A DNA stretch of 64,000 nt from Bacteroidales bacterium. Lineage in GTDB: Bacteria > Bacteroidota > Bacteroidia > Bacteroidales > UBA932. Under the pieces are notes generated by a model, which was not told where the DNA came from, searched no databases, and saw only the letters and a list, made by a program, of their open reading frames with translations. The position numbers and the translations under genes were made by a program. This document shows, in pieces, positions 1-64,000 of this stretch. The stretch covers positions 28,247 to 92,246 of the forward strand of contig JAEFAI010000006.1 of NCBI GenBank assembly GCA_016291185.1, written 5' to 3'. Numbering within the stretch: the stretch's first letter is position 1; the number at the start of each line of letters is the position of its first letter.

Positions 1-50
1 TTCGTTGGAAAATTAGTAGGTTATCGCTTCAAAATTGTTTAATAAATGAT

Positions 51-58
51 TATATTTG
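51..58 (+). promoter_or_regulatory. Bacteroidota -7 box (TATATTTG) for the GH9 gene
   Basis: TATATTTG matches the Bacteroidota sigma-ABfr -7 consensus TAnnTTTG. A TTG at 35-37 could contribute to the -33 element. The box is 26 bases before the ATG at 85, giving a short A/T-rich leader. Confidence 0.6.
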
Positions 59-84
59 AGAGATTAACCGTTTAATAACCACTC

Positions 85-2751
85 ATGAAACGTATCCTCC
101 TTTTATTGTCCCTTCTGTCGCTGGGCGCAGCCGCGTCCGGGCAGGGTCTTCGTCTGAACGAGTACGAAGTTTTTGAAGAAAACGGCATCTCGGTGCTGGT
201 CTACAGCAACCAGTACAACGGCATGTTCTGCGACGAGAAGACCGCCGGCTTGGAGCTCATCCAGCACGGCGAGCGCATCGTCACGGGTGGCGGCATCCGC
301 CTGATGGACACGCCGGAGCAGTGGGATATCTATCCGGACATCCTGCGTCGCGACCTGGACCGCTCCCGGCAGACCGTGGACATGACCTTCGAATATCCGG
401 ACTACGCCTTCCGGCCGCGCATTGTCGTGGCTGCGAAGGGGACTGCTTTCACGCTGAGCGTGTATCTGGACGAGCCGCTTCCCGCAAAGCTGGAAGGCAA
501 GGCGGGCTTGAACCTCGAGTTCTTCCCGGCCAGCTATCACGGCAAGACCGTCTATGTGGACGGCAAATCGCTGATCCTGCCGAACTACCCGGCCGGCGAT
601 ACGCAGATGCGCCCGGTCAGCGAGAAGATCCCGCAGTTCTTCGGCCTTTCGACCTTCGACGACCGCGGACGCGGGGAGTTCATCGACCCGGAACCGTTTG
701 CCGCAGGCAAGCGCCTGGTGATGGCGCCGGAGGACGACGACCTGCGCGTGGCCGTGAGCTCGGAGCAGGGGATCTGCCTCTTTGACGGCCGCAACCTCGC
801 GCAGAACGGCACTTTCGTGCTGCGCACCCTGCTGCCTGCCGGCAAGACCGGCAAGGTGGTGGAGTGGACGGTGCAGCCTTCCTATGATCCGGAATGGGTG
901 CGCCAGCCGAACATCGGCTTCTCGCAGGTCGGCTACACGCCGGGCCAGAAGAAGGTAGCCGTGCTGGAGCTCGACCGCCGCGACCCGGTGGCCGCGACCG
1001 CCCGCATCTGGCGCATCGCCGAGGACGGTTCCCGCCAGCTGGCGAAGGAGGTCTCCGTGACGGAGTGGGGCGTCTATAACCATCGCTACAACTATGCCCG
1101 CGCCGATTTCTCCGACGTGCGCGAACCGGGCCTCTATTGCATTGAATACAAGGGCACGCGCACCAATCCGTTCCCGATCGACAAGGACGTCTATGCCGGC
1201 ACCTGGTACCCCACGATGGACGTGTGGCTGCCGGTCCAGATGGACCACATGGAGGTGAACGAGGGCTACCGCATCTGGCATGGCCGCTCGCACATGGACG
1301 ACGCCCTGCAGGCGCCTCCGGGCTACGAGCAGATGGACGGCTACCGCCAGGGCCCCGAGACCAACACGAAATACAAGGCCTACGAGCATATTCCGAACCT
1401 GGCCGTCGGTGCCTGGTACGATGCTGGCGACTTCGACATCCAGTCCGGTACCGTGATCGGCCTGACGCAGCAGTTCGCGACACTCTGGGAGGAATTCCGC
1501 CCGGAGCGCGACCAGACCTTCATTGATCAGAAGACGCAGTTCGTCGATATCCATCGGCCGGACGGCGTGCCCGATGTGATTCAGCAGTGCGAGCACGGCG
1601 TGCTGAATATCAATGCGCAGGTGGAGAACATCGGCTTCGTGGCCCAGGGCATCGTCCAGGGCACGATGCACCAGTACCACCACCTCGGCGACGCTTCCAC
1701 GATTACGGACAATTTCGTCTATGACCCTTCGCTCGCGCCCTACGAGCAGCGCGGACTCTTCACCGGCACGCGCGACGACCGCTTCGCCTTTACGACCAAC
1801 GGCGCCAATCCTGCCGGGCAGATGTCCACCATTGCTGCGCTCGCGGCCGCTGCCCGCGTGCTGAAGCCGTATAATCCTGAGCTCGCCGAGCGCTCCCTGA
1901 AGAACGCGCTTAAGCTCTGGGAGGAGAACTTCGAGGCGGCCGATCCGGCCCGCAATGCCGCGGGCATGGGCTTCGGCGGTTTCGGAATGGGCGGTGACGG
2001 CCGCATCACGGCCGCCATCGAGCTTTGGCGGACGACGGGGGAGAGGAAGTATCGCGACTTCTTCGAGCCGAAGGTGCTCGCGCAGCTCAAGCCGATCGAA
2101 CTGCCGCAGGGCGGTCGCGTGTGGACCGGTGCTGGCCGCCAGGGCGTGGCCCGCGGCGTCGAAGTGCCGCAGGGCGAGGCCATCGGTGGCAACGGCGGCT
2201 GGGGCCGCATGGGCTTCGGCGGGGTCAACCTGGCCACCGCACTCTCAATCTATAAGGAGATGGATGCCAGCTTCCAGGCGCAGGTGCGCGCTGCGCTGCC
2301 CGCTTACGTCGAGGGCCTGAAGGCCCAGGCGGAGACCACACCGTATGGTGTGCCCATCTCCGGCCGCAGTTGGGGCGGCAACGAGCAGATTCTGAGCTGG
2401 GCCCTGAACTGCTACAATGTCTGGCGGCTCTTCCCGGACGCCATCGATCCCGAGCTGGTGCTCTCCGGCCTGAATTACCTCTACGGCTGCCATCCGTACA
2501 GCAACGAGTCCTTCATCACGGCGGTGGGTGCCAAGACCAAGAAGGTGGCCTACGGCAACAACCGGGCGGACTACACCGTCATCCCGGGCGGCCTGGTGCC
2601 GGGTCTGCTGCTGATGGCTCCGGACTACATGGAGAACAAGGACGACTATCCTTTTCACTGGGGTGAGAACGAGTGCTGCACCCGCAACGTGGTCCAGCTC
2701 GTGACCATCGCCCACGCGGCGGAGGAGATTACGGCGGCTCTCGCTCGCTAA
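85..2751 (+). CDS. Secreted glycoside hydrolase family 9 (endoglucanase-type)
   Basis: An 888-residue secreted enzyme predicted to cleave beta-1,4-glucan or a related plant glycan. Residues 1-20 are a signal peptide ending near SGQ. Residues about 25-265 form a beta-rich region I cannot name. A CelD_N-type Ig-like domain follows (from about 275, GFSQVGYTPGQKK). The (alpha/alpha)6 catalytic domain runs from about 370 to the end. The GH9 catalytic pair is visible as WYDAGDF (D446 and D449), and the C-terminal acid is in HWGENE (E861 or E863). Glycine-rich loops (GMGFGGFGMGG) sit mid-domain. The gene stands alone on the plus strand behind its own promoter. The family call is strong; substrate (cellulose, xyloglucan, mixed-linkage glucan) is not determinable here. 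The extra N-terminal domain of about 240 residues is unusual for GH9. Confidence 0.9.
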   Translation: MKRILLLLSLLSLGAAASGQGLRLNEYEVFEENGISVLVYSNQYNGMFCDEKTAGLELIQHGERIVTGGGIRLMDTPEQWDIYPDILRRDLDRSRQTVDMTFEYPDYAFRPRIVVAAKGTAFTLSVYLDEPLPAKLEGKAGLNLEFFPASYHGKTVYVDGKSLILPNYPAGDTQMRPVSEKIPQFFGLSTFDDRGRGEFIDPEPFAAGKRLVMAPEDDDLRVAVSSEQGICLFDGRNLAQNGTFVLRTLLPAGKTGKVVEWTVQPSYDPEWVRQPNIGFSQVGYTPGQKKVAVLELDRRDPVAATARIWRIAEDGSRQLAKEVSVTEWGVYNHRYNYARADFSDVREPGLYCIEYKGTRTNPFPIDKDVYAGTWYPTMDVWLPVQMDHMEVNEGYRIWHGRSHMDDALQAPPGYEQMDGYRQGPETNTKYKAYEHIPNLAVGAWYDAGDFDIQSGTVIGLTQQFATLWEEFRPERDQTFIDQKTQFVDIHRPDGVPDVIQQCEHGVLNINAQVENIGFVAQGIVQGTMHQYHHLGDASTITDNFVYDPSLAPYEQRGLFTGTRDDRFAFTTNGANPAGQMSTIAALAAAARVLKPYNPELAERSLKNALKLWEENFEAADPARNAAGMGFGGFGMGGDGRITAAIELWRTTGERKYRDFFEPKVLAQLKPIELPQGGRVWTGAGRQGVARGVEVPQGEAIGGNGGWGRMGFGGVNLATALSIYKEMDASFQAQVRAALPAYVEGLKAQAETTPYGVPISGRSWGGNEQILSWALNCYNVWRLFPDAIDPELVLSGLNYLYGCHPYSNESFITAVGAKTKKVAYGNNRADYTVIPGGLVPGLLLMAPDYMENKDDYPFHWGENECCTRNVVQLVTIAHAAEEITAALAR

Positions 2752-2774
2752 TAGTTTTCCGGACAACCATAGTC

Positions 2775-2795
2775 ATTCCGGGCTTGACCCGGAAT
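2775..2795. repeat. Short palindrome ATTCCGGG-CTTGA-CCCGGAAT
   Basis: A perfect 8-bp inverted repeat with a 5-base loop, 24 bases after the GH9 stop. It is followed 17 bases later by a second palindrome of similar design (2813-2836). Both are embedded in the frame GTC[palindrome]CTC, so they appear to be variants of one REP-like repeat type. It could also help end the GH9 transcript, but no T-run follows. Confidence 0.7.
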
Positions 2796-2812
2796 CTCAA
2801 TATTTAATCGTC

Positions 2813-2836
2813 ATTCGCCGGCTCTGACCGGCGAAT
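2813..2836. repeat. REP-like palindrome, copy 1
   Basis: ATTCGCCGG, loop CTCTGA, CCGGCGAAT: a perfect 9-bp stem, flanked by CGTC on the left and CTCG plus seven T on the right. The stem followed by T7 (2841-2847) could also act as an intrinsic terminator for the GH9 transcript. The same unit recurs at 4125-4148, 12982-13004 and 13465-13488, with a half copy at 4100-4115. Confidence 0.85.
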
Positions 2837-2850
2837 CTCGTTTTTTTATG

Positions 2851-2858
2851 TATATTTG
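2851..2858 (+). promoter_or_regulatory. -7 box (TATATTTG) for the aminotransferase gene
   Basis: TATATTTG lies only 7 bases before the ATG at 2866. Transcription would therefore start at or just before the start codon. This is why 2866, and not the upstream ATG at 2848 (which lies on the upstream side of the box), is taken as the start. Confidence 0.65.
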
Positions 2859-2865
2859 CGATATT

Positions 2866-4059
2866 ATGGAAATATCCCAACGTGCGCAGAATATGCCTTC
2901 TTCCCCGATCCGGAAGCTGGCGCCGTACGCCGACGCGGCCAAGCGCAACGGCGTACATGTCTATCATCTTAATATCGGCCAGCCGGACATCAAGACCCCG
3001 CAGTGCGGTCTCGACGCCCTCAAGGCTGTGGATCGCAGCATCCTGGAGTACAGCCCTTCCGACGGCTATCTCTCGCTGCGCACCAAGATGGTGCAGTACT
3101 ACGCAGAGTACGGGATTTACCTTTCTCCGGAGGAGATCATCGTCACCACCGGCGGCTCCGAGGCGGTGCTGTTCGCGTTCCTGGCGTGCCTGGGGCCGGG
3201 CGACGAAGTGATCGTCACGGACCCGTTCTACGCCAACTACATGGCCTTCGCCATTTCCGTGGGCGCCGTGATCAAGAGCGTCAAGACGAATATCGAGGAC
3301 GGCTTCCGCCTGCCCTCCGTGGAGGCGTTCGAGGAGCAGATCACCCCGCGCACCAAGGCCATCCTCATCTGCAACCCCAACAACCCGACGGGCTACCTCT
3401 ACACCCGCAAGGAGATGCAGCGCCTGCGCGATATCGTCAAGAAGCACAATCTCTTCCTGTTCAGCGACGAGGTGTACCGCGAGTTCATCTACACGGGCAT
3501 GCCGTACATCTCCGCCTTCCACATGGAAGGGATCGAGGAGAACGTCGTGCTGTTTGACTCCGTGTCGAAGCGCTACTCCGAGTGCGGCATCCGCATCGGC
3601 TGCCTCTGCACGAAGAACAAGGCCGTGCGCGACGCGGTGATGAAGTTCTGCCAGGCGCGCCTGTCCCCGCCGCTGCTGGGCCAGATCGTGGCCGAGGCGT
3701 CGCTGAGCGTGCAGAAGGAGTATCTGCACGGCGTGTATGAGGAGTACCTCGAGCGGCGTAACTTCCTGATAGACGGGCTTAACAAGATCCCTGGCGTGTA
3801 TTCGCCCATCCCGATGGGGGCCTTCTACACGATGGCGAAGCTCCCCGTTGACGATGCCGAGAAATTCTGCATCTGGTGTCTGCGCGACTTCCAGTGGGAA
3901 GGCTCCACGGTCATGATGGCGCCCGGCGCCGGCTTCTACACCGAGCCCGGTGAGGGCCGCCAGGAAGTCCGCATCGCCTATGTCCTTTGCAAAGAGGACC
4001 TCGCCAAAGCGCTCGTCGTCCTCCAGAAGGCCCTCGAAGCCTATCCCGGCCGAATTTGA
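2866..4059 (+). CDS. PLP-dependent class I/II aminotransferase (aspartate aminotransferase-like)
   Basis: A 397-residue cytosolic fold-type I aminotransferase that moves an amino group between an amino acid and a 2-oxo acid. Visible family marks are the N-terminal substrate segment HLNIGQPDI, the PLP-phosphate loop TTGGSEAVLFA, the NPNNPTGYLY motif, FSDEVYREF with the pyridine-N aspartate, and the Schiff-base lysine in DSVSKRYSECGIRIG. Length is normal for the family. The start at 2866 (MEISQRAQNM) is preferred because the -7 box immediately precedes it. Neighbours do not reveal the substrate. Aspartate or an aromatic/branched amino acid donor is possible. Confidence 0.88.
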   Translation: MEISQRAQNMPSSPIRKLAPYADAAKRNGVHVYHLNIGQPDIKTPQCGLDALKAVDRSILEYSPSDGYLSLRTKMVQYYAEYGIYLSPEEIIVTTGGSEAVLFAFLACLGPGDEVIVTDPFYANYMAFAISVGAVIKSVKTNIEDGFRLPSVEAFEEQITPRTKAILICNPNNPTGYLYTRKEMQRLRDIVKKHNLFLFSDEVYREFIYTGMPYISAFHMEGIEENVVLFDSVSKRYSECGIRIGCLCTKNKAVRDAVMKFCQARLSPPLLGQIVAEASLSVQKEYLHGVYEEYLERRNFLIDGLNKIPGVYSPIPMGAFYTMAKLPVDDAEKFCIWCLRDFQWEGSTVMMAPGAGFYTEPGEGRQEVRIAYVLCKEDLAKALVVLQKALEAYPGRI

Positions 4060-4099
4060 TGCGGCCGAACGGCAACTGTTTCCGGCCTTCAGTATCGTC

Positions 4100-4148
4100 A
4101 TTCGCCGGCTCCGACCCAACCGTCATTCGCCGGCTCCGACCGGCGAAT
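4100..4148. repeat. REP-like palindrome, half copy plus full copy
   Basis: A truncated left half (4100-4115) is followed by a full copy: ATTCGCCGG 4125-4133, loop CTCCGA, CCGGCGAAT 4140-4148. The full copy overlaps the 3' end of the minus-strand HD-domain gene: read on that strand it encodes the last residues DSPVGAGE and supplies the TGA stop. It lies between two convergent genes. Confidence 0.85.
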
Positions 4149-4767
4149 CTCTTTCTGCATCGAAGATGGCCTCGAACAGCGCTCGGAGGCGGGGCTCGTC
4201 GGCGATGAGGGCGCGGAGGGTGGCGAGGCGTCCGGCGTTGGGCGACTCGGGAATCCAGAGCCGCAGGTAGCCGCCCTTCGCGTACTTCTCGTGGAGGTGC
4301 TCCAGGGTGCGGCGCCAGTGCTCCTCGCGGTCGAGCGAGGGGTAGTGGGCGAAGCCGAACTGGACGGTGCGCCGGACGATGGTCTCGGGCTCGATCTGCC
4401 GGTCGGCCTCGGCGATGATGCGCCCGTAGATGGAGCGGGGCTCGTGGTCGAGCGAGGCGCGGTGGTCCTCCGCGGCCTGGGCGATGGTCTCGATCTGCTC
4501 GGGAGAGAACCAGCGGGGCAGGGCGGCGTCCTCCCGGATGATGCGGCCCGAAACCAGGTGGTGCGTGGCGCGGTCCGCGCAGAGACCCGTGTCGTGGAAG
4601 GCCGCGGCGGCGTAGATCATGTCGCGATCGACGGGGTAGTAGTCCGCGAGGGTCAGGGCGTCGCGGATCACGCGCTCGACGTGCGGGCGCTGGTGCGCCT
4701 TGTCGAAGGCGTCGTAGCGGGGGAGAATCTCCGTCTCCACGTAGGCTTGCAGTTCGGATTGGATCAT
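4123..4767 (-). CDS. HD-domain phosphohydrolase-like protein
   Basis: A 214-residue cytosolic protein with an HD metal-dependent phosphohydrolase core. It shows HQRPHVERVI early in the protein, then AAFHDTG (the HD pair) and a later His/Asp set (EDHRA). Proteins of this type hydrolyse nucleotides or other phosphoesters, but the substrate cannot be read from sequence. The start at 4767 (MIQSELQAYV) is chosen because longer versions run into the divergent promoter region. The C-terminus is unusual: the last eight or nine residues (DSPVGAGE) and the stop are provided by a REP-like palindrome, so the ancestral gene probably ended slightly earlier. It is divergent from the gene at 4808 with about 40 bases between. 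Confidence 0.72.
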   Translation of the reverse strand: MIQSELQAYVETEILPRYDAFDKAHQRPHVERVIRDALTLADYYPVDRDMIYAAAAFHDTGLCADRATHHLVSGRIIREDAALPRWFSPEQIETIAQAAEDHRASLDHEPRSIYGRIIAEADRQIEPETIVRRTVQFGFAHYPSLDREEHWRRTLEHLHEKYAKGGYLRLWIPESPNAGRLATLRALIADEPRLRALFEAIFDAERDSPVGAGE

Positions 4768-4795
4768 ACGGAAGCGAAGATACGGAAAAAATTCG

Positions 4796-4803
4796 CATCT
4801 TTG
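4796..4803 (+). promoter_or_regulatory. -7 box variant (CATCTTTG)
   Basis: CATCTTTG is one mismatch from TAnnTTTG and ends 4 bases before the ATG at 4808. It implies a leaderless or almost leaderless mRNA. Confidence 0.45.
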
Positions 4804-4807
4804 CAGT

Positions 4808-5488
4808 ATGAAACGCATTCTACCCATCATGATGCTGCTGCTTGCGTGCTTCGCTGCCCTGGCAGGAGAACCGTATAGCTGCACAACGCCCGGCCGCACG
4901 CTGACCTATGAGCGGACCAAGGCGAACGGCCGTCTCGAGCGGACCACCACGATGGAATATACCGCTGTCCGCCGGGTAGGCAATGTCCGTTACGTCGACT
5001 GCATCCTCACGGTGCTCGGCCCCGGCGGCGGGGAGCAGTTCGGCGGCCCCTCGAAGCAAACGACGCTCATCACGGCCGACGGGACTGTGAAGCAGGACCT
5101 GGCGGAATCGATGAAGGCCGTGATACACAATGTGTTCCCGGGCGCTTCCCAAAGCGCTGAAGGCACGCCGGCCATCCTGCCCGCCGACATGAAGCCCGGC
5201 GACAAGCTTCCTGACGGCCATGCCGTTGTCAAGACCGGCATCATGACCCACACCATGGATATTATCGAGCGGGAAGTGCTCCGGTACGAGCGCATCACCG
5301 TGCCCGCGGGCACCTTCGACTGCGTTGTGCTGCGCGAGCACAAGATCGAGCATGGCATCGGCCGCAACCGCGACACCGTCTGCGAGAACTGGTATGCCCC
5401 GGGGATCGGCCCCGTCCGTCACGACTCCTATTATTATAATAACGGCAATCCCTCTTTCTGTGCGAGGGAAGTCCTGAAAAAGTATTAA
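4808..5488 (+). CDS. Secreted DUF3108/TapB-like protein
   Basis: A 226-residue exported protein. Residues 1-20 form a signal peptide (MKRILPIMMLLLACFAALAG). The cysteine at 14 is followed by FAAL and not by an obvious lipobox +1 context, so periplasmic or outer-membrane-associated release is likelier than lipidation. The rest is beta-rich, with paired repeats of the kind RVGNVRYVDC and RYERITVPAGTFDCVVLREH, and ends in WYAPGIGPVRHDSYY. This pattern resembles the DUF3108/TapB-like family seen in Bacteroidota, whose function is unknown. It stops 11 bases before the next gene and may share its regulation. Family assignment is by pattern only. Confidence 0.6.
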   Translation: MKRILPIMMLLLACFAALAGEPYSCTTPGRTLTYERTKANGRLERTTTMEYTAVRRVGNVRYVDCILTVLGPGGGEQFGGPSKQTTLITADGTVKQDLAESMKAVIHNVFPGASQSAEGTPAILPADMKPGDKLPDGHAVVKTGIMTHTMDIIEREVLRYERITVPAGTFDCVVLREHKIEHGIGRNRDTVCENWYAPGIGPVRHDSYYYNNGNPSFCAREVLKKY

Positions 5489-5493
5489 CTTTG
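5486..5493 (+). promoter_or_regulatory. -7 box (TAACTTTG) overlapping the upstream stop codon
   Basis: TAACTTTG starts inside the TAA stop of the preceding gene and ends 6 bases before the ATG at 5500, so this gene may be transcribed as a nearly leaderless message. Confidence 0.55.
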
Positions 5494-5499
5494 CAGGAT

Positions 5500-6783
5500 A
5501 TGAATATGTTCCACCGGCTTTTGGTCCTCCTGCCGCTGCTGACGCCGCTCGCGTCGGCGGGCCAGGCGCCGTCCGACAGCCTCACGCTGGGGGAGTCCCG
5601 CGTCGAGGCGGCGGCCCGTCGGCTGGTGGAGGCCGGATTCACGAACGTGCGTGCGGTGGAGACGGCCTCCTTCACGGCCTTCACGGTGGAGAATGACTAC
5701 TACAAGATCCCGGCCGAGGGCTTCGCCCGCGCCGTGCAGATCCTGGAGGGCGCCGGACTCGACGAGTCCAAGCCGGTGAAGCTCATCGGCACCTCCTACA
5801 AAGTCCCTGAAGTCACGATCAGCTACAACCCCTCCGAGGGACGCTGGCAGACGACCAAACGCCTGGATGCTTCCTGGGACGCCGTGCGCAAGCAGCCGAT
5901 GCTGAATAATTCCTTCGGCAAGGTGGACATCAACGTCTATCCGCAGGTCAGCCTGATGAACCTGATCATCACGCAGGTGTATCAGTCGCTCTGGCAGATC
6001 AGCCCGGCGCTCGAGGTGCCGCTCTGGCCGGGAGCGAAATTCAGCTACCAGGTTAAGATCCCTATCGTGAACGACGGCTACGGCCTCACGGAGAGCCTGC
6101 CGCATCCGGGCTTCATTACCCTGTCGCAGCGCTTCCGCGATCCGTGGCATCTGAATGTCCTCGGTAAGGTCACGCTGGGTATCTTCAATTCCAACTACAT
6201 GGGTGCTTCGCTGGAACTGGCCTACTGGTTCCCCAACGAGCGCTTCTGGGTTGACACGAAGATGGCCTACCTGGACCAGGTGCGCTTCGGCCCCTCGCTC
6301 GTCGCTGTCGATGGTGTCCGCAAGAAGGGCCCGCTGCCCGAATGGCTGGCCGGCTTCTGGTTCCACCCGAACGCCGTGCCCAATTGGCGCTTCATCTGGA
6401 ACGTTGCGGCCAATTACTACTGCCCTGCACTGCAGACGCAGTTCACGCTGCGATTCGAGCGCTACCTGCTCCGGGATTACGGCTTTAAGTTCGAGATGAT
6501 CAGGCATTTCCGCCACTGCTCGATCGGCTTCTACGCGATGAAGGGTCTGGATCGCGCCGCCCACACCAACGGCGGCTTCCGTTTCCAGATCGCCCTGCCG
6601 CCCTACCGGGCCCGCCGCTATGGCTATGTCCCCCGGATTACGACCTCCGGACAGATGGGTATGAGCTACAACGCCAACAACGAGCGATACTATTATAGGG
6701 AGATCCGTTCGGAGGCTTCGGACAACATCATGTCGAAGAACTACTACAATCCTTATTATATAGGAGCGGCCCTGAACCGATAG
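5500..6783 (+). CDS. Probable outer-membrane beta-barrel protein (YjbH-like)
   Basis: A 427-residue exported protein with a signal peptide (MNMFHRLLVLLPLLTPLASA). After a region of about 90 residues with an alpha/beta BON-like look (ARRLVEAGFTNVRAVET), the remainder consists of alternating beta-strands rich in aromatic residues and glycine, typical of an outer-membrane barrel: FGKVDINVYPQVS, GYGLTESLPHPGF, FNSNYMGASLELAYWFP. This order resembles the YjbH family linked to exopolysaccharide export, but that is a pattern match only. Start at ATG 5500 (ATG 5506 also possible). The protein ends without a flanking operon partner. Confidence 0.55.
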   Translation: MNMFHRLLVLLPLLTPLASAGQAPSDSLTLGESRVEAAARRLVEAGFTNVRAVETASFTAFTVENDYYKIPAEGFARAVQILEGAGLDESKPVKLIGTSYKVPEVTISYNPSEGRWQTTKRLDASWDAVRKQPMLNNSFGKVDINVYPQVSLMNLIITQVYQSLWQISPALEVPLWPGAKFSYQVKIPIVNDGYGLTESLPHPGFITLSQRFRDPWHLNVLGKVTLGIFNSNYMGASLELAYWFPNERFWVDTKMAYLDQVRFGPSLVAVDGVRKKGPLPEWLAGFWFHPNAVPNWRFIWNVAANYYCPALQTQFTLRFERYLLRDYGFKFEMIRHFRHCSIGFYAMKGLDRAAHTNGGFRFQIALPPYRARRYGYVPRITTSGQMGMSYNANNERYYYREIRSEASDNIMSKNYYNPYYIGAALNR

Positions 6784-6831
6784 AAATCGGTCAATATTCT
6801 GAAATATTTTGCTTTTTAATGAATTTTATTG

Positions 6832-6839
6832 TACCTTTG
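6832..6839 (+). promoter_or_regulatory. -7 box (TACCTTTG) with -33 TTTTG
   Basis: TACCTTTG at 6832-6839 with TTTTG at 6807-6811, spaced 20 bases, is a good Bacteroidota promoter. It drives the lipoprotein and probably the OmpA gene behind it. The leader of about 90 bases is long for this window and includes repeated ACGT segments (GACGTGACGTACGTC). Confidence 0.65.
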
Positions 6840-6933
6840 TCGGTTGGAGGGTAGTATGTCCTGACGTGACGTACGTCTTTCCGCAGGTAATTAATTGATA
6901 ATAAGTTTAATGTTTAATATTTATTTTAAAGAA

Positions 6934-7935
6934 ATGAAAAAGTTTATTTCTCTCATTGCGTTAGTTGGTGTGTTCGCCGCTTGCGAGCCTGAGAACCTTC
7001 AGACCGCTTTCACTGTGAACAATGCCACCGCTACGATCACTGTGACGCCGGCCAGCGCCGATCCTAATTTCAACGCTGCCGCAGTTACGTATGACTATGA
7101 GTGGTCCACTGGTGACACTGCTAAGGGTGTTGGTAACACCACGATGGAAATCTCCGGTGATCCTGCTATTGAGGCTGGTTACGTTAAGGTGACCGCTTAT
7201 TATGAGGGTGCTAAGTCTGCGACCGAGATGGTTAGCTTCCCGAAGCTCTATGCCGGTATGAACGTGGCTCTGTCCGTTACTGTTTTCCTTCCTTACAATG
7301 CTGGTGACTACACCCTGAGCGTTAAGAAGGGTGAGCCTAACGTGGATGTCGAGGTTTATGGCCTCCAGGCTACTCATAACCACGGCTATGGCACTCCTGT
7401 GGAGTTCACCGTGAAGTGCACCTACGATGAGAAGGAGTACAGCTTCAAGAAGAACCTCAAGATGGTGGAGAACGCCAGCGAGTTCCTTCTCGAGGATACC
7501 TACACCTGGAAGGTTTACTCCGGTACCGAGAATTGCGGGGACTATAAGTATGTGTACAAGACTGACGATTTCAAGCAGCTTGCTCAGCTTACTTATGAGG
7601 GTTACGTCAAGAACTTCAAGGGTATCAACTACATCAGCCAGTCGATGGATTTCGTTGTCAGCGCCTGGGCTCTCTACAACGTGGTTAACCCTGAGTTTAC
7701 GTTGACTATTCCTTGCTCCGTCATCGCTACCCCGAATGGTAACGATCCGAAGATCAATGTTCCTATCGCTACCTTCTCCATCAAGGAAAAGATTTCTTCT
7801 GCCAAGAAGGAAGAGGTCGCTCACCCGGATCACGCCAGCCACTATGACAAGGGCCACGGCCACTATACTCACGATGGTCACTATGTTCACGGTGACAACA
7901 ACAACGCTGGTGGTGGTATCATCGCTGCCGAGTAA
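6934..7935 (+). CDS. DUF3869-like lipoprotein with a His-rich tail
   Basis: A 333-residue surface or periplasmic lipoprotein. The signal peptide MKKFISLIALVGVFAAC ends at a lipobox cysteine (C17). The body is beta-rich with Ig-like repeats. It ends in a histidine-rich stretch (HGHYTHDGHYVHGD) followed by NNAGGGIIAAE. The N-terminal pattern fits the DUF3869 family of Bacteroidales lipoproteins. The His tail may bind Zn, Ni or Cu. Codons are dominated by GGT, GCT, AAG and CTC, unlike most neighbours, suggesting high expression. The start is at 6934 and not the upstream ATGs, because it begins a perfect lipoprotein signal. The next gene follows 46 bases later. Confidence 0.75.
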   Translation: MKKFISLIALVGVFAACEPENLQTAFTVNNATATITVTPASADPNFNAAAVTYDYEWSTGDTAKGVGNTTMEISGDPAIEAGYVKVTAYYEGAKSATEMVSFPKLYAGMNVALSVTVFLPYNAGDYTLSVKKGEPNVDVEVYGLQATHNHGYGTPVEFTVKCTYDEKEYSFKKNLKMVENASEFLLEDTYTWKVYSGTENCGDYKYVYKTDDFKQLAQLTYEGYVKNFKGINYISQSMDFVVSAWALYNVVNPEFTLTIPCSVIATPNGNDPKINVPIATFSIKEKISSAKKEEVAHPDHASHYDKGHGHYTHDGHYVHGDNNNAGGGIIAAE

Positions 7936-7981
7936 TTCGGATTCGCGTTCCTTTGTTTAACGAAATTAAAAGATTCAAGAT

Positions 7982-9145
7982 ATGAAACTCAAAGCTCTCG
8001 CATTGTCTATCGCTCTCGCAGCCGGCATGTTCGCTGCGAACGCTCAGACTGCTTACAAGGGGAATGACGTTTTCGTCGGCATCGGTGGCGGTATCATCTC
8101 CGTCTACAACGGTGGCTTCAACACCCCTAACGTGTATGGCAACATCATGGTCGGTAAGTACATCACTCCGGTTTGGGGTGTCCGTGCTGTCATCGGTGGT
8201 CCTTTCCAGACCCTCGATCAGAAGGCGGGCAACGCTTACGACCAGGAGGGTGGTCTTCTCGTCCCTCGTGGATTCAAGAACCAGCTGTTCGGTGAGCTCA
8301 ACCTCGATGGTATGATCAACTTCAGCAATATCTTCGCTGACGACCTCGCCAAGTTCGATGTTTATGCTTTCCTCGGTCCGACCGTGAACTTCTCCAAGGA
8401 GAACTCCGTGTTCGCCAACGAGGCTGATCAGGACGCTATCGCCGTCAAGGTGGTTGAGAGCAACGCTTTCAAGGCTCGCTTTGGCGCCACCGCAGGTCTC
8501 GGTCTCGGTTACAACATCACCAACGCTTTCGAGCTCGCTCTTGAGGGTCGTTTCGGTATCACCCCGTCCGTCTTTGGCGACGCTTCCCAGTATCGCAAGG
8601 GTGAGGGCACCGGCCGCGTGACCCTGAACGCCATCTGGACCGTTGGTGGCAAGCACGGCAAGTTCGCCCGCGCTGCTGCTGCCGCCGCTGCTGCCGGCTA
8701 CCTCTCCAAGGAGGCTGCTGACGCGCTGGCTCGCGAGTATGCTGAGAAGAACCCGAAGATCATCGAGAAGGTGGTCGAGAAGGAGGTCATCAAGGAGGTC
8801 GAGAAGCTCGTCAACAAGGAGATCCCTGCTTCCACCGCTGTCTTCTTCGACATCAACAAGGCCGTCCTCACCCAGAAGGACAAGGCTCGCCTGCAGATCT
8901 ATGCTGACGAGATCAAGGGTGTTGACGCTACGTTCGTGGTCGCTGGCTACGCTGACAAGAAGACTGGTAGCGCCAAGCGCAACCAGACCCTGTCCGAGCA
9001 GCGCGCCAAGGTCGTGTACGACTTCCTCGTGGCCCAGGGCGTTCCTGCCAGCAAGCTCGAGACTGTCGCCTACGGCGGTGTCGATCCGATCTTCTTCAAC
9101 AACGATGTGCTGAGCCGCACCGTTATCCTCAAGCCGAAGAACTAA
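7982..9145 (+). CDS. OmpA-family outer-membrane protein
   Basis: A 387-residue outer-membrane protein. It has a signal peptide (to about 21, FAANAQ), an N-terminal eight-strand-type barrel (about 22-215), an alanine-rich turn (RAAAAAAAAGYLSKEA), a charged helical linker (EKVVEKEVIKEVEKLV), and a C-terminal OmpA/MotB peptidoglycan-binding domain (about 280-385) with FFDINKAVLTQKDKARL and LSEQRAKVVYDFL. It ties the outer membrane to the cell wall. The codon bias is that of a very abundant protein. It lies 46 bases behind the DUF3869-like gene and ends at a strong terminator. Family call is secure. Confidence 0.92.
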   Translation: MKLKALALSIALAAGMFAANAQTAYKGNDVFVGIGGGIISVYNGGFNTPNVYGNIMVGKYITPVWGVRAVIGGPFQTLDQKAGNAYDQEGGLLVPRGFKNQLFGELNLDGMINFSNIFADDLAKFDVYAFLGPTVNFSKENSVFANEADQDAIAVKVVESNAFKARFGATAGLGLGYNITNAFELALEGRFGITPSVFGDASQYRKGEGTGRVTLNAIWTVGGKHGKFARAAAAAAAAGYLSKEAADALAREYAEKNPKIIEKVVEKEVIKEVEKLVNKEIPASTAVFFDINKAVLTQKDKARLQIYADEIKGVDATFVVAGYADKKTGSAKRNQTLSEQRAKVVYDFLVAQGVPASKLETVAYGGVDPIFFNNDVLSRTVILKPKN

Positions 9146-9174
9146 CAATTCTTTAGATAAATATTACTCTCCCG

Positions 9175-9210
9175 GAGAGCCCGCGACGACGGTTGCGGGC
9201 TCTCTTTTTT
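9175..9210 (+). terminator. Intrinsic terminator after the OmpA gene
   Basis: GAGAGCCCGC and GCGGGCTCTC form a perfect 10-bp stem with a 10-base loop, followed by T6 and more. It ends the lipoprotein-OmpA transcript. Confidence 0.9.
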
Positions 9211-9242
9211 TATGCTTGCTTGATGTTTTATCAGATTTTCGT

Positions 9243-9250
9243 TATATTTG
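9243..9250 (+). promoter_or_regulatory. -7 box (TATATTTG) for the zapA operon
   Basis: TATATTTG ends 27 bases before the ATG at 9278. It probably drives the coiled-coil gene and zapA. Confidence 0.6.
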
Positions 9251-9277
9251 CGTATTGTACGTTAGGTATCATCTGCG

Positions 9278-9547
9278 ATGCTCGAAGATGTTAAGTCAAA
9301 TATCGCCAAGTTGGTTGCGCTATACGAGGCCGAAAGGCAGCGGGCGGACACACTTGCCGGGAGGCTGGCCGCGAGCGAGGAGAAGAACCAGCAGTACAAG
9401 GAGCAGATTGCTGAATTGAACCAACAGATAGACAATCTTGAGTTGATGCGTGCCTTCCAGGCCGCTGGAGACCCTTCAGAGTCCAAAGCGCGGATCGAAC
9501 GTCTGATTCATGAGATTGACAAATGCATAAAGCTGCTGGAGAACTGA
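9278..9547 (+). CDS. Small coiled-coil protein upstream of zapA
   Basis: An 89-residue, highly charged, almost entirely helical protein with heptad patterns (RADTLAGRLAASEEKNQQ, EQIAELNQQIDNLE). It has no signal peptide or catalytic motif. It stops one base before zapA starts, so the two are surely co-translated. By context it is likely a division-related partner of ZapA, comparable in size and fold to ZapB-type coiled coils, but sequence homology to ZapB is not claimed. Confidence 0.75.
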   Translation: MLEDVKSNIAKLVALYEAERQRADTLAGRLAASEEKNQQYKEQIAELNQQIDNLELMRAFQAAGDPSESKARIERLIHEIDKCIKLLEN

Positions 9548-9548
9548 T

Positions 9549-9839
9549 ATGGCTCAGGACATCACATTGAAAGTTGCGGGCAAGCCCTACCGCCTTAGTG
9601 CTTCTTCTCCCGAGATGGAGCAACTGATGCGTCTGGCGGCTGCGGAAGTTTCCGAGATGGTGACCAAGTTCGACGCCAAGTTCCCGGACAGCAGTCCGGA
9701 GGACAAGCTGGTCTTCGTGGCGATCCAGGAAGCAGCCGGTAAGCTCTCCGCCCAGAAGAAATTGGCACGCCTTGTAGAGGAGGTCGAGGAGCTTCAGGGG
9801 GATGTGACCAACTATCTGGAAGGTGCGATGAAAAAGTAA
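9549..9839 (+). CDS. zapA: Cell division protein ZapA
   Basis: A 96-residue cytosolic protein that bundles FtsZ filaments at the division ring. It has the family layout: a short N-terminal beta-strand region (DITLKVAGKPYRLSA) followed by a long helix (MRLAAAEVSEMV, then a coiled coil through VEEVEELQGDVTNYLEGA). Length is typical. It is directly downstream of a coiled-coil partner gene and directly upstream of a putative structured RNA and rny, a common Bacteroidota order. Confidence 0.88.
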   Translation: MAQDITLKVAGKPYRLSASSPEMEQLMRLAAAEVSEMVTKFDAKFPDSSPEDKLVFVAIQEAAGKLSAQKKLARLVEEVEELQGDVTNYLEGAMKK

Positions 9840-9840
9840 T

Positions 9841-9995
9841 AGCCGTCAGGCCCATCTTCTGAAAACAACAAGTTCTTCGGAACCGGGTCAACTCGCGCTG
9901 AGGAAGGCAGGCCCGCCAGACGGGAAGCCCGATCCAGAACGGAGCCCAAAACATAATCAGAGGCTTTCTGAAAGCTCGGCTGACGGCTTTTTCTT
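9841..9995 (+). ncRNA. Structured RNA between zapA and rny (candidate 6S-like RNA)
   Basis: The segment begins AGCCGTCAG (9841-9849) and ends CTGACGGCT (9980-9988), a perfect 9-bp long-range stem, followed by TTTTTCTT. In between are a UUCG hairpin (GTTC-TTCG-GAAC, around 9871-9882) and a second hairpin (CTTTC-TGA-GAAAG type near 9963-9975), with no open frame. A transcript of about 155 bases closed by a terminal stem and ended by a T-run fits a small structured RNA. In proteobacteria 6S RNA (ssrS) sits just after zapA, so 6S RNA is a reasonable candidate, but I cannot confirm the central bubble. It could also be only an elaborate zapA terminator. Confidence 0.5.
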
Positions 9996-9997
9996 AT

Positions 9998-10032
9998 AAC
10001 AGTATCTGCTCCGACAGTGAGTAGATACTGTT
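9998..10032 (+). promoter_or_regulatory. Leader hairpin upstream of rny
   Basis: AACAGTATCT (9998-10007) and AGATACTGTT (10023-10032) form a perfect 10-bp stem with a 15-base loop, 17 bases before the rny ATG. It has no T-run, so it is more likely an operator or an RNA control element than a terminator. Confidence 0.55.
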
Positions 10033-10049
10033 AATTATATATACTAACT

Positions 10050-11588
10050 ATGTTTTTATACTACATCTTAGCAGCGGTTGCCGGAGCCGGATTGGCCCTT
10101 GCAATTTATATACTCGTCAGCCGCTCCGCGTCCAAGGGACGTGCAGATGCCATCATTGAGAAGGCGAACCTGGAGGCCGAAAACATCAAGCAGCAGAAGA
10201 TCCTGCAGGCCAAGGAAAAGTTCCTCCAGCTCAAGGGCGAGCACGAGAATTTTGTGAACAATAAGAACAACGAGCTCCGCGAGCGCGAAAACAATATCAA
10301 GTCCCGGGAGGGACAGCTCAAGCAGCAGCAGGGCGAGCTGGACCGCCGCCAGCACGACCTGGATTCCCAGAAGGGCCAGGTGAATGCCCTGAAGACCAAG
10401 CTGGATGCCAAGCTGGAAGAGTGTGAGCGCGTGACCGCGCAGGTCAACAAGGAGCTGGAGAACATCGCCGGCATGTCCGCCGAGGACGCCCGCAAGATGC
10501 TCGTCGAGAATATGAAGGCCGAGGCGCGCAGCGAGGCGCAGGCCTATATCAACGATACGATGGACGAGGCGCGCCTGAACGCCGCCAAGGAGGCGAAGCG
10601 CATCGTCATCAACACCATTCAGCGTACCGCGACGGAAACGGCCATCGAGAACGCCGTGACGACCTTCCCGATTGAGAACGACGAGGTCAAGGGCCGTATC
10701 ATCGGCCGTGAGGGCCGCAATATTCGTGCGCTGGAGGCTGCCACGGGCGTGGAGATCGTCGTGGACGACACGCCGGATGCCATCCTGCTGTCCGCGTTCG
10801 ACCCGGTCCGCCGCGAGGTGGCCCGCCTGGCGCTCCACCAGCTGGTGATCGACGGCCGTATCCACCCGGCCCGCATCGAGGAGGTGGTGACGAAGGTGAG
10901 CAAGCAGCTCGAGGACGAGATCCTCGAGACGGGCAAGCGTACCTGCATCGACATGGGTATCCATGGCCTGAATCTGGAGCTGGTCAAGCTGATCGGCCGC
11001 ATGAAATATCGTTCTTCCTACGGACAGAACCTGCTGCAGCACTCCCGCGAAGTGGCGAACATCTGTGCCATCATGGCTTCCGAGCTCGGGCTCAACCCGA
11101 AGGTGGCCCGTCGCGCCGGCCTGCTGCACGATATCGGTAAGGTGAGCGACGTGGATCCGGAGCTGCCGCACGCCCTGCTCGGCGCCAAGCTGGCGGAGCA
11201 GTACAAGGAGCGCCCCGAGATCTGCAATGCCGTGGGTGCGCACCACGAGGAAATGGAGATGACCTCCATCTACGCGCCGCTGGTGCTCGTGGCCGATGCC
11301 ATCTCCGGTGCCCGTCCGGGTGCCCGCCGCGAGGTGATCGAGTCCTACATCAAGCGTCTGAAGGGCATGGAGGATCTGGCCGCGTCTTATCCGGGCGTGA
11401 CGAAGTCCTACGCCATCCAGGCCGGCCGTGAGCTGCGCGTGATCGTGGGCGCCGAGGAGGTGTCTGACGATCAGGCCGCCCGCCTGTCCACCGACATCGC
11501 CCAGCGTATCCAGGACGAGATGACCTATCCCGGCCAGGTGAAGATCACCGTCATCCGCGAGACGCGTTCCGTTGCCATTGCTAAATAA
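10050..11588 (+). CDS. rny: Ribonuclease Y
   Basis: A 512-residue membrane-anchored endoribonuclease that starts mRNA decay. It has an N-terminal membrane helix ([20 protein letters not shown]), a long coiled coil (about 30-190), a KH RNA-binding domain with [15 protein letters not shown], and an HD catalytic domain with [10 protein letters not shown] and a later His pair (GAHHEEMEM). The C-terminal domain ends TRSVAIAK. Length and order match the family exactly. The gene follows zapA and the structured RNA. Confidence 0.95.
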
Positions 11589-11600
11589 TTCTACTGCACT

Positions 11601-13460
11601 ATGTCCCGTCTGGTCCTACTGATTACCCTGCTGCTGCAGCTCACGCCGCAGATTCATTGGAAGTCCGAAGTCAAACAGTCCGAACAGGGCAATCAGATTG
11701 TCCTGACGGGCGACTTGGACGAGGGAATCGACCACGTGACCGGCACGGTCACTTATATGCCCTGTGCAGGCGAGTCTTGCTTCATGCCCGTCGATTGGGA
11801 CTTCGAAGCCTTTATTGACCTTGTTTCCGCTAATTCTGACACCAGCAAGCCAGCACCGGAGTTAGCGGAGCAGGGTAGTGCTTCCGGAGACCGTAGCGGC
11901 GTTGCTGCTGTCCCCTCCGGAAACCTTGCCACCCTCGGCACAGTAAGAGGGGGGACCGCAAGCGAAGCGCAGCGGTGGGGTCCGAAGGACGTTTCTGGAG
12001 GGGAGCAGCAGAACGACGCGAATAAGGGCTCCGGTAGCCTCTGGGCGTTGATCCTCGAGGCAATCCTGTGGGGCTTCGCGATGCTCCTGACGCCGTGCGT
12101 GTTCCCGATGGTCCCGATGACCGTCTCCTTCTTCATGAAGGGCAGCGAAAACCCCCGCCAGGGCCGCCTGAAAGCCTTCTTCTACGGCCTCTTCATCGTC
12201 CTGCTCTACACGGTCCCGATTAGCGCCATCATCGGCGTGACCTGGCTCGTGGGTGGCAGCGGCGTCACGGCCGACATCTTCAACTGGCTCTCGACCCACT
12301 GGCTGCCGAATATCATCTTCTTCCTGGTCTTCATGACCTTTGCCGCCAGCTTCTTCGGCGCGTTCGAAATCACGCTGCCGTCCAAGTGGACCAACGATGC
12401 CGACAAGAACAGTGACCGCAAGGGCCTGGGTGGCATCTTCTTCCTGGCCCTGACGCTCGTGCTCGTCAGCTTCAGCTGCACGGGCCCCATCGTTGGCACG
12501 GTCCTGATCAAGAGTACGCAGGGAGAATTCTGGACCCCGATGGTCACGATGCTGGCCTTCAGCGTCGCTTTTGCGCTGCCCTTCACAGTGCTCGCGCTCT
12601 TCCCGTCGCTGCTGAAAAAACTTCCCAAGAGCGGCGGCTGGCTCAACTCCGTCAAGGTGGTTCTCGGTTTCATCGAGATCGCCCTCGGCCTGAAGTTCCT
12701 CAGCACCGCCGACCAGACCTACCACTGGCACCTGCTGGACCGCGAGGTCTATCTGGCCATCTGGATCACCGTCTTTACGCTGCTGGGTCTGTACCTGATC
12801 GGCAAAATCCGCTTCAAGCACGACTCTCCGCTGGAGTACCTCAGCGTGTCGCGCCTCTCGCTTGCGATCGCCGTGTTCTCGTTCGTCGTGTATCTGCTGC
12901 CCGGCATGTGGGGTGCGCCGCTCAAGGCCATCTCTGGCTATCTGCCGCCGATGGAGACGCAGGACTTCGTGATGGGAGGAGATTCGCCGGTCAAGCCGGC
13001 GAATGACGATCAGTTGCTGACGAGTGACGGGACGATGACCATTGCCCATGGCCTGCAGGCCTACGATAACCTGGCGGACGGCTATGCCGCGGCGAAGGCC
13101 GCCGGCAAGCCGGTCTTCCTCGATTTCACGGGCTACGGCTGCGTGAACTGCCGGGAGATGGAGGCGCGCGTGTGGTCGGATCCGGAGGTGCTGCGCCGCC
13201 TGCGCGACGACTTCGTCATCGTGGCGCTGCACGTCGATGACAAAACGAAACTGCCTGAATCTGAGTGGGTGCTGAACGACAAGGGCAAACCCCTGAAGGA
13301 TGTCGGTCGGGTCAATTCCTACATCGCCCTGCACGATTTCGGCGTCAACGCCCAACCCAACTACTTCCTTCTCGACGCCGACGGCAACCGCCTCGCCGGT
13401 CCCCGTCCCTACAACCTCGACATTCAGGGATTTATCGATTTCTTAGAAACAGCTTTATAA
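11601..13460 (+). CDS. DsbD-like thiol:disulfide interchange protein with repeat-derived linkers
   Basis: A 619-residue inner-membrane protein that moves electrons from cytosolic thioredoxin to the periplasm. It has an N-terminal DsbD_N-type domain with a Cys pair (CAGESC), a CcdA/DsbD transmembrane domain (about residues 150-445, eight or so helices, with PCVFPMVPM and SFSCTGPIVGT), and a C-terminal thioredoxin domain with CVNC (C514 and C517). Both interdomain linkers carry repeats read in frame. Residues about 101-138 come from a fold-back element (11901-12014), and residues about 460-470 (DSPVKPANDD) from a REP-like palindrome (12982-13004). The frame stays open, so the protein is probably functional. 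It lies 12 bases behind rny. Confidence 0.88.
   Translation: MSRLVLLITLLLQLTPQIHWKSEVKQSEQGNQIVLTGDLDEGIDHVTGTVTYMPCAGESCFMPVDWDFEAFIDLVSANSDTSKPAPELAEQGSASGDRSGVAAVPSGNLATLGTVRGGTASEAQRWGPKDVSGGEQQNDANKGSGSLWALILEAILWGFAMLLTPCVFPMVPMTVSFFMKGSENPRQGRLKAFFYGLFIVLLYTVPISAIIGVTWLVGGSGVTADIFNWLSTHWLPNIIFFLVFMTFAASFFGAFEITLPSKWTNDADKNSDRKGLGGIFFLALTLVLVSFSCTGPIVGTVLIKSTQGEFWTPMVTMLAFSVAFALPFTVLALFPSLLKKLPKSGGWLNSVKVVLGFIEIALGLKFLSTADQTYHWHLLDREVYLAIWITVFTLLGLYLIGKIRFKHDSPLEYLSVSRLSLAIAVFSFVVYLLPGMWGAPLKAISGYLPPMETQDFVMGGDSPVKPANDDQLLTSDGTMTIAHGLQAYDNLADGYAAAKAAGKPVFLDFTGYGCVNCREMEARVWSDPEVLRRLRDDFVIVALHVDDKTKLPESEWVLNDKGKPLKDVGRVNSYIALHDFGVNAQPNYFLLDADGNRLAGPRPYNLDIQGFIDFLETAL
11901..12014. repeat. 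Fold-back element inside the DsbD-like gene
   Basis: Left arm 11901-11924 (ending CCCCTCCGGAAAC) pairs imperfectly with right arm 11991-12014 (starting GTTTCTGGAGGGG). The interior contains GCCACCC, GTAA, a G-run, ACCGC and GCGAAGCG, in the same order as the intergenic element at 13503-13628, so the two look like relatives. Here the element is within coding sequence and is translated as a low-complexity linker without breaking the frame. Confidence 0.65.
12982..13004. repeat. REP-like palindrome in frame in the DsbD-like gene
   Basis: ATTCGCCGG, loop TCAAG, CCGGCGAAT, in the opposite orientation to copy 1 (flanks GAG and GACG). It is read as DSPVKPAND in the linker between membrane domain and thioredoxin domain. 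Confidence 0.85.
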
Positions 13461-13464
13461 ACGT

Positions 13465-13488
13465 ATTCGCCGGCTCAGACCGGCGAAT
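13465..13488. repeat. REP-like palindrome after the DsbD-like gene
   Basis: ATTCGCCGG, loop CTCAGA, CCGGCGAAT: a perfect 9-bp stem, 4 bases after the stop codon. It lies between convergent genes and next to a larger fold-back element. Confidence 0.85.
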
Positions 13489-13502
13489 ATCGTATAGTTA
13501 AC

Positions 13503-13628
13503 CGTCGGCAGGCAGCTCCCCAGCAAACCCGTGGCCACCCATGGCCTCGTAAATGGGAGGGGCCCGCGCCGAAAGGCGTGGGAGGGATGAGCGAAGCGAA
13601 GGTTTGTCGGGGAGACTGCCTGCCGACG
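13503..13628. repeat. 126-bp fold-back element between convergent genes
   Basis: Left arm 13503-13529 (CGTCGGCAGGCAG then CTCCCC..CAAACC) pairs with right arm 13601-13628 (GGTTTG..GGGGAG then CTGCCTGCCGACG), with one bulge and a two-base mismatch. The whole intergenic stretch between the DsbD-like gene and punA is thus a near-complete hairpin. It may terminate both convergent transcripts. Interior words are shared with the element at 11901-12014. Confidence 0.75.
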
Positions 13629-13630
13629 AT

Positions 13631-14458
13631 TTATAGCGCCAAAATCATCTTAGAGAAGAGCTCGGTCATGCGGGCGGCGGCTGCGTCGGCTTGCTTGACA
13701 ACGTCTTCGCCGTCGTTCAGATTCTTCGGCTGATTGTCGAAATTGGCGCAGTTCGTCACCACGCTCATGCCGAAGACGCGCAACCCGCAATGGCGGGCGA
13801 CAATCACCTCCGGAATGGTGGACATACCGAGCAGGTCGGCCCCGATGGTCCGGTAGAAACGCACCTCGGCCGGCGTCTCATAGGTCGGCCCCGTGCTGCC
13901 GAAATACACACCCTTGCGCAGGGAAATCCCCATCTGGTCGGCGCAGGACGCAGCCAGCGCCTGCAACTCGAGATCGTAAGCGCAGGTCATGTCCGGGAAG
14001 CGCGGGCCCATCTCGTCGAGATTCGGCCCGATCAGCGGGTTCGGGAACATGCTGATGTGGTCGCGGATGACGACCAGGTCGCCCACGCGGAAGTCCGGAT
14101 TCGCCGCACCGGCGGCGTTGGACACGAAGAGGAACTTCACGCCGAGCACGGCCATCGTACGCACGCCGATGGTCACGAGGTCCATCGGATAGCCCTCGTA
14201 ATAGTGGAAACGGCCCTGCATGGCCATGACGGTCTTCCCGCCCAGGCGGCCGATGATGAAATTGCCTTTATGCCCCACTGCGGTCGAAACCGGGAAGCCC
14301 GGAATGTCACGGTAGGGGATCACGACCGGCTGCTCGATCTGGTCGGCGAGGCGTCCGAGCCCGCTGCCGAGCACGATGCCCACCAGCGGCGCGTAACCGC
14401 CGGTCTGCTGGCGGATATAGTCTGCTGCTACTTGATATGTGCGGATTCTGCTATCCAT
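13631..14458 (-). CDS. punA: Purine nucleoside phosphorylase
   Basis: A 275-residue cytosolic enzyme that splits inosine and guanosine with phosphate into base and ribose 1-phosphate. It is of the trimeric PNP class: GIVLGSGLG phosphate loop, GHKGNFIIGRLGG, the MQGRFHYYEGYP motif, VSNAAGAANPDFRVGDLV, and the purine-binding GPTYETPAEVRFYRTIGADLLGMSTIPE. Length is typical. It is the last gene of a minus-strand operon behind mtaD (21-base gap), fitting purine salvage: the deaminase makes inosine-type products that this enzyme can phosphorolyse. Confidence 0.93.
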   Translation of the reverse strand: MDSRIRTYQVAADYIRQQTGGYAPLVGIVLGSGLGRLADQIEQPVVIPYRDIPGFPVSTAVGHKGNFIIGRLGGKTVMAMQGRFHYYEGYPMDLVTIGVRTMAVLGVKFLFVSNAAGAANPDFRVGDLVVIRDHISMFPNPLIGPNLDEMGPRFPDMTCAYDLELQALAASCADQMGISLRKGVYFGSTGPTYETPAEVRFYRTIGADLLGMSTIPEVIVARHCGLRVFGMSVVTNCANFDNQPKNLNDGEDVVKQADAAAARMTELFSKMILAL

Positions 14459-14479
14459 AGTATTCTCTGTTTTAGTGTT

Positions 14480-15754
14480 TTACGAAATCTTGGCGAGAAC
14501 CTTGCGGGCCTCGGCGAGGATCTCCCGTTCGCCCGGAATCTCGCGGTGGCGCATCAGGAACTTGCCGTCGCAGATGACGGAATCAATGCAGTCGGAATGC
14601 GCCGAATAAATCAGGTTCGCGAGGAACGGGCCGGGGGAGAGGAAGAAGGTGTTGTCCGTGTCCACAAGCACGATGTCGGCTACCGCGCCCTCCTCGATGC
14701 GTCCGGCATCGAGCCGCAGGGCCCGGGCGCCGTTGCGCGTGGCCATGTCCATCAGCTCGGGCAGCGGCAGGGCCGAAGGATCCTCGCGCCAGGCCTTCTG
14801 GAAGATGGCGGAGGTCTTCATGGCCTCGAGCAGGTCGAGGTTGTTGGACGAAGCGCAGCCGTCCGTGCCCAGACAGAGGTTGATTCCGGCGTCGCGCATT
14901 TCATTATATAGGAAGCGGTAGCCGGAAGAGAGCTTGGTGTTCGAGTTGATGTTGTGGATGCAATGCACGCCGTGTGCGGCGAGCAGCTCAATGTCGTGCG
15001 GCGTGAGCCAGAGGGTGTGTGCGGCCAGCAGGCGGGGCGAGAGTACGCCCAGGCGGTCGAGGTACTCGACGGGCGTGAGGCCGCCGTGTTCCGCTTTGCA
15101 GTTCTCGACTTCCCCGCGCGTCTCGCAGAGGTGGATGTGCAGGGGGACGTCATATTTCTTGGATAACTCGTTGGTCCAGACGATCATCTCCTCGCTGACG
15201 GAGTAGATGGCGTGGAAGGCGAGCGTGCAGATGTGGCCGGGGTCGCCGGCATGCAGGAAAGCCTCGCTCTTGGCGATGCACTGCTCCTTCTGGCGCTCCG
15301 ATTCCCCGCGGTTGCCCTTGTCCATCACGTCGTAGCCCGTGGCGATGCGCATGCCCATCTCGCGGGCGGCCTGGACGGAGGAGTCGAAGAACCAGTACTG
15401 ATCGTTGAAAGTCGTGGTGCCGGTGCGGATCATCTCCAGGCAGGAGACCTTTGTCGCCCAGTACACGAAATCGTGGTCCAGGTGCTCCTCGACCTTCCAG
15501 ATCTTGTCCAGCCAGGCGGGGAAAAGCATGTCCTCGCCGATGCCGCGCATCAGCGACATGGGCGAGTGCGTGTGCATGTTGATCAGGCCTGGGATGGCGA
15601 CCATGCCCGAACAGTCCATGATGTCCAGGTCGCCGGCCATCTCCCAGTCGGCACACGAACCGACAGGCCCGATCCGACGGATCCGGCCCTGCCCGATCAG
15701 GATGTCCTTGCGTTCATCCCCGAGGGTGACGTCCCTGAGGAGAATGGAAGCCAT
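14480..15754 (-). CDS. mtaD: 5-methylthioadenosine/S-adenosylhomocysteine deaminase-like amidohydrolase
   Basis: A 424-residue cytosolic amidohydrolase expected to deaminate methylthioadenosine, S-adenosylhomocysteine or adenosine. The metal site is visible as NMHTHSPMSLMRGIGED, HIHLCETRGE, AAHTLWL and GTDGCASSNN. GTTTFNDQYWF is a family signature. It ends in the usual small beta domain (ADIVLVDTDN). The start codon overlaps the stop of the upstream Pur-alpha gene by one base (TAATG), implying translational coupling. Exact substrate within the MTA/SAH/guanine deaminase group is inferred. Confidence 0.85.
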   Translation of the reverse strand: MASILLRDVTLGDERKDILIGQGRIRRIGPVGSCADWEMAGDLDIMDCSGMVAIPGLINMHTHSPMSLMRGIGEDMLFPAWLDKIWKVEEHLDHDFVYWATKVSCLEMIRTGTTTFNDQYWFFDSSVQAAREMGMRIATGYDVMDKGNRGESERQKEQCIAKSEAFLHAGDPGHICTLAFHAIYSVSEEMIVWTNELSKKYDVPLHIHLCETRGEVENCKAEHGGLTPVEYLDRLGVLSPRLLAAHTLWLTPHDIELLAAHGVHCIHNINSNTKLSSGYRFLYNEMRDAGINLCLGTDGCASSNNLDLLEAMKTSAIFQKAWREDPSALPLPELMDMATRNGARALRLDAGRIEEGAVADIVLVDTDNTFFLSPGPFLANLIYSAHSDCIDSVICDGKFLMRHREIPGEREILAEARKVLAKIS

Positions 15755-16095
15755 TAAAGGTTCTCGAAATCGGCCTCGCCGAAGCCTTCGGCGGTGCGCT
15801 GGGGAATCTCTCCGTGGAAGCAGGTGTCGCGGATATAAGCGACGACCTCTTCCAGGCCTTCTGCAAATTTCTCGAAGTCTTCCTTATAGAGGAAAATCTT
15901 GTGCTTGTCGTAGTTGAAACTCCCGTCCGGGTTGGTCCGGCGCTTGCTCTCGGTTATCGTCAGGTAAAAATCCTTGCGGCCTTTGGTGGCCTTGACATCG
16001 AAGAAATAGGTCCGCTTCCCGGCCCGAACGGGCTTGGAGTACACATCTTCTGCATCCCGGCTTTCGTAGCGCGAATCGTAATCGTCTCTGTACAT
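15754..16095 (-). CDS. Pur-alpha family nucleic-acid-binding protein (DUF3276)
   Basis: A 113-residue protein with a single PUR repeat: an acidic, tyrosine-rich N-terminus (MYRDDYDSRYESRD), a beta-sheet segment (GKRTYFFDVKATKGRKDFYLTITESKRR), and a helix (KEDFEKFAEGLEEVVAYI). This is the bacterial Pur-alpha group found in Bacteroidota and spirochaetes, which binds single-stranded nucleic acid and may regulate transcription or translation. It is the first gene of the operon with mtaD and punA and overlaps mtaD by one base. Link to purine metabolism is by position only. Confidence 0.85.
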   Translation of the reverse strand: MYRDDYDSRYESRDAEDVYSKPVRAGKRTYFFDVKATKGRKDFYLTITESKRRTNPDGSFNYDKHKIFLYKEDFEKFAEGLEEVVAYIRDTCFHGEIPQRTAEGFGEADFENL

Positions 16096-16122
16096 AGCGT
16101 TATTTTGGTTGATATCTTCTTA

Positions 16123-16130
16123 CAAAAATA
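16123..16130 (-). promoter_or_regulatory. -7 box (TATTTTTG on the minus strand) for the Pur-alpha operon
   Basis: CAAAAATA on the plus strand reads TATTTTTG on the minus strand, 27 bases before the Pur-alpha ATG. It is divergent from the nusB promoter. Confidence 0.5.
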
Positions 16131-16152
16131 GGATTTTTTATCGATTACTTGT

Positions 16153-16160
16153 TATCTTTG
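16153..16160 (+). promoter_or_regulatory. -7 box (TATCTTTG) for nusB
   Basis: TATCTTTG ends 21 bases before the ATG at 16182, which supports that start over the upstream ATG at 16149. Confidence 0.65.
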
Positions 16161-16181
16161 CAGATAAATTTGTTTGAAAGT

Positions 16182-17102
16182 ATGCTCAACCGAAGAATTC
16201 TCCGTATCAAGGCCTTCAAGACCATCTACTGCTACGCGGAAAACCACGGTATGACTCTCAAGGAAGCAGAGTCCCTTCTGGACCTTTCATGTGAGTCCAC
16301 GCGGGACCTGTACCTGTTCCTGCTTGCCCTCGCGGGTCCGCTCACGGAAGAGGCCCGCGCCCGCATCGAAGCGGCCCGTGCCAAGTTCAATCCCACGGAG
16401 GAAGAGTTGCATCCCAATCTCAAGTTTGTTCATAACAAGATTGCGCCTCTGCTGGCGCAGGATCCCGATTTCAGCAAGCTCGTGTCCCGCAAGAAATTTG
16501 CCTGGGACCAGTACGACGTGCTGCTGCGCCGCCTCTATGAGCGCATTCGCGGCCGGAAGTATTTCCAGGAGTACCTGGAGAGCGGGGAGGATTCCCTGGA
16601 AGAGGATGCCCGCCTGTGGTGCAAGATCTACGAGCGCGAACTGGAGGACAGCGAAGAGCTGTCCGGGATTCTGGAAGACCTCTCCATCCACTGGAACGAC
16701 GACCTGGGCTATGCCCTGGGCTGGTGCATCCGCACGATGCGCGAACTGGGACAGGGCGAGGTGTGGCGCCTGCCGCCGCTCTACCAGAGCGAACTCCCCG
16801 GCGGGGAGGCCCTCGAGAGTGACAAGAAGTTCGTGGTGAACCTGTTGCGTACAGCGTATGCCCATTATGATGATTTCTGCGCGCAGATCGCGACGCTCAC
16901 GCCCGGATGGACGCGCGACCGCCTCTGCACGACCGACCTCTGCCTGATTGCCTGCGGCATGGCCGAGGCGAAGATGTCCCCGGCGGTCTCGCCGCGCATC
17001 ATCATCAACGAGTATGTCGAAATCTCGAAGTATTACAGCACGCCCGAGAGCAGCGCTTTCGTGAACGGCTTGCTGGATAAATTGATCAACCAACACGAAT
17101 AG
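16182..17102 (+). CDS. nusB: Transcription antitermination factor NusB (long form)
   Basis: A 306-residue cytosolic protein. The N-terminus MLNRRILRIKAFKTIYCY and the C-terminus (about 215-300: LRTAYAHYDDFCAQI, LCLIACGMAEAK, SPRIIINEYVEISKYYSTPESSAFVNGLLDKL) are the NusB fold, which binds boxA RNA with S10 to promote rRNA antitermination. Between them is an insertion that makes the protein about twice the E. coli length, as is usual in Bacteroidota. The start at 16182 is preferred because the promoter lies just upstream. It heads the run nusB-yajC-ybbR-coaE. Confidence 0.88.
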   Translation: MLNRRILRIKAFKTIYCYAENHGMTLKEAESLLDLSCESTRDLYLFLLALAGPLTEEARARIEAARAKFNPTEEELHPNLKFVHNKIAPLLAQDPDFSKLVSRKKFAWDQYDVLLRRLYERIRGRKYFQEYLESGEDSLEEDARLWCKIYERELEDSEELSGILEDLSIHWNDDLGYALGWCIRTMRELGQGEVWRLPPLYQSELPGGEALESDKKFVVNLLRTAYAHYDDFCAQIATLTPGWTRDRLCTTDLCLIACGMAEAKMSPAVSPRIIINEYVEISKYYSTPESSAFVNGLLDKLINQHE

Positions 17103-17105
17103 AAT

Positions 17106-17429
17106 ATGAAAATGATGCTTTTACAGGCAGCTCCCGCTGCCGGACAGGGTGGTGGCAGCTGGAGCTTCCTCCTGATGCTTGGCCTGATGTTCCTGGTGAT
17201 GTATTTCTTCATGATCCGTCCGCAGCGTCAGCAGCAGAAGAAACTCGAGGAGATGCGCAATGCGCTCAAGAAGGGCGACAAGGTCATCACTGCGGGTGGT
17301 ATCTACGGCACCATCGCCGACGTGGACGAGCGCACCGTGCTCGTGAAGGTGGACGGTGAGGTGAAGATCCGCGTGGACAAGAGCTCCATCAACAAGGACA
17401 CCACCGCCGACGCCCAGTCCGAGAAGTAA
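17106..17429 (+). CDS. yajC: Preprotein translocase accessory subunit YajC
   Basis: A 107-residue membrane protein of the SecDF-YajC complex. It has one membrane helix (WSFLLMLGLMFLVMYFFMI) followed by the family signature RPQRQQQKKLEEMRNALKKGDKVITAGGIYG and a small beta domain. It starts 3 bases after nusB stops. Length is typical. Confidence 0.93.
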   Translation: MKMMLLQAAPAAGQGGGSWSFLLMLGLMFLVMYFFMIRPQRQQQKKLEEMRNALKKGDKVITAGGIYGTIADVDERTVLVKVDGEVKIRVDKSSINKDTTADAQSEK

Positions 17430-17435
17430 TTTCGC

Positions 17436-18365
17436 GTGAAAGTCTGGGTCCAGTTCCTGCTCTGCGTGCTGTTCTCGGCCAGTATCTGGCTCGTTCTCAA
17501 TCTGTCGCAGGATTATGTGGCGATCGTGAGCGTGCCGGTGACCGCCCGGAGCAACATAGAGGGGCGTGGCGCCTTGTCGCAGTCGGAAGCCACCGTGACC
17601 GCCCAGGTCTCGGCCTCCGGCTACCGGCATGTGGTCATGGGCCGGCGGCACAAGCGCACCGGACAGGTGAACTTTGCCGCTTCGGATTTCCGGCATGTGG
17701 GCGGGGACCGATACGCGATTTCCAATACGGCCCTCTATCGCTACGCCTCCCAGCTTTTCGGGGAAGGCGTGACGGTGGAAAGCTTCATCTCCGAGGATCC
17801 CGTATTCTCCTTCCCGGAGGAGACCTATAAGAAGGTGCCCGTCCGGGCCGTCCTGGATGTCGATTATGCGCCGCAGTATATGGCGCTGAAGCCGATCCAG
17901 GTACAGCCGGACTCCGTGCTGGTGTATGGGGAACCGTCGCGTCTGGAGAACGTGTCCGCCGTGGCGACGAAGCCGCTCGACCTTCACGATGTGCGCAGCA
18001 GCGTGCATGGCAAGCTGCGGCTGGAGACTCCCTCCGGCGTGCGCCTCTCGCACGAGGAGTGCGTCTATTCGCTGGACGTGACGCGCTTCGTGGAATTGCG
18101 CTCCGAGGTGCGCCTCGAGACGCGCAATGTCCCGAGCTGGGTGGACCTGGCCGTCCTGCCGTCCACGGCGACGGTCGTGTTCCGCTGCATCTTCCCGACG
18201 GCCACAGACCCGTCCGCGCGGGCGAAGTTCTACATCGACTACAAGGACTTCACCGGCTCGCTGAGCGGCCGCTGCATGGCGCATTGCGAGGGGCTTCCGA
18301 CGAATGTGATCAATTATACGATCACACCGGAAGTGTTTGACTGTCTGGTAAAAACGGCAGAGTAG
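17436..18365 (+). CDS. YbbR-like membrane-anchored protein
   Basis: A 309-residue protein with an N-terminal membrane helix (VQFLLCVLFSASIWLVLNL) and an extracytoplasmic beta-rich region holding YbbR-type repeats (KKVPVRAVLDVDYAPQYMA, PIQVQPDSVLVYGEPSRLENV). YbbR/CdaR proteins regulate diadenylate cyclase in Firmicutes; whether that applies here is unknown. The start is a GTG at 17436, 6 bases after yajC. The position between yajC and coaE is conserved in Bacteroidota. Confidence 0.8.
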   Translation: MKVWVQFLLCVLFSASIWLVLNLSQDYVAIVSVPVTARSNIEGRGALSQSEATVTAQVSASGYRHVVMGRRHKRTGQVNFAASDFRHVGGDRYAISNTALYRYASQLFGEGVTVESFISEDPVFSFPEETYKKVPVRAVLDVDYAPQYMALKPIQVQPDSVLVYGEPSRLENVSAVATKPLDLHDVRSSVHGKLRLETPSGVRLSHEECVYSLDVTRFVELRSEVRLETRNVPSWVDLAVLPSTATVVFRCIFPTATDPSARAKFYIDYKDFTGSLSGRCMAHCEGLPTNVINYTITPEVFDCLVKTAE

Positions 18366-18367
18366 GG

Positions 18368-18889
18368 ATGCGCACGATTCTGGTCACGGGTCCGATTGGG
18401 AGCGGCAAGAGTGAGGTCTGTAGGTACCTCGCTTCGCTGGATTTTCCGGTCTATGAGTGCGACGCGCGCACGAAGATGCTCTACTCGCTCGTCCCGGGCC
18501 TGAAGTGCAGCATCGAGGAGCGGCTGGGGCTGCCGTGGTCGGAGATCGGCCGCGTCTTTTCCGAGCCGGACAAGCTCCGGACGCTGGAGGAGATGGTCTA
18601 TCCGCACGTGCTGGAGGACCTGAAGGCCTGGAAGGCCGCCCAGAAATCGCCGCTGCTCTTTGTCGAGTCGGCCATCGCCCTGGACAAACCGCAGTTCGAC
18701 GGCCTCTACGACAAGGTTCTGCTGGTCACGGCGCCATACGAGCTTCGCGTGCAGCGCAACCCCAAAGCGGCGGAGCGCGATGCTCTGCAGACGTTCGATC
18801 CTGCGCGGATCGACTGGACCCTGGAGAATGAAGGAACAAAAGAAGAATTGAACATTAAAATAAGACAACTGATATGCAAACTGATTTAG
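18368..18889 (+). CDS. coaE: Dephospho-CoA kinase
   Basis: A 173-residue cytosolic kinase for the last step of coenzyme A synthesis. It has the P-loop TGPIGSGKSEVCRYL, then YECDA matching the acidic DAD-type motif, and the later LFVESAIAL and VTAPYELRVQR. It is about 20-30 residues shorter than E. coli CoaE and divergent in the C-terminal half. It starts 2 bases after the YbbR-like gene and overlaps the next gene by 16 bases. Confidence 0.85.
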   Translation: MRTILVTGPIGSGKSEVCRYLASLDFPVYECDARTKMLYSLVPGLKCSIEERLGLPWSEIGRVFSEPDKLRTLEEMVYPHVLEDLKAWKAAQKSPLLFVESAIALDKPQFDGLYDKVLLVTAPYELRVQRNPKAAERDALQTFDPARIDWTLENEGTKEELNIKIRQLICKLI

Positions 18890-19293
18890 CACGGATCCTT
18901 TCCGTGTCCGGCCAGCATGGCCTTTACCAATACGTGGCGCAGGCCCGTGGCGGCGCGATCGCCGAGAGTCTCGAAACCAAGCAGCGCAAGGTGTTCTCCA
19001 CCTCCAGCCGCATTTCCACCCTGGCGGACATCGCCATCTACACCAGCGACGGCGAGATGAAGCTGGACCAGGTGTTCCTGGCCTTGAAGGCTGCGCTCGG
19101 CGATGCCGAGGCCCCGTCCTCCAAGGCGCCCGAGAAGGAGCTCGTCGCCCTCTTCCAGAAGGCGATTCCGAACTACGACGGCGACCGTTTCTATGTCTCC
19201 CACATGCGTAAGGTGATCGACTGGTACGACCAGATCGTCAAGTACGCATCCCTGGACTTTGTCAAAGAAGAGGATGCAGCCCAGGAGGCTTAA
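18874..19293 (+). CDS. DUF5606 family protein
   Basis: A 139-residue cytosolic protein. The N-terminal half (LARILSVSGQHGLYQYVAQA, SLETKQRKVFSTSSRISTL) is the DUF5606 pattern of Bacteroidota: a small beta domain followed by a helical tail. The function is unknown. It overlaps coaE at its start, and the rimO start codon lies within its last codons, so it is part of one long operon. Confidence 0.75.
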   Translation: MQTDLARILSVSGQHGLYQYVAQARGGAIAESLETKQRKVFSTSSRISTLADIAIYTSDGEMKLDQVFLALKAALGDAEAPSSKAPEKELVALFQKAIPNYDGDRFYVSHMRKVIDWYDQIVKYASLDFVKEEDAAQEA

Positions 19294-20572
19294 AATCATT
19301 ACCCTCGGCTGTTCGAAGAACACCGTCGATACCGAGCATCTGCTGGCCCAATTGCCTGCGGATGCTTTTACCATTGTCGAAGGCGAGCAGCCTTGCGATG
19401 TGTTGATGCTGAACACCTGCGGCTTCATCGGAGATGCCAAGGAGGAGTCTGTGAACGCCATCCTGGCGGCTGTGGAAGCCAAGAAGCGGGGCGAGGCAGG
19501 GGAGCTGGTCGTGTTCGGCTGCCTGTCGCAGCGCTATCCCGCCGAGCTGCGCGCCGAGATTCCCGAGGTGGACGCCTGGTACGGCGCACGCGACCTCGCG
19601 CCCGTGCTTCGGGACCTGGGTGTGAAGCCCGGTCCGCTGACCGCACGCCGCATTTCCCGCCCGCAGGGCTATGCTTATTTGAAGATTTCCGAGGGCTGCG
19701 ACCGTCGCTGCTCCTATTGCGCCATTCCTTTCATCCGCGGCGCGCACCGTTCCGTGCCGATGGAGGATCTGGTCGCGGAAGCGACTTCGCTCGCCGCAAA
19801 TGGCGTGAAGGAGCTGATCCTGATTGCGCAGGATACGACCTACTACGGGCTGGACCTGTATGGCCGCCGCGCGCTGGGCGAGCTGCTGGAGCGCCTGTCG
19901 GCGATCCCCGGGATCGTGTGGATCCGCATCCATTATTCCTATCCGGCCGATTTCCCGGAGGATGTGCTCGTCGCGATGGCGCGCAATCCCAAGGTCTGCC
20001 GCTACCTGGATATTCCCCTGCAGCACATTGCAGACGGGATGCTGGAGCGGATGCACCGCCATGTGGACGGCGCGTGGACGCGCTCGCTGATCGCCCGCCT
20101 GCGGGCGGAAGTGCCCGGCGTCGCGCTGCGCACGACCATGATCGTGGGGCATCCGGGCGAGACGGAGGCGGAGTTCGAAGAGCTGCTGGACTTTGTGCGG
20201 CAGGCGCGTTTCGAGCGCCTGGGCGCGTTCACCTATTCTGAGGAAGAGGGAACCTGGGGCGCGGAGCACTTGCGTGACGACGTTCCGGCGGAGGTTAAGC
20301 AGGAGCGTCTGGACCGCCTGATGGAGCTCCAGCGTGAGATCTCGCTGGAATGCAACCAGGCTCGCGTCGGGACGGAGTGCCTTGTCATGGTTGACAGCTT
20401 CCTGTCTAACGGCGCTTCGTCATTCGCCGTCTGCCGCAGTGAGTTCGAGAGCCCCGAAGTCGATGGCGAGATTCTGCTGCGCAATCCCGCGTCTGACCTG
20501 AAGGTCGGCGACATGCTTCGCGTTCGTATCGTCGCCGCGGAGGACTACGACCTCATCGCCGAAGCGATATAA
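19274..20572 (+). CDS. rimO: Ribosomal protein S12 methylthiotransferase RimO
   Basis: A 432-residue radical SAM enzyme that adds a methylthio group to an aspartate of ribosomal protein S12. The N-terminal UPF0004 domain has LGCSKN, LNTCGFIGDAKEES and FGCLSQRY (three cluster Cys). The radical SAM core has CDRRCSYCAIP, followed by a TRAM domain at the end. The start at ATG 19274 (MQPRRLKIITLGCSKN) is preferred over a TTG at 19259. It overlaps the upstream DUF5606 gene by 20 bases. Length is normal. Confidence 0.93.
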   Translation: MQPRRLKIITLGCSKNTVDTEHLLAQLPADAFTIVEGEQPCDVLMLNTCGFIGDAKEESVNAILAAVEAKKRGEAGELVVFGCLSQRYPAELRAEIPEVDAWYGARDLAPVLRDLGVKPGPLTARRISRPQGYAYLKISEGCDRRCSYCAIPFIRGAHRSVPMEDLVAEATSLAANGVKELILIAQDTTYYGLDLYGRRALGELLERLSAIPGIVWIRIHYSYPADFPEDVLVAMARNPKVCRYLDIPLQHIADGMLERMHRHVDGAWTRSLIARLRAEVPGVALRTTMIVGHPGETEAEFEELLDFVRQARFERLGAFTYSEEEGTWGAEHLRDDVPAEVKQERLDRLMELQREISLECNQARVGTECLVMVDSFLSNGASSFAVCRSEFESPEVDGEILLRNPASDLKVGDMLRVRIVAAEDYDLIAEAI

Positions 20573-20579
20573 CCCCCTG

Positions 20580-20647
20580 CTTGCCCTCCCTCGCGGGCGG
20601 CAAGCTACTAAAAATTGACCCCCGGCTGCTTGAAGCAGTCGGGGGTC
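20580..20647. terminator. Two hairpins between rimO and the carboxylesterase gene
   Basis: CTTGCC..GGCAAG (20580-20604) follows the rimO stop. A stronger hairpin GACCCCCGGCTGCT-TGA-AGCAGTCGGGGGTC (20617-20647) is followed on the minus strand by AATTTTTAG, making it the likely terminator of the minus-strand carboxylesterase gene. Confidence 0.7.
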
Positions 20648-20673
20648 TGGTTGCAATATGGATAGGTATTTAC

Positions 20674-22146
20674 CTACGGAACGATGGGCTCACCGACCTC
20701 GGAATTCTCCTTGTCCTGAGCATCCAGCTTGAAGAGCATGAACTGGCTGTTGTCCTTGGTGTAAGGCTCCCAGCCGAGGCCCGGATCGCTGTTCTTGGCG
20801 AAGTTGGTCCAGGCGGTCAGCATCTTCTCGGAGAGATCCCAGTCGCCCTGGGTCCAGGGACGCCAGCAGTGCTCGAGGGACTTGAAGACGAACCACAGGT
20901 CGGAGGAGTGGAACGCACCCTTCAGGCGGGAGGTGACCTCCGGATGGGAACCGTCGTCAGGCAGCGGGCGAGCGAACTCGTAAGCCCAGGCCTTGGCGCC
21001 CTTCTCCTCACGGTTGAGGCAGAAAGCGGCGATGCCGCCGGACATGTTGCCCATATCGTTGAGCGTGTAGCCGATCATGTAAGGGACATCGGCGAGCGAG
21101 CCATCCTTGGCGGCCTCGTCAAAGCTCTCCTTGCTGACATAACCGTCCACCATCGGCATACCGGTGAGGGAGCCGAACTTGCCGCTGGCGCCATTGTAGA
21201 TGGTGCTGAGGGCATAGAGGGTCTCGGTGGAAGCGGCACGCATCTTCTTGAGGTCGGTCAGACCGGCCCAGTCGAGGATTTCCTTGCAAGCCTGCTCGGC
21301 CTCCTTGATGTTGGTCGGGCGGAACATGCGCATCATACCGGCAGGCATGGCGGGACGGGCGGCAGGAGCGGCTGCGGGAGCCGGCTGCGGAACCGTGATA
21401 CCACCACCGGACATGATCACGGCCTTGTGGAAGAGGCCACGGGCAAGCGGGGACTCGCAGATGGTCTTCACGCTGCCGGCGCCGGCGCTCTGGCCGAAGA
21501 TCATGACGTTGTCAGGATCGCCGCCGAACTGGGCGATATTCTTCTTGATCCACTTCAGGGCCTCGATCTGGTCGAGGATACCGTAGTTGCCGGACACACC
21601 GTGCGGGCTCTCGGCGGAGAGCTCAGGGTGGGTCAGGAAGCCGAACACACCGAGGCGGTAGTTGATGGACACGAGGACGACGTCCTTCTCGCCCCAGGCC
21701 TTGGCGTCGAACTCAGGCTCGGAGCCCCAGCCTTCGCGGTAACCGCCACCATGGATCCACAGCGCCACAGGAAGCTTCTGCTCGGGCTGGCCGGAAGCCT
21801 TGGTCCAGACGTTCAGGTAGAGGCAGTCCTCGCTGTACGGAGCTTCGTCGCCATAGCCCCACTCGGTGAAGTAACCACCGGGATACTGGATGGCCTGGTA
21901 GCTCGGATGACCGAACTTGTCGCAAAGCTTCACACCCTCCCAGGGAACGACCGGCTGGGGTTCTTTCCAGCGGTTTTCACCGATAGGCGGAGCGGCATAA
22001 GGAATGCCCCGGTAGACGATAACACCGGGAATCTCCGTGGTAACACCTTTCACCTGGCCTCCCTCGATGGTGAGGACCGGCGTGTCAACAGCCTTGCTGC
22101 ACCCGAACAGGGCGAGCACGGACAACAAAAGAAGTGCTTTTTTCAT
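20674..22146 (-). CDS. Type B carboxylesterase lipoprotein
   Basis: A 490-residue exported alpha/beta-hydrolase. The signal peptide MKKALLLLSVLALFGC ends at a lipobox Cys (C16). The type B signature is present: the oxyanion segment HGGGYREGW, EDCLYLNVW, and the nucleophile in FGQSAGAGSV. The catalytic His is probably in KGAFHSSDLWF. The length of 490 is complete for bacterial type B esterases. Substrates of lipoprotein members beside polysaccharide genes often include acylated sugars, but here no partner is adjacent. A terminator follows at 20617-20647. Confidence 0.85.
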   Translation of the reverse strand: MKKALLLLSVLALFGCSKAVDTPVLTIEGGQVKGVTTEIPGVIVYRGIPYAAPPIGENRWKEPQPVVPWEGVKLCDKFGHPSYQAIQYPGGYFTEWGYGDEAPYSEDCLYLNVWTKASGQPEQKLPVALWIHGGGYREGWGSEPEFDAKAWGEKDVVLVSINYRLGVFGFLTHPELSAESPHGVSGNYGILDQIEALKWIKKNIAQFGGDPDNVMIFGQSAGAGSVKTICESPLARGLFHKAVIMSGGGITVPQPAPAAAPAARPAMPAGMMRMFRPTNIKEAEQACKEILDWAGLTDLKKMRAASTETLYALSTIYNGASGKFGSLTGMPMVDGYVSKESFDEAAKDGSLADVPYMIGYTLNDMGNMSGGIAAFCLNREEKGAKAWAYEFARPLPDDGSHPEVTSRLKGAFHSSDLWFVFKSLEHCWRPWTQGDWDLSEKMLTAWTNFAKNSDPGLGWEPYTKDNSQFMLFKLDAQDKENSEVGEPIVP

Positions 22147-22188
22147 ATTGATTTGAAAAATTGGTTAGTGTTTTCGCACAAAGTCTCA

Positions 22189-22196
22189 CAAAGTTA
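22189..22196 (-). promoter_or_regulatory. -7 box (TAACTTTG on the minus strand) for the carboxylesterase gene
   Basis: CAAAGTTA on the plus strand reads TAACTTTG on the minus strand, about 42 bases before the ATG at 22146. Confidence 0.55.
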
Positions 22197-22290
22197 CTTT
22201 TTGCCGGGCAGGAATCCTAACAATGATAGATCAAAAGCATATAAAAATGCGTATCTTGAGCTGTTGTTTTGGCATTTACCAAGATTTGCG

Positions 22291-22298
22291 TAACTTTG
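22291..22298 (+). promoter_or_regulatory. -7 box (TAACTTTG) for the acyltransferase pair
   Basis: TAACTTTG ends 7 bases before the ATG at 22306, so the mRNA is probably leaderless or nearly so. Confidence 0.6.
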
Positions 22299-22305
22299 TC
22301 ATGCT

Positions 22306-23124
22306 ATGGTTAGCAGTGAACGTGTACAAGACCGCCTGATCGACCTGGACAAGGTCGTGGCCACCAAATTCAAGGGGAAGAAGCTCCCCCGTTTCGTCGT
22401 CAATTTCTTCAAGCGCTTCATTCACCAGGACTGGCTGAACGAAGTTCTTTCGCGCGGCTATGACGGCGCGGAATTCTGCGAAGATACGCTCAAGTACATG
22501 GATATAAAGATTGAAGTCGAAGGCCTGGAGAACGTCCCGAAGGACGGCACGCTCTACACCTTCGCCTCCAACCACCCGCTCGGGGCAGCCGACGGTCTGG
22601 CCTTGTGCGCGCTGATCTCGCGCGAGTTTGGCAAAGTTTGCATGCCGGTCAACGATTTCCTGATGTTCCTCAAGCCCCTGGCACCGCTCTGTGTGCCCAT
22701 CAACAAGACGGGCAACCAGGTTCGGAACCTGCCGCAGCTGATGGACGATGCCTTCCGTTCGGACGACCAGATCATGATCTTCCCGGCAGGCGTATGCTCG
22801 CGCCGTATCCAGGGTAAGATTCAGGATTTCCCCTGGACCAAGACCTTCATTACCAAGAGCGTGGAAACCGGCCGTCCGGTGGTGCCGGTCCACTTCATTG
22901 GCCGTAATCCGGCGCGTTTCTACCGCGCCGACTGGCTCTTCCGCAAAGTACTGAAGACCAAGTTCAACATCCCGATGCTCTTCCTGCCGGATGCGCTGTA
23001 TCACTCGCAGCACAAAACCTTCAAGATTATTCTCGGCAAGCCGATTCCGGCCGCTACCTTCGACAAGACCCGCAAGCCCGTTGAGTGGGCGGCCTGGGTA
23101 CGCGAAAAAGTATATCAACTCTGA
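22306..23124 (+). CDS. glsA: PlsC-like acyltransferase, probable glycine-lipid O-acyltransferase
   Basis: A 272-residue membrane-associated acyltransferase. The PlsC-type motif is visible as FASNHPLGAADGLAL (His and Asp), with a later IFPAGVCSRR substrate motif and VVPVHFIGRNPARF. It lies 6 bases before a GNAT/OlsB-like N-acyltransferase. In Bacteroides the same pair (GlsA, GlsB) makes glycine lipids: GlsB acylates glycine and GlsA adds the second acyl group. Assignment rests on family plus pairing. Ornithine-lipid or phosphatidic acid synthesis is the alternative. Confidence 0.78.
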   Translation: MVSSERVQDRLIDLDKVVATKFKGKKLPRFVVNFFKRFIHQDWLNEVLSRGYDGAEFCEDTLKYMDIKIEVEGLENVPKDGTLYTFASNHPLGAADGLALCALISREFGKVCMPVNDFLMFLKPLAPLCVPINKTGNQVRNLPQLMDDAFRSDDQIMIFPAGVCSRRIQGKIQDFPWTKTFITKSVETGRPVVPVHFIGRNPARFYRADWLFRKVLKTKFNIPMLFLPDALYHSQHKTFKIILGKPIPAATFDKTRKPVEWAAWVREKVYQL

Positions 23125-23130
23125 CGAGTC

Positions 23131-24210
23131 ATGGAAAAAATCATCGATCCGGTGAGCGTGGACCTGCTGAAGGCCGAGCTCACTCCCGACAAGAAACTGT
23201 GCGATACCAACAAATCCGACAACGAGATTTACGTTGTCGATTGCCATAATGCCCCCAATGTCCTGCAGGAGATCGGACGCCTGCGCGAAATCGCTTTCCG
23301 CGACAGCGGCGGCGGCACGGGCGCGTCGGTGGACCTGGACGATTTCGATTTCAAGGACGACCGGCTCTACAAGCAGATCGTCATCTGGGATCCCGAGGCT
23401 TCGGCCATCCTGGGCGGCTACCGTTACATCCTGGGCAAGGACGTGAACCTGGACGAGCAGGGCCAGCCCATCCTGGCATCCTCGCACCTGTTCCATTTCT
23501 CGGAAGAGTTCATCCAAGACTATCTCCCGCACACCATCGAGCTCGGCCGCTCCTTCGTGGCGCCGGAATACCAGAGCTCCAAGGCCGGCGCAAAGGCCAT
23601 CTTCGCCCTGGACAACCTTTGGGACGGCCTCGCCGCCGTCATGCTCCAGCACGCCGACATGATGTACTATTTCGGAAAGATGACCGTCTATCCGGACTAC
23701 GACAAAGCGGCGCTCGACCTGATCCAGCACTTCCTGTGGAAACATTTTGGGGATCCTGACAAGCTGGTCCGCCCGAAGCAGGCCTACGAGGTCGCCACAA
23801 ACGGCCGCCTGCTGGACCTGATCCTCAAGGACGAGGACTACAAACTGGATTACCGCAATCTCAAGGACGCCATCCGGCGCCTTGGAACGGGCATCCCGCC
23901 GCTGGTCAACTCTTATATGAACGCATCGCCGAAGATGAAGATGTTCGGCGGCAGCATCAACGACGAATTCTTCGATGCCATCGAGATTGGCATCCTGATC
24001 GGCTTTGACGAGATGTATGCCGACAAGCGCGACCGTCACAAGGAGCCGTATTTCAAGCATTTAGCCGAGACGTTGCTGCGTCGTGGCGCCATCCGCGCGG
24101 AGCTGTCGGATCTGAAAGACATGCTGCTCAGCAAGAACGAACGGCAACGCATGCGCCGCTTCAATGCTTTCCTGCGGAAGAAAAAGAAAATAGAAAAGGT
24201 GGAGCCGTAA
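23131..24210 (+). CDS. glsB: OlsB-like N-acyltransferase, probable glycine N-acyltransferase
   Basis: A 359-residue protein with a GNAT-like fold. The core shows LREIAFRDSGGGTG, a conserved DDFDFKDDRLYKQIVIWDPE strand pair, ILGGYRYILGKD, and ELGRSFVAPEYQSSKAGAKAIFALDNLWDG, all typical of the OlsB/hemolysin-type acyl-ACP-dependent N-acyltransferases. It follows the PlsC-like gene by 6 bases. Together they should make a diacylated amino-acid lipid, in Bacteroidales usually glycine lipid. The 3' end (last 20 or so bases) overlaps the 3' end of rnpB on the other strand. Confidence 0.78.
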   Translation: MEKIIDPVSVDLLKAELTPDKKLCDTNKSDNEIYVVDCHNAPNVLQEIGRLREIAFRDSGGGTGASVDLDDFDFKDDRLYKQIVIWDPEASAILGGYRYILGKDVNLDEQGQPILASSHLFHFSEEFIQDYLPHTIELGRSFVAPEYQSSKAGAKAIFALDNLWDGLAAVMLQHADMMYYFGKMTVYPDYDKAALDLIQHFLWKHFGDPDKLVRPKQAYEVATNGRLLDLILKDEDYKLDYRNLKDAIRRLGTGIPPLVNSYMNASPKMKMFGGSINDEFFDAIEIGILIGFDEMYADKRDRHKEPYFKHLAETLLRRGAIRAELSDLKDMLLSKNERQRMRRFNAFLRKKKKIEKVEP

Positions 24211-24512
24211 GCCGGTTTCTGTTCACGTTTTTTCTGCCATTTATCTTCGCAACCTACCCCCTGGCATCGGACGGGCCGTCCTCGTCTGCCAGTATATTTG
24301 GTCTTGCAGGTCCCGGTGTCGTACCCGCTCGACATCGCTGCCGTGCGTCGTGGGCTCTTGCCCCGCGTTTTCACCCTTACCTTTCGGCGGTTATTTTCTG
24401 TTACGACGGGCGTAAGGTTACCCCTACCTGCGCTTTCCGCAGCGGGATGCCCTGTCCTGTCCGGACTTTCCTCCCTTACGGGCGGCAGATCGCCCCACCT
24501 TTATTTCAATTG
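24190..24512 (-). ncRNA. rnpB: RNase P RNA, class A
   Basis: On the minus strand the segment carries the universal RNase P core words: GAGGAAAGTCCGGAC near the 5' end, ACAGAAACCGGCTTACGGC near the 3' end, and GGTAAGGGTGAAAA in between. These fix identity and strand. A -7 box (TATCTTTG) lies a few bases upstream. The 3' end runs to about GGCTCCACCTTTTC, which overlaps the last codons of the plus-strand acyltransferase gene. Length of about 320 bases is normal. The ends are estimated. The RNA removes the 5' leader from tRNA precursors with protein RnpA. Confidence 0.93.
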
Positions 24513-24518
24513 ACGGCG

Positions 24519-24526
24519 CAAAGATA
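24519..24526 (-). promoter_or_regulatory. rnpB promoter -7 box
   Basis: CAAAGATA on the plus strand reads TATCTTTG on the minus strand. It lies between the GH3-operon terminator and the RNase P RNA, so rnpB is expressed independently of the operon upstream. Confidence 0.75.
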
Positions 24527-24531
24527 ATAAA

Positions 24532-24557
24532 AATTCCGGGCTGTGCAGCCCGGAATT
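24532..24557 (-). terminator. Terminator of the xylan operon
   Basis: AATTCCGGGCTG and CAGCCCGGAATT form a perfect 12-bp stem with a 2-base loop. Reading on the minus strand it is followed by TTTATTATC. It is 25 bases after the GH3 stop and immediately before the rnpB promoter. Confidence 0.85.
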
Positions 24558-24581
24558 CTTATTATCAGGATGATATGATAC

Positions 24582-27191
24582 TTACAGCACCTCGAAGTCC
24601 AGGGCCTTGAGGTCCTCGTCGCGGGAAGAGGAGCCGTAGAGGATGCGGTACTTGCCCGGGCGGACGGACAGGCCGTCCACGGCGGCGTCGTAGTACTCGA
24701 AGGCCTCGTCGTCAAGGGTGATGGACACCTTGGCCGTGGCACCCGGGGCGAGCTGCACCTTGTCGAAGCCCTTGAGGGCCTTGATCGGGGCGTCAGGGTT
24801 GTCGAGGGCCTGCACATAGACCTGGGCGATCTCGGCGCCGGCCACGGAGCCGGTGTTCGTGACCGGGAAGGTGACCGTGACCTTGCCACCCTTCTTCATG
24901 GAAGACTTGCTGAGCTTGCCCTCGCCATAGCCGAAGGTGGTGTAGCTCAGACCGTAACCGAAGGCGTACTGCGGCGTGCCGCGGAAGTAGCGGTAGGTGC
25001 GGTTGTCCATATTGTAATCCAGGAAGTCCGGAAGGTCGGCGGTGGAGGCGTAGAAGGTGACAGGCAGCTTGGCAGACGGGTTGTAGTCGCCGAAGAGCAC
25101 GTCGGCAAGGGCCTTGGCGCCACCCTGGCCGGGATACCAGGCCTGCAGGAGGGCGTTGTACTGGTCCTCGACGGGTGCGAAGGCGATCGCGGAGCCGGAG
25201 CAGTTCACGAACACCACCGGCTTGCCGGTCTCATGCATGGCACGGACGAGGCGCTGCTGCACGGCGGGGAGCTCGATGTCGGCCTTGTCACCGCCTTCGC
25301 CTTCCATCTGGGCGGAAATACCGCCGATGATGATAATCGCGTCAGCATTGGCAGCCAGGGCCTTCTCCTCAGCGAAGTCGGCATACTTGCGCTCCACGAA
25401 GTCGGCACGCAGCATGGCGAACGGACCTGCACCGCGGCGATACTCGATCTCGATGTCGAGCGGCTTGCCGGCCTGGACGTCGAAGGTCTTGTAGGAGGCG
25501 CCGCCGCGACGGCCGAAGCCGAAGCCCATGCCGCCCATGCCGGGCTTGGCATTCTCCACCACGCGGCCGTTGACCTTGAGGGTGTAGCCGTTGTCGGAGG
25601 AGACGGTGTAGCTCATCGGACCGGTGAAGCCCGGCACGAAGCGGCCCTTGATGCGGACGGAGATCTTGTCCGTCGGGATGCCCTCGGCGAAGCCGTAAGC
25701 ACCGAAGGTGCTGAAGTTCAGCTCTTTGTAGTAGCCGCTGGTCTTCGGCTCACCCTTCATCTCGCTGTTGTCCCAGAACTCGACGAACACGCCCTGGCCC
25801 TCGTTGAACTCCGGCAGGTGGTAGATCGTGTTGTACTCGTCGGCGAGGGTGCAGCCCTTGGAGTAGAGGACGTTGGCCTCGGGAAGAGCATTCTTGATGC
25901 CCTCGAGCAGGGAGTGCTTGTGGTTGTCGGTCGGGGTGCCGCCGTAGTTGCCGTTCAGCAGGGCGACGTCGTCGGCGTTCGGGCCGACCACGAGGACGGT
26001 CTTCAGGCTCTTGGAGAGCGGGAGGATGCCATCGTTCTTGAGCAGGACCATGGACTCGCGTGCGGCCTGGGTGGCCAGGGCGTCATGCTCCTCGCTGCTG
26101 ATCACGTCTTCGCCGAGCTTGGACCAGGGCACCATGTCGGCCGGGTCGAACATGCCCAGCTCGAAGCGGCCGCGAAGCGTGCGGCGCAGGTGCTCGTCGA
26201 GGTCAGCCTCGCTGATCATACCCTTCTCCAGGGCCTCGGTGAGGGCCATCATGGTCTTGCCGCACTCGAGGTCGGTACCGTGCAGGACAGCGTCCACGGT
26301 GGCGTGGAGGGCGTCCGGCTGGGTCTCGTGCTGACCGCGGGTGAAGTAGTTGTTGATGGCGTCGCAGTCCGTCAGGACGATGGCCTCATAGCCCCACTTG
26401 TTGCGCAGGATGTCCGTCAGCAGACGGTCGCTGGAACAGCATGGGACGTCCTCGTAGCGGTTGTAGGCGCACATGACTTCACGCACGTCGCCGTCCACGA
26501 CGAGTTTCTCGAAGGCCGGAAGGTAGGTTTCGAAGAGGTCTCGCTGCGACACATGTGCGTTGTAGGTGTGGCGCAGAGGCTCCGGACCGCTGTGCACGGC
26601 ATAGTGCTTCGCGCACGCGTGGGTCTTATAATATTTGGAATCATTGCCCTGCATGCCGAGCACGGTCTGCACGCCCAGGACGCCGGAGAGGTAGGGATCC
26701 TCGCCGCAGGTCTCCTGGCCACGGCCCCAGCGCGGGTCGCGGAAGATGTTGACGTTCGGACACCAGAAGGTAAGCTCCGGGTTACCGGGATAGTAGGTCA
26801 CGCCCATCGGCACGTTGAAGATGTCGTGGTCGGAGCGGTTCCAGTTGGCGCGGGCCTCGTCGGACACCTGCGAGAAGACGTCGTACATCTGCTGCGGGTT
26901 GAAGGCGGCGGCCATGCCGATCGGCTGGGGATAGACGGTGTAGCCGTCCTCGCGAACGCCGTGGCAGGCTTCGCTCCACCAGTTGTAGGAGGGGATGCCG
27001 AGGCGATCGACGGAGATGGATTTGTTCATCATCAGACCCACTTTCTCTTCGGGGGTGAGCAGGGAGATCAGGTTTTCCACGCGGTCCTCGATCTTGAGTT
27101 TGGGGTTCTGGAACGGGTACTCGTAGGTCTGCTTGGGGCCGCAGGCGGCCAGCAGAACCACGGAGGAAAGAAGAATTAGTGTTTTACGCAT
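24582..27191 (-). CDS. GH3 beta-glycosidase with PA14 domain (beta-xylosidase-type)
   Basis: An 869-residue exported lipoprotein-like enzyme (signal peptide with LLAAC lipobox, C17). It has an N-terminal GH3 TIM-barrel domain with FRDPRWGRGQETCGEDPYLSG and the nucleophile in IVLTDCDAI (D275), an alpha/beta domain, a PA14 domain inserted around residues 460-600 (VRIKGRFVPGF, SSDNGYTLKVNGR), and a C-terminal fibronectin-III-like domain (FPVTNTGSVAGAEIAQVYV). The barrel motif and PA14 placement are typical of bacterial xylan beta-xylosidases and relatives. It is last in an operon with CE1 and GH43 enzymes, supporting release of xylose or related sugars from xylo-oligosaccharides. Beta-glucosidase activity is not excluded. 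Confidence 0.88.
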   Translation of the reverse strand: MRKTLILLSSVVLLAACGPKQTYEYPFQNPKLKIEDRVENLISLLTPEEKVGLMMNKSISVDRLGIPSYNWWSEACHGVREDGYTVYPQPIGMAAAFNPQQMYDVFSQVSDEARANWNRSDHDIFNVPMGVTYYPGNPELTFWCPNVNIFRDPRWGRGQETCGEDPYLSGVLGVQTVLGMQGNDSKYYKTHACAKHYAVHSGPEPLRHTYNAHVSQRDLFETYLPAFEKLVVDGDVREVMCAYNRYEDVPCCSSDRLLTDILRNKWGYEAIVLTDCDAINNYFTRGQHETQPDALHATVDAVLHGTDLECGKTMMALTEALEKGMISEADLDEHLRRTLRGRFELGMFDPADMVPWSKLGEDVISSEEHDALATQAARESMVLLKNDGILPLSKSLKTVLVVGPNADDVALLNGNYGGTPTDNHKHSLLEGIKNALPEANVLYSKGCTLADEYNTIYHLPEFNEGQGVFVEFWDNSEMKGEPKTSGYYKELNFSTFGAYGFAEGIPTDKISVRIKGRFVPGFTGPMSYTVSSDNGYTLKVNGRVVENAKPGMGGMGFGFGRRGGASYKTFDVQAGKPLDIEIEYRRGAGPFAMLRADFVERKYADFAEEKALAANADAIIIIGGISAQMEGEGGDKADIELPAVQQRLVRAMHETGKPVVFVNCSGSAIAFAPVEDQYNALLQAWYPGQGGAKALADVLFGDYNPSAKLPVTFYASTADLPDFLDYNMDNRTYRYFRGTPQYAFGYGLSYTTFGYGEGKLSKSSMKKGGKVTVTFPVTNTGSVAGAEIAQVYVQALDNPDAPIKALKGFDKVQLAPGATAKVSITLDDEAFEYYDAAVDGLSVRPGKYRILYGSSSRDEDLKALDFEVL

Positions 27192-27194
27192 TGT

Positions 27195-28298
27195 TTATAG
27201 AATGTTGATTCTGATTTCTTTAGCTGGGCGAAGGGGGTCGTTGCTGAAGATCGTCAGGCGGGCAGCGGGCGCAGAGGCGGAGGGTTCGGCCGGACGGGCA
27301 TTTTCGCGAAGCGGTCTTTTCTTTAGGCCTGGACGGTCGAAGCCCTCCGCCTCCAGCCTAAGGGTCAACGACTTGCCCGGAACGATGTGCGTGCCGGGCG
27401 CGAAGGCGCAGGAAAAGCCGTCGGGGAGTTCGATTTCGTGGATGACCAGGTCGGAGGCGCCGTCGTTAAAAAGCTCAAGCGTGCCGCTCGGGCGGCGCGA
27501 AAGCAGCCCCTTGCGGAGCTCCACGGTGGCATTTCGCAGGCGTGGTGCGTCGGGTGATTCCGGCGCCTGGGTCAGGCACAGTCCGCTGACGGGCAGTTCC
27601 CGCAGGGCGGAGAGCCCGTCGGGCGTGAGCCGCAGCGAGGCGCGCAGGGTGGCGAAGTACGCCGGGTCGGCGGGCGTGTCGCACCAGAGCTCGAGGCGGG
27701 ACTCTTCGCCCGGAGCGAGCGTCTCGGGGAAAACGGCTCGGAAGTGCGTGCCCGCAAGTCCCTCGGCGCGCAGGCGCATCGGACGGGTGGAGGCGTTGGC
27801 GATGAAGATGACCTTGCCGCTGGACTGGCCGCGCTCGAGGTAGCCGAAGCGGATGTCGGCGCGGCTGGCGTACAGGCCTTCGGCCAGGACGACGGGGTAG
27901 CGCTCCTGGATGCTCCGGTCGGCGGGCAGCACGTCCGCACGGATGCTCAGCAGACCGAGGCTGCGGCCACCGGCCGCCTGGATCTCCACGTTGCGCTCCA
28001 CAAGTCCGGCTGCGCCGGCGGGCGTGAAGCGGACTTCCACGACGGCGGACTGCCCGGGGGCGATGGCTGCGGCGGGGAGGGTAGCGCTGATGCAGGAGCA
28101 GCCGGGGATGGCGCGCGAGAGGCGTAGCGGCCGGCTGTCGCCGTTGAAGACGGTGAAGGCGTGGCTGACCACGCCGTCTGCCTCGCGGATGGCGCCGAAG
28201 TCCCACTCCCTGGAATCGAAAGCCGCCGGCCCTTCCTGCGACAGAAGGACCGGGGCGGCTGTCAGGAGTGCCAGGAGCAGCAGAGCGCCTTTTTTCAT
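27195..28298 (-). CDS. DUF1573 domain protein
   Basis: A 367-residue exported protein with a signal peptide (MKKGALLLLALLTAAPVLLS). The N-terminal region holds a DUF1573 Ig-like domain: FDFGAIREADG-type start (WDFGAIREADGVVSHAFTV), then AIPGCSCISATLPA and the following PGQSAVVEVRFTP. Two further Ig-like repeats follow. DUF1573 proteins are common in Bacteroidota envelopes, with no known function. It lies 1-3 bases from both neighbours inside the glycanase operon. High GC and arginine content are marked. Confidence 0.8.
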   Translation of the reverse strand: MKKGALLLLALLTAAPVLLSQEGPAAFDSREWDFGAIREADGVVSHAFTVFNGDSRPLRLSRAIPGCSCISATLPAAAIAPGQSAVVEVRFTPAGAAGLVERNVEIQAAGGRSLGLLSIRADVLPADRSIQERYPVVLAEGLYASRADIRFGYLERGQSSGKVIFIANASTRPMRLRAEGLAGTHFRAVFPETLAPGEESRLELWCDTPADPAYFATLRASLRLTPDGLSALRELPVSGLCLTQAPESPDAPRLRNATVELRKGLLSRRPSGTLELFNDGASDLVIHEIELPDGFSCAFAPGTHIVPGKSLTLRLEAEGFDRPGLKKRPLRENARPAEPSASAPAARLTIFSNDPLRPAKEIRINIL

Positions 28299-28299
28299 C

Positions 28300-29472
28300 T
28301 TACTTGAAAAGCAACTGGGCGATATGCGCGAAGTAATCGCGGCAGTTCATCCAGGTGTGGCCTCCGTCGGGGGTGTAGAAGGTGTGCTTGACACCATTCT
28401 TCGTCAGGAAGGCATCCAGCCCGCGGGACGGATCGATCAGGAAGTCGGAGGTGCCCGTGCCGAGCCAGATGAGCTTGTAATTCTTGTTCAGCGTGTTCAC
28501 GGGAACGTAGGTGCCGCTCTGGAAATTGGTCTCGTACTCGTTGCCGAAGATGGCCGGCGCCATGGCGCAGACCCAGGCGAATTCCTTCGGGTGGCCCAGA
28601 CCGGTGGCGAGCGCCTGCCGTCCGCCGAGCGAGAAGCCGGCCACGGCGCGGTCGCGCGCGGAGGTCTTGACCTTGTAGTTGGCCTCGATGAAGGGCTTGA
28701 CGTCGTTGATGATCTCGGCGGCCACGCGGTCGGTGTCCATGGAGTCATAGCGGTCGGCGAGACCCTGGCGCATCATCTCGATGTACGGGTTGGCGTACGG
28801 CATCACGATGATCATGCGCTTGGCGAGGCCCTTTGCGATGAGGTTGTCCATGATGTTGTTGACGTGGCCCACCTTGAACCAGGTCTCGTACGTGTCCGTC
28901 ATGCCGTGGATGAGGTAGAGGACCGGGAGGCGCTCACTGCCGTTCGGATTGTATCCGGCCGGGGTATAGACGGTCAGCGGACGGTCGATGCCGCAGGTGT
29001 TGGAATGATAGAAACGGTAGGTGACCTTGCCGTGCGGCACGTCCTGGATGTCCTGGAGGGACGGCTCCGGGCCGCGCACGTCGGCGAGCGAGTATTTGAA
29101 CCCCTCGTTGGGGAAGATGAACATGTTGTTGGGGTCGGCGATCTTGGTCCCGTCCACCACGAAGGCGTAGGGATAGATGTCCGGCTTGCCGGGGGTCACG
29201 GTGATGGTCCAGACGCCCTTGTCGTCCTTGCTCATCGGCAGGGCCTGCGGGAACATCTGGCAGTCGAGCTCGACCGCTTTGGCATTCGGCGCCTGGCAGC
29301 GGAAGGTTACGGAGCCGTCGGCGTGGTAGTCCGGCGACACGACGCCGGCAGGGAACAGGCGCGCCATGACCTGCGGGGTGAGGCGCTGGCCTTCGCCGGC
29401 CTGCGGCTGGGCCTGGGAGAACAGCGGGGCGAATGCAAGGGCCGCCGCAAAGAGAATTTTATATGCTTTCAT
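28300..29472 (-). CDS. Carbohydrate esterase family 1-type esterase with E-set domain
   Basis: A 390-residue secreted enzyme (signal peptide to about 20, FSQAQ). Residues about 35-125 form an E-set/CBM48-like beta domain (GSVTFRCQAPNAKAVELD). The rest is an alpha/beta-hydrolase of the Fes/CE1 type: LPVLYLIHGMTDTYETW, the nucleophile in AGFSLGGRQAL, and the His in GGHTWMNCRDY. It probably removes feruloyl or acetyl groups from arabinoxylan. It is a paralogue of the C-terminal half of the next gene in the operon, from which it is 11 bases apart. Confidence 0.85.
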   Translation of the reverse strand: MKAYKILFAAALAFAPLFSQAQPQAGEGQRLTPQVMARLFPAGVVSPDYHADGSVTFRCQAPNAKAVELDCQMFPQALPMSKDDKGVWTITVTPGKPDIYPYAFVVDGTKIADPNNMFIFPNEGFKYSLADVRGPEPSLQDIQDVPHGKVTYRFYHSNTCGIDRPLTVYTPAGYNPNGSERLPVLYLIHGMTDTYETWFKVGHVNNIMDNLIAKGLAKRMIIVMPYANPYIEMMRQGLADRYDSMDTDRVAAEIINDVKPFIEANYKVKTSARDRAVAGFSLGGRQALATGLGHPKEFAWVCAMAPAIFGNEYETNFQSGTYVPVNTLNKNYKLIWLGTGTSDFLIDPSRGLDAFLTKNGVKHTFYTPDGGHTWMNCRDYFAHIAQLLFK

Positions 29473-29483
29473 ATCTCGTCGTC

Positions 29484-32400
29484 TTAATCTTGGAACAGGA
29501 GAGGGAGGGATTCGTCGAGCCAGTACTTGGCGTTCATCCAGGTGTGGCCGAACTTGTCGTCGGTGAACACCTTGACGTTGTTGATGCCCTTGCTGTCAAG
29601 GAAATCCATGTATTCCTTGGCGTTGCCGTAGAGGAAGTCGTCCGTGCCTACGCCGAGCCAGAAGAGGTGGATCTGCTCGTTGAGCTTCGCGGCATCGTCA
29701 TAAACGCCATTTAGGTTCATATCGGTGAAGGAGCTGTAGGAGCACAGCCAGGAGAACTTGCCCAGGTGCGTCAGGCCGATGGAGAGGGCCTGGTTTCCGC
29801 CGCGGGAGAAGCCGCCGATGGCGCGGTGGTCGCGGTCGTTGATGGTGCGGTAGTTCTTCTCCACGAAGGGCAGCAGGTCGTGCATGACGTCGCGGGTGAA
29901 GGAGTGGCCGTTGAGGTTGCCCTCGCCCGGCTTGAAATACTTGGACGGGTTGCCGTAAGGCAGGACGATGATCATCTCCTTGGCCTTTCCTGCAGCGATG
30001 AGGTTGTCGAGGATGAGGTTCATCCGGCCGACCTTGAAGTAAACCTCCTCGGTGTCGGTGGTGCCGCTGATGAGGTAGAAGACAGGATATTTCTTATTCT
30101 TGTTCTTGTCGTACATCGGCGGGGTGTAAACGATGGCGTTGGCCCAGGTGTTCAGGGTGGTGGACCAGTAGTTGACGTAGTCCACGCTGCCGTGCGGCAC
30201 GTCCTTGAGGGCGTGGAGCAGGGGCTCGCCCGTGCCGCGCACGTCCACGAGGCTGTTCTTGAAGGTCTCGTTGGGGAACCACTCCGGGTTCTGCGGGTCC
30301 ATGACCTGCACGCCGTCCACGTCAAAGCTGTACGGGTACATGTCCGGAGCCACGGGGCCGAGGGTAATGGTCCAGACGCCGTTCGCGCCCTTGGTCATCT
30401 CCTGCGTGCCGGCGAACTGCGTGTTCACCTTGACGGACTTGGCGTTGCGGTCGGCGTAGTTGAAGGTGATGGTGTTGTCCGGATTCACGATCGGGGAGGA
30501 GACGCCGCCCATCTGCGGAGCGCCCATGGCGCCGCCCATCATGCCGGGCCAGCCGCCACGGCGGGCCTGCCGGCGGATCTCGACGACGATCTTGCCGGTC
30601 TGGGGACCGCGCACGACCTTCATCCACATCTCGGCCTCGACGTTCGTGCCGTGACCCATCTCGGTGAGCTTGGCTTCGATGCCCGGCTCGCCTTCGCCGA
30701 TCAGGTCGGCTTCGGTCAGCTCACCTGCCCAGAGAACGGGGCCGAAGGTGTGGTTGAGCGTCCAGAAGCCCGGATCGATGCCGTCGAAGACGTATTCGTC
30801 GATGCCTTCCTTGACCATGACGCGCTTGCTCTGGTCGTTGCCGCCGTAGTTGAAGGCGGGACGGCCGACAACGCGCTTGTTGAGCTCGAGTTCACCGCCG
30901 GTGCCGTTCACTTCCTCGCTTCTGGGGTAGAAGTAATCCAGGCCGGAGTCGAAGGACTCGACCTCGAAGAAGTACTCGGATGCCGTGTTGAGGCTGTGCA
31001 TCTTGAAGGAGTTCCGGTCGTAAACGATGTAGCTGTTGTAGAGCTTGTTCGGCTCGATGCCATAGCGGATGATGTAACCGTCGGCGCCCGGCACGGGATC
31101 CCAGAGGAGCTCGGCCTCGCGGCGGTCACGCTGATTGCGGACGACCTTGACGCCCGCCACCTTGACGGAACCGGCGGAGTACGGATTGCCGAAGATGCGG
31201 AGGTCCTTGATGCTGAATTTGGCGCCGTCGTGGCACTCCCGGGCGTTGATGACCTTGATGTAACGGGCCTGGGCCGGGGTTTTCAGTTGGGTGTAGTCGT
31301 GATGGAAGTCGAGTTTGTTCTCGCTCTTGTCGATGATCTTCGTCCAGTTCTTGCCGTCCACGGAAGCCTCCACGGTGAAGCACTGGTAGTACTCGGGGTT
31401 GGCGGGAGCGGGGCCGCCGAAGCCGAAGCCGCCGCGGGCGGGCTGCTCGGCTCCGATGTGGTCGAAGTTGCACTGGATGGCGTAGATGTCGGCCACTTTG
31501 CCGAGATCGACCTGGAACCATTCGCCCGGAGCGCCGGTCTCGGCGGCCCAGTTGGTCATGAAGTCCTCATCCACGGCATTCCCGGGAACGTAGTTCTCGA
31601 AGGTGGAGGAGACGGTGACCTTCTTCTGGTGCGAGAGGAGCTTCCAGCCGGTCCAGTTGTGGTCGACCGCGTCGGTGCGGGTGCCGGGCCAGTACTGCGG
31701 GTAGTCGCCGAATTCGACGTTGGAATGCATGACGCCGTCCTCATCGACGGCCGTCGGGAAGATGGCGAGCTCGGAGCCGCGGCCTGCGCCGCCGTAGCTG
31801 GACGGGATCATGCAGATGGTCCAGAGCTGGCCGTTCTTGTCATGGAAGGTGCTGCCGTGGCCGGCGCCCACCGCGAAGCCCGTGGTCTTGAAGGTCAGCG
31901 GGTTGTGCGGAGAGTACGTGAAGGGGCCCATCGGGCTGTCGCCCACATACACGCCGTGCGAGTAGGAAAGGAGCTCCAGGCCGATGGCGGCATACTGGAG
32001 GTAGTATTTGCCGTTGTGCTTGGTCATCCACGGGCCTTCGATCCAGGGGTATTCCTCCTCGAAATAGTCGCGGCGGCCGTTGAAAATGGAGTAGATCACA
32101 TCGTCGCGGGTGCGCTTCTCGAAGCCGTGGTTGCGGTAGTCGCTGAAGAAGAGGACTTCCGGTCCGGCGATCTCCTTGAAGGTCGTCTTGTCCAGCTCGA
32201 CGACCTTGAAGGGCATCAGCTGGGACCAGCCGTAGTACAGGTAGAGGTGGCCGTCATCGTAGAACATGTTGGCGTCGCCGTAGCGGTCGCTGTCGAGGGT
32301 GCCGACCTGCTCCCAGGTGCCTGCCTTGGGGTCGATGGCCTTGTAAACGTTCTTGTTGTTCATGGAGCAGCCGTAGAGGCTGCCGTCCATCTCCACGACG

Positions 32401-32672
32401 GAGACCACGCCGCCCGGGTAGTTCGGGGCGTCAACGTAGGTCCAGTCCTTGAAGTCGGGGGAGTACCAGTAGCCTTTGCGGTGCGAGACGAAAAGGTAGT
32501 AGTTATCCTGGTAGATCAGTACGACGGGCTCGCCGCCGCGATAGGAGCGCTCGCCGGGCACAACCAGGTCGAGCGGGTTGCAGAATGTGGTTTTGTCCTG
32601 TCCGTGCAACGAGAGGGACAGACACAGGGCGACGGCCGCCAGAGCGGCACGCGCGATGGTTTTGAAGTGCAT
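29484..32672 (-). CDS. Multidomain GH43 glycosidase fused to a CE1 esterase
   Basis: A 1062-residue secreted enzyme (start at 32672, MHFKTIARAALAAVALCLSL; longer starts cross the promoter). Domain order: signal peptide; GH43 five-blade propeller (about 25-330: DNYYLFVSHRKGYWYSPDF, YDDGHLYLYYGWSQ, WIEGPWMTKHNGKYYL); F5/8-type (discoidin) domain (about 345-480: VDEDFMTNWAAETG, WFQVDLGKVADIYAIQC); Fn3-like segment; a beta domain; E-set domain; and a CE1 esterase (about 815-1060, nucleophile in GGFSRGGNQAL, His in FGHTWMNAKYW). It should cut arabinose or xylose side chains and remove an ester in one protein. First gene of the minus-strand xylan operon. Confidence 0.88.
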   Translation of the reverse strand: MHFKTIARAALAAVALCLSLSLHGQDKTTFCNPLDLVVPGERSYRGGEPVVLIYQDNYYLFVSHRKGYWYSPDFKDWTYVDAPNYPGGVVSVVEMDGSLYGCSMNNKNVYKAIDPKAGTWEQVGTLDSDRYGDANMFYDDGHLYLYYGWSQLMPFKVVELDKTTFKEIAGPEVLFFSDYRNHGFEKRTRDDVIYSIFNGRRDYFEEEYPWIEGPWMTKHNGKYYLQYAAIGLELLSYSHGVYVGDSPMGPFTYSPHNPLTFKTTGFAVGAGHGSTFHDKNGQLWTICMIPSSYGGAGRGSELAIFPTAVDEDGVMHSNVEFGDYPQYWPGTRTDAVDHNWTGWKLLSHQKKVTVSSTFENYVPGNAVDEDFMTNWAAETGAPGEWFQVDLGKVADIYAIQCNFDHIGAEQPARGGFGFGGPAPANPEYYQCFTVEASVDGKNWTKIIDKSENKLDFHHDYTQLKTPAQARYIKVINARECHDGAKFSIKDLRIFGNPYSAGSVKVAGVKVVRNQRDRREAELLWDPVPGADGYIIRYGIEPNKLYNSYIVYDRNSFKMHSLNTASEYFFEVESFDSGLDYFYPRSEEVNGTGGELELNKRVVGRPAFNYGGNDQSKRVMVKEGIDEYVFDGIDPGFWTLNHTFGPVLWAGELTEADLIGEGEPGIEAKLTEMGHGTNVEAEMWMKVVRGPQTGKIVVEIRRQARRGGWPGMMGGAMGAPQMGGVSSPIVNPDNTITFNYADRNAKSVKVNTQFAGTQEMTKGANGVWTITLGPVAPDMYPYSFDVDGVQVMDPQNPEWFPNETFKNSLVDVRGTGEPLLHALKDVPHGSVDYVNYWSTTLNTWANAIVYTPPMYDKNKNKKYPVFYLISGTTDTEEVYFKVGRMNLILDNLIAAGKAKEMIIVLPYGNPSKYFKPGEGNLNGHSFTRDVMHDLLPFVEKNYRTINDRDHRAIGGFSRGGNQALSIGLTHLGKFSWLCSYSSFTDMNLNGVYDDAAKLNEQIHLFWLGVGTDDFLYGNAKEYMDFLDSKGINNVKVFTDDKFGHTWMNAKYWLDESLPLLFQD

Positions 32673-32701
32673 ATACGGAATGGTTTTGGTTTTCCTAGTT
32701 T

Positions 32702-32709
32702 CAAAGATA
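32702..32709 (-). promoter_or_regulatory. -7 box (TATCTTTG on the minus strand) for the xylan operon
   Basis: CAAAGATA on the plus strand reads TATCTTTG on the minus strand, 29 bases before the ATG at 32672. It is divergent from the next promoter. Confidence 0.6.
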
Positions 32710-32780
32710 CGCACGCTCGCGCGTAAAAGCAAGACCTCGCAACGCAAAAATGAACTATTGCTTTTTCAAAATGCTGTTAG

Positions 32781-32788
32781 TATCTTTG
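32781..32788 (+). promoter_or_regulatory. -7 box (TATCTTTG) for the MBL-fold gene
   Basis: TATCTTTG with TTG at 32757-32759 about 21 bases upstream, and a leader of 24 bases to the ATG at 32813. Confidence 0.65.
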
Positions 32789-32812
32789 AATCAGTAATTA
32801 ACCAATTTCCAT

Positions 32813-34507
32813 ATGCAACTGAAACCACTCCTGCCAGTCCTCGCGCTGGCCCTGCTGGCCGCCTGCGCCGGCCCCAAGGACGTAGAGGTCGGACCGTACA
32901 CCGTGTCGGTCATCGAGAAGAACGTCTATCACATCCAGGACTACAACAGCGAGAACCCCGCCGGAGAGACTTTCGATGCCGACGGCAAACTGACCCATTT
33001 CAACAATTGCTCGGATATCTATTTGTTCGTAGGCAAGAACGAGGCCCTGCTGCTGGACCTGTCCAATCCCATCACCTGGGCGGACAACGCGGCCGAATCG
33101 CTGCGCGACATCGTCTGGGAGCGCGCCGGCGGCATCCCGCTGACGGTTACCTTCACCCACAACCACGGCGATCACACGGGAATGCTTCCCGCTTTCGTGA
33201 ATGACCCGGGCGTGCAGTTCGCTCTGCCGGAGACCGACTTTGCCCGCCTGGCGGACCGCTTCCCCGAAGAACGGACCCGCTTCTTCGACGAGGGCGAGGT
33301 CTTTGACCTCGGCGGCCTGAAACTGGAAGCCATCGGCGTACCCGGCCATACGGACGGGTCGATGGTGTATCTCCTGCAGGGCCGTGACCTGCTCTTCAGC
33401 GGCGACGCGGTGGGCTCCGGTCACGGCGTGTGGCTGTTCAATGCCAACGGTTTCAATAGCTACGTTTCCGCCGTTCCGTACCTGATCCGGGCGCTTGAGG
33501 AGCGCGGCGTGAACGAGGCGCGCCTGAAGATCTACGGCGGCCACTACTGGCAGAAAGACTGGCTGAATCTTCCGGAAGGTACGGAGCTCGGCATGCAGTA
33601 CCTGCGCGACATGAAGGCGCTCTGCGACGAAATTGAAGCGGGTACCGCCGCCACCGAGCCCTCGAACCTCGGCCGGCCGGGCCTGGACACGTATTTCCGT
33701 CACGGCAACGCGATTATTACCTGGAGCGCCGAGCTGGCGGAGCAGTTCCGGAACCGCTATTCGGAGCAGTTCGTCTATCGCGATGCGGATATCGTGTTCC
33801 GTCAGATTGACGAGCATACCTGGGAGGGGAATGGCTATCAGGTTTATAACGAGTCCGTCTATGTCGTGGAGGGGGAGGACAAGGCCCTGGTCATTGACGC
33901 GGGCGCCTATATGCCGCACCTGGACGAGGCTGTCGCCGCGCTGACCGACAAACCGGTCATGCTGGCACTCACGCATGGCCATGGCGATCATGTCGGCGGC
34001 ATCGGCTGCTTCCCGGAGGTCTGGATTCATCCCGCTGACGTGCCGATGATTACGTACGGAGACGAAGGGTACAAAGGTGTAATCCACCATCTGGAGGACG
34101 GCGATGTGATTGATCTGGGCGGCCGTCAGCTCGAGGTGCTCCACACGCCCGGCCATACTTCCGGTTCCATCACTTTCTTCGACAAGGAGCATCATTATGG
34201 CTTCAGCGGCGATGCTTTCGGCTCTACGAACCTGCTGCTTTTCGTGCCGTCTTTCAGCGTCCTGATCGAGACTTGCACCCGCACGGCGGAGTATATGCAG
34301 AAGAACGGTATCGAGAAGCTGTTCCCGGGCCATTACGGCGGCCCGAACGTCGAGACGCTCCAGCGCGTTCTGGACGAGAAGAAGATGTCGCAGGAGCTGC
34401 TCGCCGGCAAGCGTAAGGGTGTGGCGGAGAGCGCCAACGGCCTGAACCGCTACATCCGTGACTACGGCGTCACCATCCGCTATACCGATCCAGACGCGCT
34501 GAATTAG
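32813..34507 (+). CDS. Lipoprotein with two tandem metallo-beta-lactamase-fold domains
   Basis: A 564-residue exported lipoprotein (MQLKPLLPVLALALLAAC, C18). It carries two complete MBL domains in tandem. The first (about 25-270) has THNHGDHTG, GVPGHTDGS, LFSGDAVGSG and IYGGHYW. The second (about 320-560) has THGHGDHVGG, HTPGHTSGS, GFSGDAFGS and FPGHYGG. Each has the full HxHxDH metal set, the later His and Asp, and a final His, so both sites look active. The substrate is unknown; MBL-fold proteins include lactonases, thiolesterases and beta-lactamases. It has its own promoter and is followed by a fold-back element. Confidence 0.85.
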   Translation: MQLKPLLPVLALALLAACAGPKDVEVGPYTVSVIEKNVYHIQDYNSENPAGETFDADGKLTHFNNCSDIYLFVGKNEALLLDLSNPITWADNAAESLRDIVWERAGGIPLTVTFTHNHGDHTGMLPAFVNDPGVQFALPETDFARLADRFPEERTRFFDEGEVFDLGGLKLEAIGVPGHTDGSMVYLLQGRDLLFSGDAVGSGHGVWLFNANGFNSYVSAVPYLIRALEERGVNEARLKIYGGHYWQKDWLNLPEGTELGMQYLRDMKALCDEIEAGTAATEPSNLGRPGLDTYFRHGNAIITWSAELAEQFRNRYSEQFVYRDADIVFRQIDEHTWEGNGYQVYNESVYVVEGEDKALVIDAGAYMPHLDEAVAALTDKPVMLALTHGHGDHVGGIGCFPEVWIHPADVPMITYGDEGYKGVIHHLEDGDVIDLGGRQLEVLHTPGHTSGSITFFDKEHHYGFSGDAFGSTNLLLFVPSFSVLIETCTRTAEYMQKNGIEKLFPGHYGGPNVETLQRVLDEKKMSQELLAGKRKGVAESANGLNRYIRDYGVTIRYTDPDALN

Positions 34508-34517
34508 CTGTCTGCTA

Positions 34518-34637
34518 ACCGGACGACAAGACCCCTTCCTCGGCTTCCATCCTCGCTTCCCGCTGGCGCGGGAACCGGATTCGACGTTACGAATCCTGCT
34601 GCGGCTGAGCTTTCGGAAGGGGTCTTGTCCGTCCGGT
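34518..34637. repeat. 120-bp fold-back element
   Basis: Left arm ACCGGACGACAAGACCCCTTCC (about 34518-34539) pairs with right arm GGAAGGGGTCTTGTCCGTCCGGT (about 34615-34637) with a single bulged base. The apex has a second palindrome, GGATTCG-ACGTTA-CGAATCC (34577-34596). It fills nearly all the space between the MBL gene and the ftcD promoter. It resembles 13503-13628 in size and architecture but not clearly in sequence. Confidence 0.8.
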
Positions 34638-34663
34638 CTATTTGTGAAGACATGAAAAACCGG

Positions 34664-34671
34664 TATCTTTG
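34664..34671 (+). promoter_or_regulatory. -7 box (TATCTTTG) for ftcD
   Basis: TATCTTTG ends 1 base before one ATG (34673) and 4 bases before another (34676). The message is likely leaderless. Confidence 0.6.
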
Positions 34672-34675
34672 TATG

Positions 34676-35668
34676 ATGGAAAAATTGATTGAATGTGTTC
34701 CGAATTACAGCGAAGGCTGCGACAGATCGGTGATTGATGCGATTGTCGCGGCCATCGCATCCGTGGAGGGTGTCCGGGTGCTCCACGTGGACCCGGGCCA
34801 GGCGGCGAACCGGACGGTCGTGACATTTGTCGGTGCGCCGGAAGCGGTGGTCGAAGGCGCCTTCCGCGGCAGCGCCATGGCGCAGGAGCGCATTGACATG
34901 CGTCGCCATCACGGCGAGCATCCGCGCATCGGTGCCACCGATGTGCTCCCGCTCGTGCCCGTGAGCGGGGTGAGCCTGGAAGAATGCGCTACGCTCGCGC
35001 GCGGGCTCGCGAAAAGGATGTATGAGGAGCTGGGCATCCCCTGTTATTGCTACGAAGCCGCGGCGTTTTCGCCCGAGCGGCGCAACCTTGCGGTTTGCCG
35101 GGCGGGGGAATATGAGTCCCTGCCGGAGAAGATGGCGGACCCCTCGCGCCGACCCGATTTCTGCGGCGCGTGGGACGAGCGCTCCGAGCGCAGCGGAGCC
35201 TCGGTCGTCGGCGCACGCAACTTCCTGATCGCTGTCAATTTCAATTTGAATACAAAAGATGCCGCCGTGGCCACGGAGGTGGCGATGGACGTGCGGGAGA
35301 AAGGCCGGAAGCTGTCGGACGGCAGCTGGCAGCGCGGTCCGCTGAAGGGCTGCAAAGCCATCGGCTGGTATATCGAAGAGTACGGCATTGCCCAGGTGTC
35401 CATGAACGTCACGGACATCACGGCCACGCCCCTGCACGTCGCCTACGAGACGGTCTGCCGGGCGGCCGCCGCGCGCGGGCTGCGCGTCACGGGCACGGAG
35501 ATCATCGGCCTGGTGCCGCGACAGGTCCTGCTGGATGCGGGACGCTATTTCTTGTCGGGAGAGAATGCGGGGGAGGAAGCGCTGGTGCAGGCGGCCATCC
35601 GGGGGATGGCGCTGGACGATCTCTGTCCTTTCGATCCGCACCGGAAAGTAATCGAATATATGCTATAA
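34676..35668 (+). CDS. ftcD: Glutamate formimidoyltransferase
   Basis: A 330-residue cytosolic enzyme of histidine degradation: it transfers the formimidoyl group from N-formimidoyl-glutamate to tetrahydrofolate. The N- and C-terminal formiminotransferase subdomains are recognised by ECVPNYSEG, HHGEHPRIGATDVLPLVP (catalytic His region) and QVSMNVTDI. The cyclodeaminase domain of animal FTCD is absent, as in most Bacteroidota. The neighbouring hut genes are not in the window. Start is ATG 34676 (34673 also possible). Confidence 0.92.
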   Translation: MEKLIECVPNYSEGCDRSVIDAIVAAIASVEGVRVLHVDPGQAANRTVVTFVGAPEAVVEGAFRGSAMAQERIDMRRHHGEHPRIGATDVLPLVPVSGVSLEECATLARGLAKRMYEELGIPCYCYEAAAFSPERRNLAVCRAGEYESLPEKMADPSRRPDFCGAWDERSERSGASVVGARNFLIAVNFNLNTKDAAVATEVAMDVREKGRKLSDGSWQRGPLKGCKAIGWYIEEYGIAQVSMNVTDITATPLHVAYETVCRAAAARGLRVTGTEIIGLVPRQVLLDAGRYFLSGENAGEEALVQAAIRGMALDDLCPFDPHRKVIEYML

Positions 35669-35766
35669 AAAATGAAGGGTCGCGCTGTCACAGTGCGGCC
35701 CTTCCCCCATCAAGTATATTTACTAACTAACTGAAAAAATATTAGGAATTGTATTGTGTCGTTTCC
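35668..35766 (-). ncRNA. Candidate small RNA
   Basis: On the minus strand a -7 box TACCTTTG (plus-strand CAAAGGTA at 35772-35779) is followed about 65 bases later by the hairpin GAAGGGCCGCACTG..CAGCGCGACCCTTC (35674-35704) and then ATTTTTTATA. This defines a possible transcript of about 98 bases with a terminator. The hairpin may instead just end the convergent ftcD transcript, though it has no T-run on that side. No open frame is present. Confidence 0.3.
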
Positions 35767-35886
35767 TATTGCAAAGGTAGGCAAAGTATTCTTGCAAGCA
35801 GGACAACATTTCGTCATTCTAGGATAAAATATCTTCAATACGACAGGATCGCGGGTGTGGAGCATTCCCTATACCGAAATAATATA

Positions 35887-35894
35887 TACTTTTG
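35887..35894 (+). promoter_or_regulatory. -7 box (TACTTTTG) for the HTCS gene
   Basis: TACTTTTG fits TAnnTTTG and ends 9 bases before the ATG at 35904. Confidence 0.55.
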
Positions 35895-35903
35895 TGTTGT
35901 CGA

Positions 35904-38900
35904 ATGAATCAAACCATGAAGAGACTGTTTCTCTCGATTTTCCTGATTTTTTCGGCCGCGTCCATCCACGCGGTCAATAGTGGCCATTCCTTTAATCATT
36001 ATATGACCCGGGACGGTCTGCCGAGCAATACGGTGTATTGTACGATGCAGGACCGCAATGGCTTCGTCTGGATCGGAACGGACGACGGCATCTGCGTCTA
36101 TGACGGATACCGCTTCATTTCTCTGGGCGGACAGAATCCCGAGAGCATGATGCGGGGCATGTCCACGGCTATCTGCGCGGATGCGGACGGCCTGGTGTGG
36201 TTCTCCACCGTGGGCGGCTGCGGGTATTACAATCCCGAGATTGATCAGACTTTCAATATCGGCATTCATGAGCGGGTCCCGGCTGAAAATGTCATTGTGG
36301 ACGAGGACGGGTGCGCCTGGTTCCAGTTCCAGTCGCTTTACCGCTATGAGAAGGATACGGAACTGCTGGTCAAATACCCCGTGGAGGATTTCTTCCCGGT
36401 TTCATCCCTGTCGGTTGATTCTTATGGTACGCCCTGGTGTACCTCTGCCGATACCGGCGAACTGTACCGCTATGAGCATCGCGCGAACCGTTTCCGCAAG
36501 GAGCGGACCGGCGGCGTGCGTTATGTCAAGGGCATTTCCAACGGGTTGTTGCTGCTTGTTGACAACGCTGAAGACGTGTGGGTGATGGATCCGGAGAACG
36601 ACCGGGAGCAGTGCATCTTCCATTGCGCCCAGGCCGGTGGCCGGCGGGTGCTGGCGCTGCTGGAGCGTCGTCCCGGCGAATACTGGATCAGCACGCAGGT
36701 CGGTATCTGGATTTATGTCGAAGGCCAAGGCCTGACGAACCATATTGTGCGCTCCGATGCGGATCGTAAATCGATTTCCTCCAATTACGTCACAAACCTG
36801 TACGCGGATGCGGAAGGAAATGTCTGGGCCGGCACGAATTATCGTGGATTGAACGTGTGGCTGAACAGCTACGGCGCGTATTCCCTCTACTATCCTGACG
36901 GCGGATTGCATTCCATCCAGGGCCGCATCGTGCGAACCATCGAACCCGATTCGTCCGGCGCCATCTGGATGGGCACGGAAGACGGCTCGCTGAACCGCTT
37001 TGATCCCCAAACGGATAGCTTCGAGCAGTATGACCTTTCCGGTACCTATAATAATATTCAGGATATCCTCGTGCAGGGAGATGAGTTGTGGGTGGCGACG
37101 TTCGGGAACGGACTGTATCGTTATGCCCCGGCTTCCCGCCATCTCAATGCACACGTGAATGTCGGTGACAACCGCCTCTCCTGCCTGTTGCGCGTCTCCG
37201 ACGATACGGTTCTGGCCGGCGCGGGGAACGGTTTGTATCGTCTTGTCCCGGGGACGGGCCGCTTTGAAGGCGTGCCTGCTGTGAACGATAATCTGGTGCA
37301 GTGCCTGGGCGAGGACAGCCTCGGCCGGATTTGGATCGGAACGGAAGGGGCCGGCGTTTTCATTCTGGACCGTGAGCTGAATTTGCTTCAACATCTGGAG
37401 CCGGAACTGGATATTCCCGGTGCCGGGCGTATCACTTCCTTCTTTGAAGATGGTTGGAACCGGATGTGGGTGACCACGAGCGGAGCCGGTATCCTGATGA
37501 CTTACGTGCGGGCGGATGACGAGATCCGCTTCCAGACCTTTACCCGCGCGGATGGTCTCCCTTCGAACAATGTTTGCTCCGTGACGGAGGACTTGGGCGG
37601 CATGTTGTGGGTCTCCACCAGCAAGGGCCTGTTCATGATGCATCCGGACAATTTCCAGCTGACGACTTTCTTCGACGATTCGCAGATGGTCGGGAACCAG
37701 TATTCCTACGGGGCATCCTACATCGCTCCGGACGGAACCATCTACCTGGGCATGACGGATGGTGTCTTCGTCTTCGATCCGGATGTTCTGCTGGGACTGC
37801 ACCGGAATAGGGAAATCTATATTATGGACGTCTCCGCCTTTGTGGGCGACCGGGTGACGCGGCTTTCGGGTACCGGTTCCGCGGCCCATTATTCCCAGAA
37901 GCTGCGGGTCAGCTACAAGGACGTTTCGCTGCTCAGCATCGCTTTCGCTGCCCCGAACTTCTCCAATGTGCTGGCGACCCGCTACGAGACTTCCATGACG
38001 TCGAAGGACCTGGACATCCACTCGGTGTCCACCCAAAATGTCGTCCAGTATTCGAATATCGGTTATGGGAAGCACGTCTTCTCGGTCGGCATCTACGGCA
38101 GTGACGAGCCCGGCTCCCAGAAGACCTTGGAAATCTACGTGGTGCCTCCTTTCTCGAAGAGCATCGCCGCCAAGGTGCTTTGGGCCCTGCTACTGATGAC
38201 TCTCTGGGGCTTGGGTATGTACGGCACCCGGCGCCTGCGCAAGGCCAAACGTATCCGTCAGGCCGCAGCGCTCGAGCAGATGAAGCAGCGCGAACTGTAC
38301 GAGTCCAAGAACAGCTTCTTTACGAACATTACGCACGAGATCCGCACGCCGCTGACCTTGATTAAGATGCCGCTCGACAAGATTATCCGTCTGAAGGAGT
38401 ATGCCCCGGAGGCCGAGAAGGATATGCTTGTCATCCAGGCCAACACCAACCGGCTGCTGTCGCTGACCAACCAGCTGCTTGACCTGAAGAAGCTGGAGAA
38501 CGGTGACGAGAAACTTGAGTTCACGCGGCAGAATATCTGCGATACCGTGCGGAAGACTTGCGACCGCTTCGCGCCGATGGCCGCGGAGCAGGAGGTGCAC
38601 CTGAAGGTTCACGTGCCGGATGAGGTTATCAATATGCAGTACGCCGTCGATAGCGTGGAGAAGATCATCAGCAACCTGCTTTCCAACGCGATGAAATATG
38701 GCCAGGGCTTGATTGACGTCACTTTGGAGCGCGTGGACGAAGGGAAGAAGGTCGTCGTGCGGGTGGATAGCAATGGCTGGCCCATCCCGGAGGCCGAGCG
38801 TGAGAGGATCTTCGAGAAGTTCTATCAGGGCGGCAAGGGCACCGGCCTCGGCCTGCCTCTGGCCCGTACGCTCGCGGAGTTGCACGGCGGCCGCCTGTAC

Positions 38901-39785
38901 CTGGACGCAGAGCGGACAGACCGCAATTCCTTCGTGCTCGAACTGCCGGTTGATCATCCCGAGCAAGTGGAGGTCACGCATTCCGTACAGGCAGAGGAAG
39001 CCAAGGAGTTGTCGGAATACGACAGCACCCGCTCTTCGCTGCTGATCGTGGAAGACAATCAGGAATTCCGGCTCTACCTGGCCCGCGAATTCAACGAAGA
39101 ATACAACGTGTTCCTGGCTGCCAACGGCAAGATGGCCATCGAGGTGCTCCAAACCCAGAAGATCGACCTGGTGATCAGCGACATCATGATGCCGGTGATG
39201 GACGGCTGCGAACTCTGCAACGAGATCAAGTCCAACCCCGATTTCAGCCACATCCCGGTGCTGCTGCTGACCGCTGCCGTGGGCACGGAAACGCGCATCG
39301 AGACGCTCCAGGTGGGTGCGGACGGCTATATCGAGAAGCCGTTCCCGATCGAGTTGCTGCGCGCGAATATCACCAACCTGTTCAAGAACAAGGAGATTGC
39401 CTATCGGCAGTTCACTTCCTCGCCGCTGTCTCATTTCAGCAGCGCTGCCAGCAAGGTGGACGAAGCGTTCATGGACCGGTTGCATAAGATCATTCAGGAC
39501 AATATGGCCGACAACAACCTCGGGCTGGACGAGTTGGCTTCCGAGATGAATACGAGCAACTCGACGCTGTACCGGAAAGTGAAGGCCAATACGGGCATGA
39601 ATGTCAACGAGTATGTCCGCCTCTGCCGTCTCAAGCGTGCCGCGGAGCTGCTTGCCTCGCAGCAGTACAGGATCAACGAGGTGGCCGACATGCTGGGATT
39701 CTCGTCGTCGTCCTACTTTGCGGCGAGCTTCCAGAAGCAGTTCAACATTTCCCCGTCCGCGTTCATCAAGAACCTCAAGCGCTAA
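35904..39785 (+). CDS. Hybrid two-component system sensor/regulator (HTCS)
   Basis: A 1293-residue one-protein signalling system of the Bacteroidota type. It has a signal peptide, a periplasmic two-blade-set beta-propeller sensor (repeats such as DRNGFVWIGTDDGICVYDG, LGRIWIGTEGAGVF), a Y_Y_Y domain, a membrane helix (about 756-774), HisKA with phospho-acceptor H811 (NITHEIRTPLTL), HATPase (ISNLLSNAMKYG, GTGLGLPLARTLAELHGG), a receiver with D1093 (VISDIMMPVMDG) and a C-terminal AraC-type HTH. The gene precedes SusC/SusD, which it most likely regulates in response to a ligand of that locus. Start is ATG 35904, or 35916. Confidence 0.93.
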   Translation: MNQTMKRLFLSIFLIFSAASIHAVNSGHSFNHYMTRDGLPSNTVYCTMQDRNGFVWIGTDDGICVYDGYRFISLGGQNPESMMRGMSTAICADADGLVWFSTVGGCGYYNPEIDQTFNIGIHERVPAENVIVDEDGCAWFQFQSLYRYEKDTELLVKYPVEDFFPVSSLSVDSYGTPWCTSADTGELYRYEHRANRFRKERTGGVRYVKGISNGLLLLVDNAEDVWVMDPENDREQCIFHCAQAGGRRVLALLERRPGEYWISTQVGIWIYVEGQGLTNHIVRSDADRKSISSNYVTNLYADAEGNVWAGTNYRGLNVWLNSYGAYSLYYPDGGLHSIQGRIVRTIEPDSSGAIWMGTEDGSLNRFDPQTDSFEQYDLSGTYNNIQDILVQGDELWVATFGNGLYRYAPASRHLNAHVNVGDNRLSCLLRVSDDTVLAGAGNGLYRLVPGTGRFEGVPAVNDNLVQCLGEDSLGRIWIGTEGAGVFILDRELNLLQHLEPELDIPGAGRITSFFEDGWNRMWVTTSGAGILMTYVRADDEIRFQTFTRADGLPSNNVCSVTEDLGGMLWVSTSKGLFMMHPDNFQLTTFFDDSQMVGNQYSYGASYIAPDGTIYLGMTDGVFVFDPDVLLGLHRNREIYIMDVSAFVGDRVTRLSGTGSAAHYSQKLRVSYKDVSLLSIAFAAPNFSNVLATRYETSMTSKDLDIHSVSTQNVVQYSNIGYGKHVFSVGIYGSDEPGSQKTLEIYVVPPFSKSIAAKVLWALLLMTLWGLGMYGTRRLRKAKRIRQAAALEQMKQRELYESKNSFFTNITHEIRTPLTLIKMPLDKIIRLKEYAPEAEKDMLVIQANTNRLLSLTNQLLDLKKLENGDEKLEFTRQNICDTVRKTCDRFAPMAAEQEVHLKVHVPDEVINMQYAVDSVEKIISNLLSNAMKYGQGLIDVTLERVDEGKKVVVRVDSNGWPIPEAERERIFEKFYQGGKGTGLGLPLARTLAELHGGRLYLDAERTDRNSFVLELPVDHPEQVEVTHSVQAEEAKELSEYDSTRSSLLIVEDNQEFRLYLAREFNEEYNVFLAANGKMAIEVLQTQKIDLVISDIMMPVMDGCELCNEIKSNPDFSHIPVLLLTAAVGTETRIETLQVGADGYIEKPFPIELLRANITNLFKNKEIAYRQFTSSPLSHFSSAASKVDEAFMDRLHKIIQDNMADNNLGLDELASEMNTSNSTLYRKVKANTGMNVNEYVRLCRLKRAAELLASQQYRINEVADMLGFSSSSYFAASFQKQFNISPSAFIKNLKR

Positions 39786-39816
39786 TCGCTTTCGGGGCCT
39801 GGATCCGCAGAAAAAT

Positions 39817-39848
39817 GCCGGCAGTGTGGTAACACGCTGCCGGCGTTT
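39817..39848 (+). terminator. Terminator after the HTCS gene
   Basis: GCCGGCAGTGTG-GTAA-CACGCTGCCGGC (39817-39844, one mismatch/GT pair) followed by GTTTTG. It has a short T-run, so efficiency may be moderate. It separates the regulator from susC. Confidence 0.7.
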
Positions 39849-39884
39849 TGCGGCGTTCGGTGTTCTTTTTTTGACGAAAATGTA

Positions 39885-39892
39885 TATATTTG
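39885..39892 (+). promoter_or_regulatory. -7 box (TATATTTG) for the susC operon
   Basis: TATATTTG ends 31 bases before the ATG at 39924. The -33 region is not evident, as expected for an activator-dependent promoter under an HTCS. Confidence 0.55.
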
Positions 39893-39923
39893 TAGGAGTT
39901 AGTATCTATTACTTTATAGGATT

Positions 39924-42900
39924 ATGTTAGTTAGTAGTTTGAAAAAAGCTCCCTTCGTGGGGGCTATCTTGCTGACAGTGTTTCTGTTGGTCTTTGCCCT
40001 TCCGGTCAAGGCGCAGAACGCTTCCTCCCGCGGCATTGAACTGAAGGGTCGTATTACGGACCCGGAGGGTCTGCCTGTTGTCGGCGCTACCATCCAAAAC
40101 CTGGCGGAGAAGACTTACACCACCTCCGATCTGGATGGACGCTATGTTCTCTCTGTCAAGGATCCCCAGAATGCCACGATCGAGATCTCGTTCCTGGGCA
40201 TGAACACGGTGACTGAAGCACTGGCCGGCCGTACGAAGCTGGATGTGCAGATGTCCGAGGACAAGGTGTTCCTGGAAGGATCCGTCATCACGGGTTACCA
40301 GGAGATCCAGCTGAAGAAGGTGACGGGCGCCGTCTCTACGATCAGTGCCCAGACCATGGAAGAGCGCTACAGCCCCTCCATCGTCCAGAATCTCGAGGGC
40401 CGCGTGGCGGGTCTTTCGACCTATGGCGGCAAGCTCACGATCCGCGGTATCAGCTCCATGTACGCTGAGTCCAGCCCGCTGCTGGTCGTGGACGGCCTGC
40501 CCATCGAAGGCGACATCGACGACCTTAACCCTTACGACATCGAAAGCGTGAACGTCCTGAAGGATGCTGCTGCGGCGGCCATCTATGGCGCCCGCGCCTC
40601 CAATGGTATTATCGTCATCACCACCAAAAACGCCCGCGAGAAGGGCCGTATTGATGTGGATTTCTCTTCCAACATCACGGTCTATCAGAAGCGCAACCTG
40701 GACTATGGCGCCAACTTCTACCTGACGCCGGCCCAGCAGGTGCAGGTGGAGAGCGATTACTATAAGTATTACTTCAATACGCCCGAAGAGGTGGCCGACC
40801 CGTTCACCTCTTTCGAGAACAGTCTGAACACTTACGCCAATCGCATCTCTCCTGTCGAGTATGCTTACTACAAACAGGCCAAGGGCGAGATCACGCAGGC
40901 GCAGCTGGACGCCACCCTGGCCCAGCTCTCCAACAATAACTTTGCGAAGGAGTACGGCGAGGCGGTCTATCGCCGCCAGGTGATCCAGCAGTATGACCTG
41001 GCGCTCCGTAGCCGCAGCGACAAGGGTCAGAGCAACTTCGTGCTGAACTTCCGTACCGACAACTCCGGAGTCATCAACAGTTTCGACAACCAGATGTCCA
41101 TCAGCTACAAAGGTGCCTACGACGTGGCTCCCTGGCTGACGGTCAACGTGGCCGTGAACGGTATCTACGGCAAGCAGCGCCAGAAGGGTGCCGGCGCATC
41201 GTATTCCCCGTGGTCCTATCCGGCCTACGAGACGCTGACCAACGAAGACGGCTCGTATCGCCTGGTGGGCAGCAACGCCTACCGGGACAATACGGAGGGC
41301 GGTGTGTTCAAGGAACTGGGCGTGAACCTGGCTGAGGAGTACTACAACAATGTGCAGAATACCTCCCGTCAGTACATGCGCTATCACGGCGACCTGCTCT
41401 TCAAGATCGTCGAGGGCCTCACGGCCAACGCGCAACTGGTGTATGAGACCGACCACCGCACCACGGACTGGCAGGCCAACCAGGAGAGCTATGTGGCCCG
41501 TCTGTTCTACAATGCTTACAAAGAGGTCGATCCCGACACGGGCATGGCCACCTATCATACGCCCGAGACTGGCGGTTTCCGCAACGTGACCAACATGGAC
41601 GGCCGCTACTGGACCGCCCGCGGCCAGGTGAACTACTCCGGCACCTTCGGCAAGCACGAGATCGTGGCCCTGGCCGGTGCCGAGTTCCGCGAGACCCTCT
41701 ATGCGGGTACCCGCAGCCTGATGCTGGGCTATGACGACCAGTTGCAGAACGCCGCTACCCAGCTGGTGAACTTCGGCGAGCTGAGCCAGATGCTCAACAG
41801 CCCTTCGTATCAGAAGACGACCACGACCTCCTTCCCGGCCTACTACAATGTGTATGTACCGTATATCGACGGCAATATGAGCCCCATCATGGAGCAGCAC
41901 CACCGCTATGCTTCTGCCTACGCCAACTTTACCTACACCTATGACAGCCGTTACAACGTGTTCGGATCCTTCCGTAAGGACTATGCCGACGTCTATGGTC
42001 TGAACGTCAAGCTGCGCGGCCGGCCGCTTTGGTCGGCCGGTGTGGCCTGGAATATCGGCGAAGAGGCTTTTGCCAAGCAGCTGGGCTGGATCAGCTCCCT
42101 GAAACTGCGTCTGAGCTACGGTGTCACCGGTAATATCTACCAGGGCGCTACCAGCTATATGACCGCCAAGAGCGATGAGCTGAATACGCTCACCGGTCTG
42201 CCGTACGGCTACATCGAGAGCCCGGCCAACCCCAACCTGCGTTGGGAGCAGACCCGCACGTTCAACGCCGGTGTCGATTTCTCCTTCGTTGACAACCGTT
42301 TCCGCGGCTCCCTGGACTACTACCGCAAGCAGGGCCTGGACCTCTTCTCCTACAAGACGCTCGACCCGACGACCGGTTTTACCCAGATGTTCGTCAACTC
42401 GGCCGATATGACCAACAACGGTTTCGAACTCCTCTTCACGGGCGACTGGTTCCGGGAGAAGAGCCGCAACGGCTTCGGCTGGAGCAGCACCGTGACCTTC
42501 GCCCTGAACAAGAACAAGATTACCAACGTGGACAATCCGGCCATCCAGGCCTACCAGCGTTTCAGCAACCCGTACGTTGTCGGCTATCCGACCAGCTCCC
42601 TGTGGAGCTACGAATTTGCCGGCATCAGCGATGCCGAAGATTCCCGCGGCCAGACCTTGTGGTACGGCAAGGTGGATCCGGAGACCGGTGAGAAGACGGT
42701 CAGCACGTCTGCACAGGGCCAGCCCGTTGAGGTGCTGGTGTACTCCGGCCAGACGGAGCCTGTGGTCATTGCCGGCCTGGACAACCGCTTCACCTGGAAA
42801 GGCTTCAGCCTCAGCATCCTGATGGCCTACTATGGCGGCCACAAGATGCGCGGCCTCATCGAGGAGGAAGTGTCGGGCATCGGCAACAATACGGCGCTGC

Positions 42901-43274
42901 CTGCTTACTTCGCCAATGCCTGGACGCCCGAGCACAAGACGCTGACTCCGGGTATCGGACGCTATGCCAGTACCGCCATCGCCGCTCCTTCTACCGGCGA
43001 GCCCAATCACAGCGATATTTCGGTCCGCGACGCTTCTTTCCTGAAGATCCGCAACATCGTCCTGGGTTATGAGCTGCCGCAGAAATGGGCACGCGCCATC
43101 GGCGCCGACCGGGTCAACCTCCAGTTCCAGGTGGATAACATTCCGCCGATCTGGACCGCTTTCAACCCGGGTCGGGAGATGAGCTACTACGCCAAGAACG
43201 CTGTCTTCGATCCCGAGACCGGCGGCATTCCGCTTCGGAGCTCCTACATCTTCGGTGTTCATGTCAACTTCTAA
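39924..43274 (+). CDS. SusC/RagA-type TonB-linked outer-membrane transporter
   Basis: A 1116-residue outer-membrane transporter. Residues 1-32 form a signal peptide (SLKKAPFVGAILLTVFLLVF). A carboxypeptidase-regulatory-like domain (about 38-120, ELKGRITDPEGLPVVGATIQ) is followed by the TonB plug (ITGYQEIQLKKVTGAVSTIS, VDGLPIEGDIDDLNPYDIES) and a 22-strand-type beta barrel to the end (FGVHVNF). It imports a bound substrate with the SusD partner that starts 12 bases later. No N-terminal signalling domain is seen. The cargo cannot be deduced. Confidence 0.93.
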   Translation: MLVSSLKKAPFVGAILLTVFLLVFALPVKAQNASSRGIELKGRITDPEGLPVVGATIQNLAEKTYTTSDLDGRYVLSVKDPQNATIEISFLGMNTVTEALAGRTKLDVQMSEDKVFLEGSVITGYQEIQLKKVTGAVSTISAQTMEERYSPSIVQNLEGRVAGLSTYGGKLTIRGISSMYAESSPLLVVDGLPIEGDIDDLNPYDIESVNVLKDAAAAAIYGARASNGIIVITTKNAREKGRIDVDFSSNITVYQKRNLDYGANFYLTPAQQVQVESDYYKYYFNTPEEVADPFTSFENSLNTYANRISPVEYAYYKQAKGEITQAQLDATLAQLSNNNFAKEYGEAVYRRQVIQQYDLALRSRSDKGQSNFVLNFRTDNSGVINSFDNQMSISYKGAYDVAPWLTVNVAVNGIYGKQRQKGAGASYSPWSYPAYETLTNEDGSYRLVGSNAYRDNTEGGVFKELGVNLAEEYYNNVQNTSRQYMRYHGDLLFKIVEGLTANAQLVYETDHRTTDWQANQESYVARLFYNAYKEVDPDTGMATYHTPETGGFRNVTNMDGRYWTARGQVNYSGTFGKHEIVALAGAEFRETLYAGTRSLMLGYDDQLQNAATQLVNFGELSQMLNSPSYQKTTTTSFPAYYNVYVPYIDGNMSPIMEQHHRYASAYANFTYTYDSRYNVFGSFRKDYADVYGLNVKLRGRPLWSAGVAWNIGEEAFAKQLGWISSLKLRLSYGVTGNIYQGATSYMTAKSDELNTLTGLPYGYIESPANPNLRWEQTRTFNAGVDFSFVDNRFRGSLDYYRKQGLDLFSYKTLDPTTGFTQMFVNSADMTNNGFELLFTGDWFREKSRNGFGWSSTVTFALNKNKITNVDNPAIQAYQRFSNPYVVGYPTSSLWSYEFAGISDAEDSRGQTLWYGKVDPETGEKTVSTSAQGQPVEVLVYSGQTEPVVIAGLDNRFTWKGFSLSILMAYYGGHKMRGLIEEEVSGIGNNTALPAYFANAWTPEHKTLTPGIGRYASTAIAAPSTGEPNHSDISVRDASFLKIRNIVLGYELPQKWARAIGADRVNLQFQVDNIPPIWTAFNPGREMSYYAKNAVFDPETGGIPLRSSYIFGVHVNF

Positions 43275-43286
43275 GTCAGTACCGTT

Positions 43287-44774
43287 ATGAAAAAGATAAT
43301 TACCATCCTTGCTGCTGTCCTGGTGCTGGCTTCCTGCGCCAAGTTCACGGACCTCAAGCCCAAGGGCATGAATATGCTCTCGTCTGCCGACGAGTTGGAA
43401 CTGCTGCTGAATGCAGAATTCAGGGATTTCTACCACAATGACATGTATCAAATCCCCGGAGACCTGCTGATTACCAACACACCTGTCGCCAACCTGATCT
43501 CCCAGCCCACACCGAGCCGCAACTCCATCCTGATCACCTGGGATGACAGCTATGTGGAGCGTTTGGCTGAATTGACCAAGAGTGATGACGACTATAAGAA
43601 GCTGTATGGCTTTATCGGCCAGATTGCCAATCCGATCCTGTCTTCCGTTGATTTCGCCAGCGGTGATGCTGCAAAGCTTGCGCAGATCAAGGCGGAGGCC
43701 CTGTGCCTGCGCGCCTGGGCTCAGTTCATTCTGGTGAATAAGTTTGCCGCCGCTTACAATCCGACTACGGCAGCCTCCACGCCGGGTATCCCGTACCTGA
43801 TGGAGGATTGGGACATCTCCATTCCGCCGGAGAAGTGGACCGTGGCGCAGGTGTACGACCAGATCGTCGCCGACTGCGACGCCGCGATCGCGACGAATGC
43901 GCTTCCCGTGAAGAACGTGAACCAGATGCGCTGGAGCAAGGCTTGCCCCTATGCCATCAAGGCGCTGGCGCTGATCGCCATGCAGGACTACGAGGGGGCG
44001 GAAGCCGCCGCCAAGGAGTCCCTGAAGGTCAACGACGCCATCACGGATTACTGGTCTGATGCCAACACCAAGGTGTTGACGGCTTTTATGCCGCCGTTCA
44101 ATACGACTAAAACGGTGGGTCGCTGGCCGTTTGCCTGCGAAGAGGACCTGTTCCATACCTACACCCAGCTGATCTTCGGCCCGTTCCGCACAACGGACTG
44201 TGAGGCCAAGCTGGAGGCAGGGCATTCTGCTCTTGTCCGCATGCCGCTGGATATCAATATGTTTAACGACAATCCCATGATGGGTATGGGTATGACCATC
44301 GGCATTCCTACGTATGTGGCGGTCGGTGCCATGGGTACCGGCGCCGGTACCAGCTGGAACACCTATGGCCTCAAGACCACGCAGCAGTACCTGATCGTGG
44401 CCGAGTGCGAGATCCGCAAGGGCAATTTCTCCGAGGCCATGCAATACCTGGATGCCATCCGTGCCAAGCGTATCGATCCGGAGCTCTACGCTCCGCTGGC
44501 GGGTACCGTGACGACGAAGGAAGACGCCCTGGCACACCTGAAGCAGACCGCGCTGGGCGAGAACCTGTATTCCATCTTCAATTTCGTCGAGCGCAAGCGC
44601 TGGAACCAGCTGGATGACATGAAGGAGACGCTCAGCAGGACCTTCAACCTGATCAGCGGCCAGTCCTACACCTTCACCCTGGCCCCGGACTCCCCGCTGT
44701 GGATCTTCCCGTTCCCGGGCAATGCCGTGGACAATAACCCCAACCTGAAACAGAATTCCTACCATGAGAAATAA
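43287..44774 (+). CDS. SusD/RagB-type surface lipoprotein
   Basis: A 495-residue surface lipoprotein. The signal peptide MKKIITILAAVLVLASC has lipobox Cys at 17. TPR-like helices (AQFILVNKFAAAYNPT, KACPYAIKALALIAMQDYEGAEAAAKESLKV) and the C-terminal FNFVERKRWNQLDDMKETLS and WIFPFPGNAVDNNPNLKQN mark the family. It captures the ligand for the SusC partner. Its last codons overlap the start of the thioredoxin gene by 11 bases. Confidence 0.93.
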   Translation: MKKIITILAAVLVLASCAKFTDLKPKGMNMLSSADELELLLNAEFRDFYHNDMYQIPGDLLITNTPVANLISQPTPSRNSILITWDDSYVERLAELTKSDDDYKKLYGFIGQIANPILSSVDFASGDAAKLAQIKAEALCLRAWAQFILVNKFAAAYNPTTAASTPGIPYLMEDWDISIPPEKWTVAQVYDQIVADCDAAIATNALPVKNVNQMRWSKACPYAIKALALIAMQDYEGAEAAAKESLKVNDAITDYWSDANTKVLTAFMPPFNTTKTVGRWPFACEEDLFHTYTQLIFGPFRTTDCEAKLEAGHSALVRMPLDINMFNDNPMMGMGMTIGIPTYVAVGAMGTGAGTSWNTYGLKTTQQYLIVAECEIRKGNFSEAMQYLDAIRAKRIDPELYAPLAGTVTTKEDALAHLKQTALGENLYSIFNFVERKRWNQLDDMKETLSRTFNLISGQSYTFTLAPDSPLWIFPFPGNAVDNNPNLKQNSYHEK

Positions 44775-45756
44775 TCTCTTTTTGAGTTTGCTGCTCTGTG
44801 CTGTTGCCGCGGGCCTTTGTGCCTGCGGTGGCCGCCAGGGTTATACGATCCAGGGACCGGCGGAAGGCGAAGGCTATGCCGTGCTCCATGTCTGGAACGC
44901 CGAAGGCGCGACCCTGCGCGACACGGCTGCCTTCCAGAACGGCCGCTATGTTTTCTCCGGCTCCGTAGACGATGTCTATATGGGCGAGGTGCTGGTCTTC
45001 GAGGAAGGTCAGGAGCCTGCCCGGCATTTCCTGTATGTGGAGAACGCTCCGCTCTCCTGGAAGGACGGCTATTTCCGGGGCGGCCCCAACAACGACTTCA
45101 ACGTCGAAATGGAGGCCGTCGGTGCCAGCCTGGACACCCTCGCGGCCGACTATCGGGAGCAGCTGGTGGAGAAGATGAATGCCTGCTTCCTGTCGCACCC
45201 CGACGTGGAGGCTGCGGCTTTCTTCTACTACAACTTCAACCGCGATCTTCCGCTGGATGAGTTTGAGGCGGGCTTTGGCACTTTCACCGAGCGCGTTCAG
45301 AACAGTTTCCTGGGCAAGAACGGCCGCGAGGACATCATCGCCCGCAAGGCGACGGGCGAGGGGACTGAGGCGCCGGCCATCACCCTGAACGACCGGGAGG
45401 GTCAGGCGGTTTCGCTCGAATCCCTGCGCGGCCAGTATGTGCTGCTGGATTTCTGGGCTTCCTGGTGCCGTCCCTGCCGGGCGAGCATGCCGCACCTGAA
45501 GGAGCTCTATGCGCAGTATCACGGCAAGGGCCTGGAGATCCTGGGCATCTCGACCGACTCCAAGGCGGAGGACTGGTTGCAGGCGGTGAGCGAGGATGCT
45601 ACCCCCTGGATCCACGTGCGGGACGACAAGAGCGTCGCTGAGAGCTATGGCGTCCATTCGATTCCGACCTTCTTCCTGGTCGGTCCGGACGGAAAGATGG
45701 TCGGAAAGATCGAACATGACGACCTCGACGGCGTCCTGCAGCGCTTGCTGGACTAG
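44764..45756 (+). CDS. TlpA-like thioredoxin lipoprotein with DUF4369 domain
   Basis: A 330-residue exported lipoprotein (signal peptide with AAGLCAC lipobox). The N-terminal half is a DUF4369-like beta domain (YTIQGPAEGEGYAVLHVWN). The C-terminal half is an AhpC/TSA-TlpA thioredoxin with FWASWCRPC (C235 and C238) and SIPTFFLVGPDGKMVG (cis-Pro). It overlaps susD by 11 bases, so it is translationally tied to the SusCD pair. The redox enzyme in place of glycosidases suggests a substrate other than ordinary glycan or a role in maturation of the cargo. Confidence 0.88.
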   Translation: MRNNLFLSLLLCAVAAGLCACGGRQGYTIQGPAEGEGYAVLHVWNAEGATLRDTAAFQNGRYVFSGSVDDVYMGEVLVFEEGQEPARHFLYVENAPLSWKDGYFRGGPNNDFNVEMEAVGASLDTLAADYREQLVEKMNACFLSHPDVEAAAFFYYNFNRDLPLDEFEAGFGTFTERVQNSFLGKNGREDIIARKATGEGTEAPAITLNDREGQAVSLESLRGQYVLLDFWASWCRPCRASMPHLKELYAQYHGKGLEILGISTDSKAEDWLQAVSEDATPWIHVRDDKSVAESYGVHSIPTFFLVGPDGKMVGKIEHDDLDGVLQRLLD

Positions 45757-45774
45757 AACGCCTTCTCTGCTGAG

Positions 45775-45810
45775 AACGCCCTTTGCCCTCGTGGTGAAGG
45801 GCGTTTTTTG
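45775..45810 (+). terminator. Terminator after the TlpA gene
   Basis: AACGCCCTT (45775-45783) and AAGGGCGTT (45797-45805) form a perfect stem followed by TTTTG. It ends the SusCD-TlpA operon. Confidence 0.85.
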
Positions 45811-45829
45811 ATTTCAGCGGGAAATATCT

Positions 45830-45837
45830 TACCTTTG
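45830..45837 (+). promoter_or_regulatory. -7 box (TACCTTTG) for the riboflavin operon
   Basis: TACCTTTG lies a few bases before the 5' end of the FMN riboswitch, placing the transcription start at the base of the riboswitch. Confidence 0.65.
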
Positions 45838-45843
45838 CGTTCG

Positions 45844-45962
45844 ATATCTCTTCAGGGCAGGGTGCAATTCCCTACTGGCGGTATAGTCCGCGACTCCCCG
45901 AGAGGGGACTGAGCCGGTGAAACTCCGACACCAACGGTATAGTCCGGATGGAAGACGGGATA
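45844..45962 (+). promoter_or_regulatory. FMN riboswitch (RFN element)
   Basis: All conserved RFN words are present in order: CTTCAGGGCAGGGTG, AATTCCC, ACTGGCGGTA, AGTCCGCGA, GAGCCGGTGAAA, CGACACCAACGGTA, AGTCCGGATGGAAGA. The closing P1 stem (TATCTCTTC with GAAGA..GGATA) ends 4 bases before the ribD ATG at 45966, so FMN binding probably sequesters the ribosome-entry region. There is no terminator between aptamer and start codon, which favours control of translation. Confidence 0.96.
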
Positions 45963-45965
45963 AGT

Positions 45966-47087
45966 ATGGTTAGAATTCTCAACACCTGGTCGGATGCCGA
46001 CCGGGCATACATGCAGGAGGCGATCGCCCTTGCAGAACGCGGGCGCGGACACACGGCGCCCAACCCCATGGTAGGATGCGTCCTGGTAAAGGACGGCCGG
46101 ACCATCGGACGCGGTTACCATCATCGATACGGAGACCTTCACGCGGAGCGCGACGCGCTGGCTGCGTGCACGGAGGACCCGACGGGCGCGACGATGTACG
46201 TCACCCTCGAGCCTTGCTGCCACCACGGCAAACAGCCGCCCTGCACGGATGCGATCCTTGCGGCCGGCATTGCCCGCGTGGTGGTGGGCGCGACCGATCC
46301 CAACCCGCTGGTCGGCGGCAAGGGGATCGCCCTGCTGCGCTCGGGCGGCGTGGCCGTCGAGGCCGGACTGCTGGAGGAGAAAATCCGCGAGCAGAACCGC
46401 ATTTTCCTGAAATACATCACGCAGCGGCGGCCCTGGGTCAGCCTGAAGGTCGCGATGACCCTGGACGGTAAAATCGCCACCGCGTCCGGCGACGCCCGCT
46501 GGGTAACGTCCGAAGCCGCGCGCGAATATGTGCAGCAGCTTCGCGGACAGCGCTGCGGCATCTGCGTCGGCGCCGGGACCGTCCGGCTGGATGATCCGAT
46601 GCTGACCTGCCGCGCCGAAGGGTATCGGAACCCCGTCCGTATCCTGCCGGACAGTGTGGCCTCCCTTTCGCCGGACAGCCGGATTGCGCGGAGCGCCGCC
46701 GACATCCGGACCCTCGTCGCGCACACGGATGCGGCGCCTGCCGGACGGCTGGAGCGGCTGCGCGCCTGCGGCGTCGAGCTCCTGCCCTGCGCTGCCCGCG
46801 ACGGGCGCGTGGACCTGCCGGACATGCTGTCCCGGCTCGGCGCCCTGGGCATCGACTCCATCCTGCTGGAGGGCGGCGAAGCGCTCAACGGGAGCTTCGT
46901 CGCACAGGGGCTCGTCGATGAATATTTCATTTTCATCGCGCCCAAGATCTTGGGCGGAGATGATGCCAAAACCGCCGTCGGTGGCTCTGGGTTTGCGAAA
47001 ATGGCAGACGCGCAGAAGCTTGACATCCGCTCCGTGGAGCAGATCGGTCCCGACCTCCTGATCCACGCCTATCCGAAGAAGCAATAG
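45966..47087 (+). CDS. ribD: Bifunctional riboflavin deaminase-reductase RibD
   Basis: A 373-residue cytosolic enzyme for steps 2 and 3 of riboflavin synthesis. The N-terminal deaminase domain has the zinc set in HAERDALAAC and PCCHHGKQPPC, after APNPMVGCVLV. The C-terminal reductase domain shows PWVSLKVAMTLDGKIA and VGAGTVRLDDP, ending with LLEGGEALNGSF. Start is ATG 45966, just after the riboswitch; the ATG at 45948 is within the aptamer and is rejected. First gene of the rib operon. Confidence 0.95.
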   Translation: MVRILNTWSDADRAYMQEAIALAERGRGHTAPNPMVGCVLVKDGRTIGRGYHHRYGDLHAERDALAACTEDPTGATMYVTLEPCCHHGKQPPCTDAILAAGIARVVVGATDPNPLVGGKGIALLRSGGVAVEAGLLEEKIREQNRIFLKYITQRRPWVSLKVAMTLDGKIATASGDARWVTSEAAREYVQQLRGQRCGICVGAGTVRLDDPMLTCRAEGYRNPVRILPDSVASLSPDSRIARSAADIRTLVAHTDAAPAGRLERLRACGVELLPCAARDGRVDLPDMLSRLGALGIDSILLEGGEALNGSFVAQGLVDEYFIFIAPKILGGDDAKTAVGGSGFAKMADAQKLDIRSVEQIGPDLLIHAYPKKQ

Positions 47088-47093
47088 ACAGTT

Positions 47094-47741
47094 ATGTTTA
47101 CAGGAATCATAGAAGAAATCGGCACGGTCCGTGCCATCACGAATACGGCCTCCGGGACCGCGCTGCGCATCGCTGCCGCGCGGGTGACGGAGGGGACGCG
47201 CGTCGGCGACAGCATCGCCGTGAACGGCGTCTGCCTGACGGTCACCGCCTGCTCCGACCGGGAGTTCTCGGCAGACGTCATGCCCGAAACGGTACGCCTT
47301 ACCAGCCTCGCCGGCCTGCGCCCCGGCGCGAGGGTCAACCTGGAACGTGCCATGACGCCCGACGGCCGCCTGGGCGGGCATGTTGTCTCCGGCCACGTCG
47401 ATGCCTGCGGGCAGGTCGTGGCCGTGGTCCCGGACGGCATCGCCCGGCGCGTGAGCGTCGCGCTCGAGCCCGCGCTGCTTCGATATATTGCCCGGAAGGG
47501 CTCCGTGACCCTGGACGGCGTCAGCCTGACGGTCGTCGATGTGGATGAGCGTTCCTTCGCGGTCTCGCTCATTCCCCAGACCCGCTCGGCCACGACCCTG
47601 GGCGAACTCCGGACCGGCAGCCGCATCAACGTGGAAGTGGACTTGCTCGCGCGCTACACCGAGCGCCTGCTGGCGACGCAAACCCCGCAGAATCAGAAGA
47701 ATGGCCTCTCTCTGGAGTGGCTCGCAGAAAATGGATTTTAA
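47094..47741 (+). CDS. ribE: Riboflavin synthase alpha chain
   Basis: A 215-residue cytosolic enzyme that converts two molecules of 6,7-dimethyl-8-ribityllumazine into riboflavin. Two lumazine-binding repeats: [15 protein letters not shown] and, in the second half, [15 protein letters not shown] with [10 protein letters not shown]. Length is normal for the trimeric enzyme. It starts 6 bases after ribD and stops one base before the ribBA start. Confidence 0.95.
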
Positions 47742-47742
47742 T

Positions 47743-48963
47743 ATGTCAGACAATACTTTATCGACCATCGAAGAGGCCCTCGAAGAGCTACGCCAGGGGC
47801 ACCTCATTGTCGTCATCGACGATCCCGAGCGGGAGAACGAAGGCGACCTCATCTGCGCCGCGCGCTACGCGACGCCCGACAATGTCAATTTTATGGCCAC
47901 CCACGGCAAAGGCCTGATCTGTATGCCGATGAGTGAGGTCTATACCTCCCGGTTGGATCTCAACCCCATGGTGAGCTGCAATACCGACAATCATCACACA
48001 GCCTTTACCGTGTCCATCGATCACGTGTCCACAACCACGGGCATCTCGGCCGTGGAGCGCTCCGTAACGGCGCTGAAGTGCATCGCTCCGGACGCGACGC
48101 CTGCTGACTTCCGTCGTCCCGGGCATATGTTCCCGCTCAAGGCGCGCCGCGGCGGCGTGCTCATTCGCGCCGGCCACACGGAGGCCACGGTGGACCTGAT
48201 GCGCCTCGCGAGTCTGGAGGAGTGCGGTCTGTGCTGCGAGATCATGCGCGAGGACGGCACGATGATGCGTACGCCGGAACTGCTCGCTTTTGCGCGGGAG
48301 CATGGCCTGAAGATCGTCTCCATCGCCGACCTGATCCGCTACCGCCGCGCGCACGAGAAGACGATTGAGTGCGTCACGGTGGCCGATCTGCCGACGAAAT
48401 ACGGCCATTTCAAGGCCTACGGCTTTGAAAGCAAGATCACGGGTGAGCACCACATCGCCCTCGTCAAGGGCGACGTGACCACGCCCGAACCGGTCCTCTG
48501 CCGCGTGCACTCCGAGTGCCTGACCGGCGATGTGTTCGGCTCGCTGCGCTGCGACTGCGGCGAGCAGCTCGAAGAGGCGCTGCGCCGCATCGAGCTGGCC
48601 GGCCGCGGGATCCTGCTCTACCTCCGGCAGGAGGGGCGTGGCATCGGCCTGATCAACAAGCTCCGCGCCTACCGGCTGCAGGAGCAGGGGATGGATACGG
48701 TCGAAGCGAACCTCGCGCTCGGGTTTGCACCGGACCTGCGCGAGTACGGCACCGGTGCCGCCATCCTCTCCGATCTGGGCGCCCGGCAACTGATCCTGAT
48801 GACCAATAACCCTGAGAAGATCAGCGGCCTGGACGGCTTCGGCATCGAAATCGTCGGCCGGGAGCCGATCGAAATCAAGAGCAATGCGGTCAACGACCGT
48901 TACCTGCGCACCAAGTGCAGCAAAATGGGGCACCTGCTCCACCTCGACGATATGAACAAATAA
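47743..48963 (+). CDS. ribBA: Bifunctional DHBP synthase / GTP cyclohydrolase II
   Basis: A 406-residue cytosolic enzyme for the two committed steps of riboflavin synthesis. The N-terminal DHBP synthase half (about 1-205) has [12 protein letters not shown] and [12 protein letters not shown]. The C-terminal cyclohydrolase half has the zinc cysteines in [20 protein letters not shown] and the [12 protein letters not shown] loop. The start is ATG 47743 ([11 protein letters not shown]), though an in-frame ATG at 47731 overlapping ribE is possible. Confidence 0.95.
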
Positions 48964-48980
48964 TTTAAAGGTAAAGAGAT

Positions 48981-49442
48981 ATGAAAACCATCGAAGGAAA
49001 GCTTATTGCATCCAATCTGAAAATCGGCGTCGTCGCCTCCCGATTCAACGAATTCATCACCGGCAAACTGCTTGGCGGCGCTCAGGACTCCTTTGTCCGC
49101 CACGGCGGCAACGCCGACGACCTGACTGTCGCTTGGGTCCCGGGCGCGTTTGAGATTCCGCTCGTTGCCCAGAAGATGGCCCAGTCCGGCCAGTATGACG
49201 CCGTCGTGTGCCTCGGCGCCGTGATCCGCGGCAACACCCCGCACTTCGACATGGTCGCGAACGAGTCCGTCAAGGGTATTGCCCAGGCTGGTCTGCAGAG
49301 CGGCATCCCCGTCATCTACGGTGTGCTGACCACCGACTCCATCGAGCAGGCCATCGAGCGCGCCGGCACCAAGGCCGGCAACAAGGGCTTCGACGCCATG
49401 ACCTCCGCCATCGAGATGGTCAACCTGACCCGGCAGCTGTAG
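48981..49442 (+). CDS. ribH: 6,7-dimethyl-8-ribityllumazine synthase
   Basis: A 153-residue enzyme that joins the ribityl-aminouracil and dihydroxybutanone phosphate, usually as a 60-subunit shell. Motifs are [35 protein letters not shown] and GVLTTDS. It is the last gene of the FMN-regulated operon, completing ribD-ribE-ribBA-ribH. Its stop is 1 base from the convergent transporter gene, with no visible terminator between. Confidence 0.95.
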
Positions 49443-49443
49443 C

Positions 49444-50355
49444 TTAACGCGTTTTTCTCGGCACGAAATTGACCAGGCCGACGCCGGTGAATACCAGGAC
49501 GCAGGCCAGGATCTTGAGGAGCGTGAGATGGTCCAGTCCCATCGCCAGGGCGATCACCATGGCGATGACGGGCTGCACATAGGTGTACATGCAGACGACG
49601 ACTGGCCGCAGGCGTTTCTGAGCGACCGGGATCAGGAAATAGGAGATGAAGGTGGCACCGACCACGACGTAGATGACCTGCCACAGTACGTCCCCTGGCA
49701 CGGCCGCGAGGTCGGAGGCCCCGAATGCGCTGAAGGAGAAGGGGAGTGCCATCAGCGAGGAGAAGAGGAACATCCACTTCATGAAAGTCACGACCGAGTA
49801 CCGCTGGATCAGCGGCTTGAACACGCCCACGTAGGTCGCGAAGCTCAACGTGTTGATAAGCATGCCGAGGATACCCCAGATAGAGGTGGAATCGGCTCCG
49901 GAGCGAATGGAGACGCAGTTGAAGATGAGGATGAACACGCCGATGAGGCTCAGGGCAATGCCTGCCACGCCGCTCCAGGTAATCCGCTCGTGAATCACGA
50001 TGGTGGAGATGACAAGCGTCATGATGGGGCTCAGCGTGCTCAGGATGGAGGCGTCGATGGCCGTGGCCTTCGTGATGGCGAAGAGGAACGATAGCTGCGT
50101 CATGAAGAGCCCGAGGAAAGACGCGAGGGCAACTTTCCAAAGGTCTCCTTTTGCTATCTGCTCCTTCGGAGCCGTGAAGAGCGACCAGATCCAGAACAGT
50201 GCCGTCGCTCCGAAAGAGCGCAGACAGAACAGCGCCATGGGCGTGATGTTCCCGTCGATGGCTATGTTCTTGCAGCAGATGATATTAAATCCGAAGATGG
50301 CGTATGCTGTAAAGCACGCCAGGTTCCCGATCAGTGTACTATTCTGCGTCTTCAT
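49444..50355 (-). CDS. EamA/DMT-family transporter
   Basis: A 303-residue inner-membrane protein with about ten hydrophobic helices in two homologous EamA halves (CFTAYAIFGFNIICC, AIDASILSTLSPIMTLVISTIVI; second half VFKPLIQRYSVVTFMKWMF, QPVIAMVIALAMGLDHLTLLKILA). Members export amino acids or other small metabolites. It is convergent with ribH with a 1-base gap. Its neighbour riboflavin genes raise a weak possibility of flavin transport, but no motif shows it. Confidence 0.85.
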   Translation of the reverse strand: MKTQNSTLIGNLACFTAYAIFGFNIICCKNIAIDGNITPMALFCLRSFGATALFWIWSLFTAPKEQIAKGDLWKVALASFLGLFMTQLSFLFAITKATAIDASILSTLSPIMTLVISTIVIHERITWSGVAGIALSLIGVFILIFNCVSIRSGADSTSIWGILGMLINTLSFATYVGVFKPLIQRYSVVTFMKWMFLFSSLMALPFSFSAFGASDLAAVPGDVLWQVIYVVVGATFISYFLIPVAQKRLRPVVVCMYTYVQPVIAMVIALAMGLDHLTLLKILACVLVFTGVGLVNFVPRKTR

Positions 50356-50378
50356 ACTTGTACTTCAATCTCTCTACA

Positions 50379-50386
50379 CAAATTTA
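50379..50386 (-). promoter_or_regulatory. -7 box (TAAATTTG on the minus strand) for the EamA gene
   Basis: CAAATTTA on the plus strand reads TAAATTTG on the minus strand, 23 bases before the ATG at 50355. Confidence 0.5.
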
Positions 50387-50482
50387 GGCACTATTCCTTT
50401 TTTCGCAAAACCCGAAACGTAAAATACTAAAGAAATAGATAAGAATTGTTATAACATAATTGCGCATCACGTAATAACTTTA

Positions 50483-50490
50483 TATCTTTG
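50483..50490 (+). promoter_or_regulatory. -7 box (TATCTTTG) for the toxin-antitoxin pair
   Basis: TATCTTTG ends 15 bases before the antitoxin ATG. A palindrome GTTATAAC (50448-50455) within an imperfect AATTGTTATAACATAATT sits about 30 bases upstream and could be the antitoxin-toxin operator. Confidence 0.6.
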
Positions 50491-50505
50491 CAAAAAAGAA
50501 AGGAA

Positions 50506-50802
50506 ATGAAGACCACGACACGAATCAAGCGAATCGGGAACAGCCGGGGGATCGTTATCCCGTCCGAAATCCTTCGGGAGCTTTCTCTCTCGGAGCGGGA
50601 TAGTCTGGATATCTGCACGGAGGAGGGGAAGATTATCCTGTCAGCATCTTCCGCTGAAGAGACTTTTTCCGGTCCGTTTACGGGTCCATTTGCGGAGTTG
50701 AGTGGCGATCCCAATCTTTGGGGGGGATCTATGTCTGCCGTGGAATATGAAGACGAACTCCGCCGTGGCCGTCACAGCGTTAAGGACATGGAGACATGGT
50801 GA
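50506..50802 (+). CDS. AbrB/MazE-type antitoxin (VapB)
   Basis: A 98-residue DNA-binding antitoxin. The N-terminal swapped-hairpin AbrB domain is clear: TTTRIKRIGNSRGIVIPSEIL and a following LSERDSLDI strand. The C-terminal tail (DPNLWGGSMSAVEYEDELRRGR) would wrap the toxin. The VapC gene starts inside the last codons (7-base overlap). Start at 50506 is preferred over a TTG at 50488. Confidence 0.85.
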   Translation: MKTTTRIKRIGNSRGIVIPSEILRELSLSERDSLDICTEEGKIILSASSAEETFSGPFTGPFAELSGDPNLWGGSMSAVEYEDELRRGRHSVKDMETW

Positions 50803-51209
50803 GAAGACCGAGGCGGTATCTACTGGATACCAATGTCTTAATTGACATGTTTAAGGGTAACCGTCGCGTACAGGAGAATATCTTTTGCGCGGAGTTTCAC
50901 AATTGTTTTGTGTCGGAGATCACCTTGGCGGAACTCTATGTCGGAGCCTTTAAAGGAGGTCGGCCCAAGCAACTTGTGGAGATTGGTTTTGTCCTGAAGC
51001 ATTTTCACATCCTTCCCGTGTCCGGGGCCATAGAACAGTACGCGAAACTGCGTGTCCATCTGGAACGAAAAGGGATCCCGGTTGACGACTTTGATTTGTT
51101 GGTTGCGGCCACGGCACAAACAGAGAAACTGGTCTTAGTCACGCACAACCTGAAGCACTTTGAACGGATCGACGACTTGCAGCTGGAAGACTGGGATCGT
51201 GTAGGTTAA
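50796..51209 (+). CDS. vapC: PIN-domain toxin VapC
   Basis: A 137-residue ribonuclease toxin. PIN acidic residues appear in YLLDTNVLIDMF, EITLAELYVGAF, and VDDFDLLVAATAQTEKLVLVTHNLKHFERI. It is coupled to the antitoxin by overlapping stop and start. VapC toxins typically cut tRNA or the 23S sarcin-ricin loop; the target here is unknown. It lies at the left edge of the apparent insertion. Confidence 0.9.
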   Translation: MVRRPRRYLLDTNVLIDMFKGNRRVQENIFCAEFHNCFVSEITLAELYVGAFKGGRPKQLVEIGFVLKHFHILPVSGAIEQYAKLRVHLERKGIPVDDFDLLVAATAQTEKLVLVTHNLKHFERIDDLQLEDWDRVG

Positions 51210-51235
51210 ATCCGACTGTTAGGGCATAAAAAAAC

Positions 51236-51259
51236 CAGGGAACTATCCCTGTTTTTTTA
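51236..51259. terminator. Terminator after vapC
   Basis: CAGGGA-ACTA-TCCCTG followed by T7, with an A-run before it, can work in both directions. It ends the vapBC transcript. Confidence 0.8.
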
Positions 51260-51416
51260 TAGCTGATTGATAAAGGATTATTTATCTAGTTGGCCTTCTA
51301 ATATTCCTCCTCGTTCCAAAAAACGATGAAATGCGAAGGGGGTATGCTCCTGAGACACTTAAAAAGCTGATTTATCTGTGTGACAGCGGGATGGAATTCA
51401 AGGGCTTGAAGATTAA

Positions 51417-51659
51417 TGGTACGCCCTGGGTGCCGTCTGGGCCAATATTTCCTGGGGCAGTTACTGGGCATGGGACCCCAAGGAGACCTGGGCGCTCATT
51501 ACGATGCTGGTATACGCTTTCACCTTGCACGGCGGCGCGCTGAAACCTTTCCGGAACCCCGGCTTCTTCCATGGCTATACAATTTTCGCCTTCGTCTGCG
51601 TCCTTGTCACCTACTTTGGCGTGAACCTCCTGCTGGGAGGCATGCACTCCTATATGTAG
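51417..51659 (+). pseudogene. C-terminal fragment of a CcsA/CcmF-type cytochrome c assembly protein
   Basis: The frame from 51417 reads WYALGAVWANISWGSYWAWD and continues with PKETWALITMLVYAFTLHGG and VLVTYFGVNLLLGGMHSYM, ending TAG at 51657. WGSYWAWDPKETWALI is the heme-handling signature of CcsA/ResC-type proteins. The frame is closed just upstream (TAA at 51414) and the hundreds of residues that should come before are missing, so this is a remnant. The preceding 51260-51413 contains no gene I recognise. Together with vapBC this marks the left border of an insertion or rearrangement. Confidence 0.85.
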
Positions 51660-51696
51660 CCGCCGGCCGCAGCCTCCAACCGGGCTCCGGACGGGA

Positions 51697-53205
51697 CTAA
51701 CGTGGGATGGTCTTCTTACGGAACACAGGCACTTCTTCTACAGGCAGGGCAGCCAGACATTCCTCGATGCCCTTGCCGCCAAGCGGGTCTATTCCCTGTT
51801 CAATCTGCCGGCATAGTTCCATGCTTATCCGGGCTGTCAGGCAAGCGTCGCCTTTTATCTCCCTTAGCACGAAAGTGCCGTCGGCATGCATTTCCAACGG
51901 CTCGCCGGCATAGCAGGGCACGCGGCAATACCGGCAATAGTCGTGCTGGCCGCAGGCGGGAAACGCCTGCTTCTGATCGGCCTGACGCATCTGCAGGCGC
52001 CGTGGACTCTTGATGGCTTCCTCCAGCGAGGTATGGCGCACATTGCCAAAGGTGATGGAGATATTGTCGCACCCGCCGACTATTCCACTGGGTGACACGG
52101 TGATTGTACTATTGGCAGCACAGGGGAACCCACGCCTGCGGCCAAACTCGTAGCCGCAGGCTTTTCCATCAGCTGGCACACGGCTTTCCCCAAGCGGATC
52201 TATCAAGAGGATACGCAGGGCTTCAGGGCGTGTCTGCAGGTGTTCAATCAAAGATACATCGCCGTCGGCACCAGGTATCAGTACACAAGAAATTTCATTC
52301 TCCGCACCCAGCCGACGGGCTATTTCGCGCACCCCGTAATACGTCCGGGTGTTCAGACGGAACACGGGTGTCTTGAGGTTCAGGGGCACAGGCCATTCTG
52401 CCAGCTCCCTCAGCACCTTCATCGACTGCTCCCACGAGCCGCGACGGCGTGTGATTCGATCGTGCAGCTCGGCATCGGTGCTATAGATGGAAACGCTTAA
52501 CTGTCGGAGCCCCATACGGGCGATGCGTCTTATCTTTTCGCCATTGTTGAGCGCGAGGGCGTTGGTGAACAGGTTCACAGCCAGATTGCGCTCGTGCATA
52601 TACTCAAGGATGTCCCAGCAGTGGGGATAGCTGAACGGATCGCCGCCCGTGACGGTCACCTCTGGTATTCCTAATGCTACGGCTTCATCGATGAGACGCT
52701 TGTAATCGGCCAGTTTGAGCATGTCAGGGCGCAGGCGGTGCTCCTCGTGCAGGTCGCTGCGGGCAGCGCCTTCGTTAAAGCAGTGCAGGCAACGTTCGCT
52801 ACAGGCATAGGTAAGTTCAAATTTCAGGGAAACCCGAAATTCCTCAGGTAAGGAATCCTTATAGTCGCCCACAGGCTCATAACCCTTTGCGACAATACAA
52901 GGTGGATTATCCTTTCGGTATTGCTGCCACTCCTCGTCAGTCCATACATGGTCGTGAATCAGTCCTATAGGCATCAGCGACGTTTGACAGAACGCGATGA
53001 CCTGTTCCTCTGTGGCGCCTGTCACTTTAGCGATATGCCCTGTGTTAACAGGACATTCTCTCTTCCCTTCCAGCATCTCATGGACCAGCAGGGCCGATAC
53101 CCCCTCAAATGTATAGCACGTGCCGTGAGCCGTATTGTACATCACTGCTCTCTGAGCCTGGCGGTTAAAGGCACCACAGGTGTATAGTGGCCGGATAAAG
53201 GTCAT
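51697..53205 (-). CDS. Radical SAM/SPASM enzyme with N-terminal PqqD-like domain
   Basis: A 502-residue cytosolic enzyme. Residues about 15-90 look like a PqqD-like RiPP-recognition winged helix (AVMYNTAHGTCYTFEGVSALL, then a helix and QTSLMPIGLI). The radical SAM core has CSERCLHC (C135, C139, C142) and the GGDPFSYP SAM loop. The C-terminus has seven clustered cysteines (C350, C362, C379, C418, C424, C427, C431) of a SPASM/twitch domain for auxiliary FeS clusters. This layout is that of peptide-modifying maturases. It overlaps the MATE gene by 4 bases (ATGA). Last gene of the cluster. Confidence 0.88.
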   Translation of the reverse strand: MTFIRPLYTCGAFNRQAQRAVMYNTAHGTCYTFEGVSALLVHEMLEGKRECPVNTGHIAKVTGATEEQVIAFCQTSLMPIGLIHDHVWTDEEWQQYRKDNPPCIVAKGYEPVGDYKDSLPEEFRVSLKFELTYACSERCLHCFNEGAARSDLHEEHRLRPDMLKLADYKRLIDEAVALGIPEVTVTGGDPFSYPHCWDILEYMHERNLAVNLFTNALALNNGEKIRRIARMGLRQLSVSIYSTDAELHDRITRRRGSWEQSMKVLRELAEWPVPLNLKTPVFRLNTRTYYGVREIARRLGAENEISCVLIPGADGDVSLIEHLQTRPEALRILLIDPLGESRVPADGKACGYEFGRRRGFPCAANSTITVSPSGIVGGCDNISITFGNVRHTSLEEAIKSPRRLQMRQADQKQAFPACGQHDYCRYCRVPCYAGEPLEMHADGTFVLREIKGDACLTARISMELCRQIEQGIDPLGGKGIEECLAALPVEEVPVFRKKTIPR

Positions 53206-54962
53206 TCCACGTTTCGGCTATAATTCAGATAGATGCAGTTGATACCGTTCATGTACTTGTGGTTGATATTCTTGCACAAGCGCGACAGTACGGCCCGTCG
53301 CAGGTTGTTCTCATCGAGATCCGTCAATTCCTCATCAGTAATTTTATAAATAGGATTACGGATAGGGCCTTTGCTCTTGACCACCACCGTGAACTCCTTT
53401 TCCTTGTCGATGATACGCACATCGAAGGTCTCGTTATCCTTAGAGGCTTCATGCGTCTCCACAACCTCATAGAGCAGTTCTTCCAGTGCCATATCCACAG
53501 CCAGCCCGTCGGGCAGTTCGCACGACTGCACAAAGGGTTGCACCTGGGCCAGGAACGCTTCGACTCCCTCGTTGGTATAAGGTACGGAGACCGTGAAGCC
53601 AGGGTTCGACGGTAATGTGTTCTCCAGTGTAGGCCATGCATAAAGCGGATTCTTGCGATGAACCACATACGCCATAGCCACCATCACCAGCAGCAGGAGC
53701 CAGGCAGTGACGGGCAGGATGTACCAGATAAGTTCGGGGGTATAAAGAGCCATAATAGCAATAATGCCGATGGTTCCCGCGTTGGTTACAATCTCTATCC
53801 ACCGGCAGAGCTTCTGATGTCCCTGCACGAAATAAAGCACGCTCAATGTCTCGGAAAGGGCATTGGGCAGGAAGGCGAGGCTCATCAGGCGGAACGGAAT
53901 ATAGCACTGTGCTATCAGGTTTTCGTCAGCTCCATAGATTCTTGCAATCAAGGAGGGGAAGAGGAATATCAGCAGGCTAACTGCCGTCATCACTAGTATT
54001 AACATGCGGAAGGTCCGTCTCGTGAGTAAGCGGAAACTGTCGTAGTCTTCTTCACCCAGCAAGATGCCGCCGATATTTGTGATGGCGGTATTCGAGCCTG
54101 ACAATGCCAACATACAGATGCCGTTGATCTGAAAATAGATGGTAAAGAAATACATGGCGTCGGCACCGAGTTTTCCGATAACCAGCGAGTTCATGGTGAA
54201 GGCTATGGCCGGAGATAACAAGGAAGATATCAGCATGGGGAGGCCGATGGAAAAGCATTCACGATACAGCTTGATGCTGCAGATCTTCTCCGGGCGCCTG
54301 AGACGGAATACTTTGCTGTTCTTGCGCATATAGCCCACCAATGAGGTGAAGGCGAGCAGGTTGCTCAGTCCCGATGCAAGCGATGCACCGGCCATGCCCA
54401 TGTCGAACACACCGCAGAACAGCAGGTCGAACCCGACATTGAGTATCTGTGAGATGACGATGCGTCGGGTGATGAGGCGCGGATTGCCGTTGGTGATGAC
54501 ATAGGAGATGGGCACACCGCAGACGGCTGCCACGAAGATAGCGAACATGTCGGCATGGATATAGGGCTTCAGCATGGGCAGCAACCGTTCATCGGTTGTT
54601 ATGAGGCCTGCCAACACGTTAAGGAAAGGCAATACGAGAGCGACTACTAACAGTGTGGAGAAGATGACATAGTACAGGTGGTTGTTGAACACCCGGTTCA
54701 CCTTGTCGTAGTTCTGGGCACCGATGCCTCTTGTGCTCAGGAAGCCGGCACCTGAACTCATCATGCCGATGATGATAAACATGCAACTTGAAAAGGGCTG
54801 CCAGATACGGACAACCGACAGAGCATCGGGCGACACCAGATGAGACACTACGATGGAGTCTATGAAACCACCCAATTGTCTCATCAGAGCCGACATGATG
54901 GTCGCCAGGAAGAACGAACCGAACATGTTCTTCAAGACATATTCATTCTGCTGCATCATCAT
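53202..54962 (-). CDS. MATE-family transporter fused to a degenerate HATPase-like domain
   Basis: A 586-residue inner-membrane protein. Residues about 1-440 are a MATE transporter with 12 helices (LMRQLGGFIDSIVVSHLVS, GNPRLITRRIVISQILNVGFD). Residues about 455-586 resemble an anti-sigma/serine-kinase HATPase domain (DMALEELLYEVVE, EFTVVVKSKGPIRNPI, LSRLCKNINHKYMNGIN), but the N-box Asn and the Asp of the DxGxG box are missing, so it may not bind ATP. It overlaps both neighbours (20 and 4 bases). As the only transporter within the cluster it may export the product. Confidence 0.85.
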   Translation of the reverse strand: MMMQQNEYVLKNMFGSFFLATIMSALMRQLGGFIDSIVVSHLVSPDALSVVRIWQPFSSCMFIIIGMMSSGAGFLSTRGIGAQNYDKVNRVFNNHLYYVIFSTLLVVALVLPFLNVLAGLITTDERLLPMLKPYIHADMFAIFVAAVCGVPISYVITNGNPRLITRRIVISQILNVGFDLLFCGVFDMGMAGASLASGLSNLLAFTSLVGYMRKNSKVFRLRRPEKICSIKLYRECFSIGLPMLISSLLSPAIAFTMNSLVIGKLGADAMYFFTIYFQINGICMLALSGSNTAITNIGGILLGEEDYDSFRLLTRRTFRMLILVMTAVSLLIFLFPSLIARIYGADENLIAQCYIPFRLMSLAFLPNALSETLSVLYFVQGHQKLCRWIEIVTNAGTIGIIAIMALYTPELIWYILPVTAWLLLLVMVAMAYVVHRKNPLYAWPTLENTLPSNPGFTVSVPYTNEGVEAFLAQVQPFVQSCELPDGLAVDMALEELLYEVVETHEASKDNETFDVRIIDKEKEFTVVVKSKGPIRNPIYKITDEELTDLDENNLRRAVLSRLCKNINHKYMNGINCIYLNYSRNVE

Positions 54963-56331
54963 CTTTCAATCTATAAACCGTCACGCCCATCATCGTGAAT
55001 TTATCTTTCATATAAGTGTAGGCATCCATGTTTGAGAGTCCTAATCCATCTTCGCTGGCATGATAGAAGTGCAGTCTGCCGTCTATCCATTTGGCTATCA
55101 GCAGGTGCTTGACCTCCACGCCTCTTGACCAGCTATGCTGATCACACACCACCGCCAGGATGTCGCCATCGTGAATCACGCCCAGCTCCGAATCCTGCGG
55201 CATGTCCAGCAGCTCACGGGGGATATAGGTAAAGCGCAAGCGCTGCTGCTGGCGAAGGGCGATGGCCTTGTAGTTTTCTTCGTCATCCATCTGAGGGCGG
55301 AACAGATGCTTGTTCCGGGTCATATAGTTTGGCTGCAGGTCCATCATCCCCGTAAATGGAAAGGAAGGCTCATCGGGACCGACACATTCCACAAAGCCCT
55401 CTTTGATGGCCGACTGCATGATCCAGGTGAAATAATGGTTGCGGGTGGCAAACGAGATGACGCCATCCTGATAGTGCATCCTCCGATAGTAGTCCTTCAG
55501 GTCATCCAGTGTGGTTCGCCCGTCTCTGTAACATAACGCCAGTGACAGCACATCCTCTATCACGGTGGTACAGTCCACATGGCTCAGGCTCACAATCAAG
55601 TGTTCTTCATCCAGGGGTTGTGTCAGGCTGGTAGGGATGCCGCCCTCCATCAGTTGGCGGAAGAAGTATTCGGTCTGCGGCATCGACCTGTCCACGTTTT
55701 CCATCGCACGCTGCAGAATCTGCTCGTTTTGCGCGTCAAACTGCTGCTCATTGCGTCGCAGGCGGCGGAGCAGCCTTTTCCGAAAGAACCATTTTGCCAA
55801 GTTGCTCAAGAACGTCCTCACGCAGAACACCAGCCACAGCGAGCGCAGCGCCGCCAGCTGTTCGCGCCAGAAGTAGGGGTTGGCTTTCACCTTCTCATAG
55901 TCGCTGATGTCAATGCCCCAGGCATCATAACCCAGCCACCCCGCAATGCGCACCGCACGGGCGATATGAAAGCTGCTGGTCAGGATGTAGAATCGGGTTT
56001 GCTGGAAATACAGTTCCATGTCCCATAACGAGCGAAACGTGTTATACCCACAGGTGTCCAGCACAAAGCGCTCTTCAGGAATATGGTATTCCTCTACCAG
56101 CGTGCGGTAGAGGACGGAAGTGTCGGAACGGCAACCGGAGATGTAGAACAGCCAGTCGGGATAGGCATCGGCCAGGATACTCACCAGCCTCACCCGCAGC
56201 TGCAGGATGGGCGACAGCGAGTTGTCCGGACGAAGTTTGGCGCCCAACACCAAGCATACCTTCACGCCATCAGGTACCTTCCTTCCCTTCAGTCCTTGCA
56301 GCCTGCCGTTATGTAGCTTAACACATCGCAT
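54943..56331 (-). CDS. DUF218-DUF1460 fusion protein
   Basis: A 462-residue protein. The N-terminal third is a DUF218 (SanA/YdcF/ElyC) domain: VCLVLGAKLRPDNSLSPILQ, FYISGCRSD, the YHM-RA equivalent TSSFHIARAVRIAGWLG. The C-terminal half is a DUF1460 domain of the NlpC/P60-like amidase class with LSHVDCTTVIEDVLSLA (candidate nucleophile C254; a later His near 299). A basic segment (KWFFRKRLLRRLRRNE) joins them. The start at 56331 overlaps the upstream gene by 14 bases. DUF1460 members cleave peptide or amide bonds, so it may process a peptide; a cell-wall role is the alternative. Confidence 0.78.
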   Translation of the reverse strand: MRCVKLHNGRLQGLKGRKVPDGVKVCLVLGAKLRPDNSLSPILQLRVRLVSILADAYPDWLFYISGCRSDTSVLYRTLVEEYHIPEERFVLDTCGYNTFRSLWDMELYFQQTRFYILTSSFHIARAVRIAGWLGYDAWGIDISDYEKVKANPYFWREQLAALRSLWLVFCVRTFLSNLAKWFFRKRLLRRLRRNEQQFDAQNEQILQRAMENVDRSMPQTEYFFRQLMEGGIPTSLTQPLDEEHLIVSLSHVDCTTVIEDVLSLALCYRDGRTTLDDLKDYYRRMHYQDGVISFATRNHYFTWIMQSAIKEGFVECVGPDEPSFPFTGMMDLQPNYMTRNKHLFRPQMDDEENYKAIALRQQQRLRFTYIPRELLDMPQDSELGVIHDGDILAVVCDQHSWSRGVEVKHLLIAKWIDGRLHFYHASEDGLGLSNMDAYTYMKDKFTMMGVTVYRLKDDDAAE

Positions 56332-56899
56332 GGGCCGATTCGTGCATTTTTTCTTCTGTTTGAAAAAGAAGAACGATCTGCTCTCTGACACTGGTGGCAA
56401 ACGCATCGCTGTTTTCCTGGATGTAGGCCTTCAGTTCTGGGATGTCCTTACACCGCAGATGGTGTATCACCATGAAATGCAGTCCACGCCCTTCGTAGTT
56501 ATGACCGGCACCGTCGAAAAAAGTTACCTTGCCGTCCATCACATCCTGATTGGCGCGTGCCCACAGGTGGAATATCCTGTCAATCGCATGAGACATGTCG
56601 TTGTCGTAATGGCAATAGCAAACCAGTTCGTCAGGATGCTCTTCCAGGTATTGGGTAATCACCGCCACAACCATGCGCCCCATGTCCTTGTCAGCCGCAC
56701 CGCCACGCTTCCCGGCGGCAAGCCTGAGTATAAAGTAGAGTACCCGATGGCCACCCATCTGGGCCACCTCAATAAAATGAAGCACATAAAGACGACCCGC
56801 GGCATTGTAAAACTCCACCGCTGAATCGCCTCTTTTCCTTAGCACCAGCTTGGATATGGTGTTAATCTTCGCTATTCCTTCTTCAGAAACAGTATTCAA
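56318..56899 (-). CDS. Hypothetical protein (DUF6169-like pattern)
   Basis: A 193-residue cytosolic protein with no signal peptide. Its pattern (a beta-strand pair at VEFYNAAGRLYVLHFIE, then AVITQYLEEHPDELVCYCHYDND, RIFHLWARAN, and HFMVIHHLRCKDIPELKAYI) resembles the small Bacteroidota DUF6169 family. No function is known. No ATG occurs near the N-terminus; the best start is a TTG at 56899, after an attenuator-like hairpin. It is the second gene in the cluster after the short peptide frame. Confidence 0.6.
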   Translation of the reverse strand: MNTVSEEGIAKINTISKLVLRKRGDSAVEFYNAAGRLYVLHFIEVAQMGGHRVLYFILRLAAGKRGGAADKDMGRMVVAVITQYLEEHPDELVCYCHYDNDMSHAIDRIFHLWARANQDVMDGKVTFFDGAGHNYEGRGLHFMVIHHLRCKDIPELKAYIQENSDAFATSVREQIVLLFQTEEKMHESAHAMC

Positions 56900-56911
56900 C
56901 TTTGTTATTAG

Positions 56912-56938
56912 GAGATAGGACTAATAAAGACCTATCTC
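56912..56938 (-). terminator. Attenuator-like hairpin between peptide gene and processing genes
   Basis: GAGATAGG and CCTATCTC (8 bp, 11-base loop) lie 10 bases after the peptide stop codon. There is no clear T-run, so it could stabilise or partly stop the peptide transcript. Such hairpins are common between precursor and modification genes in RiPP operons. Confidence 0.6.
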
Positions 56939-56948
56939 GTATTAACTC

Positions 56949-57095
56949 TTAATTAGACGTCGTGCAAAACGAAGTCCTATCCCTGTCATCTATGGTTTTA
57001 TATACATAATCGTCAAGGGTCAGAGCCTGAGCGGTAATGACACTTTCAGGAGATTTCCTAATTACAAACAGATCGTTTTCATTGTTAGTAGTCAT
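56949..57095 (-). CDS. Candidate precursor peptide, 48 residues
   Basis: A short frame from ATG 57095 to TAA 56949. The sequence starts MTTNNENDLFVIRKSPESV, goes on through ITAQALTLDDYVYKTIDD, and ends RDRTSFCTTSN. The layout is that of a RiPP precursor: an acidic leader with a hydrophobic patch (DLFVIRK), then a C-terminal core of Thr, Ser, Phe and a single Cys (C44). It has its own promoter (57145-57152), is followed by a hairpin, and heads a cluster with a PqqD-like-domain radical SAM enzyme. No homologue is known to me. It might instead be an unrelated small protein. Confidence 0.6.
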   Translation of the reverse strand: MTTNNENDLFVIRKSPESVITAQALTLDDYVYKTIDDRDRTSFCTTSN

Positions 57096-57144
57096 AGTGA
57101 TCAAATTTAATAATTTAAAAAATCTTTTTCTTTGCGGTTGCTGG

Positions 57145-57152
57145 CAAAAGTA
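57145..57152 (-). promoter_or_regulatory. -7 box (TACTTTTG on the minus strand) for the peptide cluster
   Basis: CAAAAGTA on the plus strand reads TACTTTTG on the minus strand, 49 bases before the peptide ATG. A TTTG about 20 bases upstream fits the -33 element. The leader is A/T-rich. Confidence 0.6.
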
Positions 57153-57191
57153 TAAAAATTATATTTATCTTCCAAATTTTCAACAAGAAAC

Positions 57192-58508
57192 TTACAGCGT
57201 CAGCTTCCCGCCGCGGTAGAACTCCACCAGGGCGGTCTGGTAGAGGCATTCGTAGGTGGCCTGGACAGAGTCGGACTGGGCCTTGACGAGGCGGGCCAGG
57301 GATTCGTTGAATTCCGTGATGGTGGCCTTGCCGTTCTCGTACTTGGCTTTGGTGAGGGTGAAGGCGTCTTCGGCCGCGGCTGCGGCATCCAGGGAGGCCT
57401 CGTAATTGGCCTGGGAGGCCACGGCCGCATTCCACGCCTGCTGAATCTCCTTATATAGAGTATGCTCTGCCCGGAGCAGCTGAAGCTCTTGCGTACGGTA
57501 CTGAAGCTTGGCGGTACGCACCTGGTTGCGCACGGAGAAGCGGGTGAAGATAGGGATGTTCAGGGACAGGCCCACGTACTCGCTGAAGTTGGAATTGAGC
57601 TGGCTCCAGAAGTTCTGCGTGGCAAAGCTGGTGTAGTAGTTGGTGCCCACGCCCCCGCGCAGGGAAAGGCTGGGATAATAGCCAGCCTTGGCAATCTGGA
57701 TTTGCTTCTGGGCTCCTTGCAGACGCAGTTTTTCGGCCTGGATGGCAGGGCGCACGCCCAGAGCTTCGGCATAAATCTCGTCCGGATGGGGAATCAGGGC
57801 CGATGCAAAGGCCACCTTGGGCCGCACCACCGAAAAGCCCTCCCAATAAGGGAACTCCAGCAGCTGCGACAAATCCAGAAGCGATGCACGGATGTTGTTC
57901 TCCGCCTGGATGAGGGTGACGCGACTCTGGGCCAGGGTGGCCTTCTGCTGGGACACTTCGGCGGTCGATGCACTACCGGTGTCGAAGAGGCCCTGGAGCC
58001 GGACCACCTGCAGGGAGTCGATGCTCATCTGCCGGGCGGCCACGTCGCGGATTTCATAATTGTAGAGAATCTGGACATAGGCCTTGGCCACCTGGACGCT
58101 GATGTCGTCGCGGGCTTTGGCCAGATCGGCCGTGGCGGCTTCCAGGTTCAGCCGGGCCAGTTGCATGCGGCGGGGCGTAGCCAGACCGTCAAACAGCGTC
58201 ATATTGGCGCCTATATTGAAACTGGTGGAAGCGGTGTTTCCTTTCTCATAAGTGTTGTTGCCACCGATACCGCGGCCGAAGCTGATGGTCTCGTCCACGG
58301 AACCGTTCACCGCAGGCAGCCAGGCCATGCGGGCGGTGTTGTCCTCCACCTTGCGAGTTTCCAGGGTAATGGCACTTCCAGCCACGGTGAGGTTGTTGTC
58401 CATGGCCCAGTCGATGCATTCCTGCAGGCTCCAGGGATGGGAGAGGTCCGGCAGGGAATCGGTGGGGGCCTGTGCAAAAAGCGCCAGGGCAATCAGGAGC
58501 GTTTTCAT
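57192..58508 (-). CDS. TolC-family outer-membrane efflux protein
   Basis: A 438-residue outer-membrane channel. It has a signal peptide (MKTLLIALALFAQAP) and two TolC-type helical-hairpin repeats with paired strands (SLQECIDWAMDNNLTV, ISFGRGIGGNN, IRDVAARQMSIDSLQVVRLQ, VGLSLNIPIFTRFSVRNQVRTAK). It forms the outer duct of a tripartite exporter with the adaptor 3 bases upstream. Last gene of the MacAB-TolC-type operon; no terminator is seen before the peptide promoter, so read-through is possible. Confidence 0.92.
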   Translation of the reverse strand: MKTLLIALALFAQAPTDSLPDLSHPWSLQECIDWAMDNNLTVAGSAITLETRKVEDNTARMAWLPAVNGSVDETISFGRGIGGNNTYEKGNTASTSFNIGANMTLFDGLATPRRMQLARLNLEAATADLAKARDDISVQVAKAYVQILYNYEIRDVAARQMSIDSLQVVRLQGLFDTGSASTAEVSQQKATLAQSRVTLIQAENNIRASLLDLSQLLEFPYWEGFSVVRPKVAFASALIPHPDEIYAEALGVRPAIQAEKLRLQGAQKQIQIAKAGYYPSLSLRGGVGTNYYTSFATQNFWSQLNSNFSEYVGLSLNIPIFTRFSVRNQVRTAKLQYRTQELQLLRAEHTLYKEIQQAWNAAVASQANYEASLDAAAAAEDAFTLTKAKYENGKATITEFNESLARLVKAQSDSVQATYECLYQTALVEFYRGGKLTL

Positions 58509-58511
58509 GGC

Positions 58512-59603
58512 TTACTTGCTGTTAATGATTTGCGGGCCGCGCACCTTGTCGGTGGCCTGGAGTCCCTCCTTGATCTCTATGGTAACGCCGTCGGAAAGGC
58601 CGGCGACCACAGGGCGTTTCTCATAGCCGGCGGTGCCCATCACGTACACGAAGGTTTGCTCCCCCTCGAACTGGATGGCGCTTTCCGGCAGGGTAATCAC
58701 GTCGTGCACTTCCTGCAGCACAATCTCGGCATTGGCGCTGTAGCCGCTGCGGATGACCACATCCGAGGGGACCTTCACGGAAGCCTTGATTTCGAACAGG
58801 TTGGTGCCGCCGGACTCGGTGGCCTTGGGGGAGATGTACTCCAGCGCGGCGTCGAAGGAAAGGTCCTGAAGGGCACCCACGGTAATGCGTACGGGCAGGC
58901 CCACGTGCAGGCGGCCCACCTCCGTCTCGTCAATGTTGCCGTCGAAGATGAGGTCGTCCATGTTGGCCACGGTGGCGATGGTGGTACCGTCGTTGAAGGT
59001 GTTGGACATGGTGACGCTGTTACCCACTTTCACCGGGATGTCCAGGATGAGACCCGATATGGTGGAGCGCACCAGGGTGGTGCTCCCGCTCTTGTTGGAG
59101 GAGGACACGCCGTCGCGCACGATCTCCAGGGTCTCCTGGGCGATGGAACGTTCTTCCTTGGCCTGCTCCAGCGCCTGGCTCACCTTTTCGAATTCCTCGG
59201 CGCTCACCAGGTTCTTGTCGAACAGCTCCTTTTCACGCTTGTAGTTGGTCTGGTCCTGGGTGAGGTTCACTTCGGCCAGGCGCAGGCGGCTCTGGGCCGA
59301 TGACAGCTGGCTCATGTCCGGAATCACCTTGAGCTTGGCGATGACCTCGTTCTGCTGCACGGTCTCACCGGCCTTTTTGTACAGCTCGGCCACGATTCCG
59401 TTGATCTGCGGCTTCACGTTCACTTCGTCCCGGGGCTGGATTTTGCCCGTGACCACGGTGCTTTTGGAAATATCGCCCTTTTCCGGCATCACTTCCTGAT
59501 ACTGGATTTCCTTGGGCTTGGACCGCTGGAACAGGTAGGCAAAGGTGCCGATGAAAAGGGCGGCAACCAGAACGACCATCAAAATTTTACCAAACTTTTT
59601 CAT
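58512..59603 (-). CDS. MacA/HlyD-type periplasmic adaptor protein
   Basis: A 363-residue membrane-fusion protein. It has an N-terminal membrane helix (ILMVVLVAALFIGTFAYLF), a lipoyl domain (GKIQPRDEVNVKPQINGIVAELYKKAGETV), a helical hairpin (SSAQSRLRLAEVNLTQDQTN, FEKVSQALEQAKEERSIAQ), and beta-barrel and membrane-proximal domains. It bridges the inner-membrane ABC permeases and TolC. Short spacing to both neighbours. Confidence 0.92.
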   Translation of the reverse strand: MKKFGKILMVVLVAALFIGTFAYLFQRSKPKEIQYQEVMPEKGDISKSTVVTGKIQPRDEVNVKPQINGIVAELYKKAGETVQQNEVIAKLKVIPDMSQLSSAQSRLRLAEVNLTQDQTNYKREKELFDKNLVSAEEFEKVSQALEQAKEERSIAQETLEIVRDGVSSSNKSGSTTLVRSTISGLILDIPVKVGNSVTMSNTFNDGTTIATVANMDDLIFDGNIDETEVGRLHVGLPVRITVGALQDLSFDAALEYISPKATESGGTNLFEIKASVKVPSDVVIRSGYSANAEIVLQEVHDVITLPESAIQFEGEQTFVYVMGTAGYEKRPVVAGLSDGVTIEIKEGLQATDKVRGPQIINSK

Positions 59604-59618
59604 ATCTGTAACTGTTTT

Positions 59619-60875
59619 TTATTCGTCTCTCATAGCGTCTACGGGCTTGATCTGCATAGCGCGGGAAGCGGGCATCAGGCCGGCCACCACACCCAGAACC
59701 GTGAGGAGGGATGCTGCCAGCACCGCCGTGCCGAAGGGCACCTGGAAGGCGGCTTTCAGGATGCCGTCCTGCGTCATGGCCGCCTCTACGCCGGCCAGGA
59801 TAAGCACGCTGAACACGATGCCCGCCATGCCCGCCACCAGCGTGAGCACAATGCTCTCGGAAATGATCTGACCCAGGATCTGGTGGGGTGTGGCGCCAAT
59901 CGCGCGGCGGATGCCAATCTCCGTGGTGCGTTCCTTCACGCTCACCATCATAATGTTGGATACGCCTATCACGCCGGCCAGCAGGGTTCCCATGCCGATG
60001 AGCCACACCAGGAAGTTGATGCCCTTGAACAGGTTGTCTATGATGCCGAAGATGAGCTGGGTGTTCAGCAGGAACAGGGCCTGTTCGTCGGTGGGGTCGA
60101 AGTAATGCGCCCGGGCCAGGATTTCCCGTACGCGGGGCGTGAGGTCGCTCATCGTATACCCCGGCTTGGCCGTGAAGCACAGCATCTGGATGTTGTTGCC
60201 CAGGTTATAGGCCCTGACGGCCTGGGTGAGAGGAATGGTAACGGCGTCGGAGCTGCTGCCATTGATGTTGATGTTGCCTGCCTCCCGCCAGTCCACGCCG
60301 ATGACGCTGTAATAGGTGCCGCCGATGCGGATGCGCTGCCCGCAGGGGTCTCCGCCCTCCGGGAACAGGTTGGCGTACACTTTTTTACCCAGCACGCAGA
60401 CTTTGCGCTCCTGGGCCAGGTCGGCCTCGTTGAGGTATCGGCCATACATCATCTTGGGCGTCTCGATGTTCACGTAATCGGCCCGGGCGCCCTTTACCAC
60501 GGCGTCTGTGTAGGTGTTTTCGTTCCGCGCGACGCTCTTGCCCCAGAGACTTACGGTAGGGGTGACCGTCTCCAGTTCCGGCATCAGGTTCTTGAGGCGG
60601 TCCACATCGGCATAGTTCATCTCCCAGGTGCGCCCTTTCTTGAAGCCTTTGAAGGGCTTGGACGTGTTGTTGGAGAAGGCGATGCAGGTGTTCTGCGCGA
60701 ATCCTTCGAAGGTGTTGTTCATTAACTCCTTAAGCCCCTGGCTGCCGCCGATGAGGAGCATCAGCATGAAGATGCCCCAGAACACGCCGAAGCCGGTGAG
60801 GAAGCTGCGGCTTCTGTTCCGCAGGATGCTGTCCAGGATTTCCCGGAAAGTATCGGTGTCAAACCACTTTTTCAT
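59619..60875 (-). CDS. MacB-type ABC transporter permease (second copy)
   Basis: A 418-residue inner-membrane permease with an N-terminal helix, a periplasmic MacB_PCD domain (about 45-245) and a C-terminal FtsX domain with three helices (GVSNIMMVSVKERTTEIGIRRAIGA, IVLTLVAGMAGIVFSVLIL, PASRAMQIKPVDAMRDE). MacB-type exporters use mechanotransmission to push substrates from the periplasm through TolC. It overlaps the other permease by 4 bases. Two permeases without a fused ATPase fits a heterodimeric exporter. Confidence 0.9.
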   Translation of the reverse strand: MKKWFDTDTFREILDSILRNRSRSFLTGFGVFWGIFMLMLLIGGSQGLKELMNNTFEGFAQNTCIAFSNNTSKPFKGFKKGRTWEMNYADVDRLKNLMPELETVTPTVSLWGKSVARNENTYTDAVVKGARADYVNIETPKMMYGRYLNEADLAQERKVCVLGKKVYANLFPEGGDPCGQRIRIGGTYYSVIGVDWREAGNININGSSSDAVTIPLTQAVRAYNLGNNIQMLCFTAKPGYTMSDLTPRVREILARAHYFDPTDEQALFLLNTQLIFGIIDNLFKGINFLVWLIGMGTLLAGVIGVSNIMMVSVKERTTEIGIRRAIGATPHQILGQIISESIVLTLVAGMAGIVFSVLILAGVEAAMTQDGILKAAFQVPFGTAVLAASLLTVLGVVAGLMPASRAMQIKPVDAMRDE

Positions 60876-62137
60876 TCGGCTCTCAGGGCTTCAATGGGTT
60901 TTACTTTTGCGGCTTTCCAGGCGGGGACTGCCCCGGCCAGGGTGCCGGCGATAATCAGGAGCAGGGTGGCTTCCAGGGCCACGTCCAGCCCCACGGTGGG
61001 GTTCACCAGCATACGGATTTCCTCGAAGCCGATGTCCACGGCTTTCTGTCCCACGGTCTTGTCCATAATCTCGCAGGCAATCATTCCCAGAAACATCCCC
61101 GCGTAGCCGAAGACGGCGGTGATACAGATGCTCTCGGAGATGATGAGCTTGAGGATGGCACCGGGACGGGCGCCGATGGCCTTGCGGATGCCAAACTCGT
61201 GGGTGCGCTCCTTCACGGTGATGAGCATGATGTTGGAAACGCCCACGATGCCGCTCACCAGGGTGAGAAGGCCCAGGATCCACAGGGCGATGCGAAGGAT
61301 ACCCTGCGCCTTGTTCATCTGCAGGTTTTGCGTGTATCCGTTCATTACCCAGATGCCCTGGTTGTCGTCCGGGGCTATGTCGTGCATGCGCTTGAGGGCG
61401 CCGGTATACTCTTCCTCGAAGGCCTGGTGCTCCTCCAGGGTCTTGGGACCGTTTACGTTGAAGGTGATGCTCTCAATCTTGTCGGAACTGTCGTAGATAC
61501 CTTTATAAGTGGTATAGGGAATGTTCACGCGGCGGCGGAAATCCCCTTCGTCGGTGTGGTAGATGCCCACTACCTGGTAGGAGATGCTTCCTGCTGCAAT
61601 CCATCGGCCCACCACTTCTTCCGGCTTTCCGGGCATCAGCTCCTTGGCCTGGGACAGGGCGATGACCATCACTTTCCTCTTCTCCCGGATGTCCGTGGGA
61701 TTGATGAAACGGCCGGCGGCCATCTTGATTTTGTTCTGTTCCTGGTATTCGGGCACCACGCCGTTGATCCAGCCGCCTACGGTACGGCCTTCCAGGGAAA
61801 GGACGGAACTGGTGGAGGAAGTGGTGGTGGTTACGTTCTCGATAACGCCTTCCCAGTCGGTTCCCTTGGTGTAATTCACGTCTTTCTGGTCCAACTGGAT
61901 TCGACGGCGCTCCTTGTAACCTTTGTATGGTTTGGAGGTGCGCCACCCTTCCACGGAGATATCCAGGGTAACGTAGTCCTGGATGTTTCCCATAAATGAA
62001 TTCATCAGTCCGTTGCCGGCTCCCAGCAAAGCGATGAGCAGGAAAATGCCCCAGCTTACCGCAAAGCCCGTGAGGGCCGTGCGCAGCTTGTTGTTCCGGA
62101 GGGAACTGGCTATTTCGTGGATAATCTCTATTCGCAT
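60872..62137 (-). CDS. MacB-type ABC transporter permease (first copy)
   Basis: A 421-residue inner-membrane permease, paralogue of the next gene. N-terminal helix (FAVSWGIFLLIALLGAGNGL), MacB_PCD periplasmic domain, and C-terminal FtsX domain (GVSNIMLITVKERTHEFGIRKAIGA, PAWKAAKVKPIEALRAE). It overlaps the ATPase gene by 1 base and the next permease by 4 bases. Confidence 0.9.
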   Translation of the reverse strand: MRIEIIHEIASSLRNNKLRTALTGFAVSWGIFLLIALLGAGNGLMNSFMGNIQDYVTLDISVEGWRTSKPYKGYKERRRIQLDQKDVNYTKGTDWEGVIENVTTTTSSTSSVLSLEGRTVGGWINGVVPEYQEQNKIKMAAGRFINPTDIREKRKVMVIALSQAKELMPGKPEEVVGRWIAAGSISYQVVGIYHTDEGDFRRRVNIPYTTYKGIYDSSDKIESITFNVNGPKTLEEHQAFEEEYTGALKRMHDIAPDDNQGIWVMNGYTQNLQMNKAQGILRIALWILGLLTLVSGIVGVSNIMLITVKERTHEFGIRKAIGARPGAILKLIISESICITAVFGYAGMFLGMIACEIMDKTVGQKAVDIGFEEIRMLVNPTVGLDVALEATLLLIIAGTLAGAVPAWKAAKVKPIEALRAE

Positions 62138-62853
62138 TACTTCATGAGGGGACCGCCCCAGGCGTCGTGGTGGATGTTTTCTTCAATCTGGCCGATGACG
62201 CCGTCCTTGATGTGGATGATCTTGTCGGTCTCATTGGCCACGCCGCTTTCGTGCGTGACCACGATGATGGTGATACCTTCTTCTTGATTCAGTTTCTTCA
62301 GGAGCTGCATCACTTCTACGCTGGTCTTGGAGTCCAGGGCGCCGGTGGGTTCATCGGCCAGGATAATCTGGGGATGGGTGATGAGGGCGCGGGCTATGGC
62401 CACGCGCTGCTTCTGTCCGCCGGACATCTCGTTGGGGAAGTGGGATGCCCAAGGGGTGAGGCCCAGTTTTTCCAGATATTCCATGGCCAGTTCGTGGCGA
62501 CGGCGGCGGGACACCCCTTGATAATATAAGGGGAGTTCCACATTCTCCACGGCCGTCTTGAAGCTGATGAGGTTGAAACTCTGGAAAACGAAGCCGATCA
62601 TACGGTTGCGGTAGTCTGCACTTTGCCGCTCGCTCAGGTCTTTGATGAGCTTTCCGTCAAGGGTATAGGTTCCGGTATCATAGTTATCGAGAATTCCGAG
62701 AATGTTTAGTAGTGTACTCTTACCGGAACCCGACGCGCCCATAATGGACACGAATTCACCTCTTTCGATGCTGAGATTGATACCCTTGAGGACGTGCAAC
62801 GGCTGACCGTTGTTGTAAGTTTTGTTAAGTTCTTTTAATTCTATTAGCGCCAT
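62137..62853 (-). CDS. MacB/LolD-type ABC transporter ATP-binding protein
   Basis: A 238-residue cytosolic ATPase. Walker [11 protein letters not shown]-loop FVFQSFNLI, signature [15 protein letters not shown], Walker [12 protein letters not shown], and switch His in VVTHESG. It powers the two permeases that follow. First gene of a five-gene operon (ATPase, two permeases, adaptor, TolC). Confidence 0.93.
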
Positions 62854-62884
62854 TATTTCGCTGTATTAGTATCCTATTACACTG

Positions 62885-62892
62885 CAAAGATA
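62885..62892 (-). promoter_or_regulatory. -7 box (TATCTTTG on the minus strand) for the exporter operon
   Basis: CAAAGATA on the plus strand reads TATCTTTG on the minus strand, 31 bases before the ATPase ATG. Confidence 0.65.
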
Positions 62893-63036
62893 GGACTGTT
62901 TTTTTAATTTGCAAAACTTTTTTCGTTTATTAGACGAAGAAAGTTGGGGATTGGTTGGGATTTTGTACAAAAAACCGGCCAGTTTGAATTTTTTTCATTA
63001 CTTTAGCGCTCCGATAGGAATAATCTCTATTAGTAT

Positions 63037-64000
63037 ATGTCTACTTCTACAGTAAAAACACTCCGTGACTCGGCCGCCATGCGCTGGACAGCCCTTCTGC
63101 TGCTGGCTATGGCCATGTTCTGCAGTTACATCTTCATGGACATCCTGTCCCCCATCAAGGACCTTATGCAGGAAACCCGCGGCTGGGATTCCACCGCTTT
63201 CGGTACCATGCAGGGCTCCGAGGTGTTCCTCAACGTATTTGTTTTCTTCCTCATCTTCGCCGGTATCATCCTGGACAAGATGGGAGTCCGGTTTACCGCC
63301 GTCCTGAGTGCCTCCGTTATGCTGGTAGGCGCCTGCATCAAGTGGTACGCCGTGAGCGAGTCCTTTATGGGCAGCAGCCTGGAGACTTGGTTCACCAATA
63401 ACCTTAATTATATACCGCTCTTTGACGAACTGGGTGTCTCGCCCTTCTACCGCGGAATGCCCGCATCGGCCAAACTGGCCGCCTGCGGCTTTATGATCTT
63501 CGGTTGCGGCTGCGAGATGGCCGGCATCACCGTGAGCCGTGGTATTGTGAAATGGTTCAAGGGCCGTGAAATGGCCTTGGCTATGGGCTCCGAGATGGCC
63601 CTGGCCCGTCTGGGTGTGGCCACCTGTATGATCTTCAGCCCCTTCTTTGCCAAGCTCGGCGGTCACGTGGACGTTTCCCGCAGCGTGGCTTTCGGCGTGG
63701 TGCTTATGTGCATCGCCGTCATTATGACCGTCGTCTACTTCTTTATGGACAAGAAGCTGGATGAGCAGACCGGTGAGGCCGAAGAAAAGGACGATCCCTT
63801 CAAGGTCAGCGACATTGGAAAGATCCTCTCCGACGGTGGCTTCTGGATTGTAGCCCTGCTGTGCGTGCTGTATTATTCGGCCATCTTCCCCTTCCAGAAG
63901 TACGCCGTGAATATGTTGCAGTGCAACCTTTCCCTGGAACTGCCGGATGCCGGTTCCTTCTGGGCCAGCTCCCGGGTTACCCTCATCCAGTATTTCATTA
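63037..64000 (+). CDS. MFS transporter, N-terminal part
   Basis: At least 321 residues are encoded before the window ends; the frame is open. It has a start at ATG 63037 (MSTSTVKTLRDSAAMRWT) and hydrophobic helices typical of the major facilitator superfamily: WTALLLLAMAMFCSYIFMD, VFVFFLIFAGIILDKMGVR, FMIFGCGCEMAGITVSRGIV, GREMALAMGSEMALARLG, FWIVALLCVLYYSAIFPFQK. The motif between helices 2 and 3 (DKMGVR) is MFS-like. The substrate is unknown. The promoter region (TTACTTTA at about 62999-63006) is weak. Confidence 0.82.
   Translation, partial: MSTSTVKTLRDSAAMRWTALLLLAMAMFCSYIFMDILSPIKDLMQETRGWDSTAFGTMQGSEVFLNVFVFFLIFAGIILDKMGVRFTAVLSASVMLVGACIKWYAVSESFMGSSLETWFTNNLNYIPLFDELGVSPFYRGMPASAKLAACGFMIFGCGCEMAGITVSRGIVKWFKGREMALAMGSEMALARLGVATCMIFSPFFAKLGGHVDVSRSVAFGVVLMCIAVIMTVVYFFMDKKLDEQTGEAEEKDDPFKVSDIGKILSDGGFWIVALLCVLYYSAIFPFQKYAVNMLQCNLSLELPDAGSFWASSRVTLIQYFI

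What the first reader, a model, noticed from the sequence alone, without database searches (positions are those of the whole stretch)
51697..57152. Candidate undescribed RiPP system: short peptide, RRE-radical SAM/SPASM maturase, DUF218-DUF1460 protein and MATE-HATPase exporter
Seen: five same-strand minus genes with overlaps of 14, 20 and 4 bases among the four large ones, headed by a promoter and a 48-codon frame. The final enzyme has a PqqD-like N-terminal domain, CxxxCxxC (C135, C139, C142) and a seven-Cys SPASM region. Known: RRE-fused radical SAM/SPASM proteins modify precursor peptides in many RiPP pathways (thioether, C-C or Tyr/Lys crosslinks). Inference: the 48-residue product is the substrate, the DUF1460 Cys-hydrolase-like protein is a candidate leader peptidase or wall-targeting factor, and the MATE fusion exports the product. 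I do not recognise this exact combination as a described system.
Basis: partly seen in the sequence, partly recalled or inferred. Interest (0 to 1): 0.88.

Follow-up and report, generated by a model that had tools for sequence, protein, structure and literature searches.

The report
Modified-peptide gene cluster of Bacteroidales
A five-gene cassette in gut Bacteroidales encodes a tiny peptide with a fairly constant front and a changing, cysteine-bearing tail, next to the radical enzyme that most likely modifies it, so it looks like an uncharacterised family of bacterial peptide natural products.

Summary
The finding holds up. The five minus-strand genes are real, and the 48-codon frame is a gene family: 43 distinct homologues share a leader (typically NPFxIRKSPxxIITAQALTLDDYV) with divergent tails; 41 of 43 tails carry Cys, no leader does. 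The peptide occurs in 18 of 20 genomes with a close maturase; in the other two the contig ends at that spot. The maturase model has an N-terminal PqqD/RRE-like arrangement and its best structural matches are the RiPP maturases SkfB and SuiB. A related enzyme group carries a different conserved peptide (C-x7-C-G-I-x-Y-R) directly downstream; it was also found beside 6 of 7 enzymes not used to define it, the seventh being truncated. This is therefore very probably a RiPP maturase family with at least two precursor types. New details: the 193-residue protein is a divergent DUF6169 protein with a possible GNAT-like fold; the DUF1460 protein looks soluble with an intact Cys/His pair; the "HATPase" part is degenerate. 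Chemistry, leader removal, export and biological role are inferred, not shown. I file it as a new variant of a known kind.

The parts
57145..57176 (-). promoter of the operon (TTTG-N20-TAnnTTTG)
   Evidence: exact pattern match, 7 in window against 0.06 expected; consensus recalled
56949..57095 (-). gene A: 48-aa precursor peptide
   Evidence: 18 protein homologues; profile hits in 18 of 20 close-clade genomes
56997..57095 (-). leader part of A (residues 1-33, to DDYVYK)
   Evidence: conserved part of alignments A1 and A3; the exact cleavage site is not known
56952..56996 (-). core part of A (TIDDRDRTSFCTTSN)
   Evidence: variable, Cys-bearing part
56318..56899 (-). gene B: 193-aa divergent DUF6169 protein, possible GNAT-like fold
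   Evidence: 92 homologues; DUF6169 weakly in 6 of 22; model and fold matches
54943..56331 (-). gene C: DUF218 + DUF1460/AmiA-like Cys hydrolase (longest frame from 56406)
   Evidence: Pfam, PDB 2p1g and 4h4j, Cys279/His434 invariant in 12 rows (numbering of the 487-aa frame)
53202..54962 (-). gene D: MATE transporter with degenerate GHKL-like C-terminal domain
   Evidence: Pfam, PDB MATE structures, motif inspection
51697..53205 (-). gene E: RRE-radical SAM/SPASM maturase
   Evidence: Pfam, alignment, model and fold matches
52909..53181 (-). PqqD/RRE-like domain of E and following helix (residues 9-99)
   Evidence: strands 9-14, 19-24, 29-34 and helices 36-46, 55-62, 66-77 in the model
52780..52803 (-). 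CxxxCxxC motif of E (C135, C139, C142)
51841..52122 (-). seven-Cys SPASM region of E (residues 362-455)
   Evidence: Pfam SPASM 29.1 bits against 21.5

Best explanation
This is a RiPP biosynthetic operon. The RRE of enzyme E binds the conserved leader of the 48-residue precursor A, and the radical SAM/SPASM core modifies the variable tail, most likely through its near-universal Cys (a thioether-type crosslink; about 0.4 for that chemistry). B (DUF6169/GNAT-like) is a second tailoring enzyme or a precursor-binding partner. C, a soluble DUF1460 Cys hydrolase fused to DUF218, is the best candidate for leader removal (about 0.35). D, a MATE pump with a degenerate GHKL domain, exports the product (about 0.6). 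Shown by sequence: the precursor family, the leader/tail split, the linkage and the enzyme architecture. Inferred: binding, chemistry, cleavage, export and role. The confidence below is for 'E modifies A as a RiPP'.
For: 43 distinct precursors with conserved leader and divergent tails, Cys in 41 tails and 0 leaders. Peptide A in 18 of 20 close-clade genomes; 28 of 29 peptide matches have B, C, D or E on the same piece of about 1.6-3.2 kb, and A-B-C order holds in 13 of the 18 genomes. Loci with two or three precursors that differ in the tail (L010, L011, L012, L015). RRE-like N-terminus and best fold matches SkfB and SuiB with aligned ranges that begin at residues 3-23. In 299 genomes of one family 8 have the maturase, and exactly these 8 have peptide A (1) or the CGIxYR peptide (7) (all 8 had supplied rows to the profiles). 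Independent test: in 399 genomes of another family, 6 of 7 further maturases have a CGIxYR peptide just 3'.
Against: No product or modification is known. E meets no NCBIfam maturase model and A matches no Pfam or NCBIfam family. L014's peptide keeps only MSKNPFAIRKSP of the leader. P0130 lacks a tail Cys. L089 is an orphan precursor with none of the other genes found nearby, in ne3005 E is on another contig than A-B-C-D, L016 has no C hit and L014 no B. 5 of 29 peptide matches run over a stop codon. L022 and L107 have an enzyme but no clear peptide. The roles of B, C and D rest on fold and family alone.
Confidence: 0.86

Rival explanations
1. The system is a sactipeptide or ranthipeptide cluster of the usual kind: E links the tail Cys to an alpha, beta or gamma carbon of another residue. 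This is a special case of the best explanation, with known chemistry.
For: Cys in nearly every tail. Closest folds include SkfB, and the sactipeptide-titled 5why/5wgg. Asp-rich tails recall PapB, which makes Cys/Asp thioethers (PMC9413430, abstract seen).
Against: No AlbA, SkfB or StsB model near its cut-off (54, 40 and 56 bits against 850, 300 and 625). The window core has no Cys-X3-Asp: its Asp residues precede the Cys. P0130 lacks Cys.
Confidence: 0.35
2. E matures a protein partner (for example C), as in sulfatase or quinohemoprotein maturation, and the short peptide is a guide, regulator or bystander.
Against: The group with the CGIxYR peptide has an enzyme and a short Cys peptide side by side without B and, by Pfam, without a DUF1460 or MATE gene among the 7 downstream neighbours that were scanned. 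The variable tails behind a conserved leader do not suit a guide or cofactor.
Confidence: 0.06
3. A is a precursor of a redox cofactor or metal-binding small molecule (PQQ- or mycofactocin-like).
For: The same enzyme architecture; mycofactocin and PqqE models are among the better NCBIfam matches (75.5 and 65 bits).
Against: Both are far below cut-off (265 and 381). Tails vary from species to species, whereas cofactor precursors are constant at the modified residues (recalled). No dehydrogenase gene was seen beside the cassette.
Confidence: 0.05

Closest known systems
SkfB (sporulation killing factor maturase; PDB 6efn)
   Different: 18% identity; SkfB family model scores 40 bits against a cut-off of 300; other precursor and neighbours
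SuiB (streptide maturase; PDB 5v1t, 5v1q, 5v1s)
   Different: 12-15% identity; streptide is a Lys-Trp crosslink (recalled) and the window tail has neither Lys nor Trp
Tryglysin cluster wgkABCD
   Same: short precursor, radical SAM enzyme, RRE and a transporter; WgkD is a MATE protein by NCBIfam NF052396, and D matches that model weakly (31.6 bits against 510); operon from passages of PMC8092268
   Different: in wgk the RRE is a separate protein (WgkC); no DUF6169, DUF218 or DUF1460 gene in the passages seen; another precursor
PapB ranthipeptides
   Same: radical SAM maturase acting on Cys and Asp/Glu (PMC9413430, abstract)
   Different: PapB uses Cys-X3-Asp; in the window tail Asp precedes Cys
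Bacteroidales RiPP clusters of PMC10352776
   Same: same order; radical SAM genes are the commonest RiPP markers there (passages seen)
   Different: passages seen describe LanC, YcaO, pseudo-rSAM and C39-peptidase transporters; DUF1460 and DUF218 do not occur in the text; not all passages were shown

Membership tests
RiPP gene cluster (general) | precursor gene with conserved leader and variable core | tested here: met
RiPP gene cluster (general) | tailoring enzyme gene linked to the precursor in relatives | tested here: met
RiPP gene cluster (general) | RRE that binds the leader | tested here: inconclusive
   fold predicted; binding not testable here
RiPP gene cluster (general) | post-translational modification and leader removal | not testable with these tools
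   needs mass spectrometry
Sactipeptide | match to a curated sactipeptide maturase model (AlbA, SkfB, StsB) | tested here: not met
   54, 40, 56 bits against 850, 300, 625
Sactipeptide | Cys to C-alpha thioether | not testable with these tools
   tail Cys present
Ranthipeptide (PapB type) | Cys-X3-Asp/Glu motif in the core | tested here: not met
   window tail TIDDRDRTSFCTTSN has no Asp or Glu after the Cys
Tryglysin/streptide RaS-RiPP | Trp/Lys in the modified core | tested here: not met
   window tail has no Trp or Lys; requirement from recall and PMC8092268 passages (WGK)
Mycofactocin / PQQ | curated maturase model | tested here: not met
   75.5 against 265 and 65 against 381 bits
DUF1460 / AmiA-like Cys hydrolase (gene C) | family match and catalytic Cys/His pair | tested here: met
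   75.1 bits against 27; Cys279 and His434 in 12 of 12 rows, aligned with 2p1g; that these are the catalytic residues is recalled
GHKL ATPase (C-terminus of D) | N-box Asn and glycine-rich G1/G2 motifs | tested here: not met
   Asn at the N-box position in 1 of 17 rows (L014), no DxGxG or GxGL seen (motifs recalled, judged by eye)
GNAT acyltransferase (gene B) | GNAT fold and acyl-CoA site | tested here: inconclusive
DUF6169 (gene B) | Pfam PF19666 match | tested here: inconclusive
   6 of 22 homologues, best E 0.0011; the window protein itself has no match at E up to 10

The most novel reading that the evidence does not exclude
A new RiPP class: an RRE-radical SAM/SPASM enzyme makes an undescribed Cys-centred bond in an Asp/Arg-rich tail, a DUF6169 protein with a GNAT-like fold acylates the peptide, a cytosolic DUF1460 hydrolase (a family otherwise tied to the cell wall, recalled) removes the leader, and a MATE pump with a dead GHKL domain exports the product. 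The CGIxYR system would be a second new class made by the same enzyme lineage.
Probability: 0.3. Interest if true: 0.75.

Novelty: new variant of a known kind. Interest (0 to 1): 0.6.

Why it matters
It gives an entry point to an uncharacterised peptide family of rumen and gut Bacteroidota, in genomes that include apparently cultured strains by their record titles (Prevotella sp. ne3005, MA2016, tc2-28). It supplies a leader motif and two precursor families that can be searched for, and first functional hypotheses for DUF6169 and for a soluble DUF1460 protein. The maturase can be assayed directly by co-expression with its peptide.

Tried and rejected
MacAB-TolC as part of the system: the ABC/permease/HlyD/TolC operon (57192-62853) has its own promoter match at 62915-62885. 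Matches to its HlyD, TolC and permeases over 150 bits were printed only for the two nearest relatives, L001 and L002 (an ABC ATPase alone in L012 and L023). Several loci have short flanks, so this is an incomplete test, but I left it out.

Attenuator hairpin between A and B: strong in the window (-16.7 kcal/mol, 0 of 200 shuffles as stable), but the 7 relatives folded (shorter gaps) give 0 to -2.7 kcal/mol.

Plasmid origin: no megablast match of 50000-63000 in 72,556 plasmid records. Own genome: none held.

Named families: all 25 NCBIfam matches shown for E (of 52) are far below cut-off; A has none in Pfam or NCBIfam, three CGIxYR peptides none in NCBIfam.

Literature (held PMC library only): radical SAM + Prevotella + RiPP + rumen, 1 paper; radical SAM/MATE/RiPP/Bacteroidetes/RRE/precursor, 56 hold five terms, 25 listed; DUF6169, 0; DUF1460 + radical SAM, 0; rumen RiPP, 26 hold four terms, 20 listed; radical SAM/MATE/RiPP/sactipeptide/GNAT, 70 hold four, 15 listed; radical SAM + MATE transporter + precursor peptide, 1, on methanobactins; Prevotella + ranthipeptide, 10. 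No listing or passage seen describes this cassette. Passages seen: PMC10352776, PMC13289728, PMC8241843, PMC8092268, PMC12710340; abstract and outline: PMC9413430. Supplements and subscription papers were not seen, so the cluster may already stand somewhere as an anonymous radical SAM hit.

Selections: A2 holds the window plus 20 of 167 homologues (120 were listed), one with an internal deletion (P0063). P0214, P0221 and P0228 (short or frame-shifted) were dropped from A4 to make A5. L026 and L027 (unrelated radical SAM proteins) were set aside. The tree used only maturase stretches over 400 aa from L001-L025 and L084-L088, so L017-L019 fell out. In one search the leader/tail cut failed for 4 of 43 peptides, which does not change the Cys count.

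Full report
OBSERVATION. The five minus-strand genes are as described: peptide A 57095-56949 (48 aa), B 56899-56318 (193 aa, TTG), C (DUF218 + DUF1460/AmiA-like) from about 56331 to 54943, D (MATE) 54962-53202, E (radical SAM/SPASM) 53205-51697. Upstream of A is an exact Bacteroidetes promoter pattern at 57176-57145 (consensus recalled). The nearest maturases are those of L001 and L002, uncultured Bacteroidales (85% identity), so the window is from that group; no genome is held for it.

THE PEPTIDE IS A GENE FAMILY. The 48 residues alone found 18 homologues of 45-50 aa. With those from genome loci there are 43 distinct peptides. In the close set A1 the leader is well kept (21 invariant columns); in the broader set A3 (19 rows) F10, I12, P16 are invariant and N8, K14, I20, Q23, A24, D28, D29 at least 90%, with L014 keeping only MSKNPFAIRKSP. 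Tails range from TIDDRDRTSFCTTSN (window) to GEFGTDFHCRSGVLDGTSKK, GSWESGCVKSGVCPSSAKK, AGNPGRACPSSDRD, GVIDHKDDAGGGGCGTVGR and MVCNGDVPRCDNSIARNSH. 41 of 43 tails hold Cys, 0 of 43 leaders do; of the two without, one is cut by a contig end (L029/L050) and P0130 truly lacks it. Leader codons show purifying selection (pN/pS 0.34, 20 sequences; comparable tails 0.60 from 9 pairs). L010 and L011 have three precursors and L012 and L015 two; in L010 and L011 the leaders are near-identical and the tails differ.

LINKAGE. A scan of genome contigs with the maturase alignment gave 27 loci: 20 close (58% or more), 5 distant Bacteroidales (29-33%), 2 set aside. Peptide A is in 18 of the 20 close genomes and 0 of the 5 distant. 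The two misses (G004, G005) have the contig end inside C and B. Of 29 peptide matches, 5 run over a stop codon. 28 of 29 have B, C, D or E on the fetched piece, and A-B-C order holds in 13 of 18 genomes, in one of them (G007, L044) with C in two pieces. The exception (L053/L089) is an orphan precursor; beside it lies a 65-aa frame that resembles a GHKL tail by eye. In Prevotella sp. ne3005 A-B-C-D lie on one contig and E on another. Other orders: A-B-E-D in L016, C-E-D in L014 and L015.

A SECOND PRECURSOR TYPE AND AN INDEPENDENT TEST. In the tree the peptide-A enzymes are one side of a branch (18 rows, 100/100) within a 38-row family set apart from other radical SAM proteins (100/100); the CGIxYR enzymes lie in that family outside the peptide-A group (2 changes; one origin in 56% of bootstrap trees). 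Several long branches meet, so deeper order is unsure. Directly 3' of these enzymes is another short frame, for example MKKNLKISKVSTTVTMANCPKMSEGACGIMYRSA in L025 (alignment A6 of 9 rows, invariant C19, E24, C27, G28, I29, Y31, R32). L022 has no clear member. In 299 genomes of one family 8 have the maturase at E 1e-80; 7 of these have the CGIxYR peptide and the eighth has peptide A, while none of the other 291 has either at the thresholds used. All 8 had supplied rows to the profiles, so only the absence elsewhere is new there. In 399 genomes of another family 9 have the maturase: 2 have peptide A; the other 7 played no part in A6, and 6 of them carry a CGIxYR peptide just 3' of the gene (E 9e-17 to 1e-7 among the short frames of the 7 loci). 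The seventh (L107) has a maturase frame that stops at about profile position 383 and no peptide. The 399 genomes were not searched whole with A6. I regard this as the strongest evidence that the lineage is a peptide maturase family.

MECHANISM. Leader binding by the RRE, radical modification of the tail at or near Cys, possible acylation, leader removal by C and export by D is the most economical reading; only architecture and linkage are shown. PapB-type Cys-X3-Asp does not fit the window tail; a sactipeptide-type or other thioether, or a bond without Cys, stays possible.

NOVELTY. By the tested features it is a RiPP system and it meets none of the named families tested. No text seen describes it, with the limits stated. 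I file it as a new variant of a known kind.

Noticed in passing
L021 11589-11693, L023, L024, L025, L084-L088, L101-L106 (just 3' of the maturase): Second conserved short peptide family, C-x7-C-G-I-x-Y-R, beside the more distant maturases; some of these enzymes sit in frames of 735-762 codons with a long N-terminal extension.
   Followed up: partly
window 50488-51209 (+): MazE-type antitoxin and PIN-domain gene pair, a likely toxin-antitoxin module, just downstream of the operon on the other strand.
   Followed up: no
window 57192-62915 (-): ABC, two MacB/FtsX permeases, HlyD and OEP genes with their own promoter match directly upstream of the peptide operon.
   Followed up: partly
window 56912-56938 (-): Stable hairpin between A and B (-16.7 kcal/mol for 56898-56960, z -3.67), not seen in 7 relatives.
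   Followed up: partly
L089 6348-6719: Orphan precursor of Prevotella sp. ne3005 next to a 65-aa frame that looks like a GHKL-domain remnant, perhaps a decayed cassette.
   Followed up: partly
L010 and L011: Cassettes with a second MATE gene, a B fragment and three precursors.
   Followed up: no
window 45852-47852 (-): 666-aa frame without a Pfam match at E 0.01; may not be a gene.
   Followed up: no
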